Assembly: GCA_032622095.1 (NCBI GenBank)
Contig: CP136066.1
Coordinates: 202,576,978 to 202,640,977 of the forward strand
Direction of reading: 5' to 3'
Length of the DNA stretch: 64,000 nucleotides
DNA from: Siphonodentalium dalli
Taxonomy: Eukaryota; Mollusca; Scaphopoda; Gadilida; Siphonodentaliidae
Of the stretch, positions 1-64,000 are shown piece after piece. The notes beneath the pieces were generated by a model. The model was given only the letters and a program-made list of their open reading frames with translations, had not been told where the DNA came from and searched no databases. How positions within the stretch are numbered: position 1 is the first letter of the stretch; each line of letters opens with the position of its first letter. The translations under genes were made by a program, and so were the position numbers.

Positions 1-3000
1 ACACACAAACCCACTACATTCATTAACGACCACAGCGCCGTATCCCTCAATAACACACAAACCCACTACATTCATTAACGACCACGGCGCCGTATCCCTC
101 AATAACACACAAACCCACTACATTCATTAACGACCACAGCGCCGTATCCCTCAACAACACACAAACACACTACATTCATTAACAACCACAGCGCCGTATC
201 CCTCAATAACACACAAACCCACTACATTCATTAACGAACACAGCTACGTATCCCATCAATAACACACAAACCCACTACATTCATTAACGACCACAGCGAC
301 GTATCCCTCAATAACACACAAACCCACTACATTCATTAAATACCACAGCGCCGTATCCCTCAATAACACACAAACCCACTACATTCATAAACGACCACAG
401 CGCCGTGTCCCTCAATAACACACAAACCCACTACATTCATTAACGACCACAGCGCCGTATCCCCCAATAACACACAAACCCACTACATTCATTAACGACC
501 ACAGCGCCGTATCCCTCAATAACACACAAACCCACTACATTCATTAACGACCACAGCGCCGTATCCCTCAATAACACACAACCCCACTACATGCATTAAC
601 GACCGCAGCGCCGTATCCCTCAATAACACACAAACCCACTACATTCATTAACGACCACAGCGCCGTATCCCTCAATAACACACAAACCCACTACATTCAT
701 TAACGACCACATCGCCGTATCCCTCAATAACACACAAACCCACTACATTCACTAACGACCACAGCGCCGTATCCCTCAATAACACACAAACCCACTACAT
801 TCATTAACGACCACAGCGCCGTATCCCTAAATAACACACAAACCCACTACATTCATTAACGACCACAGCGCCGTATCCCTCAATAACACACAAACCCACT
901 ACATTCATTAACGACCACAGCGCCGTATCCCTCAATAACACACAAACCCACTACATTCATTAACGACCACAGCGCCGTATCCCTCAATAACACACAAACC
1001 CACTACATTCATTAACGACCACATCGCCGTATCCCTCAATAACACACAAACCCACTACATTCATTAACGACCACATCGCCGTATCCCTCAATAACACACA
1101 AACCCACTACATTCATTAACGACCACATCGCCGTATCCCTCAATAACACACACACCCACTACATTCATTAACGACCACATCGCCGTATCCCTCAATAACA
1201 CACAAACCCACTACATTCATTAACGACCACATCGCCGTATCCCTCAATAACACACAAACCCACTACATTCATTAACGACCACATCGCCGTATCCCTCAAT
1301 AACTCACAAACCCACTACATTCATTAACGACCACATCGCCGTATCCCTCAATAACACACAAACCCACTACATTCATTAACGACCACATCGCCGTATCCCT
1401 CAATAACACACAAACCCACTACATTCATTAACGACCACATCGCCGTATCCCTCAATAACACACAAACCCACTACATTCATTAACGACCACAGCGCCGTAT
1501 CCCCCGATAACACACAAACCCTCTACATTCATTAACGACCACAGCGCCGTATCGCTCAATAACACACAAACCCACTACATTCATTAACGACCACAGCGCC
1601 GTATCCCTCAATAACACACAAACCCACTACATTCATTAACGACCACGGCGCCGTATCCCTCAATAACACACAAACCCACTACATTCATTAACGACCACAG
1701 CGCCGTATCCCTCAACAACACACAAACCCACTACATTCATTAACAACCACAGCGCCGTATCCCTCAATAACACACAAACCCACTACATTCATTAACGACC
1801 ACAGCGCCGTATCCCTCAATAACACACAAACCCCCTACATTCATTAACGACACAGCTCCATATCCCTCAATAACACACAAACCCACTACATTCATTAACG
1901 ACCACAGCGCCGTATTCCTCAATAACACACAAACCCTCTACATACATTAACGACCACAGCGCCGTATCCCTCAATAACACACAAACCCACTACATTCATT
2001 AACGACCACAGCGCCGTATCCCTCAACAACACACAAACCCACTACATTCATTAACAACCACAGCGCCGTATCCCTCAATAACACACAAACCCACTACATT
2101 CATTAACGACCACAGCGCCGTATCCCTCAATAACACACAAACCCCCTACATTCATTAACGACCACAGCTCCATATCCCTCAATAACACACAAACCCACTA
2201 CATTCATTAACGACCACAGCGCCGTATTCCTCAATAACACACAAACCCTCTACATACATTAACGACCACAGCGCCGTATCCCTCAATAACACACAAACCC
2301 ACTACATTCATTAACGACCACAGCGCCGTATCCCTCAATAACACACAACCCCACTACATGCATTAACGACCGCAGCGCCGTATCCCTCAATAACACACAA
2401 ACCCACTACATTCATTAACGACCACAGCGCCGTATCCCTCAATAACACACAAACCCACTACATTCATTAACGACCACATCGCCGTATCCCTCAATAACAC
2501 ACAAACCCACTACATTCACTAACGACCACAGCGCCGTATCCCTCAATAACACACAAACCCACTACATTCATTAACGACCACAGCGCCGTATCCCTAAATA
2601 ACACACAAACCCACTACATTCATTAACGACCACAGCGCCGTATCCCTCAATAACACACAAACCCACTACATTCATTAACGACCACAGCGCCGTATCCCTC
2701 AATAACACACAAACCCACTACATTCATTAACGACCACAGCGCCGTATCCCTCAATAACACACAAACCCACTACATTCATTAACGACCACATCGCCGTATC
2801 CCTCAATAACACACAAACCCACTACATTCATTAACGACCACATCGCCGTATCCCTCAATAACACACAAACCCACTACATTCATTAACGACCACATCGCCG
2901 TATCCCTCAATAACACACACACCCACTACATTCATTAACGACCACATCGCCGTATCCGTCAATAACACACAAACCCACTACATTCATTAACGACCACATC

Positions 3001-6000
3001 GCCGTATCCCTCAATAACACACAAACCCACTACATTCATTAACGACCACATCGCCGTATCCCTCAATAACTCACAAACCCACTACATTCATTAACGACCA
3101 CATCGCCGTATCCCTCAATAACACACAAACCCACTACATTCATTAACGACCACATCGCCGTATCCCTCAATAACACACAAACCCACTACATTCATTAACG
3201 ACCACATCGCCGTATCCCTCAATAACACACAAACCCACTACATTCATTAACGACCACAGCGCCGTATCCCCCGATAACACACAAACCCTCTACATTCATT
3301 AACGACCACAGCGCCGTATCGCTCAATAACACACAAACCCACTACATTCATTAACGACCACAGCGCCGTATCCCTCAATAACACACAAACCCACTACATT
3401 CATTAACGACCACGGCGCCGTATCCCTCAATAACACACAAACCCACTACATTCATTAACGACCACAGCGCCGTATCCCTCAACAACACACAAACCAACTA
3501 CATTCATTAACAACCACAGCGCCGTATCCCTCAATAACACACAAACCCACTACATTCATTAACGACCACAGCGCCGTATCCCTCAATAACACACAAACCG
3601 CCTACATTCATTAACGACCACAGCTCCATATCCCTCAATAACACACAAACCCACTACATTCATTAACGACCACAGCGCCGTATTCCTCAATAACACACAA
3701 ACCCTCTACATACATTAACGACCACAGCGCCGTATCCCTCAATAACACACAAACCCACTACATTCATTAACGACCACAGCGCCGTATCCCTCAACAACAC
3801 ACAAACCCACTACATTCATTAACAACCACAGCGCCGTATCCCTCAATAACACACAAACCCACTACATTCATTAACGACCACAGCGCCGTATCCCTCAATA
3901 ACACACAAACCCCCTACATTCATTAACGACCACAGCTCCATATCCCTCAATAACACACAAACCCACTACATTCATTAACGACCACAGCGCCGTATTCCTC
4001 AATAACACACAAACCCTCTACATACATTAACGACCACAGCGCCGTATCCCTCAATAACACACAAACCCACTACATTCATTAACGACCACAGCGCCGTATC
4101 CCTCAATAACACACAAACCCACTACATTCATTAACGACCACAGCGCCGTATCCCTCAACAACACACAAACACACTACATTCATTAACAACCACAGCGCCG
4201 TATCCCTCAATAACACACAAACCCACTACATTCATTAACGAACACAGCTACGTATCCCATCAATAACACACAAACCCACTACATTCATTAACGACCACAG
4301 CGACGTATCCCTCAATAACACACAAACCCACTACATTAATTAAATACCACAGCGCCGTATCCCTCAATAACACACAAACCCACTACATTCATAAACGACC
4401 ACAGCGCCGTGTCCCTCAATAACACACAAACCCACTACATTCATTAACGACCACAGCGCCGTATCCCTCAATAACACACAACCCCACTACATGCATTAAC
4501 GACCGCAGCGCCGTATCCCCCAATAACACACAAACCCACTACATTCATTAACGACCACAGCGCCGTATCCCTCAATAACACACAAACCCACTACATTCAT
4601 TAACGACCACATCGCCGTATCCCTCAATAACACACAAACCCACTACATTCACTAACGACCACAGCGCCGTATCCCTCAATAACACACAAACCCACTACAT
4701 TCATTAACGACCACAGCGCCGTATCCCTCAATAACACACAAACCCACTACATTCATTAACGACCACAGCGCCGTATCCCTCAATAACACACAACCCCACT
4801 ACATTCATTAACGACCACAGCGCCTTATCCCTCAATAACACACAAACCCAATACATTCATTGACGACCACAGCGCCGTATCCCTCAATAACACACAAACC
4901 CACTACATTCATTATCGACCACAGCGCCGTATCCCACAATAACACACAAACCTACTACATTCATTGACGACCACTGCGCAGTATCCCTCAAAAGCACACA
5001 AACCCAGTACATTCACTAACAACTACATCGCCGTATCCCTCAATAACACACAAACCCACTACATTCATTAACGACCACAGCACCGTATCACTCAATAACA
5101 CACAAACCCACTATATTCATTAACGACCACAGCGCATTATCCCTCAATAACACACAAACCCACTACATTCATTAACGACCACAGCGCCGTATCCCTCAAT
5201 AACACACAAACCCACTACATTCATTAACGACCACAGCGCCGTATCCCCCAATAACACACAACCCCACTACATTCACTAACGACCACAGCGCCGTATCCCT
5301 CAATAACACACAAACCCAATACATTCATTGACGACCACAGCGCCGTATCCCTCAATAACACACAAACCCACTACATTCATTAACGACCACATCGCCGTAT
5401 CCCTCAATAACACACAAACCCACTACATTCATTAACGACCACAGCGCCGTATCCCTCAATAACACACAAACCCACTACATTCATTAACGACCACAGCGCC
5501 GTATCCCTCAATAACACACAAACCCTCTACATGCAATAACGATCACAGCGCCTTATCCCTCAATAACACACAAACCCACTACATTCATTAACGAACACAG
5601 CGCCGTATCCCTCAATAACACACAAACCCACTACATTCATTAACGACCACAGCACCGTATCCCTCAATAACACACAAACCCACTACATTCATTAACGACG
5701 ACATCGCCTTATCCCTCAATAACACACAAACCCACTACATTCATTAACGACCACAGCGCCGTATCCTCAATAACACACAAACCCACTACATTCATTAACG
5801 ACCACAGCGCCGTATCCCCCAATAACACAAAAACCCACTACATTCATTAACGACCACAGCGCCGTATCCCTCAATAACACAAAAACCCAGTACAGTCATT
5901 AACGACCACAGCGCCGTATCCCCCAATAACACACAAACCCACTACATTCATTAACGACCACAGCGCCGTATCCCCCAATAACACACAAACACACTACATT

Positions 6001-9000
6001 CATTAACGACCACAGCGCAGTATCCCCCAATAACACACAAACCCAGTACAGTCATTAACGACCACAGTGCCGTATCCCTCAATAACACACAAACCCACTA
6101 CATTCATTAACGACCACAGCGCCTTATCCCTCAATAACACACAAACCCACTACATTCATTAACGACCACAGCGCCTTATCCCTCAATAACACACAAACCC
6201 AATACATTCATTAACGACCGCATCGCCTTATCCCTCAATAACACACAAACCCAATACATTCATTAACGTCCGCAGCGCCGTATCCCACAATAACACACAA
6301 ACCCAGTACATACATTAACGACCACAGCGCCTTATCCCTCAATAACACACAAACCCAATACATTCATTACCGACCGCAGCGCCTTATCCCTCAATAACAC
6401 ACAACCCCACTACATACATTAACTACCACAGCGCCGTATCCCTCAATAACACACAAACCCACTACATTCATTAACGACCACAGCGCCGTATCCCTCAATA
6501 ACACATAACCCACAACATTCATTAACGACCACAGCGCCGTATCCCTCATTAACACAAACACCCACTACATTCATTAACTACGACAGCGCCGTATCCCTCA
6601 ATAACACACAAACCCAGTACATTCATTAACGACCACAGCGCCGTATCCCTCAATAACACACAAACCCACTACATTCATTAACGACCACAGCGCCGTATCC
6701 CTCAATAACACACAAACCCACTACATTCATTAACGACCACAGCGCCTTATCCCTCAATAACACACAAACCCACTACATGCATTAACGAACACAGCGCCGT
6801 ATCCCTAAATAACACACAAACCCACTACATTCATTAACGACCACAGCGCCGTATCCCTCAATAACACACAAACCTACTACATTCATTAACGACCACAGTG
6901 CCGTATCCCTCAATAACACACAAACCCAGTGCATTCATTAACGACCACAGGGCCGTATCCCTCAATAACACACAACCCACTACATTCATTAACGACCACA
7001 GCGCCGTATCCCTCAATAACACACAAACCCACTACATTCATTAACGACCACAGCGCCGTATCCCCCAATAACACACAAACCCTCTACATTCATTAACGAC
7101 CACAGCGCCGTATCGCTCAATAACACACAAACCCACTACATTCATTAACGACCACAGCGCCGTATCCCTCAATAACACACAAACCCACTACATTCATTAA
7201 CGACCACGGCGCCGTATCCCTCAATAACACACAAACCCACTACATTCATTAACGACCACAGCGCCGTATCCCTCAACAACACACAAACACACTACATTCA
7301 TTAACAACCACAGCGCCGTATCCCTCAATAACACACAAACCCACTACATTCATTAACGAACACAGCTACGTATCCCATCAATAACACACAAACCCACTAC
7401 ATTCATTAACGACCACAGCGACGTATCCCTCAATAACACACAAACCCACTACATTCATTAAATACCACAGCGCCGTATCCCTCCATAACACACAAACCCA
7501 CTACATTCATTAACGACCACAGCGCCGTATCCCTCAATAACACACAAACCCACTACATTCATTAACGACCACGGCGCCGTATCCCTCAATAACACACAAA
7601 CCCACTACATTCATTAACGACCACAGCGCCGTATCCCTCAACAACACACAAACACACTACATTCATTAACAACCACAGCGCCGTATCCCTCAATAACACA
7701 CAAACCCACTACATTCATTAACGAACACAGCTACGTATCCCATCAATAACACACAAACCCACTACATTCATTAACGACCACAGCGACGTATCCCTCAATA
7801 ACACACAAACCCACTACATTCATTAAATACCACAGCGCCGTATCCCTCAATAACACACAAACCCACTACATTCATAAACGACCACAGCGCCGTGTCCCTC
7901 AATAACACACAAACCCACTACATTCATTAACGACCGCAGCGCCGTATCCCCCAATAACACACAAACCCACTACATTCATTAACGACCACAGCGCCGTATC
8001 CCTCAATAACACACAAACCCACTACATTCATTAACGACCACAGCGCCGTATCCCTCAATAACACACAACCCCACTACATGCATTAACGACCGCAGCGCCG
8101 TATCCCTCAATAACACACAAACCCACTACATTCATTAACGACCACAGCGCCGTATCCCTCAATAACACACAAACCCACTACATTCATTAACGACCACATC
8201 GCCGTATCCCTCAATAACACACAAACCCACTACATTCACTAACGACCACAGCGCCGTATCCCTCAATAACACACAAACCCACTACATTCATTAACGACCA
8301 CAGCGCCGTATCCCTAAATAACACACAAACCCACTACATTCATTAACGACCACAGCGCCGTATCCCTCAATAACACACAAACCCACTACATTCATTAACG
8401 ACCACAGCGCCGTATCCCTCAATAACACACAAACCCACTACATTCATTAACGACCACAGCGCCGTATCCCTCAATAACACACAAACCCACTACATTCATT
8501 AACGACCACATCGCCGTATCCCTCAATAACACACAAACCCACTACATTCATTAACGACCACATCGCCGTATCCCTCAATAACACACAAACCCACTACATT
8601 CATTAACGACCACATCGCCGTATCCCTCAATAACACACAAACCCACTACATTCATTAACGACCACATCGCCGTATCCCTCAATAACACACAAACCCACTA
8701 CATTCATTAACGACCACATCGCCGTATCCCTCAATAACACACAAACCCACTACATTCATTAACGACCACATCGCCGTATCCCTCAATAACTCACAAACCC
8801 ACTACATTCATTAACGACCACATCGCCGTATCCCTCAATAACACACAAACCCACTACATTCATTAACGACCACATCGCCGTATCCCTCAATAACACACAA
8901 ACCCACTACATTCATTAACGACCACATCGCCGTATCCCTCAATAACACACAAACCCACTACATTCATTAACGACCACATCGCCGTATCCCTCAATAACAC

Positions 9001-12000
9001 ACAAACCCACTACATTCATTAACGACCACAGCGCCGTATCCCTCAATAACACACAAACCCACTACATTCATTAACGACCACAGCGCCGTATCCCCCAATA
9101 ACACACAAACCCTCTACATTCATTAACGACCACAGCGCCGTATCGCTCAATAACACACAAACCCACTACATTCATTAACGACCACAGCGCCGTATCCCTC
9201 AATAACACACAAACCCACTACATTCATTAACGACCACGGCGCCGTATCCCTCAATAACACACAAACCCACTACATTCATTAACGACCACAGCGCCGTATC
9301 CCTCAACAACACACAAACACACTACATTCATTAACAACCACAGCGCCGTATCCCTCAATAACACACAAACCCACTACATTCATTAACGAACACAGCTACG
9401 TATCCCATCAATAACACACAAACCCACTACATTCATTAACGACCACAGCGACGTATCCCTCAATAACACACAAACCCACTACATTCATTAAATACCACAG
9501 CGCCGTATCCCTCCATAACACACAAACCCACTACATTCATTAACGACCACAGCGCCGTATCCCTCAATAACACACAAACCCACTACATTCATTAACGACC
9601 ACGGCGCCGTATCCCTCAATAACACACAAACCCACTACATTCATTAACGACCACAGCGCCGTATCCCTCAACAACACACAAACACACTACATTCATTAAC
9701 AACCACAGCGCCGTATCCCTCAATAACACACAAACCCACTACATTCATTAACGAACACAGCTACGTATCCCATCAATAACACACAAACCCACTACATTCA
9801 TTAACGACCACAGCGACGTATCCCTCAATAACACACAAACCCACTACATTCATTAAATACCACAGCGCCGTATCCCTCAATAACACACAAACCCACTACA
9901 TTCATAAACGACCACAGCGCCGTGTCCCTCAATAACACACAAACCCACTACATTCATTAACGACCGCAGCGCCGTATCCCCCAATAACACACAAACCCAC
10001 TACATTCATTAACGACCACAGCGCCGTATCCCTCAATAACACACAAACCCACTACATTCATTAACGACCACAGCGCCGTATCCCTCAATAACACACAACC
10101 CCACTACATGCATTAACGACCGCAGCGCCGTATCCCTCAATAACACACAAACCCACTACATTCATTAACGACCACAGCGCCGTATCCCTCAATAACACAC
10201 AAACCCACTACATTCATTAACGACCACATCGCCGTATCCCTCAATAACACACAAACCCACTACATTCACTAACGACCACAGCGCCGTATCCCTCAATAAC
10301 ACACAAACCCACTACATTCATTAACGACCACAGCGCCGTATCCCTAAATAACACACAAACCCACTACATTCATTAACGACCACAGCGCCGTATCCCTCAA
10401 TAACACACAAACCCACTACATTCATTAACGACCACAGCGCCGTATCCCTCAATAACACACAAACCCACTACATTCATTAACGACCACAGCGCCGTATCCC
10501 TCAATAACACACAAACCCACTACATTCATTAACGACCACATCGCCGTATCCCTCAATAACACACAAACCCACTACATTCATTAACGACCACATCGCCGTA
10601 TCCCTCAATAACACACAAACCCACTACATTCATTAACGACCACATCGCCGTATCCCTCAATAACACACAAACCCACTACATTCATTAACGACCACATCGC
10701 CGTATCCCTCAATAACACACAAACCCACTACATTCATTAACGACCACATCGCCGTATCCCTCAATAACACACAAACCCACTACATTCATTAACGACCACA
10801 TCGCCGTATCCCTCAATAACTCACAAACCCACTACATTCATTAACGACCACATCGCCGTATCCCTCAATAACACACAAACCCACTACATTCATTAACGAC
10901 CACATCGCCGTATCCCTCAATAACACACAAACCCACTACATTCATTAACGACCACATCGCCGTATCCCTCAATAACACACAAACCCACTACATTCATTAA
11001 CGACCACATCGCCGTATCCCTCAATAACACACAAACCCACTACATTCATTAACGACCACAGCGCCGTATCCCTCAATAACACACAAACCCACTACATTCA
11101 TTAACGACCACATCGCCGTATCCCTCAATAACACACAAACCCACTACATTCATTAACGACCACATCGCCGTATCCCTCAATAACACACAAACCCACTACA
11201 TTCATTAACGACCACATCGCCGTATCCCTCAATAACACACAAACCCACTACATTCATTAACGACCACATCGCCGTATCCCTCAATAACACACAAACCCAC
11301 TACATTCATTAACGACCACATCGCCGTATCCCTCAATAACACACAAACCCACTACATTCATTAACGACCACATCGCCGTATCCCTCAATAACACACAAAC
11401 CCACTACATTCATTAACGACCACATCGCCGTATCCCTCAATAACACACAAACCCACTACATTCATTAACGACCACATCGCCGTATCCCTCAATAACACAC
11501 AAACCCACTACATTCATTAACGACCACATCGCCGTATCCCTCAATAACACACAAACCCACTACATTCATTAACGACCACATCGCCGTATCCCTCAATAAC
11601 ACACAAACCCACTACATTCATTAACGACCACAGCGCCGTATCCCTCAATAACACACAAACCCACTACATTCAGTAACGACCACATCGCCGTATCCCTCAA
11701 TAACACACAAACCCACTACATTCACTAACGACCACAGCGCCGTATCCCTCAATAACACACAAACCCACTACATTCATTAACGACCACAGCGCCGTATCCC
11801 TCAATAACACACAAACCCACTACATTCATTAACGACCACAGCGCCGTATCCCTCAATAACACACAAACCCACTACATTCATTAACGACCACAGCGCCGTA
11901 TCCCTCAATAACACACAAACCCACTACATTCATTAACGACCACAGCGCCGTATCCCTCAATAACACACAACCCCACTACATGCATTAACGACCGCAGCGC

Positions 12001-14168
12001 CGTATCCCTCAATAACACACAAACCCACTACATTCATTAACGACCACAGCGCCGTATCCCTCAATAACACACAAACCCACTACATTCATTAACGACCACA
12101 TCGCCGTATCCCTCAATAACACACAAACCCACTACATTCACTAACGACCACAGCGCCGTATCCCTCAATAACACACAAACCCACTACATTCATTAACGAC
12201 CACAGCGCCGTATCCCTCAATAACACACAAACCCACTACATTCATTAACGACCACAGCGCCGTATCCCTCAATAACACACAACCCCACTACATTCATTAA
12301 CGACCACAGCGCCTTATCCCTCAATAACACACAAACCCAATACATTCATTGACGACCACAGCGCCGTATCCCTCAATAACACACAAACCCACTACATTCA
12401 TTATCGACCACAGCGCCGTATCCCACAATAACACACAAACCTACTACATTCATTAACGACCACTGCGCAGTATCCCTCAAAAGCACACAAACCCAGTACA
12501 TTCACTAACAACTATATCGCCGTATCCCTCAATAACACACAAACCCACTACATTCATTAACGACCACAGCACCGTATCACTCAATAACACACAAACCCAC
12601 TATATTCATTAACGACCACAGCGCATTATCCCTCAATAACACACAAACCCACTACATTCATTAACGACCACAGCGCCGTATCCCTCAATAACACACAAAC
12701 CCACTACATTCATTAACAACCACAGCGCCGTATCCCCCAATAACACACAACCCCACTACATTCACTAACGACCACAGCGCCGTATCCCTCAATAACACAC
12801 AAACCCAATACATTCATTGACGACCACAGCGCCGTATCCCTCAATAACACACAAACCCACTACATTCATTAACGACCACATCTCCGTATCCCTCAATAAC
12901 ACACAAACCCACTACATTCATTAACGACCACAGCGCCGTATCCCTCAATAACACACAAACCCACTACATTCTTTAACGACCACAGCGCCGTATCCCCCAA
13001 TAACACAAAAACCCACTACATTCATTAACGACCACAGCGCCGTATCCCTCAATAACACAAAACCCCACTACATTCATTAACGACCACAGCGCCGTATCTC
13101 CCAATAACACACAAACCCACTACATTCATTAACGACCACAGCGCAGTATCCCTCAATAACACACAAACCCAGTACAGTCATTAACGACCACAGCGCCGTA
13201 TCCCTCAATAACACACAAACCCACTACATTCATTAACGACCACAGCACCTTATCCCTCAATAACACACAAACCCACTACATTCATTAACGACCACAGCGC
13301 CTTATCCCTCAATAACACACAAACCCAATACATTCATTAACGACCGCAGCGCCTTATCCCTCAATAACACACAAACCCAATACATTCATTAACGTCCGCA
13401 GCGCCGTATCCCACAATAACACACAAACCTACTACATTCATTAACGACCACAGCGCCGTATCCCTCAAAAACACACAAACCCAGTACATACATTAACGAC
13501 CACAGCGCCTTATCCCTCAATAACACACAAACCCACTACATCCATTAACGACCGCAGCGCCTTATCCCTCAATAACACACAACCCAACTACATACATTAA
13601 CTACCACAGCGCCGTATCCCTCAATAACACACAAACCCACTACATTCATTAACGACCACAGCGCCGTATCCCTCAATGACACATAACCCACTACAGTCAT
13701 TAACGACCACAGCGCCGTATCCCTCAATAACACACAAACCCACTACATTCATTAACGACCACAGCGCCTTATCCCTCAATAACACACAAACCCACTACAT
13801 GCATTAACGACCACAGCGCCGTATCCCTCAATAACACACAAACCCACTACATCCATTAACGACCACAGCGCCGTATCCCTCAATAACACACAAACCCACT
13901 ACATTCATTAACGACCACAGCGCCGTATCCCTCAATAACACACAAACCCACTACATTCATTAACGACCACAGCGCCGTATCCCTCAATAACACACAAACC
14001 CACTACATTCATTAACGACCACAGCGCCGTATCCCTCAATAACACACAAACCCAGTACATTCATTAACGACCACAGCGCCGTATCCCTCAATAACACACA
14101 ACCCACTACATTCATTAACGACCACAGCGCCGTATCCCTCAATAACACACAAACCCACTACATTCATT
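1..14168. repeat. 52-bp satellite array, about 272 copies
   Basis: Head-to-tail array of a 52-bp unit (it begins acacacaaacccactacatt). It starts before base 1 and stops at about 14168. Most units differ by only 0-3 bases. Marker variants (for example 'catcgcc' for 'cagcgcc', 'catgcattaacgaccgcag', 'gctacgtatcccatcaat') recur at fixed spacing, so the array has a higher-order structure. One block repeats with an offset of 1767 bp (markers at 1501 and 3268); another repeats at 2030 bp (about 7061-9090 and 9091-11100). All six frames are closed by stops. It lies inside intron 4 of the sulfatase gene if that gene continues at lower coordinates. Confidence 0.98.
7061..11100. repeat. Two near-identical 2030-bp higher-order repeats of the 52-bp satellite
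   Basis: Every marker variant I compared in the first block reappears 2030 bp later: 'ccctctacatt' at 7080/9110, 'ctccataaca' at 7481/9511, 'acggcgccgt' at 7571/9601, 'taactcacaaa' at 8788/10818. 2030 is 39 units of 52 bp plus two extra bases, explained by the one-base-longer 'cccatcaataac' units, of which each block holds two. The match breaks near 11100, where 'cagcgcc' becomes 'catcgcc'. This implies a recent block duplication. Confidence 0.9.
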
Positions 14169-14336
14169 TCTTATATTGATATAGCTTTTAGATGATTTAT
14201 TCCCATTATTTTATTATCACAAAATATGCAGCAAATCTGAGACTATCCAACCCAGAACCCTAATTCAGCCCAATATCATATAATTTTTCAAGCACTTAGC
14301 AACGATCACGTGACATATATAAATATATATATTTAC

Positions 14337-14621
14337 CCGAAACTGGCCGATATCTCGCCGCATGAATATCGTCGCCGCAGTAGTGAACCATAAACTTGTG
14401 TGGGGTGTTTTTCACCTTCCCCGTGAGGAGGGGCATTAAGTCTTTACCATCGATTATACGATCATTTGGAAGCTTAGCTCCAATCATTTTAGCAATCGTC
14501 GGCAGAACGTCCATAAAGATGGATGGTTCATCAATAACAGTCCTGGGTGCGATTTTAGCTGGCCACTTTATAATCGTCGGGACACGTATAGCTCCCTCGA
14601 CTGCGCCGTGAGTTTTACCTC
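14337..14621 (-). CDS. Steryl-sulfatase-like gene, exon 4 (partial gene, C-terminal end missing)
   Basis: Fourth recognisable coding exon, 285 nt, phase 1 at both ends. It is preceded by the acceptor TATTACAG|GA and followed by the donor TCGG|GTAAAT. It encodes residues 366-459 of the spliced product. It opens with GGKTHGAVEGAIRVP, which matches the family segment holding the catalytic lysine (K367 here, Lys368 in human STS). It continues with MDVLPTIAKMIGA, LPNDRIIDGKDLMPLL and VHYCGDDIHAARYRP, the usual C-terminal subdomain order. The open frame would run to a stop at 14296, but the donor and the family alignment suggest splicing at 14337. Human STS has about 120 more residues after this point. 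They are not found in 1-14336 and probably lie beyond the satellite. An oddity is 'EGAIR' where the family normally has 'EGGIR'. Confidence 0.93.
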
Positions 14622-17600
14622 CTGTAATACGAAGGCAGCATATATAATTTCACTACGTTTGAAGTGAAATGGATTCTCCCATTCAGTTATAAACAATATA
14701 CATTGGAATGGTCCATTATTCAATTGGAGGGATGTTAAAGGTTTGCTGTCCTGATGAATACAACAAACCAATATCGGAAAGTACTCCCTATCATGAACAC
14801 AATGACCGGAGTCCCATAACTATCGCGTAATAAAACAAGCCGAAAAATAAATAAATAAGACATCCGGGGTGGGGGGGGGGGGGTAAAAAATTTGCAGGAA
14901 GGTGCCGGGGTGGTGGGTGTTCCGAGGGGCAAAAAACGCGTTTTTCACACCGTCATACAATTTTTTTACTAAAGACCTTTTGTGCCCTTATATGACATTT
15001 ATAACAGTTAAAAACATATTATAACAATTTATAACTGCAACAACAGCATATTTATGTTACTGGGACCTCATATGGGCCTTAGGAGAGATGACATTAAGCT
15101 ATATGGCATGTTGCATATGGGGCGGTGGGGTGAAAAAATTCCTTCCCGACACCCTTCGGAAAGAAGCTTCGAGAAATGTAAAACTGAAATATATAAACTT
15201 GTCTTGATATAACTAAAGCCAAGATCGTTGTGTGCATGGAAAAAGAGCAACTGCCTCAAACATTAATGTGACTATCAAAGGTTAGAATATAACTGTCATC
15301 ACACTGTTCATCAGTGCATCAAGCCAATCAATGAAATATTTGCATATCTATCAACTCATATGATCTGTTACTCTCACAACACCTAAAATATCCAAGTCTG
15401 GCATAGTGACTGTTTGTCATTTATTATAACAGAGGTTGCTCCAGTAGACTAACAAAAGTGTTAAGGCATAATGCTAGATAATGGGCTGGTTGACAGACTA
15501 ATCGGGAAATGGTAAGAAATTATGGAACTGTGTGTATCCTGTACAATGACCTAAGTTTGCATATATAAGTAAACTTGCCCTGATGCAACTAATGCCTAGA
15601 TCATTGTGTGCATGGAAAAAGAGTGAGCAACTATCTCAAACATTAATGTGACTATCAATCAGGGGGGGGGGTGAAAAAATTTCTTCCGGCACGTATGCCG
15701 GGGTGGGTGGGTGGTCAAAGCCACCAACAAGCAATTTTTTCCGCAACTAAAAAAAATAATTCCTGCTTGTTTTTAGTGTTTTGGCAATGAGTTGGGCTTC
15801 AAAACCACTTTGAATCAGTTTGAATGAGAGAAATAATGTAATTCTAACTGGTAAACTGACTGCAGGCAGTTATCGTGTTGTATTTTGTTGCAAATTTTGA
15901 AATCCAAGATGGCCGCTGGCAGCCATGTTTTTTTGGCCGAATGACCTCAAAATTACTCATTCCTATTTACATGTCCATGTTAACATCCATGATAAATAGT
16001 ATGCACAGAAATTCATATACAGCTGTTTACAGTGAATTTCCCCCCGCAAATCTCTGTTTTAGTGTTAAAAGGGGGGGTGGGTGTCAAAAAATGGTCGGAA
16101 AAAACTGCCGAAAACGGAAAATAATTTGGCGGTGGGGGTGGGTGGGTACAAAAAATGATCGAAAGGGAAAAAATGCCATACGTGCCTGAAATTGTTTTCC
16201 GACCCCCCCCCCCCCCCCCCTGTATCAATGGGTAGAAAATATCTGTCATCAGTGCATCTATCCAATCAGTGAATTATTTGCATGTCTTTCAACTCAGATG
16301 ATCTCTCACAAGACCGAAAGTAACCAAGTCTGGTATAGTGCTGTGACTGCTTGTCATCTATATATATATAGAGAGAGAGCCTGTTTCAGCTAGTTTAGTA
16401 TACTAGAACTAAGTTGCTCCAGTAGACTAACATAAGTGGTATGGAGTATGTTAGATATTGGGCTGGTTGACAGACTAATCAGGAAATAGTTAGAAATTAT
16501 GAAGTTTTGTGTATTCTGCACAATGACCTAGGTTTACAGATGATCAGCAATTTATAAAACTTTTTTTTTCAATTAAAACAGCTAACAGCTTCTGAAACAG
16601 GTTAAACTGTTATTTGAACTAATTGAAATCATTCCCAGTCATAAGTAGAGTTTTATGAGATTTTAGGCCAATTTTAGTGAAATTTGGGGTGTGGGTGTAA
16701 AAAAAAAAATTTGCAGGTTCCCGAAAATGCCAGATGCAAAAAAACGGCATACCTTCCTGCAAATGTTTACCCCGAGACATCCACCGGTTATCCGGCTATC
16801 ATTTGGAGGGCTATTAAGGTGATCAAAGCAGACGACAGATAACTACATGAAAATCAATGTCAGAAATGGTAACGCGCTCAAGAACATATATTATATACCC
16901 ATGATTGTAATTATAGAATATAAATTATATTGGTTTCACGAATGACCAACTCATAATTCCGTTAAAACAACTAATCCTTCAAAGTATTACAACAACTATA
17001 TACGGCTTATCACTGAAGGTTTCTCATGCATCTCACCAGAATTCCCAACTACACCTTTTACCGGACTCGGCCTCCGGGTCGCAATTCGACTTTTAATCCG
17101 TCCCAAAATTCCCATTTCTATAAATAAAACGCACATGGCCCATGTATACCAAGAATCAGCGAAACAGTATACACGCGGAGCGCGAAATAAACGGAGTTGA
17201 ACTTGTTATCTTAACAGTTCCTAACGGATAATTAGCTACTCATCAAAAATGCTTTAGTATAGAAATGGTTAAAAGAGAATAATGCGATGGGTTACTGTCT
17301 TCGTACAATAAGGCAAGTAACACGATTAGACAGGAAATAAAGGGTAGTCACTCTATATATACGAGCGGTGATTAATGGAGATAACCTGATGTGTTATATC
17401 ATGGGTGACGTGGCTCTTTCTCTTTGGGTCCGACTACGGTCGCGGGTGGCAGCCATTTTGACAATTTAGTAGATTAGATTCATATGTATGACCGTATACC
17501 CCCATCTACCGCGCCGTGAGCTTTACCCCCCCCCCCCCCCCCCCCCCCCCCGTAATATGCGAAGAGAGCATATATATAATTTCACCATGCATGCTTGAAG

Positions 17601-17700
17601 TGAAATGGATGCTCCCATTCAGTTATAAATGTGTACATTGGAATGGTCCATTATTCATTTTGAGGGATGTTAATGTGATCAAAGCAGACGACTGATAACT
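14622..17700. other. Intron 3, distal part: duplicated non-coding blocks and G/C runs
   Basis: No gene apart from the exon copy listed separately. A block of about 270 bp at 15290-15560 recurs, diverged, at 16245-16530. The 'ttgtgtgcatggaaaaagag' segment occurs at 15230 and 15610. Mononucleotide runs: G13 at 14871-14883, C18 at 16203-16220 and C26 at 17526-17551. Several G-rich segments are followed by 'aaaaaatttgcagg'-like A/T runs (about 14865, 15660, 16070, 16685), and two of these form imperfect foldbacks (16068-16220 and 16683-16785). Confidence 0.7.
17482..17690 (-). pseudogene. Broken duplicate of the exon 4 start and its upstream intron
   Basis: Read on the minus strand, 17523 downward gives GGKAHGAVDGGIR and then loses similarity before a stop. 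This is a diverged copy of the first 13 or so codons of exon 4 (GGKTHGAVEGAIR). The upstream intron sequence is copied too: 17553-17680 matches 14625-14745 (the blocks 'gcatatataatttcac' and 'cattggaatggtccattatt'). The splice acceptor is gone: where exon 4 has TATTACAG, the copy has a run of 26 G on the minus strand (C on plus, 17526-17551). It cannot splice as it stands. It could be a duplicated exon fragment or a remnant of a paralogous gene. Confidence 0.7.
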
Positions 17701-17704
17701 AAAA

Positions 17705-19068
17705 GTACAGAAGGAGTCCTATAACTACTCATTGATAATACTTTAGTGTAGAAAGGGTTAAACTTCTTATCTGAACATTTCCTATGGGATAACTACTCAT
17801 CAATTATGCTTTAGTACAGAAAGGGTTAAACTTATTATTTGAACATTTCCTATGGGACAACTACTCATCGATGATGCTTTAGTATAGAAAGGGTTAAACG
17901 TATTATTTGAACATTTCCCATGGGACAACTACTCATCAATGATGCTTTGGTATAGAAAGGGTTAAACTTATTATCTGAATCTTTCCTATGGGATAACTAC
18001 TCATCAATGATGCTTTAGAATAGAAAGGGTTAAACGTATTATTTGAACATTTCCTATGGGACAACTACTTATCAATGATGCTTTAGTATAGAAAGGGTTA
18101 AACTTATTATCTGAATCTTTCCTATGGGATACTACTCATCAATAATGCTTTAGTGTAGAAAGGGTTAAACTTATTATCTGAACATTTCCTTAGGGTTAAC
18201 TACTCATCAATGATGCTTTAGTGCAGAAAGGGTTAAACTTATTATTTGAACATTTCCTATGGGACAACTACTCATCGATGATGCTTTAGTATAGAAAGGG
18301 TTAAACGTATTATTTGAACATTTTCTATGGAACAACTACTCATCAATGTTGCTTTAGTATAGAAAAAGTTACACTTATTATCTGAATCTTTCCTATGGGA
18401 TAACTACTCATCAATGTTGCTTTAGAATAGAAAGGGTTAAACTTATTATTTGAACATTTCCTATGGGATGACTACTCATCAATGTTATTTTAGTATAGAA
18501 AGGGTTAAACTTATTATCTGAACATTTCCTATGGGATAACTACTCATCAATGTTACTTTAGTTTAGAAAGGGTTAAACTTATTATCTGATCATTCACTAT
18601 GGGATAACTACTCATCAATGATGCTTTAGTATATAAAGGGTTAAACTTATTAACTGAACATTTCCTATGGGATGACTACTCATCAATGTTACTTTAGTAT
18701 AGAAAGGGTTAAACGTATTATTTGAACATTTTCTATGGGACAACTACTCATCAATGATGCTTTAGTATAGAAAGGGTTAAACTTATTATCTGAACATTTC
18801 CTATGGGATAACTACTCATCAATGTTACTTTAGTTTAGAAAGGGTTAAACTTATTATCTGATCGTTCCCTATGGGATAACTACTCATCAATGATGCTTTA
18901 GTATAGAAACTGTTAAACTTATTAGGTGAACATTTTCTATGAGATGACTACTCATCAATGTTACTTTAGTATAGAAAGGGTTAAACTTATTATCTGAACA
19001 TTTCCTATGGGATTACTACTCACCAATGTTACTTTAGTATAGAAATGGTTAAACTTATTATCTGATTA
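17705..19068. repeat. 68-bp tandem array, about 20 copies
   Basis: Unit of 68 bp containing 'gggttaaacttattatctga', 'cctatgggataactactcat' and 'gctttagtatagaaa'. Successive 'gggttaaa' starts fall at 17755 and 17823. Units differ at scattered positions, and 'acaactac' and 'ataactac' versions alternate. A diverged single copy lies upstream at about 17200-17275. Located in intron 3 of the sulfatase gene. Confidence 0.95.
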
Positions 19069-19440
19069 AAAATTAAGCTTATATCTCTGTTCCTGTTCCT
19101 ATTACTAATAGTCCCCATGTGCTAATTGCCGATTCACCGCTCGACTTTCCTTGACAATTATATGCTTACTTCTCAAAAGTAGTGTTTAAATGTTCCAATA
19201 TACACGAAGAGGAGATCCTATGCTTTCGAATGATGTATAATGTGTATTGTTTCTTTTGCGTAAAAGCGAGCAAATTTAGCTTATATCTCTGTTCTTGTTC
19301 AATGTTACTCGAATTAGTCACTTGTTACTCAGAAACTGTTCCTGGTTCCGTTGCCGTTACTCGAAATAGTACATGCTTATATGCTGATTTTCCAGCCTTT
19401 GTCTGACGTTAAATTGAATGAGCCGTCCACACACACTTAC
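19069..19440. other. Intron 3, proximal part
   Basis: Unique-looking sequence between the 68-bp array and exon 3. I see no gene. It contains two related segments, 'cttatatctctgttcctgttc' near 19078 and 'cttatatctctgttcttgttc' near 19280. Confidence 0.6.
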
Positions 19441-20139
19441 CTGTGTAAATACCATTATAACCTCCATCAATCTCTCCATGGGCGCCGGTTTCTTCTAAAT
19501 GCGCTCCATTGTCAGATGAGAAATAAGAGAACGTGTTATGACCAAGGCCTTTGTCATCCAAAGCTGTCAGAATCTGCCCAACACCCCAGTCCAACTCCAT
19601 CACGCCGTCGCCATAGCGACCGTGTTCGGATTTACCAGTAAAGTCGTTATTCGTTGCTATGTGAGTGTGCACATGTTGCCAACCAACAACCAATAAGAAT
19701 GGGTCTCGGTCCTGTTTTCTATCCTCGAGAAACTTTACACTTTCCCAAACAAATCGCCGGGTGAGATTCTTTAATACCATTGGCTGTTCAATCACCTCTG
19801 TGTTCCGTAGAATAACACTATTTGTCAGGTTTAAGTTCCAACTAACCAGCCCAATGAACCACAAAGGGAGAACGGTTACAAGAAACACAAGTATTGCCAT
19901 CGTGCAACTGATCACTCCATGACGTATGAGCAAGAACAGACAAGAGAGTACAACACACGATACTGTCACCCAGCGAGTCCGCCACATAGGAAAGGCAGAG
20001 TCGCCTAATTCCACACCCTCATTTCCGAAGTCCTTGACATTTGTCCAAGGGATGCCGTAATAATAATCAAAACCTTGGTTCGTTGGTCCATGTTCATTGT
20101 CGCCTTCTCGTTCTTTGTTCAGCCCAAGGTGCCACTTGC
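19441..20139 (-). CDS. Steryl-sulfatase-like gene, exon 3 (core with membrane hairpin)
   Basis: Large internal exon, 699 nt, phase 1 at both ends. Acceptor TTTGCAG|GC, donor ACAG|GTAAGT. It encodes residues 133-364. It starts with KWHLGLN, giving the catalytic lysine and histidine (K133, H135; STS Lys134, His136). Two hydrophobic stretches at about 189-204 and 208-230, separated by a short loop, match the pair of membrane helices that anchor the STS group in the ER membrane and distinguish it from soluble arylsulfatases. FLLVVGWQHVHTH (279-291) carries the conserved histidine, and YFSSDNGAHLEE (337-348) the metal ligands D341 and N342. The exon ends in GEIDGGYNGIYTG, which joins exon 4 in frame. 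The expected activity is hydrolysis of sulfate esters, possibly steroid sulfates. The substrate is inferred from family only. Confidence 0.95.
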
Positions 20140-20721
20140 CTGCAAACATAACAGTAAACTCAGAAACACTCATGACCTATATATTCTTATACTTCTAAAC
20201 TGGTATTCTGATACTTTCATATTTTATTTGCTCAATGCATAGTATACACATACACACGGGCAAAAAGGGATGGGATGACATGGGCTGCCACTTACAATAG
20301 CATCCTCTCCCCATTGTCGAAACACTGAATATATACAAATTAAACGCTGACAAGAGCAAGGAAATATGTTATAATAATATAGCTATGAACAAGTAATGAC
20401 AACTAACAGTAGAATTGATGGATTGTTTCACATGTTATGTATTTTAGAAGGAAGAGTGATACAACACAAAACGCGATAATGATACTGAAATTAAGCAAAC
20501 GGTAGGAAGGATGGGGGGAGAGAGAGGGGGGGGGAGAGATCTATATATATAAAGAGAGAGAGAGAGGGGAGAGATCTATATATATAAAGAGAGAGATAAA
20601 GGTATTGCATGTGCATGGTGTCGACAACTTTACTGGGTTCGATAAATATTTAACATCAAGGGCGAAATATCATCAATTATGGTTAATTTGCTTTCGCGTT
20701 CTTCTGTTAGTACTACACATC
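20140..20721. other. Intron 2, proximal part: low-complexity purine tract
   Basis: No gene. A GA-rich stretch at 20505-20597 contains two copies of 'agagatctatatatataaag'. The rest looks like ordinary intron. Confidence 0.6.
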
Positions 20722-21106
20722 TCAGACGTCGAGATCGAAACGTTTTGTTTCTTTAATGAACCGATGCAGGTAATTAAAGATTACAGTATTCATATCGTCC
20801 CTTATATATGGGTTGCCGAACAAAACTGTCTTGACCATATGGTATGCACATCAAAAGGTATCAAACTATTGTATAGCCTATGTCTGTTTCTAGCATATCT
20901 AGCGTGCATTCAAAGAAATAGTGGTCAACAGTCTCATCGCCGAGGCAACTACACAGTTTAGAGTCTATCAAATGGTTAACTACTTTGTGTTCCCAGTCAC
21001 TGCATCCACAACGGAGCTGACATTGTATAACATTAGAACGCCGCTTCTCAAATGAGAAATATTTCGGTGGTTTCAGCTCAGGATTTGCGAACTTTATGTA
21101 TTTTTA
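20722..21106 (-). pseudogene. LINE (non-LTR retrotransposon) ORF2 C-terminus, decayed
   Basis: The minus strand from about 21106 reads RRSNVIQCQLRCGCSDWEHK, then a Cys/His cluster, SKLCSCLGDETVDHYFFEC. A frameshift follows, then ARYARNRHRLYNSLIPFDVH and a terminal MNTVIFNYLHRFIKETKRFD before a TGA at 20722-20724. The C-x-C...H..FEC knuckle after the reverse transcriptase is typical of several animal LINE clades. At least one frameshift and one internal stop make it non-functional. I base the assignment on pattern recognition; the clade is not determined. Confidence 0.65.
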
Positions 21107-22290
21107 AAAATCCTCTAGATTGCACTTTTATGTTGTTAGGATCAATATATTATCATTTTAAGCACATAAATTATTTGCATATTAATTTGATACATATATA
21201 TATTATTGGTTTCTGAGCTATCTCCAATTGACCGCATCATTTTAAGACTGGACAGTCTTCGTAATTAAACCCATATAAGTATTAGGGACCATTATGGAAA
21301 TAAGAGGGATTTTTTGTCCTTTCAGTGTTATCCATGGTAATGATATATCTAATTTGAGAGGCTGACCAGTGTTAATAATAAAATGTATTAATATTAATAC
21401 CACCTACTAACCATCTTAAAACTGTATTGGTTAAATCTCTTTTTGATTATATACATCTAAATACTGAGCTATTTTTATCACTCACTTGCAGATATATGTT
21501 AATGTCGACCGCAGTTCCATCCATAATCATTTAATATTGCTCATTCAATTTGTATACATGTGACAACTTTTTTTTATAAAATTGTATAGATATGTGCATC
21601 ATTACCAATAAATAATCTAATCTACAAACACTGATCATGCTACTAAATCGCACGGGCGCTTCAAAGTTGGACCAGTCCGTGCTGTTTCGGACATATCTAT
21701 TCACATTCAACAGAGATCAGTGCTTGTCAATCACGTTGTTGGGCGTGGCTAACCTGCTATTGTGTCCAATCGCGGCCAGCGCACGAATTGTGCGTCGTGG
21801 TCAAAACACGCTCAACGTCACATTTCCAGTTGATTGCATTATGTGGGATCACTTGTGCTCTAAGTCGGTCAGAGCATGCGAATAGTTCATTACCAGAATA
21901 AATCTCGTCTTCGACTCGATTGATTCTGGTAAAGAACAATTATTGTGCTCTAACCCTTACTTAATATCCGTCGTCGTTCATTTTGAGAAATGTGTCTAGT
22001 AAGCTCCAGGCGAATTTATATTACATGTTTTCAATGGCGTGTACCTGTGTTATTATTAGTGTTAGACATTCCTACATCGCATATTGTAAACTTCCAGTTA
22101 CATTGTTTACATATCCTGAGACGCACATTAAGATGTTATATACCAGCATACCAATGTGTTACAGACAATAACATAGGACAATTTATTCTTCGCAATATAT
22201 ATTTTAGTAAAGGCCCACTTAATTTTCGAATACCCAGATCACACCATACTCAACATATTTCATATGGTATATCATTTGGAAGAGGAACCA

Positions 22291-22293
<3 letters not shown>
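21107..22293. other. Intron 2 sequence with a CpG-richer patch and a hairpin
   Basis: No gene recognised. 21640-21860 is richer in CpG than its surroundings ('gcacgggcgc', 'gggcgtggc', 'caatcgcggccagcgcacg'). It is followed at about 21892-21936 by a hairpin with the perfect stem ttaccagaat/attctggtaa. Open frames here are short (up to 142 codons) and partly run through the AT microsatellite, so I do not call them genes. Confidence 0.5.

Positions 22294-22387
<94 letters not shown>
22294..22387. repeat. (TA)n microsatellite
   Basis: About 94 bp of nearly pure alternating AT, broken once by 'tacata' near 22343. It produces artificial Tyr-Ile open frames on both strands. Confidence 0.98.
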
Positions 22388-22389
<2 letters not shown>

Positions 22390-23870
22390 CCACAGAATAC
22401 GGAACAGCTGTGGCCTAGGAGTGTCCATTAAGTGATAGAGATGATCAGATTCACCACAAGACTTCCCCCGTAACCCCGTTATTCACCCTGTGATGCATGA
22501 TGCATCACATGTCCTCGGAACAAGAATTGACCCCACCCCAATAGTACTTAATCCTATAGAAAGGTATCCAACTTGGCCCGGCCTAATTTGTTATCATTTT
22601 CCCAAAGTCCACAATCAGGTTCAAAATACATAAAAACAAATTTTGTTACATTAATGCCTCATATATAGGTAGAATGATATATTATCTTCAATTTGATGTA
22701 TCCCGTGTAAAAATTGGTTAAGAAAAACTCCGCTGATTGGCGGTACAACCCTTTGTGGATATTTGGTGGGAATAGAGAATACTCTTGCTCTTAAAGTGTT
22801 ACACGTATTCTCATAAAATGTATATCCAAATGGCATCACAAAACATGATTCTTACACATGGAATATAAGTAGTGGCTCACCTTGTCAGGTCGGAGCGATT
22901 ATCATTTTGTTTATCGCGTTTAATCCGTCCCACCAATAAATAAGTATGTATTTATTTACAACTGCGTATACTTCAGACGTTATAGCATGAAACATGAACT
23001 CATAAACACATTAGTTCGAAAAAATAAAAGACGACAACTGTGTTTTACATATAGATGTATCAATCAATCAATCTAGTTTATCATATCTTCATGAAGATAC
23101 AGCTGTTTTAAAGATATGTCCAGGTGCTCCTCTGTGCGGGTGCTATGTACTGCCTAATCATTTTCAGCTTAAAAGAAATGATGTTATGCACGTATAGCAG
23201 CTACATGTGCCCGACACAGCGAGGTTTTGAGTTGTTTATGTTAGACGATGAGCCTGTTCTAAAAAATGGAAGAAATCCTCTGCATCGGGCAGATCAGATA
23301 TACCCTTGTTAGATGTCACTATTGGAGGATCCTGAAAAGTCATGTACAACGGACTGCCTTTTCCTTTATCTCTATATCAGAAGTAACCATATTTGACTGC
23401 ACACTGTGACCACTATTTTTGAACCGGCCTGCTCTACATTTCCATATCTCTGGGCAATTGTAACTTTTTTTGTGGAAACTATAATGAATGGGACAGACTC
23501 ATTGTGTTATAATATATGCATGAGCCATTCAAATTAGCAATCCTCTGACGATTCAAGGTCCCTCAGTTTGAATGAATATAATTTATGTATCTCTTAAATA
23601 GATTGATATAAATATACTTTTAATGCTTTCTTCTATGCATCTGTGTTTCTAGATCATTATAGGAATGCCCTGATTTCCATCTCCATATACATATGACAGT
23701 TGAGAAGATATAATTGTTCAAGTGACTTAATTCGGTCATGATTTTGTCGAGATTATGAAATTGGAATGCCAAAAACTCATTAGAACGACATGGAGATGGC
23801 CTGTGAGATGACTATATATAACTGTGTGTTGGATATCGGCGAATTGAACAATGTTATAAATTCTGGTGAA
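22388..23870. other. Intron 2 sequence without recognisable content
   Basis: Ordinary AT-rich intron sequence. Only short open frames (62 codons or fewer), no splice-flanked conserved segment and no strong repeat seen. Confidence 0.55.
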
Positions 23871-25070
23871 TCTCTTCTCGCTATCCATGACCCAAACGAC
23901 CCAAATGTGATTTAATTCATCATATCATTAGAGAAGAACGTGCATGAATTTGGTGGAATCAGTGCTAAATATATTTAGTTTTTGGTGACCCTCCCGTCCC
24001 TATTTCGGACTCAAGCGGCGCCACTTTTGACATCATTAAACTTAGACTCATTATAGAGATGAATATATATAAATGGGCCACCGTTGCATACCTCTCACCC
24101 ATAAGGCACCAATTTGGCGCATTTAAACCACACGATTAGAGTATTCGTATCACGGAGAAGAATATGTATCAATCAGGTGGGAATCGGCGCTAAACATATT
24201 GTTTATCAATGTTTGTGTCCAACTCACTCTCTAGGCACCCTGATTCGAATGGCCCCACTTTTGACATCTTTAAACTACACAATTAAACTCCTGCTATCAT
24301 GGAGATTATTATTTGTAAGTTTGGTGCTAATCCACGACTAAACAATTTGTTATCAAATTTAATGAACCACCCCACCGCACCTCCATCTCTCATCAAAGCA
24401 GCACCAATATGACGTCTTTAAAATTACACGATTAGATTCCTCATATCATGGATAAGAATGTGTATCAATTTGGTGGAAATTTGGCGCTAAAAATATTGTA
24501 TAACAATTTTGGTGCCCCTCTCCCTTTCGGTGCACTCCTGACTCGAATGACGCCACTTTTGACAGCTTTAAGCCACGCCATTAGACACCTCATACCATGG
24601 TGATGAATTTGTATAAGTTTCGGGGCAATCGACGACTAAACCAATTCTTATCAGATTCGGTACCCACCCACCGCCCCCATCCCAAATCTCTCATCCCAAC
24701 GACACCAATTTGGCGTCTTTAAATCACACAATAAGTTTCCTTGTATCATGGAGAAGATCTCAGAAGAATGTGCATCAATTTGGTGAAATTCGCCGCTAAA
24801 ATAATTTTTTTTATCAATTTTGGTGCCCCTCTCCCCTTCCGGGCACCCCTGACGCGAACGGCGCAACTTTTGACATATTTAGACCACACCATTAGATTCC
24901 TCATATTATGGAGATGATAATATATAAGTTTGGTGGAAATCGGCGACAATTTTTTTTCTTTTGCCCCTCCCCCTTTTCTGCCCTGACAACAACGGCGTCA
25001 CTTTAGAAATTTATAACCCTCGCCATTATCTTTCTCGTAAAAAGTTACCCCTAATATACCCCGTTTGTGC
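23871..25070. repeat. Diverged tandem repeat, about 300-bp period
   Basis: The motif 'gccacttttgacat...aaac...cacaccattagattcctcatatcatggagatgaat...aagtttggtggaaatcggcgctaaa' recurs, diverged, with 'acttttgaca' anchors near 24022, 24257, 24556 and 24867, and a weaker one near 25000. Each block also holds a C-rich 'tgcccctctccc' part. It ends in 'acagacagacatacattcgc'. It is probably the internal repeats of one old element. No coding capacity. Confidence 0.7.
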
Positions 25071-25266
25071 CATCTAGGTGGTCCCCTGTGAATTTATATA
25101 GAACACAGACAGACATACATTCGCAAATATAGATATAGATATAGATAACTATAACTATTTTATAAACATGAATAAATATAAATATTTAAAAATATATATT
25201 AAGTATAAATTTGTGTAAGTTTGTATCGGTACTGTTCGTCTACAAATTATAACACTATGTTCTACA

Positions 25267-25539
25267 TATAGTAATGCCCTAAATAATCGACTTCTTAACC
25301 ACAGCAGAATTATGGGTAACGGATTTAGTCAGAAATATGGCTTGTTGCCATTCATCGGAAAGCTCTAAGTGAGAGCTTTCCGATGAATGACAACAAGCCA
25401 TATTTCCGACTAAACTTTCAGGATTTAGTCAGAAATATGGCTTGTTGAATGGCAACAATCCATATTTCCGACTAGATCCTGAAAAATTACCAATAATTAT
25501 GTTGTGGTTAAGGGGTCGATTATTTAGGGCAATACTGTA
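25267..25539. mobile_element. Foldback MITE, family C (TA-flanked), copy 1
   Basis: Imperfect palindrome of 273 bp starting 'tatagtaatgccctaaataa' and ending with the complementary 'ttatttagggcaatactgta'. The arms hold 'cggatttagtcagaaatatg' and 'gccattcatcggaaagctct'. The arrangement is rearranged relative to the cleaner copy at 61814-62032, with an extra half arm. TA at both ends suggests mobilisation by a Tc1/mariner-type transposase (inference). Confidence 0.7.
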
Positions 25540-26100
25540 CATGTAGACTTTGTGAGTTATTCGACAGTTTCTCGATTTACTAACTTCATAAATTTGCACA
25601 GCTTGCGGAGATGTGTTACATTATTTTTATTGAACAATCCGCTCATCAATACTGTATTAGGCCTTCGATCAGTTAACATTGGTAACATTCTATATGTAGC
25701 CGGGTGTTGGTAATTGTTTTGCACGCGTAAACATACGCAAGAAATAATTAAATTCATCACTGATTACCCATGTATCACATAACAGGTAGACATTGACAAC
25801 CAAGTTCAACATTTGGTGCATAATTGAGTGTGGTCATATAGTATAGGCTCCTACAAGATCGATATGACGACTATGTAATTACATACATTAACCGTGAGTG
25901 AACGGGGGTTACCAAATAACCATGGAGTTCGAAAGGTGTGATTGATGATGGGTATAATTTTTATACATGTATGATTGGAATTACAATAAATAGAGGATCT
26001 CTAATGAGTCGCAATTCTATACGAAATTAATTAACCGAGTGCACTAAATTCGATTTGAGTCGAGCTTTAGCGATGCTCGAATCGAATTTAATGGATGAGG
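25540..26100. other. Intron 2 sequence between foldback elements
   Basis: No gene or clear repeat, except a small inverted pair near 26051-26090 ('cgatttgagtcgagctttag' against 'tcgaatcgaattta'). Confidence 0.5.
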
Positions 26101-26586
26101 TTAAAGGTACTCAATCCGATCAGAGGGTCCCCATCTCAACATATTCCAACAACAACAATCCGATCAGAGGGTCCTATCTTACTATTTTTTGGCTTTGGGG
26201 GTAAAAAATATTTGATTAGAGTCGAGGAACCCATCAAACAAAGCTCAGAGTTATTAGATATTGATTTTTGAAATTTGTTATTTTCTCGAGATGATTACTA
26301 ATAATTGCATTCAATTTCGTAATCTGCTCGAGATGTGTACACCAAAACACTATTCAAACAGACAAGGATGGATAACTCTAAAATCAAGTGGTAATAATAA
26401 CGCAATTTTGACTGTGTTCTGGGCCAGAAAGTATTCCCGATAATGAAAATAATAGATTTCTAAAATCGATATATAACAAATCTGAGCTTTGATGGGTGAC
26501 TTCCTCGACTCGAATCAAATATTTTTGACCCCCGAAGCCATTGAAATAGTAATTGAGAGGAGTTTTATCGGATTGAGTACCTTTAA
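26101..26586. mobile_element. Foldback MITE, family E (TTAA ends), copy 1
   Basis: Starts 'ttaaaggtactcaatccgat' and ends with the complementary 'atcggattgagtacctttaa'. The arms carry 'ggctttgggggtaaaaaata', 'tttgattagagtcgaggaac' and their complements. It ends 39 bp downstream of the sulfatase exon 2 donor. It belongs to a family with six copies in the window. TTAA at both ends suggests a TTAA-targeting superfamily such as piggyBac or Kolobok, which I cannot separate. Confidence 0.75.
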
Positions 26587-26625
26587 AGGGGAAGTAAACT
26601 ATCGCATACCGAACAGACATGTTAC

Positions 26626-26754
26626 CTATGTATGCAGTCTTGTAGCCGACCGACTTCGCGAGCTCACCGAAGGTTGTTTCGTTGCTAGGCAGACCACCAG
26701 ACGACGCAAGGAAGACAAGAAACCGTACCAGGTTCTTATTCAAAGGCGCCATTC
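26626..26754 (-). CDS. Steryl-sulfatase-like gene, exon 2
   Basis: Small internal exon, 129 nt, phase 1 at both ends. Acceptor TCTAATGTAG|GA, donor ACATAG|GTAAC. It encodes residues 90-131: MAPLNKNLVRFLVFLASSGG and LPSNETTFGELAKSVGYKTAYI. It matches the family segment between the formylglycine helix and the catalytic Lys-x-His (in STS '...ASSGGLPTDEITF...'). The conserved ASSGGLP and the GYKTAYIG run into exon 3's KWHLG confirm both junctions. Skipping this exon would keep the reading frame but remove the stretch leading to the active-site lysine. The flanking intron 39 bp downstream holds a foldback MITE. Confidence 0.93.
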
Positions 26755-26990
26755 CTACATTAGAAAAGTAAATGAGCATAAACGTTAACATACTGATTGG
26801 ATGTACAACTATAGTTTCTTCTCTCACTCTCACTTCTCTTTCATCATATCCGACAACCACCTTAATCCCTTAAACTATTCCCACATAACCAAAAACATTC
26901 CATATAAAACGACTTATTTTTATCTAACAACCACAATACTCTTCCAACATACTCCCATATAACCCACATAATGAAACTACTTTATTTTTT
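26755..26990. other. Intron 1, 3' end
   Basis: Carries the exon 2 acceptor at 26755-26756. No other feature seen apart from TC- and CA-rich stretches. Confidence 0.6.
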
Positions 26991-26993
26991 TAA

Positions 26994-27385
26994 CCCTTTA
27001 CCCAACAGAACGGCCCTGTGCCAATGCATTATCTTATATATGCGAGTCGACCATAGGTCGCCTCGCATATATAAGAGAATGCATTGGCATAACACATATT
27101 AAAAATGATAAAATTGTCAAAGAATGTAGAAAAATATTATAAAACTTGTTAAAAAATGTAAGAATTTTTTTTTTTAGGCCAATGCATTCTCTTATATATG
27201 CGAGGCGACATATGGTCGACTCGCATATATAAGATAATGCATTGGCACAGGGCATAACTGTAACCATCACAATGTTGTCAATGAACCGGTTCCAATGATA
27301 TCCATATTTGTATGGTGTTATTGAGACAGACCGAAGATATTTTAGGCTGTTGAAGCTTTATTTGGGCGTTTTGTTGGGTTAAGGG
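26994..27385. mobile_element. piggyBac-like MITE with nested palindromic element
   Basis: TTAA at 26990-26993 and 27386-27389 flanks an inverted pair, 'ccctttacccaacagaacgg' on the left and its near-complement 'cgttttgttgggttaaggg' on the right. TTAA target duplications and CCC...GGG ends are the piggyBac hallmark. The family A element at 27014-27252 is nested inside. Confidence 0.65.
27014..27252. mobile_element. Family A nested-palindrome element, copy 1 (short form)
   Basis: Each terminal arm is itself a palindrome of about 70 bp: 'gccaatgcattctcttatat' ... 'atgcgagtcgaccataggtc' ... 'ttggc'. The two arms are also inverse complements of each other, ending in 'ccctgtgcc' and 'ggcacaggg'. 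The centre is AT-rich ('attttttttttta'). No coding capacity. Confidence 0.75.
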
Positions 27386-27389
27386 TTAA

Positions 27390-28323
27390 ACACGTATCAA
27401 ACCGACCCACCCTGTGAGTATACTCGTATACGCGATAAAACGTCAAAAATCTGAAGTCCTCATTTATTTGAAAAAAAAACTTGAAGTGTTTTAAATCACT
27501 TTCCCAGGATGGGCCTTAATTGTCACAAGTCAACCGGAAACGACTCCCAAAAGCTTAAAGCTTGTTGTAGAACCCCTTTCATATCATCAATGTTAATAAT
27601 TTGCTTGTAATATATATTAATGACCATTGACTAATATGGAATAAATACTGTTTACACCTATATAGTTTCTCTTTTTCTTATGCAGAATATATTTACTGGA
27701 TTGGTGACGGAACTGATTATTTTGAAATTTCTTTGTAAAATCTAAGATGGCCACAAAAACGTCCGCTTCCCCATGCCATCAGTAGTCAGCTACTATATAT
27801 ATAGCTGTGCTATTAGCACGTGTATAGGTATACATATTGAATTTATTTATAATGAATAATAGATATGCTGTGGATATGGACCCCGGGAGAAGTATATATG
27901 AACATAGAATATGATACATAGATTTAACATTATTGTATACTGACTGCCGGAGACTGGTTCGTTTGTACATACCAATATTGATTATTACATGTATGTGTAT
28001 TGACTTTTTGTCAAAATGTTGATGAAGACAAATAAATAACTGAATTGAATGAATCATACATTTCACAGTAAAATTAGATAATGGGAAGGAAATTACACAT
28101 CAACACTTTACTTCAGATACATGGACGTTGCGTGTATACACCCCTGGTAAAGTGGTCCTGTCAATTAGATATGATGATGTTGGTCCTGCTGAATTGCTAT
28201 GATGCTGGTAGGGCAAACTGATGCCGTTACGAAAAAGTACCATTCTTGTTTCTAAAGTTGTCATTTTCGCGGTGTTTGGCTAACCCGAGTGATTTAAGAA
28301 AAAGCCAGTGGCTGTATGAAACA
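27390..28323. other. Intron 1 sequence without recognisable content
   Basis: AT-rich intron. I see no gene, no repeat above 40 bp and no plausible exon. Confidence 0.5.
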
Positions 28324-28773
28324 TTAAAGGTACTCAATCCGAATTAACGCTCGCAAATTACTATTTCCTTGGCTTCGGGGGTAAACAATATTTGATTCGA
28401 GTCGATGAACCAATCCATCAAAGCTAGGAGTGATCAGATATCGATGTTTGAAATCTATTGTATTAATTTTATGTGGCCCAGTAAACCGTCGACGAGAAGA
28501 ACTTATCATGACCAGATAGCGGAAGAAGATCGATAACTCTAAAATCCAGTGGCTTTTTTGTCAGATATTTGACAACCGGCAAAATTTCGTTGAACAAAAC
28601 GTTGATAAATAACAGGTTTTAGGCAATTTTATACTATAGTTGACTGTGGTTAGCATTATTTTTGGACAATTAATCGATTCTGATAACTGAAGCGGAATTT
28701 CAAAAAATTGTGTTGTTGTTGTTGTTGGAATATGATGATATGGGGACCGTAGAATCGGATTGAGTGCCTTTAA
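28324..28773. mobile_element. Foldback MITE, family E, copy 2
   Basis: TTAA at both ends ('ttaaaggtactcaatccgaa' to 'gaatcggattgagtgccttt'). The left arm has 'ggcttcgggggtaaacaata'. The right part holds 'aaaacgttgataaataacag' and (TTG)n 'tgttgttgttgttg' before the end. Confidence 0.75.
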
Positions 28774-29146
28774 AGAACATACTATATATATTTTGAAACC
28801 AAAAGTAATAATGGCTGCGCCGGTGTTTGCAAAACGACGTTAATAGCCATCTTGATTATAATCAATCTGCAACAACTAGTACAACCAGCATTAAAATATT
28901 TGGCAGTATTTTTAATGTTTGATACACATAGTGGCTTTTCCTGGATATGTTCAGATTGTCAAAACCCCGTGATAATCATTATTTTAGAAAAAATAACAGT
29001 ACTTTTTCTTAACAGCACCAGTTTGCCCCAACAACATCATAGCATTTGAGCAGGACCCACCAGCATCATGGAATATTAGCAAGACAACTTGACCAGGTGG
29101 TATATAATGCGTGATAGCCTGTACAAGTGACAGCAGGGACATATTC
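28774..29146. other. Intron 1 sequence between two family E copies
   Basis: No gene seen. The segment 'cagcaggacccaccagcatc' is loosely like 'ttggtcctgctgaattgcta' near 28181 in inverse orientation. Confidence 0.4.
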
Positions 29147-29598
29147 TTAAAGGTACTCATTCCGATCAGACGCTCCTAAATTACTATTTCTTTGGCTTCG
29201 GGGGTAAACAATATTTGATTCGAGTCGAGGAACCCACCCACCAAAGCTCAGAGTGCTCAGATGTCGATTTTTGAAGTTTGTTATTTCTCGAGATGTGTAA
29301 TAATATATGGCCCAGAAACACGTGGTCAAACGGAAGGTCTCGGAAAAAATTTCGGATGAAGATGGATAACTCGAAAATTAAGTATCAATTAAGTGATAAT
29401 ATGGCCATATTTTGTTGAACAAAATGTTGATAAATAACAAGTTTTGGGAAATTTGATACCGTAGTTGACAGTGGTTAACATTATTTCGTTGCAATAAATC
29501 GATTCTGATCACTAAAGCGTATTTTGAAGAGCTGCTGTTGTTGTTGTTGTTGTATCTTGATGATATGGGGACCGTCTGATCGGATTGAGTACTTTTAA
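29147..29598. mobile_element. Foldback MITE, family E, copy 3
   Basis: 'ttaaaggtactcattccgat' to 'gatcggattgagtactttta'. It aligns along its length with copy 2. Its right end touches the start of the exon-derived minisatellite. Confidence 0.75.
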
Positions 29599-31470
29599 GA
29601 TTTAACCCGATGCATACCTGAGCGAATGGGATATCTGCCGGTGAGAAGCGCCGCTCTATTTAACCTGATGCATACCTGAGCGAATGGGATATCTGCCGGT
29701 TAGAAGCGCCGCTCTACTGGGGAAGCACATCTTAAGACTTAACCTTATGCATACCTGAGCGAATGGGATATCTGCCGGTGAGAAGCGCCGCTCTACGGGG
29801 GGGGGGGGCACATCTTAAGATTTAACCCGATGAATACCTGAGCGAATGGGATATCTGCCGGTGAGAATGCATACCTGAGCGAATGGGATATCTGCCGGTG
29901 AGAAGCGCCGCTCTATTTAACCTGATGAATACCTGAGCGAATGGGATATCTGCCGGTTAGAAGCGCCGCTCTACTGGGGGAGATGCATACCTGAGCGAAT
30001 GGGATATCTGCCGGTGAGAAGCGCCCTGGTGCATACCTGAGCGAATGGGATATCTGCCGGTGAGAATGCATACATGAGCGAATGGGATATCTGTCGGTGA
30101 GAAGCGCCGCTCTAGTAGGGATGCATACCTGAGCGAATGGGATATCTGCCGGTGAGAAGCGCTGCTCTACTGGGGAAGATGCATACCCGAGCGAATGGGA
30201 TATCTGCCGGTGAGAAGCGCCGCTCTACTGGGGAAGATGCATACCTGAGCGAATAGGATATCTGCCGGTGAAAATGCATACCTGAGCGAATGGGATATCT
30301 GCCGGTGAGAAGCGCTGCTCTACTGGGGATGCATACCTGAGCGAATGGGATATCTGCCGGTGAGAAGCGCTGCTCTACTGGGGATGCATACCTGAGCGAA
30401 TGGGATATATACCGGTGAGAAGCGCTGCTCTAGTAGGGATGCATACCTGAGCGAATGGGATATCGGCCGGTGAGAAGCGCTCCTCTAGTAGGGATGCATA
30501 CCTGAGCGAATAGGATATCTGCCGGTGAGAATGCATACCTGAGCGAATGGGATATCTGCCGGTGAGAAGCGCTGCTCTACTGGGGATGCATACCTGAGCG
30601 AATGGGATATCTGCCGGTGAGAAGCGCTGCTCTACTGGGGATGCATACCTGAGCGAATGGGATATCTGCCGGTGAGAAGCGCTGCTCTACTGGGGATGCA
30701 TACCGGAGCGAATGGGATATCTGCCGGTGAGAAGCGCTGCTCTAGTAGGGATGCATACCTGAGCGAATGGGATATCTGCCGATGAGAAGCGCTCCTCTAG
30801 TAGGGATGCTTACCTGAGCGAATGGGATATCTGCCGGTGAGAAGCGCTGCTCTAGTAGGGATGCATACCTGAGCGAATGGGATATCTGCCGGTGAGAATG
30901 CATACCTGAGCGAATGGGATATCTGCCGATGAGAAGCGCTCCTCTAGTAGGGATGCTTACCTGAGCGAATGGGATATCTGCCGGTGAGAAGCGCTGCTCT
31001 AGTAGGGATGCATACCTGAGCGAATAGGATATCTGCCGGTGAGAATGCATACCTGAGCGAATGGGATATCTGCCGGTGAGAAGCGCTGCTCTACTGGGGA
31101 TGAATACCTGAGCGAATGGGATATCTGCCGGTGAGAAGCGCTGCTCTACTGGGGATGCATACCTGAGCGAATGGGATATCTGCCGGTGAGAAGCGCTGCT
31201 CTACTGGGGATGCATACCTGAGCGAATGGGATATCTGCCGGTGAGAATGCATACCTGAGCGAATGGGATATCTGCCGGTGAGAATGCATACCTGAGCGAA
31301 TGGGATATCTGCCAGTGAGAAGCGCCGCTCTAGTAGGGATGCATACATGAGCGAATGGGATATCTGCCGGTGAGAATGCATACCTGAGCGAATGGGATAT
31401 CTGCCGGTGAGAATGCATACCTGAGCGAATGGGATATCTGCCGGTGAGAAGCGCTGCTCTACTGGGGAAG
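29599..31470 (-). repeat. Minisatellite made of exon 1 3' ends with splice donors, about 36 units
   Basis: Units of 37 or 55 bp (some 58) that copy the last 40 or so bases of sulfatase exon 1 plus the first bases of intron 1. In sense (minus) orientation a unit reads CCCCAGTAGAGCAGCGCTTC, then the bases for TGRYPIRS, then TCAG|GTATGCATC. I count 37 occurrences of the 'gagcgaat' anchor between 29599 and 31490, the last being the real exon end. About 32 of the extra copies keep an intact CAG|GT donor. The exceptions I saw are near 30073, 30186, 30713 and 31346. Short open frames of 90-102 codons across the array are by-products. Confidence 0.95.
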
Positions 31471-31478
31471 ATGCATAC

Positions 31479-31743
31479 CTGAGCGAATGGGATATCTGCC
31501 GGTGAGAAGCGCTGCTCTACTGGGGGAGCACAGGCTAGCTGCTGCGAAGTGCTGAGTCAGCTTGGCTCCATCCGCCGCCATTTTGTCCAGATGAGGAGTC
31601 GGGATCGTCTTGTTACCAAAGCAACCAACATCGCCTATCCCGAGATCATCGGCTATAAACACCACTATGTTCGGCCTAGTGGCCGATTTGGACAACGTAG
31701 ACGGGAGACACATCGCAAACGCCAGAAGAAGCGCCACCAACAT
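31479..31743 (-). CDS. Steryl-sulfatase-like gene, exon 1 with start codon and formylglycine motif
   Basis: First coding exon, 265 nt, ending in phase 1 at the donor CTCAG|GTATGC. I chose the ATG at 31743 because it starts a good signal peptide ([18 protein letters not shown], about 19 residues) directly before the mature [18 protein letters not shown], which holds the metal-binding D32 and D33. The exon ends with [19 protein letters not shown]72 is the cysteine expected to be converted to formylglycine in the C-x-P-S-R motif, with R76 beside it (STS 75 and 79). The frame is open upstream to an ATG at 31860, but that part would place about 39 unrelated residues before the signal peptide and overlaps a LINE. 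The bases before the ATG, TTACTAATTATAG|G, resemble a splice acceptor, so a non-coding 5' exon further upstream is possible. Confidence 0.93.
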
Positions 31744-31804
31744 CCTATAATTAGTAAGGGTAATGAATTTATGAGCGTCAACTTGAATAAACATAATATG
31801 AGAC

Positions 31805-33010
31805 ATATATGCAGAACGGTAGCATCCCAGGAGACTGGCAGAAAGCCCTGGATACACCACTATTCAAAAAGGGCTGTCGTTTCTCACCAAGCAACTACCA
31901 TCCAGTCTCGCCCACCTCAATCCTTTCCAAGAGCCTGGAACACATCGTCCACGACCACGTCATGAAATATCTGACACAGAACAACATGCTGACTGACGCA
32001 CAACACGGTTTTCGGAAAAACCGATCTTGTGAAACACAGCTGATCACCGCAATCAACGACCTTGCTGGAGGCCTCAGCAACGGGACCAATACGATTGTGT
32101 TTTCCAAAATTGTGCCAAGGCATTTGACAAAGTACCACACCAGCGTCTGCTAATGACACTCAAATAACTCGGAATAGACGGCACGTTGCATGGTTGGATA
32201 GCGGACTTCCTGAAATATCGCACTCAGCAAGTTGTTTTGGAGGGTAATCTCTCCCGTCCGACAGGGATTTATATTTGGCCCATTGCTGTTCTCCATCTTC
32301 ATCAACGACCTCACGGACACAATACAACAACAACAACCAAACTCATGATGATGACTGATGACTGCTTAATATACAGGAAAATATCATCATCCTTGGACCA
32401 ACTAGCACTTCAAAAAGACATCGACAGCCTACAGTCATGGGAGAACACATGGCAAATGAAATTCAACCCGGACAAATGTTGCAGATATTCAACAAAGAAA
32501 ATCCCATGCCGGCCTCATATACCATTCACCAACACGCACTAGAGGTTGTGGAATCTGTCAAGTACCTCGGCATCACCATTGATAAACGGCTGGAATGGAA
32601 CACACATGTCAACATCACAAAAAAGGCGACAGGCACCTGCGCATTTCTGCGACGAAACATCAGTTGTTGTCCAAAAACAGTTAGAGAGAAATGCTATACT
32701 ACAATAGTGCGACCACAACTAGAATACGCGTCTACTATTTGACACCCGCACACAGTACACGATATCGATGCAATAGAGACAGCCCAGCGGAGAGGCGCAA
32801 GGTTTGTCAAGAATGACCACAGTAATTGGAGCCGGCCATCTGAAATGTTGAGTCACTGTGATGGGAATCACTAGCTGATCTCCGATATAAGGCATATTTA
32901 GTAATGTTCCACCACACAGCCAACCGATCTGTGGACATCCCAGCCGAGGGATACCTACAACTGGTCCAGTCTACGTGCGACATGGAAAGAAGATCGGGTC
33001 CTGATGAAAT
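31805..33010 (+). pseudogene. LINE (CR1/Jockey-like) reverse transcriptase, decayed
   Basis: The frames joined by eye give the classic order: [55 protein letters not shown]-like text (here 'MLTDAQHGFRKNRSC'), HGWIADFLKYRTQQVVLEGN, TDDCLIYRK (the catalytic F-A-D-D box, altered), WQMKFNPDKC, VKYLGITIDKRLEWNTHVN and VRPQLEYAST, then AIETAQRRGARFVKN. At least three frame changes, and loss of the first two residues of the FADD box, make it inactive. No endonuclease domain is present, so it is 5'-truncated, as usual for LINEs. It starts about 60 bp upstream of the sulfatase ATG, in the opposite orientation. Confidence 0.9.
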
Positions 33011-34664
33011 ACATGCATTTCACTAGAGTGAAAATACATTGGTGGGTATACATGGAACGTATAACATGGTGACGATTCACTAGACAAATTTTACCAGAGT
33101 AACACCCTGGTAAAATTATATCATTTTATCTGTTCCAATCACCACGGTAAATACTACGGTAAATTTACCATGGTTTGCCAGGTTGTTTTTTATAAGGGTA
33201 GCGGCCTCGCGATGGTCATTTATATAAACTCTAAGAAAATGACACAACTGTTAAACCATTGGATGGATGAGCACGTGTCCATACGTGTATCCAGCAAAAT
33301 GAATTTAAAGCAGGGATATTGGTTTATCAACGGTGCATATCGGGCAGTACCTCATATGTAGAGGTAGTCGTCCTATAAATGTAAATCTACAAGTAATATC
33401 TAACATAAATTTGGTTCCAACCTATATTTACTGTGAAGATTGTGCACATGCAATTCTAACTCATCCCGAGGTTCAACACTTCCATAGATTGGGAATCCAG
33501 CTACACGATGAACCTTTGCCACATCCGTAGTTTTCTATTTCATCCGTTCAAATCGAAAAAGTTGATGCGTTCCACAAAGGCAGTGCCCGAACTGATTTCG
33601 CATGAGTTGCAAATAGTCAACTTGTTGGACCATATGACGAAAGAAGGTGACAATGATCAGCGCCAAGCAAAATGTCCATATATCCGGAGGGTCTCTCAGT
33701 GTCTCGTGTTGATGCCCCTAGAAAGAGCGATGCAACGTCGCAAATATTGACATTACGTCATTATCATCTTTAGCTGCAACCTTGTCATCCACATTCCAGA
33801 TCTTCCAGATAATTATCCTTTAGCGGAATAGGATACTGTAAGGTTTTCGAAGCATGTTGATTTTCCACTCTGTATTAATTTGCCGATTTGGGCGAAACTT
33901 CACAAGATCCAATACCGTGTTGTTGAAGATATTGTCCTGTGGTCACTAGTGGTTGACATCAGAACTATATGGTGCGTTTATCATCTTGTGTAAGTTTATT
34001 GTGCTTAGAAACAGTCACAACACTGTCAACACAACAAGTGGTCACGTTCAACATGTGACAGTGACACCGACGCTTGAGCGAATACAACCACATTCATCAC
34101 ATTCATTGCGCGAATACAACCCCATTCATCACATTTTCAAATGTCAATGATTATAGCCATCGGCCGTTTTTTGAAAATGAAACATCGAGTCCCGTTCACA
34201 TAGCAACCGAAATCAGTCACAACATTATTCCAGCACTGTTTAGATACGCAGAAATCACATTTCCCCCCAACGGTGGCAACACATGATTGCACTTCGCTGG
34301 TTATAAAATCCACGGAACGTAATTTAAACTTTTTTAAAATATCGCGACACTCTAAAGTTGAAGTCCGAGTCAGGAGAAAAGTTGTATTTGGGAGTTTCAA
34401 TTTCGTTTATTGTAGTTAATATACACCCAAAAATGTTGAGCGTGGTCATAGATAGATGACTATTCAGTCGCAGCTGCTAGACCAAACCAAGTAGGGTATT
34501 CACGACAGAAAGATCTTTGTATTTTGACTAAGAAATGTTAGTCACTTTGTGACTAATAGTAAAGTTAGTCACCATAATTCTAACATAGTCAGACTATTGT
34601 AAAAATATAGAGATCCAGGGGGGCTGGGAACACCACAGAATACAAGGGTAAACCTGTCTTCGGT
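33011..34664. other. Intergenic sequence, mostly unassigned
   Basis: 33100-33175 holds an imperfect inverted repeat ('accctggtaaaatt', 'ggtaaatttacca'). 33170-33620 contains adjacent plus-strand frames with protein-like composition (see the separate entry). 34070-34140 holds two copies of 'gcgaatacaacc(a/c)cattcatcaca'. 34330-34440 matches 53260-53360 ('gtttcaatttcgtttattgt'). Confidence 0.5.
33170..33620 (+). pseudogene. Unrecognised, possibly decayed coding fragment
   Basis: Two overlapping plus-strand frames have a protein-like look. 33170-33361 encodes 63 residues including GSGLAMVIYINSKKM. 33333-33530 encodes 65 residues including NLVPTYIYCEDCAHAILTH and PEVQHFHRLGIQLHDEP. After one in-frame TAG, reading continues as SSVQIEKVDAFHKGSARTDF. 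I do not recognise the family. It could be a dead retroelement or gene piece, or chance. Confidence 0.2.
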
Positions 34665-34931
34665 AACATGGACAAAGGTGTTCATTATCTAGGTACACAT
34701 TCCGAAGCGCCACTTGGACAATTCCATAGTCAGTTAAATGAAAAACAGGAGCATAATAGAAGTATGCCTGGTGTTTTGAAATTTGGAAAATATAGGTATA
34801 CATATGACAGAGTTTGCGTACCAGTATCGTAGAATCACACACTATCATAAATGAAATAGTTATACGTAGAGTATTAACAAAATTTAGTTTCATGATTGTG
34901 TACCTAGATAATGAACACCTTTGTCCATGTT
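34665..34931. mobile_element. Element with perfect 34-bp terminal inverted repeats
   Basis: 34665-34698 ('aacatggacaaaggtgttca...') is the exact inverse complement of 34898-34931. The 199-bp interior holds nothing recognised. The right arm ends exactly where the 30-bp array begins. No clear target duplication is visible. Confidence 0.6.
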
Positions 34932-36902
34932 CAGCCCATGACTAAGCATCCCTAGTAACTTCAGCACATGACTAAGCATCCCTAGTAACTTCAGCCCATG
35001 ACTAAGCATTCCTAATAACTTCAGCCCATGACTAAGCATTCATAGTAACTTCAGCCCACGACTAAGCATTCCTAGTAACTTCAGCCCATGACTAAGCATT
35101 CCTAGTAACTTCAGCCCATGACTAAGCATTCCTAGTAACTTCAGCCATGACTAAGCATTCCTAGTAACTTCAGCCCATGACTAAGCATTCTTAGTAACTT
35201 CAGCCCATGACTAGCATTCATAGTAACTTCAGCCCATGACTAGCATCCCTAGTAACGTCAGCCCATGACTAAGCATTCATAGTAACTTCGGCCCATGACT
35301 AAGCATTCCTAGTAACTTCGGCCCATGACTAAGCATTCCTAGTAACTTCAGCCCATGACTAAGCATTCCTAGTAACTTCAGCCCATGACTAAGCATTCCT
35401 AGTAACTTCAGCCCACGACTAAGCATTCCTAGTAACTTCAGCCCATGACTAAGCATTCCTAGTAACTTCAGCCCATGACTAGCATTCATAGTAACTTCAG
35501 CCCATGACTAAGCATTCATAGTAACTTCAGCCCACGACTAAGCATCCCTAGTAACTTCAGCCCATGACTAAGCATTCCTAGTAACTTCAGCCCATGACTA
35601 AGCATTCCTAGTAACTTCAGCCCATGACTAAGCATTCCTAGTAACTTCAGCCCATGACTAAGCATTCCTAATAACTTCAGCCCATGACTAAGCATTCCTA
35701 ATAACTTCAGCCCATGACTAAGCATTCCTAGTAACTTCAGCCCACGACTAAGCATTCCTAGTAACTTCAGCCCATGAATAAGCATTCCTAGTAACTTCAG
35801 CCCACGACTAAGCATTCCTAGTAACTTCAGCCCACGACTAAGCATTCCTAGTAACTTCAGCCCATGACTAAGCATTCCTAGTAACTTCAGCCCATGACTA
35901 AGCATTCCTAGTAACTTCAGCCCGTGACTAAGCATTCCTAGTAACATCAGCCCATGACTAAGCATTCATAGTAACTTCAGCCCACGACTAAGCATTCCTA
36001 GTAACTTCAGCCCACGACTAAGCATTCCTAGTAACTTCAGCCCACGACTAAGCATTCCTAGTAACTTCAGCCCACGACTAAGCATCCCTAGTAACTTCAG
36101 CCCATGACTAAGCATTCCTAGTAACATCAGCCCATGACTAAGCATTCCTAGTAACTTCAGCCCATGACTAAGCATCCCTAGTAACTTCAGCCCATGACTA
36201 AGCATTCTTAGTAACTTCAGCCCATGACTAAGCATTCCTAGTAACTTCAGCCCACGACTAAGCATTCCTAGTAACTTCAGCCCATGACTAAGCATTCCTA
36301 GTAACTTCAGCCCATGACTAAGCATTCCTAGTAACTTCAGCCCACGACTAAGCATTCCTAGTAACTTCAGCCATGACTAAGCATTCCTAGTAACTTCAGC
36401 ACATGACTAAGCATTCCTAGTAACATCAGCCCATGACTAAGCATTCCTAGTAACTTCAGCCCACGACTAAGCATTCCTAATAACTTCAGCCCGTGACTAA
36501 GCATTCCTAGTAACTTCAACCCATCACTAAGCATTCCTAGTAACATCAGCCCATGACTAAGCATTCCTAGTAACTTCAGCACATGACTAAGAATTCCTAG
36601 TAACATCAGCCCATGACTAAGCATTCCTAGTAACTTCAGCCCACGACTAAGCATTCCTAATAATTTCAGCCCATGACTAAGAATTCCTAGTAACTTCAGC
36701 ACATGACTAAGCATTCCTAGTAACATCAGCCCATGACTAAGCATTCCTAGTAACTTCAGCCCACGACTAAGCATTCCTAATAACTTCAGCCCATGACTAA
36801 GCATTCCTAATAACTTCAGCCCATCACTAAGCATTCCTAGAAACTTCAGCCCATGACTAAGCATTCATAGTAACTTCAGCCCACGACTAAGCATTCCTAG
36901 TA
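34932..36902. repeat. 30-bp tandem array, about 66 copies
   Basis: Unit 'cagcccatgactaagcattc' followed by 'ctagtaactt'. Because 30 is divisible by 3, the minus strand shows long open frames of a repeated decapeptide MLSHGLKLLG (70, 149, 129 and 165 codons). 'cattcatag' variants turn a codon into TGA and break it. Common variants are 'cccacgac', 'aacatcag', 'cctaataac' and missing-base units near 35145 and 36372. I treat it as a minisatellite and not a gene. Confidence 0.95.
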
Positions 36903-37040
36903 AAGTGCTACAGGTCAAAGGTCTGGAGGTGCATTCCATATATGGAACTTTTGAATATTCATGATTCCATATATGGAATCATGAATATTCAAAAGTTTCG
37001 TATATGGAATGCACCTCCAGAACTTTGACCTCTAGCACTT
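36903..37040. repeat. 138-bp near-perfect palindrome
   Basis: The left arm 'aagtgctacaggtcaaaggt...' pairs with the right arm '...aactttgacctctagcactt'. The centre is 'attccatatatggaat'. Only a few mismatches. It directly adjoins the last unit of the 30-bp array. Probably a foldback MITE. Confidence 0.85.
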
Positions 37041-37484
37041 AAACCGCGGGACGGGGGCTGGATGAATTAAATATGGCCGCGACTCAGTGATCTCGCTTAT
37101 TACATATGTAATTTGATTGTCCATCAGTTGGGAATGCGACCAAGACTTGTTTCCTACGTCAATTGATTAACTTAGATCACGAGTTCCACTGGCGAATATT
37201 TATACGAGCGTGGGAAATAGAACTTTTATTACGGAAGTATGAAAAGTAAAAAATACAAAACTGGGAACGAAACACAATACAGAATAAATGAAACGGAGTA
37301 ACATGGCGCTAAAACAATGGAACCTTATAGTTCGTAAAATTATGAAGTCGAATCTTACATCACCGAGCAATTGTTCCTTGAAACCACGTGACATACACCC
37401 ATCATAAATGGAAAACCATGAAAATAATATTAAATAACGCAGAGTTGAATCGGAAACTATGGCCACGAGTTCTCAACAAGATTC
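37041..37484. other. Intergenic sequence, nothing recognised
   Basis: No repeat or conserved coding segment seen. An 88-codon open frame on the minus strand (37200-37466) shows no familiar motif. Confidence 0.5.
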
Positions 37485-38035
37485 TTGCGCATCCATATTG
37501 ATGAAAATCTAACATTTAAAAAGCACAACGCATCGGTCTGCTCCAAAATAGATTGCAATATACAACATCAACACAGTCAACATATCCCCCTATACTAGTG
37601 CACTAAAATCACTATATTTATTATGCACTTATCCAAAGTAATCTCGTTTACGGAATTCAAATATGCGGCTATGTTTCCGAAGTCTAAAAAAAGTCTAGGA
37701 GTCTCACAGAACCGCTGTTTAAAAAAAACTATTTAAAAAGTATATGATCTTTACAAGGTCTACGCTACAATATTCATACATGTCATACATGTACATGACT
37801 GGTACTACAATCACTCACCTGGATATTTTTACAAATGTTTACTAAACGCACAACTGCAGGACCTGACACCAGGAATAAACACCCTCTATTCATCAAGCCG
37901 TCGAGAACTTTATTCAGTGAACACCTGCCATTACACGCATTTCCCACCCTTTGAAACAGCTTATATATAGAAGATGACATCGCATCAAAGAAGAAACTTA
38001 TTACTTAAAGTACGTATTACGAAAAGCACGATAAG
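37485..38035 (+). pseudogene. LINE ORF2 C-terminal remnant, copy 1
   Basis: Frame by frame it reads IHIDENLTFKKHNASVCSKI, then SLYLLCTYPKVISF, VHDWYYNHSPGYF, QDLTPGINTLYSSSRRELYS and similar, broken by stops and frameshifts. The GI-x-IDENLTFKKH...VCSKI text followed by a terminal 'R.K..LF.RPSRT...' block is a common end of CR1/Jockey-type ORF2. The last 250 bp and the following 3' region match 51885-52135 closely. Confidence 0.55.
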
Positions 38036-38274
38036 CCGGTGTGTCACGCTGTGATAGTTTGTTATACCCAATACACGGAATCGGGTTACATTGGGGTTCA
38101 GTGGCCCGCTCATAAGCGAACATATCAGCGATGTTATTTGAGAAATGCATGTCCAGACTGAAATTGTAATACAATGCGCACTGATGCACCCTACTGATTA
38201 GGACCAACATTTATTGTATCGCCAAAGTGTTCGCGTCCGAACCATATCCTTGTGTGTGATCATTCGTTCGTATT
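38036..38274. repeat. 3' region of a repeated element, copy 1 (split by a hAT-like insertion)
   Basis: Matches 52136-52365 closely. The match resumes after the inserted element at about 39356-39455 ('gatcgccatagactgtctca' against 52374 onward), showing that a single repeat was interrupted. Confidence 0.8.
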
Positions 38275-39355
38275 CAGGGACGTGGCTAGAGATGGTCTCC
38301 GTTGGGGGTGTGTGTCCACCTTGGGAAATTCCAACTGCACCCCCCCCCCCTTTGAATCAGAATTAGACCAAACACAAGTTTTGCATAATTCCATTTTGCA
38401 ACCCCTCCCCCTTGCACCTCAGTGCTCAGGCCTAATATCCTATATATATGCCAAATATCCTATATATTCATAAACCATGGTTCTATATTCCCAAAATTGC
38501 ATAAATCCTAACATCTAGTGGGCCTACTCCAGACAAATGCACACGGCTATGGGCAAGAGACCAGGACACACCGGGCGACCACGGTTGAAAATTCGGCCCG
38601 GTGTGAGAAAATTTTAAAAACTAAAGAAGAAAATCGCAAATCCTAGTGTCTAGACTGGCCTCAATTGAAGCTTTCCTAGTGTTGGAAATTTCAAACCTCA
38701 TACCCCCCCTTCAGGTTGGAAAATTCTCCAACTGATGACCATTTCAGTCCATAAGTTTGACCAAATGTAGTAAAATATTGTTTTGTTAAACTAATTAGCA
38801 GTTTTGTATTTACCATGGGGGAGGGACAATGACACACCGGGCCGACCATATGTGCGAAAATTTGGAAATCTGAACAAGAATATCGCAAAAATCCTAGCAT
38901 CTAGACCAGCCTCTTGAAAGCCTTCATAGAGTTGGAAATTTCAAACCTGATGACAATTCTAATGACAATGTTGACCAAATGTATGACAATATTGTTTTCT
39001 TAAATTAACTAGCAGTTTTTGACTAGCCACGGGGCAGGGACCAGGACACAAGCTTACCAAGTGTTGGAAATTTCCAACCTGTCACCCCCCCTAAGGTTGG
39101 AAAATTTCCAACTGATGACCATTTCAGTCCAAAAAATAGCAAAATATGCAAATATTGGTCCAAAACAATTAATTCCCCCCAAATAAATTGTTTGAAAATC
39201 AAACTACAAGAACATTTTCAACCTATTGTTGGTGTGAAATTTCCAACTAATGTTTTGGCAGGTATGAAATTTGCAACTGTTGAAATGTTTGACCAAAGTT
39301 GGGGGGGGGGTGAGACACCCCCTCCCATCCCCGCCCCCATGTCGCCACGTCTCTG
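38275..39355. mobile_element. Non-autonomous hAT-like element with 8-bp target duplication
   Basis: 1081 bp. The left end 'cagggacgtggctag' and the right end '...cgccacgtctctg' form short inverted repeats of the CAGGG/CAGAG type. The flanking octamers are ttcgtatt (38267-38274) and ttcgtact (39356-39363), one mismatch. A related copy without the insertion exists at about 52353-52375. The interior holds roughly three diverged copies of a 200-bp block ('accaggacacaccgggc', 'gttggaaatttcaaacct'), C- and G-runs, and no transposase. Confidence 0.8.
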
Positions 39356-39788
39356 TTCGTACTCCGATCGCCATAGACTGTCTCACACCCAACAACTCTC
39401 TATTCACATCTTCTGCTCAACTATCCATATGTATTGTATCGTCAGTTCAAATTGCAAAAACTTACATCAAATGGTTTTGAGGAAGTCGTTATGGCTTTCA
39501 CAGTGACTGTTTTGTCCATTAGTTTGATACGTTCTCATTCCGTTTGTACTAATGTACATGTAATGTAATGTATTCATGTGCATGTGATGTGGTAAATTGT
39601 GAGATTGTTTGAATTGAGTGTGTATATATAGCCATTTGCATTTGCGGTGTTAATTAATATGTCGCGAACATGTGGCCATGCTGTGCGTTCATTTTAATGT
39701 GAGGTGATACACCCTGCTGGTTGAATACGCGTGAGCGTTTTGAGCCACACGCGTGTGATGTGGTAATATTCACCAACATTAATTGGCA
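39356..39788. other. Tail of the interrupted repeat, then unassigned sequence
   Basis: 39356-39455 is the continuation of the repeat split by the hAT-like element. 39456-39788 shows no gene. It contains 'gtgtgatgtggta'-type sequence twice. Confidence 0.6.
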
Positions 39789-40253
39789 TATGTGACCCGC
39801 CATATCAAATCCAGTCGGAAGTCGGGATTTTTTTACCCTGTGCCAATGCATTCTCTTATATATGCGAGTCGACCAAAGGTCGCCTCGCATATATATAAGA
39901 GAATGCATTGGCTTAACAATTTTTTATCATGTTTTTTAAATAAATGTTTCTTACAATTTTTAGGACATAAAATAAAAAAACATCCATTACCCTGCAGGGA
40001 GCCCCACACATATATAGAAGCACATAGAAGAGTGTCGTCTGCTCGTGTTTGTCTGGGGCTCTGTATGGGTGAAATTATAAAATTGTTAAAGAATACAAGA
40101 ACAAATTATTAAAATTGTAAAAAATTGTTAGGCCAATGCATTCTCTTATATATGCGAGGCGACCTATGGTCGACTCGCATATATAAGAGAATGCATTGGC
40201 ACAGGGTAAAAAAATCCCGACTTCCGACTGGATTTGATATGGCGGGTCACATA
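39789..40253. mobile_element. Family A nested-palindrome element, copy 2 (full form)
   Basis: 465 bp. Outer inverted repeats run 'tatgtgacccgccatatcaa' and 'atccagtcggaagtcgggat', then the 70-bp palindrome around 'gcgagtcgacc', then an interior with 'accctgcagggagccccaca' and 'gtctggggctctgtatgggt'. The right end is the inverse complement. So each terminal repeat contains a palindrome. No open frame beyond about 110 codons. The copy at 62310-62772 is nearly identical. Confidence 0.85.
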
Positions 40254-41640
40254 CATGTTCTCGGCATTTATATATTCTGACTGATATGTGTTCTTTATAT
40301 TGACAGGTTAAAACATTAAATTGTTAAACAACCACGGCGTTGAGCATCTGATCGACTCCCGAAACAGTCGGTACTCTGAAGTCACATGGAAAAACGTAGG
40401 ATGCCCTGATTGCCCCAATCCCCCACCTGATAATAAATTAAAGACATTAAAACTAGCATATTGGAACAACTGCTCGACATTCATAATTAAAATGAATCAT
40501 TATTCAATCACTCACATCGAGTAGTAACCCTTCTTAAACAATGTTGAAGCTTTTTTTTATTAGGGTTTGGGGAGGATCAAGTATGCCGCTCCCCTACAAC
40601 CAACTTTGGAAATGTTATGGTGGATCGTAAATCGTATAACATTTGAACAATCAATGGAAATACATAAATAGTTGTTTTGTTTTCTTTTTCTTTGCGTTTT
40701 TGTTTTGGTCTTTCGATCGTTGTCTGCTGTTGCTGTTGGTTCTGATGTTGTGGGAACTGACGGCCGCTATTTTCTTCTTCAGCTCTGGCAATTAATGCTA
40801 CTCTTTCTTATATGGCTAAATGTGTCTGGTGGTCCCACTTTTGATTTTCTGATCGCTTCGAGAGCCGACTCAACTACTGATTAGAAGGTGCCGCTGCGGT
40901 GTTGGTGTTCTTCGTGCTGATGGATATGGAGGACATCGGGCTGTGATTCTACTCCGGTGTCTTTGGTGGTCGCGTGTCCATCTTCACCACGAAGTCGGCA
41001 GCAGGGACGCCCGGTGTGACATCGGCGCCCCTATCCCCGCTGGCTCCGAAGTCGACGACAGGGACATCCGGGCCGGGTGACTTCGGTGTCCCTGTTTCCG
41101 TTGGCTGGTGTTATGTCCACGACAGGCTGATCTTCTTGTCCGAGGGCCATGTGGGGGACTTCTTGCTGTGTCCTTGGTAGTCTCAAGTCCTGCCAAGCCA
41201 CGACAAGTAGAATATTCTACTGGGGTGACCTGGTACTGTAAAACTACCTACAAGCCGCTCAGTGCGTGTAACACCAGTCCTGGCTGGGCACAAAGCCAGG
41301 TCTAACAAAAAAACTCACGGTCGCTCACGGATTAGAGCCATGTGCATGCATCTTTTCCGTAAAGCGACCGGATCAAAAATGATGTTGAAGCCGGACATTA
41401 TGCCCATCTAAATATATACTTGGTCTTTACACGGCTTATCCTATAGCCATCTCATATTTATTACTCGCTAATATAAGAATCGAAGACCTCTCTCCCGAAA
41501 CTCTTCTATCAATTAATATTGATTTTTATTTCGAATCTGTCTGCGACGGGCAGCCGGGGGGATTTATGACGGAATGTACTAAAAATAGTAAGACAAAATG
41601 TCCAAATTGATTATCGCATTATAATTATATAAAAAAATAT
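40254..41640. other. Intergenic sequence with a GC-rich island
   Basis: 40860-41330 is notably GC-rich relative to its neighbours ('gcccggtgtgacatcggcgc', 'acatccgggccgggtgactt'). It includes two related phrases built on 'ccgaagtcg'/'acgaagtcgg' and 'caggga'. Open frames on both strands are 70 codons or fewer. I recognise no protein. At 41505-41528 and 41650-41671 lies a short inverted pair ('cttctatcaattaatattga'). Confidence 0.5.
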
Positions 41641-41704
41641 CGATATAAAATCAATATTAATTGATAGAAGCCTTTCCGGACAGGTGTCTTCGACTCATAT
41701 TTAC

Positions 41705-42445
41705 TATTGTATATTTTGGAAGATCTGTCTGTGTGTGTGTCTGTCTGTGTGTGTGTGTGTTCGCGATGGACTCGAAAACGGCCGAGCCGATTTCGATGAA
41801 ACTTGGTATGTGGGGGTATTTTCGGCCAGGGACTGGCATAGGCCTATTAATTTGCCCGTGCGACGTGACCTTGACCTTGAAATCGGGAAATTTCAAGGTC
41901 AAACGCCCGAATATCAAGGGATTTCGATGAAACTTGGTACGTGGTGGCACTTTCGGCCGGGGAGGGGCATAGGCCTATTAATTTGCCCGTGCGACGTGAT
42001 CTTGACCTTGACATCGGGTCATTTCAAGGTCAAACGCCTGAATATCACGGGATTTCGATTAAACTTGGTATGTTTGGGTACTTTCCTATGGGGAGTCTCA
42101 TAAGCATATTCATTTGCCCGTGCGACGTGACCTTGACATGGGGTCAATTCAAGGTCAAATCGCCAAATTTGATGGGATTTCGACGAAATTTTATACATAG
42201 GGTTACTTTTGTCCACTGAGTGTTTTGGACGGGTCAAATTGTGACCCCCGACCTGACCTTGACCTTCAAAATTATCAATTCAAGGTCAAATCGGGTAAAA
42301 CCGGATGGATTCCGACGGGCACGTTTGTCGGGTACTTTTGTCCGGGCAGTGTTTTGGACTGGTCAAATCGTGACCCCACTTGACCTTGACCTTCAAAATG
42401 GACAATTCAAGGTCAAAGCCCGGACGAAGTCGGGTCACCTTCTAG
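41705..42445 (+). mobile_element. Helitron-like copy 1 (type II, AGGTCA-rich)
   Basis: Starts near 'ttactattgtatattttgga', has a (TG)n/(CTGT)n tract and 'cgatggactcgaaaacggcc', then repeats of 'cgatttcgatgaaacttggt' and 'gaccttgaccttgaaat'. It ends with the hairpin 'cccggacgaagtcggg' and CTAG at 42442-42445 followed by T. No coding sequence. Confidence 0.6.
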
Positions 42446-43569
42446 TCTATACTATATATTTTGAGACTTCGTATATATGTGTGTGTGTGTGTGTGTGTGT
42501 ACTTCATAGAATCCAAAACGCGTGTAAAGATTGAGCTCAAACTTCCTATGTAAGTGTCAAATCCCACCGACACGACCGTGGTCGCGGTTTTGTGAAGCTC
42601 AGAGCACCCGTTCTCCAATCTCAAATCACCGCAAAGGCACGGCGGGGGTTAATCAAGTGATTATTTAATGAGCGTTTGTTTTTGACGCATCTCTATAAAG
42701 AGCGTCTGTTTCCCATTCAACGTTATTCGCATCTGCAGAGTTATACGGGAACGCAAACGTTATCGCTCGAAATTTATTCCCTGCGAGCACGGATGGCGCG
42801 CTTTGTTTTTACAGTATATACCTTCGGTATATACCGAAATCATCCCAGATAATCACGAATATAGCATCAGATTTCTCCCCAGATATACCGTTATAAAGCT
42901 ACTGGAATCTGCCAATCTACGGGAAATTCCGGGGAATGCCGATTGAGCTCAAACTTGCTACCTACGGGAAGTGTCATATATATGAGTGTGTCCTTTATAG
43001 ACTCTAACCGATTGAGCTCAAACTTGCTAAATAAGAAAATAGCCCCCAAGCCGTAAATATCAACAACAACGATATTACTAAATACACGTTTTCGGCAATG
43101 TGAGAGTGTTCGGGGAGCCGTGATGCCAACAACAACGACCCGAAGCCCTGAATGCCAACAACAGATTCAATGCAATGTTATCTATTATGCAGAGAGATTT
43201 CACGACATTACGACGGGTACGGCAGACTCAAAATATTATGCAGACAGATTTCCCGAAGGGAAGCGTTTGTTTTAAATTCAATGCAATGTTATCGTAGAGA
43301 GATTTCACGAAACAAAGAATGCGCTGTCTGTCGTTCCTAGGAAGGGGGGATTTCTACGGGTAATTTTTTCCGCCAGAAACAAAAAAATTAATTAAAACAA
43401 TTTACAATTTAATTAAAACAATTTAAAATTAAAAAAAATTAACAATAAAAAAACAATTCAGAAACAAAATATATTAAATTTAAAAAACATTATATTCATA
43501 TTCAAAAATGTCATGTTTCTGAAACATAACCATGGTACGAATGCCGCCAGTGGCGGGCTAACCTGCTAG
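42446..43569 (+). mobile_element. Helitron-like copy 2 (type III)
   Basis: Begins immediately after copy 1 with TCTATACTATATATTTTGAG, then a (GT)n tract, 'attgagctcaaacttcctat' and 'aatgagcgtttgtttttgac'. It ends with the hairpin 'gccgccagtggcgggc' and CTAG at 43566-43569. The interior is AT-rich around 43380-43500. Confidence 0.55.
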
Positions 43570-44534
43570 TACTATATATTTTGAGACTTCCGTATATATG
43601 TACCTTATAGAATCGAAAACGGCTAGCTCGATTGAGTTCAAACTTCCCATATAAGGGTAAAAACACACGAACACCGTAGTTGTCGCGTTTTGGAGAAGCT
43701 CTGAGCACCCTTTATCCACTCCCAAATCACCACAAAGGCACGGCGTGGGTTAATCAAGTGATTATTTAATGAGCGTTTGTTTTTGACGCATCGCTATAAA
43801 GAGCGTCTGTTTACCATTCAACGTTATTAGCATCTGCAGAGAGATATACGGGAACATTGAGTGGTTTCCTATGCGGGGAGATTTATTGGATTTATTGTAT
43901 TTACGCAAACGTATACGGGAACAAGTGCTTTCCTATTTTTAGAACGCAACACATGATACCAAACAAAATTACGTCGCGTTGGTGATGGCGTTCACGACGG
44001 GATTAATTGACTGTCCGCTCTTTGCAAGGGTGGGGTTCACGACGGGATTAACTTTGCGGGGACTATTGACCATCTCGTAAGGGTGGACAACCTATGTCAG
44101 TGGCTGCTCAATGGCCACGGGCAGGTTAAAAAAAATCATACCTCTTCTGGGTCTGGGCGTGTATAGACATGAGCGTGTTGTGTTCCTAAGAACGCGGATC
44201 GGGTAAGTTTTTCCGCCCTAGGTGAGCTCAAACTTCGGATATAAGTGTAAAAACACACGGGGATCGTCGACGTCGCATTGTGTGAAACATTCTTATGTCT
44301 GTCGTTCCTAGGAACGGGGGAATTTTTCATCGGATCAGTCTTAACCTTCAAACGGGTACCCACAAATTATATATTGTGACCCCGACATGACCTTGACCTT
44401 GAAAATGATCAATTCAAGGTCAAATCGGGTAAAATATTGAAAAACCCAATATTAACTCATTGAAAAACACAAACAAAACATTGTCATGTTTCATGTTTCT
44501 GACCAAGCACGCCAGTGGCGGGCTAACCTGCTAG
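43570..44534 (+). mobile_element. Helitron-like copy 3 (type III)
   Basis: Starts TACTATATATTTTGAGACTT directly after CTAG, and shares the 'aatgagcgtttgtttttgac' block with copy 2. It ends with 'cgccagtggcgggctaacct' and CTAG at 44531-44534. A short AGGTCA-rich piece lies at 44380-44430. Confidence 0.55.
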
Positions 44535-44959
44535 TAATTTATAATTTAGATATGTCTCAAGCTGCAAAACAGAGTTCATTCAGTCCCTCGCTTCGCATTG
44601 GATTTTTAAATTTTCGGCAGTTTCCCCCTTAGAACATCCGTCCAGGACAACAGGCATATTGACAGAACGACAGTATGCGAACTTGTTAAGGTTATTTCGT
44701 GAGTTTGTTGTGAACGAGAACCGTAGGTTTAAATTTTTGAGTTCTATTGTCGATATATACCAAAACATGTTGATGTTTGGTTGGCGATAAGTTTTTTGCG
44801 AATTACAAATAAAATATATTTAAAAAATAATTATATTTCAACTTTTATAGACATTTTTCGTTATGAAACCCACGCAAGGTTGCAGTAAGAGCCAGCCGCC
44901 GGTTCAGAACGTGGATTTCATAACGAAAAATGTCGATAAAAGTTGAAATGTAAGACTTA
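44535..44959. repeat. Spacer with a foldback block shared with 53360-53560
   Basis: 44840-44950 is a foldback: 'tagacatttttcgttatgaa' pairs with 'ttcataacgaaaaatgtcga'. The loop 'agccagccgccggttcagaa' recurs at 53489-53508. It is the only break in the head-to-tail Helitron-like cluster. Confidence 0.65.
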
Positions 44960-46117
44960 TCTCATATATATTTTGATGACCTCTGTTTGTTTGTGTGTCT
45001 GTATGTTTGTCTGTCATTAATACAAATCTACGATTCTCGACCGATCGGGACGAAACTTGGTACGTGCGTGTAGTTTGACCAGGCGGTGGACGTTGTCGTA
45101 TTGGCGAGCCCGTGCGGCGCCCGCTTCGCGCATGCGCAGACGAGATCTCGGAAACGGGTGGAGCTATCGACTTGAAATTTGCTATGTGAATGTATCTTGC
45201 CCCGGATACGAATTTTATCGGGTCGCCGAGCCCGTGCGACGCCAGCTTCGCGCATGCGCAGACGAGATCTCGCAAACGGGTGGAGCTATCGACTTGAAAT
45301 TTGCTATGTGAATGTACCCGTGCGACGCCAAAAAAATCTCAATTTCAAATCGGGTCGCCGAGCCCGTGGGACGCCAGCTTCGCTCGGAAATTGCAGGCCA
45401 GATCTTGGTACGTGCGTGTAGTTTGACCAGGCGGTAGACGTTGTCGTATTGGCGAGCCCGTGCGGCGCCCGCTTCGCGCATGCGCAGACGAGATATCGGA
45501 AACGGGTGGAGCTATCGACTTGAAATTTGCTTTGTGAATGTATCTTGCCCCGGATACGAATTTTATCGGGTCGCCGAGCCCGCGCGACACCAGCTTCGCG
45601 CATGCGCAGACGAGATCTCGGAAACGGGTGGAGCTATCGACTTGAAATTTGCTATGTGAATGTATCTTGCCCCGGATACGAATTTTATCGGGTCGCCGAG
45701 ACCGGGCGGTGGACGTTGTCGTATTGGTGAGCCAGTGCGGCGCCCGCTTCGCGCATGCGCAGACGAGATCTCGGAAACGGGCGGAGCTATCGACTTGAAA
45801 TTTGCTATGTGAATGTATCTTGCCCCGGATACGAATTTTATCGGGTCGCCGAGCCCGTGCGACGCCAGCTTCGCGCATGCACAGACGAGATCTCGGAAAC
45901 GGGTGGAGCTATCGACTTGAAATTTGCTATGTGAATGTATCTTGCCCCGGATACGAATTTTATCGGGTCGCCGAGCCCGTGCGACGCAGCTTCGCGCATG
46001 CGCAGACCAGATCTCGGAAACGGGTAGAGCTATCGACTTGAATTTTGGTTTTTGAATAGACCGGACAACAAAATTTGGTTTTTGAATAGCCTGGACAACG
46101 TCGGGCTCATCGGCTAG
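44960..46117 (+). mobile_element. Helitron-like copy 4 (type I, 122-bp internal repeats)
   Basis: Starts TCTCATATATATTTTGATGA, then a (TGTC)n-like tract and 'ctacgattctcgaccgatcg', followed by about eight units of a 122-bp repeat ('gggtcgccgagcccgtgcga', 'cgcgcatgcgcagacgagat', 'ggagctatcgacttgaaatt', 'ttgccccggatacgaatttt'). It ends 'cgtcgggctcatcggctag' at 46117. Confidence 0.65.
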
Positions 46118-46674
46118 TCTCATATATATTTTGAAGACCTCTGTTTGTTTGTTTGTCTGTCTGTCTGTCTGTCATTAATACAAATCTACGATTCTCGACC
46201 GATCGGGACGAAACTTGGTACGTGAGTGTAGTTTGACCAGGCGGTGAACGTTGTCGTATTGGCGAGCCCGTGCGGCGCCCGCTTCGCGCATGCGCAGACG
46301 AGATCTCGGAAACGGGTGGAGCTATCGACTTGAAATTTGTTATGTGAATGTATCTTGCCCCGGATACGAATTTTATCGGGTCACCGAGCCCGTGCGACGT
46401 CAGCTTCGCGCATGCGCAGACGAGATCTCGGAAACGGGTGGAGCTATCGACTTGAAATTTGGTATGTGAATGTATCTTGCCCCGGATAAGAATTTTATCG
46501 GGTCACCGAGCCCGTGCGACGTCAGCTTCGCGCATGCGCAGACGAGATCTCGGAAACGGGTGGAGCTATCGACTTGAAATTTGGTATGTGAATGTATCTT
46601 GCCCCGGATAAGAATTTTATCGACTTCAAATTTTGTTTTTGAATAGCCCGGACAACGTCGGGCTAATCGGCTAG
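46118..46674 (+). mobile_element. Helitron-like copy 5 (type I)
   Basis: Begins TCTCATATATATTTTGAAGA directly after the CTAG of copy 4. About three 122-bp units. Ends 'cgtcgggctaatcggctag' at 46674. Confidence 0.65.
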
Positions 46675-47080
46675 TCTCATATATATTTTGAAGACCTCTG
46701 TCTGTATGTTTGTTTGTCTGTCTGTCTGTCTGTCTGTCATTAATACAAATCTACGATTCTCGACCGATCGGGACGAAACTTGGTACGTGTGTGTAGTTTG
46801 ACCAGGCGGTGAACGTTGTCGTATTGGCGAGCCCGTGCGGCGCCCGCTTCGCGCATGCGCAGACGAGATCTCGGAAACGGGTGGAGCTATCGACTTGAAA
46901 TTTGCTATGTGAATGTATCTTGCCCCGGATACGAATTTTATCGGGTCGCCGAGCCCGTGCGACACCAGCTTCGCGCATGCGCAGACTAGATCTCGGAAAC
47001 GGGTGGAGCTATCGACTTGAAATTTGGTTTTTGAATAGCCCGGACAACGTCGCCCGGACAACGTCGGGCTCATCGGCTAG
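46675..47080 (+). mobile_element. Helitron-like copy 6 (type I)
   Basis: Begins TCTCATATATATTTTGAAGA directly after copy 5. Between one and two 122-bp units. Ends 'cgtcgggctcatcggctag' at 47080, with the hairpin segment partly doubled at 47038-47070. Confidence 0.65.
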
Positions 47081-48622
47081 TCTCATATATATTTTTGAAG
47101 ACCTCTGTTTGTTTGTTTGTCTGTATGTATGTTTGTCTGTCATTTATACAAATCTACGATTCTCGACCGATCGGGACGAAACTTAGTACGTGTGTGTAGT
47201 TTGACCAGGCGGTCGACCTTGTCGTATTGGCGAGCCCGTGCGGCGCCCGTGCAGCGCATGCGCAGACGATATCTCGGAAACGGGTGGAGCTATCGACTTG
47301 AAATTTGCTATGTGAATGTATCTTGCCCCGGATACGAATTTTATCGGGTCGCCGAGCCCGTGCGACGCCAGCTTCGCGCATGCGCAGAAGAGATCTCGGA
47401 AACGGGTGGAGCTATCGACTTGAAATTTGCTATGTGAATGTATCTTGCCCCGGATACGAATTTTATCAGGTCGCCGAGCCCGTGTGACGCCAGCTTCGCG
47501 CATGCGCAGACCAGATCTCGGAAACGGGTGGAGCTATCGACTTGAAATTTGGTGTGTGAATGTATCTTGCCCGGATACGAATTTTATCGGGTCGCCGAGC
47601 CCGTGCGACGCCAGCTTCGCGCATGCGCAGACGAGATCTCGGAAACGGGTGAAGGTATCGACTTGAAATTTGCTATGTGAATGTATGTTGCCCCGGATAC
47701 GAATTTTATCGGGTCACCGACCCCGTGCGACGCCAGCTTCGCGCATGCGCAGACCAGATCTCGGAAACGGGTGGAGCTATCGACTTGAAATTTGGTGTGT
47801 GAATGTATCTTGCCCCGGATACGAATTTTATCCACCGCTCACTACGTCTATTGACTACATAAAGCATGCCTAATACACGTTACATTTATTACGTCAATGT
47901 AGCTTTATTAGGTCAACGTAGCTTTATTAGGTTAGTACTACTTTTATGACGTAATTTGATCTGCAAATTGCGCAGGTAACTAGGGACGTCAACTGGCCTT
48001 AATGACGTCATTGTGATTTCAGAACGTTTTTATCGTGTATAATTCACTAAAATCATTCGTAAAATGATATATGTTTTAGCTCTAAAACATCTATAAATTC
48101 TCAGAACAAGGTCTGCTTAAAATAAATGTAAAAATGCCAACGAACTATTTCGCTCTAAGCTGCACTCCGGTTTTCCCACGTCATGAATGCTAATTGGTTT
48201 GCTTGACCTTATAAATGTAATGGCGTCATCGAAGTAACGAATGTAAAACTGAGGAAAATGACAGATTTACCTCACAAAAGGCAAGTTTTGTGCGATGGAT
48301 AAATAAAATATGTAGCTAATGTCGTCGCTTAAACTGTTTATATCCGCTCGGGGGATTTATTGGACTCGGCAGAGCCTCGCCCAATAGATGCTCAAATCCC
48401 CCTCACGGACATAAACAATTTAAGCGAAGACACTATCTACATATTATATATTTATCGGGTCGCCGTGAATGTATCTTGCCCCGGATACGATTTTTATCGG
48501 GTCGCCGAGCCCGTGCGACGCAAGCTACGCGCATGCGCAGACCAGATCTCGGAAACGGGTGGAGCTATCTACTTGAAATTTGGTTTTTGAATAGCCCGGA
48601 CAACGTCGGGCTCATCGACTAG
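47081..48622 (+). mobile_element. Helitron-like copy 7 (type I), interrupted
   Basis: Begins TCTCATATATATTTTTGAAG directly after copy 6 and has about five 122-bp units. It is interrupted at about 47832-48457 by unrelated sequence, then resumes ('gtcgccgtgaatgtatcttg') and ends 'cgtcgggctcatcgactag' at 48622. Confidence 0.6.
47832..48457. mobile_element. Unclassified insertion within Helitron-like copy 7
   Basis: About 626 bp of AT-rich sequence with none of the 122-bp repeats, bordered on both sides by 'tttatc'. The right third folds back: 'gtcgcttaaactgtttatat' and 'gggggattt' pair with 'aaatccccc' and 'cggacataaacaatttaagc'. No coding sequence. A SINE or foldback element is possible. Confidence 0.45.
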
Positions 48623-49168
48623 TCTCATATATATTTTGAAGACCTCTGTTTGTCTGTCTGTATGTTTGTATGTCATTTATACAAATCTACGATTCTCCAC
48701 CGATCGGGACGAAACTTGGTACGTGTGTGTAGTTTGACCAGGCGGTCGGCATTGTCGTATTGGTGAGCCCGTGCGACGCCCGTGCAGCGCATGCGCAGAC
48801 GAGATCTCGGAAACGGGTGGAGCTATCGATATGTGAATGTATCTTGCCCCGGATACGAATTTTATCGGGTCGCCGAGCCCGTGCGGCGCCCGCTTCGCGC
48901 ATGCGCAGACGAGATCTCGGAAACGGGTGGAGCTATCGACTTGAAATTTGCTATGTGAATGTATCTTGCCCCGGATACGAATTTTATCGGGTCGCCGAGC
49001 CCGTGCGACGCCAGCTTCGCGCATGCGCATACCAGATCTCGGAAACGGGTGGAGCTATCGACTTGAAATTTGGTTTTTGAATAGCCCGGACAACGTCGGG
49101 CTGGATAGAGCTATCGACTTGAAATTTGGTTTTTGAATAGCCCGGACAACGTCGGGCTCATCGGCTAG
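48623..49168 (+). mobile_element. Helitron-like copy 8 (type I)
   Basis: Begins TCTCATATATATTTTGAAGA directly after copy 7. It holds about two 122-bp units and two copies of the 'atagcccggacaacgtcggg' hairpin segment, and ends with CTAG at 49165-49168. Confidence 0.65.
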
Positions 49169-49218
49169 TCTATTATATATTTTGGAAGATCTGTGTGTCT
49201 GTCGGGCTCATCGGCTAG
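49169..49218 (+). mobile_element. 50-bp Helitron-like remnant: both ends joined
   Basis: TCTATTATATATTTTGGAAG followed by 'atctgtgtgtctgtcgggct' and 'catcggctag'. It contains the 5' end of type II and the 3' end of type I with almost nothing between, and sits in register between two longer copies. Confidence 0.6.
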
Positions 49219-49664
49219 TCTCACATATATTTTGAAGACCTCTATTTGTCTGTATGTTTGTCTGTATGTTTGTCTGTATGTATGTCATTTATACAAATCT
49301 ACGATTCTCGACCGATCGGGACGAAACTTTGTATGTGTGTGTAGTTTGACCAGGCGGTGGACGTTGTCGTATTGGCGAGCCCGTGCGGCGCCCGCTTCGC
49401 GCATGCGCAGACGAGATCTCGGAAACGGGTAGAGCTATCGACTTGAAATTTGGTATGTGAATGTATCTTGCCCCGGATACGAACTTTATCGGGTCGCCGA
49501 GCCCGTGCGACGCCAGCTTCGCGCAGACCAGATCTCGGAAACGGGTAGAGCTATCGGCTTGAAATTTGGTTTTTGAATAGCCCGGACAACGTCGGGCTGG
49601 ATAGAGCTATCGACTTGAAATTTGGTTTTTGAATAGCCCGGACAACGTCGGGCTCATCGGCTAG
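49219..49664 (+). mobile_element. Helitron-like copy 9 (type I)
   Basis: Begins TCTCACATATATTTTGAAGA directly after the 50-bp remnant and ends CTAG at 49661-49664. It holds about two 122-bp units, the second shortened, and a doubled hairpin segment. Confidence 0.65.
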
Positions 49665-50361
49665 TCTATTATATATTTTGGAAGATCTGTGTGTCTGTCT
49701 GTTCGCGATGGACTCGAAAACGACCTAACCGATTTCGATGAAACTTGGTATGTGGGGGTATTTTCGGCCGGGAAGTGGCATATGCCTATTAATTTGCCCG
49801 TGCGACGTGACCTTGAAATTACCCGATTTCAAGGTCAAACGCCCGAATATCACGGGATTTCGATGAAACTTGGTATGTGGGGGTATTTTCGGCCGGGGAG
49901 TGGCTTAGGCCTATTAATTTGCCCGTGCGACGTGACCTTGACATCGGGTCATTTCAAGGTCAAACGCCCGAATATCACGGGATTTCGATGAAACTTGGTG
50001 TCTAGGGATACTTTCGTGTGGGGAGTCTCATAAGCCTATTCATTTGCCCATGCGACGTGACCTTGAAATCGGGTCAATTAAATGTCAAAGCGCGAATTTT
50101 GATGGGATTTCCACGAAATTTAATACATATTGTTACTTTTGTCCACTGAGTGTTTTGGACGGGTCAAATCGTGACCCCGACCTGACCTTGACCTTCAAAA
50201 TGATCAATTCAAGGTCAAATCGGGTAAAACCGGATGGATTTCGACGGGTACTTTTGTCCGGGCAGTGTTTTGGACGGGTCAAATCGTTACCCCACCTGAC
50301 CTTGACCTTCAAAATGGTCAATTCAAGGTCAAAGCCCGGACGAAGTCGGGTTACCTTCTAG
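49665..50361 (+). mobile_element. Helitron-like copy 10 (type II)
   Basis: Begins TCTATTATATATTTTGGAAG. Its interior aligns with copy 1 ('cgatggactcgaaaacg', 'ggtatgtgggggtattttcg', many 'aaggtcaaa'). It ends with the hairpin 'cccggacgaagtcggg' and CTAG at 50358-50361. Confidence 0.65.
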
Positions 50362-51218
50362 TCTACTATATATCTTGGGACTTCTGTCTGTCTGTTGTTT
50401 GTCTGTTAGCTATGGCCGGGAAAACTGCCGGGCGGATTTAGCCCAAACTTGCTACCTAGGGTTACTTTTGTCCAGGGGGTGTTTTTGACGGGTCAAATCG
50501 TGACTCCTACCTGACCTTCAAAAAGGTCAAATCGGGTAAAACGGGACGGATTTCGACGAAATTTGATACCTACAGATACTTTTGTCCGGTGAGTCTTTTG
50601 GACAGGTCAAATCGTTACCCCGAACTGACCTTGACCTTCAAAAAGGTCAATTCAAGGTCAAATCGGGTAAAACGGACGGATTTCGACGAAATTTGATACC
50701 CATGGGTACATTTGTCCGGGGATTGTTTTCGACGGGTCAAATAGTGACCCCGACCTGACCTTCAAAATTGTCAATTCAATGTCAAATCGCGAATTTTGAC
50801 GGGATTTCGACAACATTTGATACATAGGGTTACTTTTGTCCGAAGAGTGTTTTGGACGGGTCAAATCGTGACCGCAACCTGACCTTGACCTTCAAAATGG
50901 TCAATTCAGGTCAAATCGGGTAAAACCTGACGGATTTCGACGGGTACTTTTGTCCGGGGAGTTTTTTGGACGGGTCAAATCGTGACACCGACATGACCTT
51001 GATCTTCAAAATGGTCAATTCGAGGTCAAATCTGGTAAAACGGACGGATTTCGACGAAATTTTATACCTAGGTGTGCATTTGTCCGGGGAGTGTTTTGTC
51101 CGGGTCAAATGGTGACCCCGACCTGACCTTCAAAATGGTCAATTCAAGGTCAAATCGCGCCTTTCGCCGGAAAGCAGAGGGGAAACAGCAGCCCGGACGA
51201 AGTCGGTACACCAGCTAG
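50362..51218 (+). mobile_element. Helitron-like copy 11 (type II)
   Basis: Begins TCTACTATATATCTTGGGAC directly after copy 10. It has repeated blocks 'gacggatttcgacgaaattt' and 'ttttggacgggtcaaatcgt', and ends 'gcccggacgaagtcggtaca' ... CTAG at 51215-51218. Confidence 0.65.
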
Positions 51219-51224
51219 TAAACT

Positions 51225-51500
51225 ATATTTTGAATGAAGATTAGAATTTAAATAGGATAGGACCAATAACCTTGATGCACTCTGGCTGAGATTATTTCCA
51301 AGCTTGAAGCATCTGATTCCATCAACTCGTTGTTTTCTATCACGCAGATAAGATTAAACCACATTAAAACGATTTTCGCGGACGCATGTCAGTTGAAGTT
51401 TGTAAAGTAATCCTTCGTGCCACACGTTGTCAAAAGCTATGCTTATGTCGAAAAAATAACATGCGGGTGTCGCATTCATCGTCTATGAGTATGTACATGT
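51225..51500 (-). pseudogene. LINE reverse transcriptase fragment
   Basis: The minus strand from about 51482 reads YFFDISIAFDNVWHEGLLYK, which is reverse transcriptase motif A in the usual 'D.SKAFD.VWH..LL.KL' form. Then a stop, SYLRDRKQRVDG, and after a frame change a degenerate GVPQG box (ISARVHQGYWSYP). It is paralogous to 53570-53840. Clearly dead. Confidence 0.75.
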
Positions 51501-51584
51501 ACACCTGTATCGTTTCTAAGAATTACACTTCAAGATTGTTTTTGAGTATTCAGTGAAGTTCGTAGAATCGTGGATAACTTGCAT
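51501..51584. repeat. Repeat flank shared with 57700-57796
   Basis: The 'gattgtttttgagtattcag' and 'tgaagttcgtagaatcgtgg' segments match 57747-57785. In both places the match stops at 'gcattta', where different elements are inserted. Confidence 0.75.
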
Positions 51585-51880
51585 TTACAGGTACTCAATC
51601 CGATCAGACGCTCCCAAATTACTATCTCTTTGGCTTCGGGGGTAAACAATATTTGATTCGAGTCGAGGAACCTACCCATCAAAGCTCAGAGTGATCAGAT
51701 ATCGATTTTTGAAGTTTATTATTTCAATTGTGTGTGGACCAGAAGCACGAGGTCAAACGGACGGTCCTGCAGATAAAGATGGATAACTCTAAAATCAAGT
51801 GGTTATTATTACCACTTGATTTTAGAGTTATCCTTCTTTATCTGCAAGACCGTCCGTTTGACCTCGTGCTAGTCAATGGC
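51585..51880. mobile_element. Foldback MITE, family E, copy 4 (partial)
   Basis: The left end is 'caggtactcaatccgatcag', with 'ggcttcgggggtaaacaata' as in other copies. Its centre is a tight hairpin: 'gataactctaaaatcaagtg' pairs with 'cacttgattttagagttatc'. The right half is short. Confidence 0.7.
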
Positions 51881-51884
51881 ATAC

Positions 51885-52135
51885 ATGTACATGCCTGGTA
51901 CTACAATCACTCACCTGGATATTTTTGAAAAATGTTTACTGAACACACAACTGCAGGACCTGACACCAGGAATAAACATCCTCTATTCCTCAGGCCGTCG
52001 AGAACTTTAGTCAGTGAACACCTGGCATTGCACGCATTTCCCACCCTTTGGAAACAGCTTGTAGAAGACATGACATTGCATCAACGTAGACACTTATTAC
52101 TTAAAGTATGTATTATACGAAAAGCATATTAAGCC
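51885..52135 (+). pseudogene. LINE ORF2 C-terminal remnant, copy 2
   Basis: The frame reads AWYYNHSPGYF, then TAGPDTRNKHPLFLRPSRTL, SEHLALHAFPTLWKQLVEDM and LHQRRHLLLKVCI. The 'RNK..LFLRPSRT...LW..L' text followed by a short tail is typical of the end of CR1/Jockey-type ORF2. The block and its 3' region (to about 52460) are duplicated at 37775-38274 plus 39356-39455. Confidence 0.55.
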
Positions 52136-53560
52136 GGTGTATCACGATCTGATAGTTTGTTATACCCAAGGCACAGAATCGGGTTACATCGTGTTCAGTG
52201 GCCCGCTCATATGCGAACATATCAGCGATGTTATTTGAGAAATGCATGTCCAGATTGAAATTGTAATAAAATGCGCAGTGATGCACCCGACTGCATAGGA
52301 CCAACATTTACTGAATCGGCCAAGTGTTCGCGCACAAACCATATCCTTTGTGATCATTCGTTTGTATTCTGATCGCCACTGACTGTCTCACACCCAACAA
52401 CTCTCTCTTCACCTCTTCTGTTCAACTAACTATCCATATCTATCGTATCACCAGTGCTCGCCTGTGTGCGAGTATATTTAGGTGAAGGTCTCTTTGTGAC
52501 ATTGCAATATCACTGAGTGTGGACGGAAATGATCCCTGGTTTGCGGTAAACAGCCATAAACATATGTTGCTCACCTCAGACTGACTATACGGTACGTATA
52601 TTTTCGTCTTTTCCTCCAATTGTGTAAAAATTCCAGCCCGGGTGCCAATCTGCCTCAATGAGTGGTATGTTCCGCTACATTTTCGTTTCAGTGTCGTGTC
52701 TAGTTCTCTCGTAAATCAAGGTTAAACCTCATATTTTCGTGCTAAAAACACGTCACGTTGCGATCAAAAGCACATTTTTCAAACTATGCGATGTCGTATT
52801 TAATAAAAAAAAGACATGTTTTGGATGCCTTAATCCCACTGAAAGCTACACTTAGCGTTTGGTCCCTGTTTCCTGCATGTGTTTTCTCGATATACGACTG
52901 AGCTCGGTTTCAAAGTGTGGTGCTCCAACAGAATTCAACGTACGGCCGGTAAAATCTGACTAACAAGCACTGAACGCCCGGTATTTTTTTATTATACAAT
53001 AATTTGTGCGAAGTTTGCATTGGTGCTTTAATCCGGAAGAGAACGATTCTTCCGTTATTGTGCGCTAAACGACCACACTATTACGACAACTCCAACATGT
53101 AATATTTGTCTGGACTTTTTTAATTGGCTGGTTGTTCGTGTGAAGTGCGGGGTGGTTAATTAATTTGCGCTTGCGAGTATATGTCAAAGCTTCTAATTTT
53201 AAAACATTGGATTTGACTATTTGACTGATCACAATTCAATTCGATCGATATATTCTGGACACACTAAAAGTTGTAGTCCGAGTAGAGTCGGGGAAATGTT
53301 GTAGTTGAGGATTTCAATTTCGTTTATTGTCGTTAATATATAACCAAAAATGATGATTTTGTTTGTTTGTGATAACCTATGCCAATTACAAATACAATAA
53401 ATTTAAAAAATAAGTTGTAATTAAGTCTTATAATTCAACTTGTATAGACATTTTTCTTATAAAACCCACACAAAGTTGTAGTCATAGCCAGCCGCCGGTT
53501 CAGAACGTGGATTTCATAACGAAAAATGTCGATAAAAGTTGAAACATAAGACCTATAAAC
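52136..53560. other. Repeat 3' region, then unassigned sequence
   Basis: 52136-52460 is the uninterrupted partner of the hAT-split repeat. 52461-53250 shows no gene; a 72-codon frame on the minus strand (52440-52658) has no motif I know. 53260-53560 shares blocks with 34330-34440 and with 44770-44950. Confidence 0.55.
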
Positions 53561-54335
53561 TATCTTTTTAATGAAGATTATAATTGAAATATGATAGGAC
53601 CTAATACATAGCCTTGAGGCACTCCGGCTGAGATTGTTTCCCAGTTTGAAGCATCTGATTTCATAACAACTTGTTGTTTTCTATCATGCAGATTATCGCG
53701 GACGCGTGTCAGTTAAAGCTGGGACTAGTATACTAGTCCCAGGTTAAAGTTTGTAAAGTAATCCGTCGCGCCACACGCTGTCAAAAGCTATGCTTAAATT
53801 ATATATCGAAAAATAACATGCGGGTGTCGCATTCATCGTCTAGTGATTTAACCAGGCCGTGAAAATTAAAACTCGGTGATATTTTGTAGAATGCTGCCTG
53901 GTTTTCGGTTAGAATATTATTCGATTGAAGATAAGACATATAAGGTGCTTAGTTATAGATTTTTCTAAGATTTTACCGAGAACGCTCAATGATATTGTCG
54001 GTAATTCTCTGTATTGCTTCTGTCTCCTTTTTATGAATTGGCACTACGTTCGCCATTTTCCATTCTACAAGAAAGTAAGTTTATTCAAGAATACGTAAAT
54101 TAACGAGGGGGGGGGGTGTGGTACTGAGACTTAGACAATTTTTCAGAACGCTTGGATTTATTTGATATGACCCCGATGCTTTGCCAACTTTGATTTTGTT
54201 CAGAGCATAAAATTCTTCTATTTTGTCAAAGAGAATACAATCGAGTTTGGGTTTATTTGCTTCATCACTTAGCATTTCTTGTAGTTCTTTGGTTATAATA
54301 TGCCAGATTCCTTCGTTGTGTTTAAAGGTACTCAA
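53561..54335 (-). pseudogene. LINE reverse transcriptase, decayed
   Basis: From 54335 downward: ALNKIKVGKASGSYQINPSV (the usual RT N-terminal 'KA.G.D.I.P..L' text), then EWKMANVVPIHKKE, later a motif A remnant (SIAFDSVWRDGLLYKL) and GVPQGYVLGPIIFQL. The catalytic order is right, but the frame changes several times and has internal stops. The 5' part of the element is missing. The family E copy at 54322 overlaps its upstream edge. Confidence 0.8.
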
Positions 54336-54790
54336 TCCGATTCGATTGTCCCCATATAATCAGATTCGATCAACAACAGCAATTTTAGAAATGCCACTTC
54401 AGTTATCAGAATCCATTAATTGCCCAAATATAATCCAGTAATTGCCCAAGTATAATGCTTACCAGTCAAATATAGTATAAACTTGCCCGAAGCGTGTTAT
54501 TTATCAACATGTTGTTGGACGAAATTTGGCCTCATTATCAACACAAAGCCTCTTGATTTTAGAGTTATCCATCTTCATCCGCAATTTGGTCAGAGACCAT
54601 TGGCTCGCGTGGACTTTTTACTGGGCAACTAATAAGTCAGAGATGGTGAAAAATAATAGATTTCAAAAATCGATATCTAATAACTCTGTGCTTTGATATA
54701 GGTGGGTTCCTCGACTCGAATAAAATATTTTTAACCCCCGAATCCAAATAGATAGTAATCGAGGGGTGCTTAATCGGATTATGTACTTTA
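54322..54790. mobile_element. Foldback MITE, family E, copy 5
   Basis: Starts 'ttaaaggtactcaatccgat' and ends 'atcggattatgtacttta'. The interior carries 'gataataatga'-free diverged sequence and the complement of the 'ggcttcgggggtaaa' block ('tttttaacccccgaatcc'). Confidence 0.7.
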
Positions 54791-55488
54791 GTTACTGTTT
54801 CACTCAGATAAACACAAAGTAATTATACTCTAATTCAAGCTTCGTTAATAACATTTAATCAGTTATCACAATTAAATTCATACAAATGCAATAGAAACAT
54901 CAAATATTAAATTATAAACGGCAAACCTGAAAATAAAAAATTAGCATGCAACTTAGATCAAGGCAAATTCATCTCAAATATAGACAATAAATCTTGTACA
55001 ATGTCTGATAGTTGGACATTTCGTGTTTAGCTAATCTTGTACAATGTCTGATATATAGTTGGACATTTCGTGTTTAGCTTGCAGATACGATACGCGTCAT
55101 TCCGATGAAAATTCATTGAAAAACGAAGATGAATAACATTTTATGCTGAGAAAATAAGTTTATGAAAACTAATCAAAGCACATTAACTTAACATTAGTGG
55201 CATCATTCTATATAATACAACAAGTGTTGCTCACAGTTTTGTGGCACCTTCTATGACAAGCGCATGCTGCGCAGCAATTAACCCCTTGTGCACCGCACAA
55301 CACAAGTATAACCGTTATACATTCATTGCGGATAATTTGCGATATAGCCGTCTGCAACTTTCCATGCGCATTTTGTTTTTCTGTATTATATGTTTATTCA
55401 TTGCATTCCTATCTCATCATTGGTATTTGCATTGTTTAAGTAAGCAAAAATAATGGATCTATTAAATAAAACGCGCCCGGAAAGGCAC
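54791..55488. other. Intergenic sequence with a small direct repeat
   Basis: No gene. 'aatcttgtacaatgtctgat' plus 'agttggacatttcgtgttta' occurs twice in a row at 54990-55030 and 55033-55078. Confidence 0.6.
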
Positions 55489-55616
55489 AGACGGTTATCT
55501 CATAGGTCAGCTCGTTTCCAAGACGGTTATCTCATAGGTCAGCTCGTTTCCAAGACGGTTATCTCATAGGTCAGCTCGTTTCCAAGACGGTTATCTCATA
55601 GGTGAGCTCGTTTCCA
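55489..55616. repeat. 32-bp tandem repeat, 4 copies
   Basis: Unit 'agacggttatctcataggtc' + 'agctcgtttcca', starting at 55489, 55521, 55553 and 55585. The last copy has one change (gtgagc). Confidence 0.95.
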
Positions 55617-55682
55617 AGATAGATAACCCTTGAAAAACCTACGAAGACAACACTTTTCGCTTCATTGTCTATAGGGTAATCT

Positions 55683-55829
55683 CCAAGCCTTGAAATAGTG
55701 TGTCTGTCATTTGCAGATTGAGGTCCCCAGAGGGTGAATTTAGTTATGCGGGGTAGCATCACCAAATTCACCCTCTGGGGACCTCATTCTGCAAATGACA
55801 GACACACCGTGGCTAGTTCAAGGCTTGGT
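55683..55829. mobile_element. Family D foldback element, copy 1
   Basis: 147-bp palindrome from 'ccaagccttgaa' to 'ttcaaggcttgg'. The arms contain 'gtgtctgtcatttgcag', 'aatgaggtccccagagggtg' and their complements. The same arm is repeated many times at 60286-61725. Confidence 0.8.
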
Positions 55830-55924
55830 AATCTCTCTTTTCATCATTAGTCTTCGCTTAGCAAGAAATTAGAACCGGTTGCAGCGAATATATCCGCAAT
55901 CCACGCAAAAAACATTTCAACCAT

Positions 55925-56264
55925 TTAAAGGTACTCAATCCCATCAGACGCTCCTATATTACTATTTCTTTGGCTTCGGGGGTAAAAAATATAATGATTC
56001 CAGTCGAGGAACCCACCCATCAAAGCTCAGATCGATCAGATATCAATTTTTGAAGTTTGTGATTTCTATTGTTTTTGGGACAGAAACACGAGGTTTCTGT
56101 CTGTTTCTGTCCCAAAAACAATAGAAATCGCAAACTTCAAAAATCGATATCTGATCAATCTGAACTTTGATGGGTAGGTTCCTCGACTCGAATCAAATAT
56201 TTTTTACCCCCGAAGCCAAAGAAATAGTAATATAGGAGCGTCTGATCGGATTGAGTACCTTTAA
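55925..56264. mobile_element. Foldback MITE, family E, copy 6
   Basis: 340 bp, almost fully palindromic around 56095. The left arm 'ttaaaggtactcaatcccat' matches the right arm '...gatcggattgagtaccttta'. Cleanest copy in the window and the best template for the family. Confidence 0.85.
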
Positions 56265-57475
56265 CAAAGATAATGCTTTGGCACGCGAATTATAATTCAG
56301 GGGATGATGCATTAGAAATATATTCTACCGGGGACCGGGGACAAATTTAATTTCTGTCGAGGGCGGGAGGGTGCGGTACAACTTATTATTATTATTATTA
56401 TTTGGGGGGGGGGGGGGCGGGCGAGCAAAAATCTTTCCTCGACTGCGTCCTTAAACTATAGAATAAGTATGATACCACGCTCAATGTTCACGAGTATTTG
56501 TGATAATAATCTCAATCAAACTCACGCTTTTGCCCTTTGCCAATAATTAACAACGCCTTCAGGGGCGCCGGAAGAGGGGGGGCAGGACTTGCCCTTTTTC
56601 TGGAGACAGAAAATGCTTTTTGTGTGTTTAATCTTGTGTTTTTATAGCAAAATATGACTTTTTTGGTCCAACTACCACCAATTTCACAAGGAATATTAAT
56701 TTTTTGTCAATTTTATCACAAAACGGCCATAAAAACGGACAAATACCATTAAAATAGGGATTTTTGTCACAATGAATTTATGGTTATTTTCCCGAGTTTG
56801 GGGAGAAAATGCCCTTTTTTTGCGGAAAAGTGCCTTTTTTATAGGCTCTGCCCCCCTGTCCTTGGATGCTTCCGGTGACCCTGAACGCCTTAACCCTATC
56901 CGGTATTATCGAACGAGTATAGTTGTATAGTGGAGCAGCTGGGACCGGAATTGGGTCTTATTTTACGAGTTCAACCATGTGGAAGAGTAACAAACTGAAT
57001 TATATATCAAAATGTCTGTATTGCTACAGCAGATAACATACCACTGTTGCCTTTTCGTGTAGTGTTGTACAATTTCTTATTTTAAAATAGGCTTGAATCA
57101 AACCAGTGAAAAATGGAATCCAGCTGCCAAAATAACATTTACATCTATTTTTGGATGGGAATACAACTAAACAATACAGGTTGGACATGTTCACATTTTG
57201 TAAGAGAATTTTGTAGTATGTCAATGTTCCATGGTTCATTTTTGGGGTAAAAATGAGAATTCTGGAATCAACCGCAACATGATTGAATCATTAATTCATT
57301 CCATTTTATAAAATTGCTCAGTTTCATTTGTTAAAAAATTAAGTGTTAGATGTAAGTAATAAATTAGTTGTTGGAATAAGGCAGGTTCTATGGTTTCCAG
57401 GGTTTTATTTGAATTAATAAAATGAGCGAAAACTGGATTAAGTACTCTTGAGTAGCAGCCGGCTATATTTCTATA
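56265..57475. other. Intergenic sequence, nothing recognised
   Basis: (ATT)n followed by G14 at 56383-56417. An A/T-rich segment 56590-56850 has repeated 'tgcccttttt'. No coding evidence. Confidence 0.5.
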
Positions 57476-57637
57476 TACAGTAACGCTCTAATTAATCGAC
57501 TCCTTAAACACAGCAGAATTATGGGTAACTTTTCAGGATTTAGTCGGAAATATGGCTTGTTGCCATTCATCGGAAAGCTCTCAGGGAGCTGAGATTCTGC
57601 TGTGTTTAAGGAGTCAATTAATTAGAGCATTACTATA
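57476..57637. mobile_element. Foldback MITE, family C, copy 2 (deleted)
   Basis: 'tacagtaacgctctaattaa' to 'ttaattagagcattactata'. It lacks most of the right inner arm found in the copy at 61814-62032. Confidence 0.75.
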
Positions 57638-57800
57638 GACCCTCGACATTTATTAGTGGGGAGTAGAATCAGCACTTAATTGAATTGAATCATGTGAAAG
57701 GGTATGTACATGTACACATATATCGTTTCTAACAATTACACTTAAGATTGTTTTTGAGTATTCAGTGAAGTTCGTAGAATCGTGGATAACTTGCATTTAA

Positions 57801-58493
57801 CCCTTTCAGTGCCAGGGGTCAGTAAAATCGGCCCTAAAAATATTTAAACAATTTTTTTATTTTTTTATTTTTTATTTTTTTGGGTTGATTTTTTTTTGGG
57901 TATGCTTAAAGACACGGTTGGCCTTGGCGGTGGGTATCCTGTGAAAATATCTCCACCCGTCAAAAACCGCCACAAACATAAAGAACATCAAAATGTAGAT
58001 AGACTTTGTCCGTATACAAATAAGAAATATCGCATAAACAGTATGTTATGGTCATATGTTTGACCATTGTTATGTAAACAAAAGCGTAAAAAGTTACTTT
58101 TCTGGTGTTTGTTTATATTATGATAGTAAACATAAAGAGCGTTCTTTGTTGGTGAATACCTGATATGGAACTAATAAAGAGCGTTTATGCCATTTGTGTG
58201 TGATTAGCCAGTAGCATAGTGCTGTCTTCTGTAACACAATCAGGCTCTTGCTTAGGTAAAATATAGTAGGTCTTTATGATAACATGCTGTTTACGCGATG
58301 GTCGTGGTATATATGAACGGAACTGTATGCGTTTTACTGTTTTTCTGGTTACGGTGTTTGGAACAAATATGAATATTTTCGACAATTAAGGCCGCACGTG
58401 CCTTTAAGCATGCTATAGCGAATTTAAAAACAAACTGGATAAAACCTTAGGGTATATGGGTTGATACAAAAATCGGACTTGGCACTGAAAGGG
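57801..58493. mobile_element. piggyBac-like non-autonomous element
   Basis: TTAA at 57797-57800 and 58494-58497. Inverted ends 'ccctttcagtgccagg' and 'ggcactgaaaggg'. TTAA duplication with CCCTTT ends is characteristic of piggyBac. The 693-bp interior has no transposase; it contains 'gtaaacataaagagcgttct' and a similar 'aataaagagcgtttatgcc'. Confidence 0.75.
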
Positions 58494-58686
58494 TTAAAGG
58501 TTACATATATGCAGCTATTATTAATGGAACTTATCTATTTGCATGTCTTCACACATATATTATTTTGTGCGTTGGATATAAGTTTATCACACTAATGTTT
58601 ATTAGTATATTGTTCCAGCAGTTCATTGTTCAAGGGGCTCGATAGAAAAATACAATCAACAATCATTTTCGTGGCATTTCACTTAA

Positions 58687-58925
58687 CCCTTTGAGTGCCA
58701 GGTCCGATTTTTTGTATCAACCCATATACCCTGTGCCAATGCATTCTCTTATATATGCGAGTCGACCATAGGTTGCCTCGCATATATAAGAGAATGCATT
58801 GGCCTAACAATTTGTTTGTTTTTTTTAATAATTTTTTACAATTTTAATAATTTATTCTTATATTCTTTAACAGACTTATTTTGTAGGTTTAGGGCCGATG
58901 AGATCGGCCCCTGGCACTCAAAGGG
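58687..58925. mobile_element. piggyBac-like MITE, short copy with nested family A palindrome
   Basis: TTAA at 58683-58686 and 58926-58929. The ends are 'ccctttgagtgccaggtccg' and 'ctggcactcaaaggg'. The subterminal 'tttgtatcaacccatatacc' is the complement of the right end of the 57801-58493 element. A family A arm (58729-58803) sits inside. Confidence 0.75.
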
Positions 58926-58929
58926 TTAA

Positions 58930-59550
58930 ATACAGATACTCACTAAAGAGGGTGGGTTAAATGTCGTTTCTGCTTATGTAAGCTAAATTACTCTTGATAT
59001 AAACAATCACACGACCAACAGCATCGGTACCTTGTCCAAGTTGTCTGTCATCGCGTTCGTGTTCACGAAATCCGTTTAGAATTCGATCTTGCTCTTCAGT
59101 GTTCGCGTTCACTGATGAGTTTATTCAGTGAATAATTTGAGAACTTTCATTCACGGAGACTGACATATAATCTGCATAGATAGAGGTATAACAAACTTCA
59201 ACTGATTTCGAAGAAGACGAAGTTACACCCCCAGATTGAAACTGATCTTTTATTCAGAAGTTTTTTAGAACTGATATACCGGCATGCTGTCAATCTTAAA
59301 TGTACATACATACACAATGGTGATGGTTTTATGAACGTCATTCAACTACTGTATACAAATAACCACGACAGACCGTCCGTGTGCCTTTGAAGGCAGAATC
59401 TCCAGATAGGTAACAGGTAACAGAACATAATACACAATGCAAAGCAAACGTTCATTTCTGAACATGTGTATTATTGAGAAATAGAATGTGCTCAGAAAAT
59501 AAATGAAAATCTTTCAACATCTGTTTTAAAAATCATACTGCATATTTTCA
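58930..59550. other. Intergenic sequence, nothing recognised
   Basis: No gene, array or foldback seen. Confidence 0.5.
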
Positions 59551-60083
59551 CTTAGATCATGCCATGAATTTCTACTCTGGCTAATGCCTGTAGAGATCAT
59601 ATTCCACAGTACAAAACCTTTTGGATCTTTTTTAAAATTTTGACAGGGAACCTTATAAAGTCGAAAAAATAACGCGGAGAATATATTTCTTAGTTATTAT
59701 CTGTCCCTCAGTAATGTACTTCACTGTAGTCAAGGTCCCAACTAAAAATTTCACGATTCAAGTGAATTTGTGAGCGATTTTGCGTTGAGTCGCTTACAAT
59801 TATGGCATTTCTCCTGGGTAATTAATTCGATGTTTATTGTGATATCAGCTAACAAAAGTAAGAGAAAAGCATGCAATTTAGAGTTGGGACATTTACATAC
59901 AGTGAAGTACATTATTAAGGAAAAATTAACAATTTAAAAATATATTCCCCACGTTATTTTTTTCGACTTTATAAGATTCCCTGTCAAAACTTCAAAAAGT
60001 TCCCAGGTTTTTGTACTGGCGGAATATGATATCTACGGGCGTTAGCCAGAGTAGAGATTCATAGTATGATCTAATTTTCACTA
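59551..60083. mobile_element. 533-bp foldback element
   Basis: The left arm 59551-59737 pairs with the right arm 59881-60083. Examples are 'ctctggctaatgcctgtaga' with 'tctacgggcgttagccagag', and 'cgaaaaaataacg' with 'cgttatttttttcg'. The arms are about 80-85% complementary. The loop is about 140 bp. No coding sequence. Confidence 0.75.
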
Positions 60084-60285
60084 GATTTGAACCGTTACTG
60101 CACTAGTCCTCATCTTCATCTGAACTCCGGGAATCTACCAGGCCCTGAAATAATAAAGTATGTGCAATGACATGGGGAAAATTAACCCTGAAATAATAAA
60201 GTATGTGCAATGACATGGGGAAAATTAACCCTTTCATGACATGAGGTGTACTGTTTTGCAGCATTAAAAATTCTGTGCTAGTGCA

Positions 60286-61725
60286 CAAGCCTTGAAATAG
60301 TGTGTATGTCATTTGCAGAATGAGGTTCCCAGAGGGTGAATTTAGTGATGCTATCCCACATAGCGGGCTAGCATCACCAAATTCACCCTCTGTGAACCTC
60401 ATTCTGCTGAGTTGTAAGCAGAATGAGGTCCACAGAGGGTGAATTTGGTGATGCTAGCCCGCTATGTAGCTTTCAAGCCGGCAAATAGCGTGTCTTTCAT
60501 TTGCAGAATGAGATCCCCAGAGGGTGAATTTAGTGATGCTATCCCGCGCAGCAGGTTAGCATCACCAAACTCACCCTCTGGGAAACTCATTCTGCTAAGG
60601 CCCTCAACTGCTATGGTAGACCTAGGATCGGATTGAAGTTCCCCAGAAGTTGGTGATGTTCACCCATTGGGCACCTCAATTATGAATGTTATCTTCTGCA
60701 AATTAGGGGATATAGAAATGTCCTAGAAGGGAAATAAAACTAAAAACAATGTTAATTTGATACTATAGATACTTCCCAGAAGATGAGGCCTAAGCAGAAT
60801 GAGGTCTCCAGAGGGTGAATTTGGTGATGCTAGCCCACTAAATTCACCCTCTGGGGACCTCATTCTGCAAAAGACAGACACGCTATTTGCAGGCTTGGTA
60901 GCTTTACTACAACAAGATGAAGTCAAGTTTGATTTCTGGTTTTGGCTGCCCATATTTAGTTATGGGAGTTTTTCGAAATTTGAAACAAAACAGTGGGGCT
61001 CTGGAGACCTCATTCTGCTTAGGCCTCATCTTCTGGGAAGTATCAACTGGGGAACTTCAATCTGATCCTAGGTCTGCCATTGCAGTTGATGGCCTTAGCA
61101 GAATGAGGTCCCCAGAGGGTGAATTTAGTGATGCTAGCCCGCTATGCGGGATAGCGTCACTAAATTCACCCTCTGGGGACCTCATTCTGCAAATGACAGA
61201 CACATTATTTGCAGGCTTGAACATTTTATTCAGAGCTTTAGCCATCTCAATTGTCAGCAGGCCTGAGAATAAGGTGCCTGTCATTTGCAGAATGAGGTCC
61301 CCAGAGGGTGAATTTAGTGACTCTTTCAAATATAGCAGGCTAGAATCACCAAATTCACCCTCTGAGGACCTCATTCTGCTTAGGCATCATCTTTGCTGGA
61401 AAGTGTCTTTATTATCAAATTTATATAGACACTTCTACACATAGATTCTATTTCTTTTTTAGCTTAGTTTCTCTATATCCCCAAATTGGCAGACGACACA
61501 TTGCATAATCGAGGTTCCAAATGGGCGTACAATATTCACCAATTGGGAACTTGAATCTGAGTCTATGTCTCCCATAGCAGATGAGGCCATGCAGAATGGG
61601 GTCCCCAGAGGGTGAATTTGGTGATGCTAACCCGATATGTGGGATAGCGTCACTAAATTCCCCCTCTAAGGACCTCATTCTGCAAATGACAGGCACACTA
61701 AACTCAGGCATGATTTTGAGGCACT
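60286..61725. repeat. Cluster of family D inverted arms
   Basis: About ten copies of a 55-60-bp arm ('cagaatgaggtccccagagg', 'gtgaatttagtgatgctagc') in alternating orientation. Pairs lie near 60310/60400, 60430/60590, 60795/60870, 61100/61190, 61290/61370 and 61595/61690. Spacers include 'cctaggatcggattgaagtt' and its complement (60628, 61045). The arms are open in both directions, giving look-alike peptides (RSPEGEF, NSPSGDLIL) that I do not regard as genes. Confidence 0.85.
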
Positions 61726-61813
61726 GCCATTTGATAAACATGCATTCTGCTAGAAGGTAGTGGGTTCATTCCCTAGCCCATATATTCTCCTACCCCATCC
61801 ACAGATTAAAGCA

Positions 61814-62032
61814 TACAGTAATGTCCTAATTAATCGACTCCTTTAACCACATCAGAATTATGGGTAACTTTTCAGGATTTAGTCGGAAATATGGCTTGTT
61901 GCCATTCATCGGAAAGCTCTCCCCGAGAGCTTTCCGATGAATGGCAACAAGCCATATTTCCGACTAAATCCTGAAAAGTTACCCATAATTCTGCTGTGGT
62001 TAAAGGAGTCGATTAATTAGGGCATTACTGTA
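61814..62032. mobile_element. Foldback MITE, family C, copy 3 (nearly perfect palindrome)
   Basis: 219 bp. 'tacagtaatgtcctaattaa' pairs with 'ttaattagggcattactgta', with a four-base centre between 'ggaaagctctc' and 'gagagctttcc'. Nearly every base is paired. TA flanks. Confidence 0.9.
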
Positions 62033-62309
62033 CACTACCTTTATATATCCCGCTAATTGAAACCAATAAAGAATGTTCAAAGATGAGAATTGTATTTGCC
62101 AGCTATTTGAAACACCAGCTGTCTACTAGTGAAAATTAAAACATTATGTTCTTCAATGAAACACACATTGGCAATTGTTTATGACCCATTATTATTATTA
62201 ATGATAAAGTTGACATCACCAAAAGCCTTGTTTGATTCTGCCTCGATAGATCGCTAGGTTGTCAAATGAAATATATTTCAATCCAGATTGGTACTGATTA
62301 TGTAGAGCA

Positions 62310-62772
62310 TATGTGACCCACCATATCAAATCCAGTCGGAAGTCGGGATTATTTTACCCTGTGCCAATGCATTCTCTTATATATGCGAGTCGACCATAGG
62401 TCGCCTCGCATATATAAGAGAATGCATTGGCCTAACAATTTTTTATCATGTTTTTTAAAATAAATGTTTCTTACAATTTTTAGGACATAAAATAAAAAAA
62501 CATCCATTACCCTGCAGGGAGCCCCACACATATATAGAAGCACCTAGAAGAGTGTCGTCTGCTCATGTTTGTCTGGGGCTCTGTATGGGTGAAATTATAA
62601 AATTGTTAAAGAATACAAGAACAAATTATTAAAATTGTAAAAATTGTTAGGCCAATGCATTCCCTTATATATGCGAGGCGACCTATGGTCGACTCGCATA
62701 TATAAGAGAATGCATTGGCACAGGGTAAAAAAATCCCGACTTCCGACTGGATTTGATATGGCAGGTCACATA
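62310..62772. mobile_element. Family A nested-palindrome element, copy 3 (full form)
   Basis: Almost identical to 39789-40253, including the interior 'accctgcagggagccccaca'. A few changes only, so the two copies are recent. Confidence 0.85.
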
Positions 62773-62819
62773 TGTCATCCAATGATCAGCAACGATTCAT
62801 GTCATAACATCTGTTTTCA

Positions 62820-62945
62820 ATGCCTGAGTTTAGTGTGACTGTCATTTGCAGAATGAGGTCACCTGAGGGTGAATTAAGTGACGCTATCCTGCATAGTGGG
62901 CTAGCATCACTAAATTCACCCCCTGTGGGACCTTATTCTGCTTAG
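62820..62945. mobile_element. Family D foldback element, outlying copy
   Basis: 'tgtcatttgcagaatgaggt' to 'gggaccttattctgctt'. About 100-bp palindrome, diverged from the cluster copies. Confidence 0.7.
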
Positions 62946-63282
62946 GCCCCATCTTCCCTGGAATGTTTCTTTATTATCAGATTTCTATAGAAATTTCTAT
63001 AGCGATAGAGATCATTAGGCTGTTCCCATAGCTACGTTCTGAACGTCAAATATCCCAGATTGATTGTGTGTATTGTTTTATTCCATAGTTATAAACGATA
63101 ATGAGTCTATTTAACGTCTATTTGTGACAAAATTACACAATAAAATTTCTGGTCTTTGTTAACATTAACCACTATTGTTCGTTAGCTAAACAACTACACC
63201 TTTTTAGACCAGAAAATATTTGAAATATAATCAATATTAATCGATAGAAGCATTTCCGGACAGGTGTCTTCAATTCATATCT
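62946..63282. other. Spacer with a repeat shared with 41640-41705
   Basis: 63228-63285 ('ataatcaatattaatcgata', 'cggacaggtgtcttcaattc') matches 41643-41700, the sequence just before the Helitron-like cluster. Nothing else seen. Confidence 0.6.
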
Positions 63283-64000
63283 ACCCTGGTAACTATATAA
63301 CATGTTACAAAGAGATAGACCATCTTTATACCCCGGTAACTATATAACACATGTTACAAAGAGATAGACCATCTTTATACCCCGGTAACTATATAACACA
63401 TGTTACAAAGAGATAGACCATCTTTATACCCCGGTAACTATATAACACATGTTTATAAAGAGATAGACCATCTTTATACCCTGGTAACTATATAACACAT
63501 GTTACAAAGAGATAGACCATCTTTATACCCCGGTAACTATATAACACATGTTTATAAAGAGATAGACCATCTTTATACCCCGGTAACTATATAACACATG
63601 TTTATAAAGAGATAGACCATCTTTATACCCCGGTAACTATATAACACATGTTTATAAAGAAATAGACCATCTTTATACCCCGGTAACTATATAACACATG
63701 TTACAAAGAGATAGACCATCTTTATACCCCGGTAACTATATAACACATGTTACAAAGAGATAGACCATCTTTATACCCCAGTAACTATATAACACATGTT
63801 ACAAAGAGATAGACCATCTTTATACCCCGGTAACTATATAACACATGTTACAAAGAGATAGACCATCTTTATACCCCGGTAACTATATAACACATGTTAC
63901 AAAGAGATAGACCATCTTTATACCCCGGTAACTATATAACACATGTTACAAAGAGATAGACCATCTTTATACCACGGTAACTATATAACACATGTTACAA
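63283..64000. repeat. 49-bp tandem array running off the window, about 14 copies
   Basis: Unit 'accatctttataccccggta' + 'actatataacacatgttaca' + 'aagagatag'. 'ccccggtaac' starts at 63331 and 63380. Some units carry 'gtttataaag' (50 bp) in place of 'gttacaaag'. The array is still going at 64000. Confidence 0.95.

Follow-up and report, generated by a model that had tools for sequence, protein, structure and literature searches.

An intronic minisatellite derived from the exon 1 end and splice donor of a steryl-sulfatase relative in Siphonodentalium dalli

The host gene and the anatomy of the array

The window, that is, the whole stretch of 64,000 nucleotides analysed here, carries on its minus strand four exons of a steryl-sulfatase relative, which were derived from open reading frames and from reading of the sequence (Table 1). 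Joined via the donor at 31478, the four exons yield a frame that stays open over 459 codons, and their boundaries are GT-AG. The product falls into the steryl-sulfatase group by its best match, its CxPxR signature and its PF00884 match (2.6e-53), the best solved relatives being the steryl-sulfatase chains 8eg3_A (E 2e-132) and 1p49_A (E 1.6e-131). The peptide at the end of exon 1 is what we take to be the sulfatase signature CxPxR, in agreement with the alignment to these two chains. The alignment to 8eg3_A ends at residue 457 of 583, and the remaining exons presumably lie past exon 4, beyond a 52-bp satellite of ~272 copies at 1-14168. This satellite, detected by Tandem Repeats Finder after exon 4, reaches the window edge and probably sits in an intron of the sulfatase gene. 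Upstream of exon 1, the plus strand holds fragmented reverse-transcriptase-like reading frames (31797-32742, identity by reading).

Table 1. Positions of the exons, splice sites and repeats at the sulfatase locus
Feature	Position	Strand	Basis
Exon 1 (coding part, 265 nt), ending in the sulfatase-signature peptide and the first base of a Gly codon	31479..31743	-	Spliced frame, steryl-sulfatase and PF00884 matches; paralog exon 93.6% identical
True 5' splice site TCAG|GTATGCATC and first bases of intron 1, which begins at 31478	31470..31478	-	Sole open frame among 37 donors; donor position as in L009, L010 and L011
Exon 2	26626..26754	-	Sequence reading, spliced frame, steryl-sulfatase match
Exon 3	19441..20139	-	Sequence reading, spliced frame, steryl-sulfatase match
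Exon 4	14337..14621	-	Sequence reading, spliced frame, steryl-sulfatase match
Minisatellite of exon-1 end and intron-1 start, 36 extra copies past the true donor	29600..31478	-	Core scan, Tandem Repeats Finder, unit comparison
In-frame TAG of the first extra copy; it ends the frame on read-through and from each of the 36 downstream donors	31459..31461	-	Frame translation
Array donor CAG|GTAAGC (intron position 1), predicted U1 pairing stronger than that of the true donor	30960	-	Duplex energy
Array donor CAG|GTAAGC (intron position 1), predicted U1 pairing stronger than that of the true donor	30813	-	Duplex energy
Distal end of the array, by appearance its oldest part: units of 58, 79 and 83 bp, in which 18-25 nt of the intron start remain, and a single 37-bp unit	29600..29932	-	Core scan, unit comparison
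Base following the AG of the acceptor-like site with the top score in the region; a C run in the 83-bp unit precedes it	29792	-	Rough acceptor score, 301 AGs
Short element with terminal inverted repeats (GTACTCAWTCCGATCAGACG) beside TTAA, adjoining the distal array end	29147..29600	.	Repeat comparison

Intron 1 is 4724 nt long, and ~1.88 kb of it is a tandem array. The 29-nt core GCAGATATCCCATTCGCTCAGGTATGCAT was searched for on the coding (minus) strand between 31800 and 29500, with up to seven mismatches allowed, and the scan returned 37 matches, namely the real exon end and 36 extra copies, whose donors run from 31478 (true) to 29617 (last copy). The 36 inter-donor units measure 37 bp (ten), 55 bp (seventeen), 58 bp (six), and 46, 79 and 83 bp (one each); by reading, the part of a unit that comes from the exon-1 end spans 29 to 54 nt, and the part from the intron start 8 to 25 nt. 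Tandem Repeats Finder detects the same array independently, with periods of 37, 55, 58 and others up to 257 bp. Tandem units within ~10-100 bp and variant copies place the array among the minisatellites. A chance origin is excluded by the ~1.9 kb of tandem units with a mean difference of 2.3 to 9.4% within a length class.

The GT dinucleotide is intact at all 37 donors, the true one included, and CAG|GT is present in 33 of them. The donor 9-mers are CAG|GTATGC (28 copies), CAG|GTATTC (3), CAG|GTAAGC (2), CAT|GTATGC (2), CCG|GTATGC (1) and CGG|GTATGC (1); the last four copies are the extra ones lacking CAG|GT (two CAT|GT, one CCG|GT and one CGG|GT). An earlier note on this DNA had counted 37 anchors with the real exon end, as the core scan also does, and had described an exon end with its donor amplified in its own intron, the true donor being first in transcription order; the 37 copies between 31478 and 29617 bear this out. 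Its figure of about 32 extra copies with exact CAG|GTATGC has to be corrected to 27, and the 32 fits those extra copies that keep CAG|GT (32/36), i.e. the 27 exact ones, three CAG|GTATTC and two CAG|GTAAGC. The assignment of 31478 as the true donor stands: among the 37 donors tested it alone joins the four exons into the open 459-codon frame, entering exon 2 at 26754, and three paralogs have a donor at the same position.

Paralogs, timing and growth of the array

Paralogs were sought by a DNA search with 301 bases in the 2.2-Gb genome of nine contigs, and the best candidates were scored. Besides the array, at least one close paralog (L009, 71 kb away, 96% identical over 228 bases) and at least two distant ones (L010 and L011, 71-72% identity) were found, all on the same contig. 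L009 is open, without stops; its exons 1-3 are 93.6, 91.5 and 93.8% identical to those of the array gene, with dN 0.046 and dS 0.145 over 364 codons. It has the donor TCAG|GTATGCACC in single copy, followed by an intron 1 of 2463 nt, and L010 and L011 each have a single CTCAG|GTATGG. The exon-end donor is thus single in all three paralogs read, and among the matches listed the array was seen in this gene alone. Since the same donor position is found in single copy in the close paralog and in the two distant ones, the splice site is old.

One substitution within the exon dates the array relative to the gene pair. An AGT/AGC serine codon has C in L009, L010 and L011 and T in the exon of the array gene, and T is found in all 26 scorable copies (25 extra copies and the exon); the other 11 of the 37, ten copies with 37-bp units and the single one with a 46-bp unit, lack the stretch searched for. 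As all 26 carry the lineage-derived T, the gene duplication and the T change predate either the origin of the array or its homogenisation with the exon. A 68-bp minisatellite in the intron after exon 3 (17721-19065) is common to the array gene and L009 (at 282-887), with 19.8 and 8.9 copies, respectively, and is therefore older than the gene pair or was copied between its members.

The longest intron parts occur among the distal copies, the 79-bp unit having GTATGCATAAGGTTAAGTCTTAAGATG, for instance; GTATGCAYCRG.TTAAA is common to the last copy and the L009 intron. At a GCA/GCG alanine codon, G is found in seven of the eight scored distal copies (indices 25-36) vs one of the 18 scored proximal ones, exon included. 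The mean pairwise difference is 2.3% for the ten 37-bp units, 5.4% for the seventeen 55-bp units and 9.4% for the six 58-bp units, in which two kinds are mixed. The block of unit types CCCbDD is found at two places, so growth proceeded at least partly by blocks. Internal deletions in the 79-bp unit would suffice to produce those of 58, 55 and 37 bp; the 83-bp unit has a longer C run. We infer that, after the split from the neighbouring paralog, a segment of ~79 bp, made up of the last 54 nt of exon 1 and the first 25 nt of intron 1, was probably duplicated in tandem, and that block duplication and loss of internal pieces would later have given the 58, 55 and 37 bp units. The exon TGTGC and AAGATGTGC of the unit suggest a short shared sequence at the breakpoints of the first duplication. 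The ancestral intron is not readable with certainty because the element with terminal inverted repeats now occupies the site.

This ~450-bp element (29147-29600) recurs, whole or in part, at 28324-28773, 26101-26303, 26417-26586, 51585-51800, 54322-54789, 55925-56067 and 56123-56264. A copy in the opposite orientation lies directly behind the L009 donor, and stretches resembling the element were present in 5 of 20 sampled genome places. Tandem Repeats Finder also reports several blocks of 122-bp tandem repeats at 45425-47832. Minisatellites (unit of at least 10 bp, at least five copies) make up 9,863 of 200,000 sampled bases (~5%) and occur in 8 of 20 arbitrary 10-kb places. We read an array over an exon end as a rare draw from this common process.

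Donors, reading frame and acceptors

Donor strength was calculated as the duplex energy with the 5' end of U1. The predicted U1 pairing of the true donor is -7.2 kcal/mol; 30 of the 36 extra donors equal it, two reach -11.0 and four are weaker (-1.9, -4.4, -6.5 and -1.9 kcal/mol). The other donors of the gene have -6.4, -14.0 and -7.6 kcal/mol. Between exon 1 and exon 2 there are 251 GT sites, and among the 214 outside the donor set five match or exceed the true donor. With 30 extra sites equal to the true donor and two above it, the use of decoys at some level is plausible, and site strength fails to explain why they would be ignored.

The donor positions are no better kept than the rest of the unit. 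In the 37-nt core, comparing the 36 extra copies with the exon, 9 of 324 donor cells are changed vs 14 of 1008 elsewhere, and 5 of 15 distinct changes fall within the nine donor positions of the 37 (binomial p 0.38, a rough test as the copies are related). The donor bases show no sign of selection, which leans against it; the intact GT in 37/37 is uninformative in this respect because so few changes have occurred overall.

RNA structure does not single out the array. Five 300-nt pieces were folded on both strands with 60 shuffles each, and their z scores are not unusual (-1.63 to +2.21 on the coding strand, -1.77 to +2.21 on both strands), so the idea of a structure hiding the decoys finds no support. 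Among four control pieces of the same intron three lie at -0.24 to +0.29, and that of 27000-27300 is at -20 owing to an inverted repeat. The latter is a nested one (27013-27253) with 80-nt arms that are 98% complementary, each arm being itself a hairpin with arms of 32-34 nt. In predicted accessibility the true donor (0.024) ranks second among the 37, behind one copy at 0.029, which would be a weak effect at best.

Read-through from exon 1 stops at the TAG (31461-31459) after 94 residues. All 36 downstream donors yield the identical product, and hence no array donor alone can lengthen the protein. An array that is coding throughout was also considered and rejected: units of 37, 46, 55, 58 and 79 bp are 1 mod 3 and that of 83 bp is 2 mod 3, so the reading frames rotate along the array. 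In the exon part of the core the distinct changes, few in number, are 3, 3 and 6 at codon positions 1, 2 and 3.

The array could contribute extra exon material only if one of its AGs served as an acceptor. When two acceptor motifs are considered, 125 acceptor-donor pairs of up to 300 nt result, and 26 of these keep the frame open as far as exon 4, with 25 to 83 residues added; when every array AG is taken as an acceptor, the frame stays open in 151 of 818 cassettes. Acceptors were scored with a rough textbook-like model over 301 AGs, 155 of them in the array. The true acceptor (3.12) ranks third of the 301, and one array AG scores higher (29792, 6.78), the other 154 lower. Together with the donor 29675, the acceptor-like site 29792 gives an open cassette of 117 nt, and by this model it would be the best lead for splicing within the array. 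The 55-bp unit holds a branch-like CTCAC motif.

Interpretation and related systems

Given the established anatomy of the array, its exon-end origin, its timing relative to one exon substitution, its consequences for the frame and the lack of excess donor conservation, we regard it as a neutral exon-derived minisatellite that is tolerated in the intron and would occasionally be used as a decoy; we put the probability of this reading at about 0.73. The array lies wholly within intron 1 and the donor before it is intact, so splicing from this first donor leaves the mature message as it was. The cap-binding complex aids U1 at the donor nearest the cap, and co-transcriptional splicing gives the earliest site an advantage; engineered duplications show that the choice of site depends on exon context and protein levels. 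The true donor, transcribed first and nearest to the cap, would be favoured in the same manner. Occasional decoy use would yield an early-stop message that would be destroyed, with the loss of some output, and the array would carry no selected function. The functional roles that the earlier note had suggested for the downstream copies are partly weakened; function is unproven, and none is the more likely case.

Tuning of the output by the decoys seems unlikely to us. It would have U1 bind many donors, with some transcripts spliced there, stopped at the TAG at 31461 and degraded, so that copy number would set expression, the array donors being used as IFI6 uses those of its minisatellite. All 32 extra CAG|GT sites have predicted U1 pairing at least equal to that of the true donor, the downstream donors all lead to the same early stop, and human IFI6 uses two downstream repeat units as donors, according to PMC4526556; however, the donor bases lack excess conservation, and the array is missing from the close paralog, whose exons 1-3 are intact. 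In-frame cassette exons, with the acceptor in one copy and a later donor adding residues beside the sulfatase signature and often repeating part of it, are very improbable. Their insert would adjoin the active site, and 154 of the 155 array AGs fall below the true acceptor in the rough model, against which stand the open frames (26/125 and 151/818), the CTCAC motif and the 117-nt cassette formed by the top-scoring AG of the region. That the array is an assembly artefact is exceedingly unlikely: its units come in six lengths, its copies have diverged, the unit types form a gradient along its length, higher-order blocks are present, and the distal flank agrees with the paralog. We give least credence to U1 recruitment as a shield of the transcript against premature end formation in the 4.7-kb first intron. 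Many U1-like sites do lie near the gene start, and five A(A/T)TAAA signals follow the array in intron 1, but L009 has eight such signals in its 2.46-kb intron 1 and no array; telescripting thus offers no contrast between the two genes.

Highly unlikely, too, is a scheme in which the decoy-spliced message is re-spliced from the true donor to the junction AG, with exact restoration of the normal message. Such a message holds an AG in the right register because 32 of the 36 extra copies end in CAG|GT, at once a donor and an acceptor-like AG, and the decoy junction CTCAG|GAATG is a possible 3' splice site for the true donor. The tract upstream of the unit-end AG (ATATCCCATTCGCTC) is fair, with 11 pyrimidines in 15 by reading; the acceptor score of the unit-end AGs is 0.69 in 30 of the 32 CAG|GT copies and 2.51 in two, vs 3.12 for the true acceptor. 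Another AG lies between CTCAC and the unit end, which disfavours CTCAC as their branch. If re-splicing did occur, the units of the array could be removed seamlessly one after another, which would be an extreme example, found in nature, of re-splicing via zero-length exons; the tolerance of so many decoys would be accounted for as well. PMC5126111 and PMC2773006 deal with recursive splicing with zero-length exons.

The re-splicing scheme shares its logic with the model of intron birth by tandem AGGT duplication, as given in PMC4974935 and PMC3629103. These name the Rogers model, ATP2A1, fission yeast SPOG_01682 and SOCG_00815, whose introns are made up of tandem repeats, and potato RdRp, with a duplication that spans an intron-exon boundary; the proto splice site is given as AGGT in PMC4974935 and as AGGC in PMC3629103. 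Tandem AG|GT copies are the common feature, and in principle a stretch running from one copy's GT to the AG of another copy further on could be excised tracelessly. In the cases described there a new intron was made, whereas the 37 copies here sit in an old one. A new intron would be missing in relatives; L009 shares both the donor and the acceptor position of intron 1, and L010 and L011 share the donor position.

The repeat unit of IFI6 is shorter than that of the array. Human IFI6 (6-16, G1P3) is the closest precedent found: it has an exon-end minisatellite of which downstream repeat units serve as donors, and three mRNAs result (PMC4526556); its minisatellite paper is that of Turri, Cuin and Porter 1995, a title cited in PMC3618361. 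An exon-end minisatellite supplying several splice donors is common to both genes, and the units of the array likewise carry a donor continuous with the exon end. The extra donors of IFI6 are described there as used and as giving isoforms, whereas the later donors of the array gene would all give an early stop. The array also differs in its derivation from a catalytic exon and in the early stop after the first donor. The earlier note had called arrays of this type unusual, which is fair, although IFI6 is a direct precedent; a literature search for exon-derived minisatellites with donor sites found none. With ordinary intronic minisatellites the array shares its unit sizes, its growth by blocks and its abundance of counterparts in the same genome, and it differs from them in a unit that derives from a coding exon and its splice site.

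How a cell settles on one of several identical 5' splice sites has been studied by means of engineered duplications. At the sulfatase locus, a single coding exon is followed by 37 near-identical sites of natural origin, two of which surpass the true one in predicted U1 pairing, and a single-copy paralog nearby can serve as a control. The array is therefore a natural test of whether order, distance from the cap or strength decides the choice of a 5' splice site.
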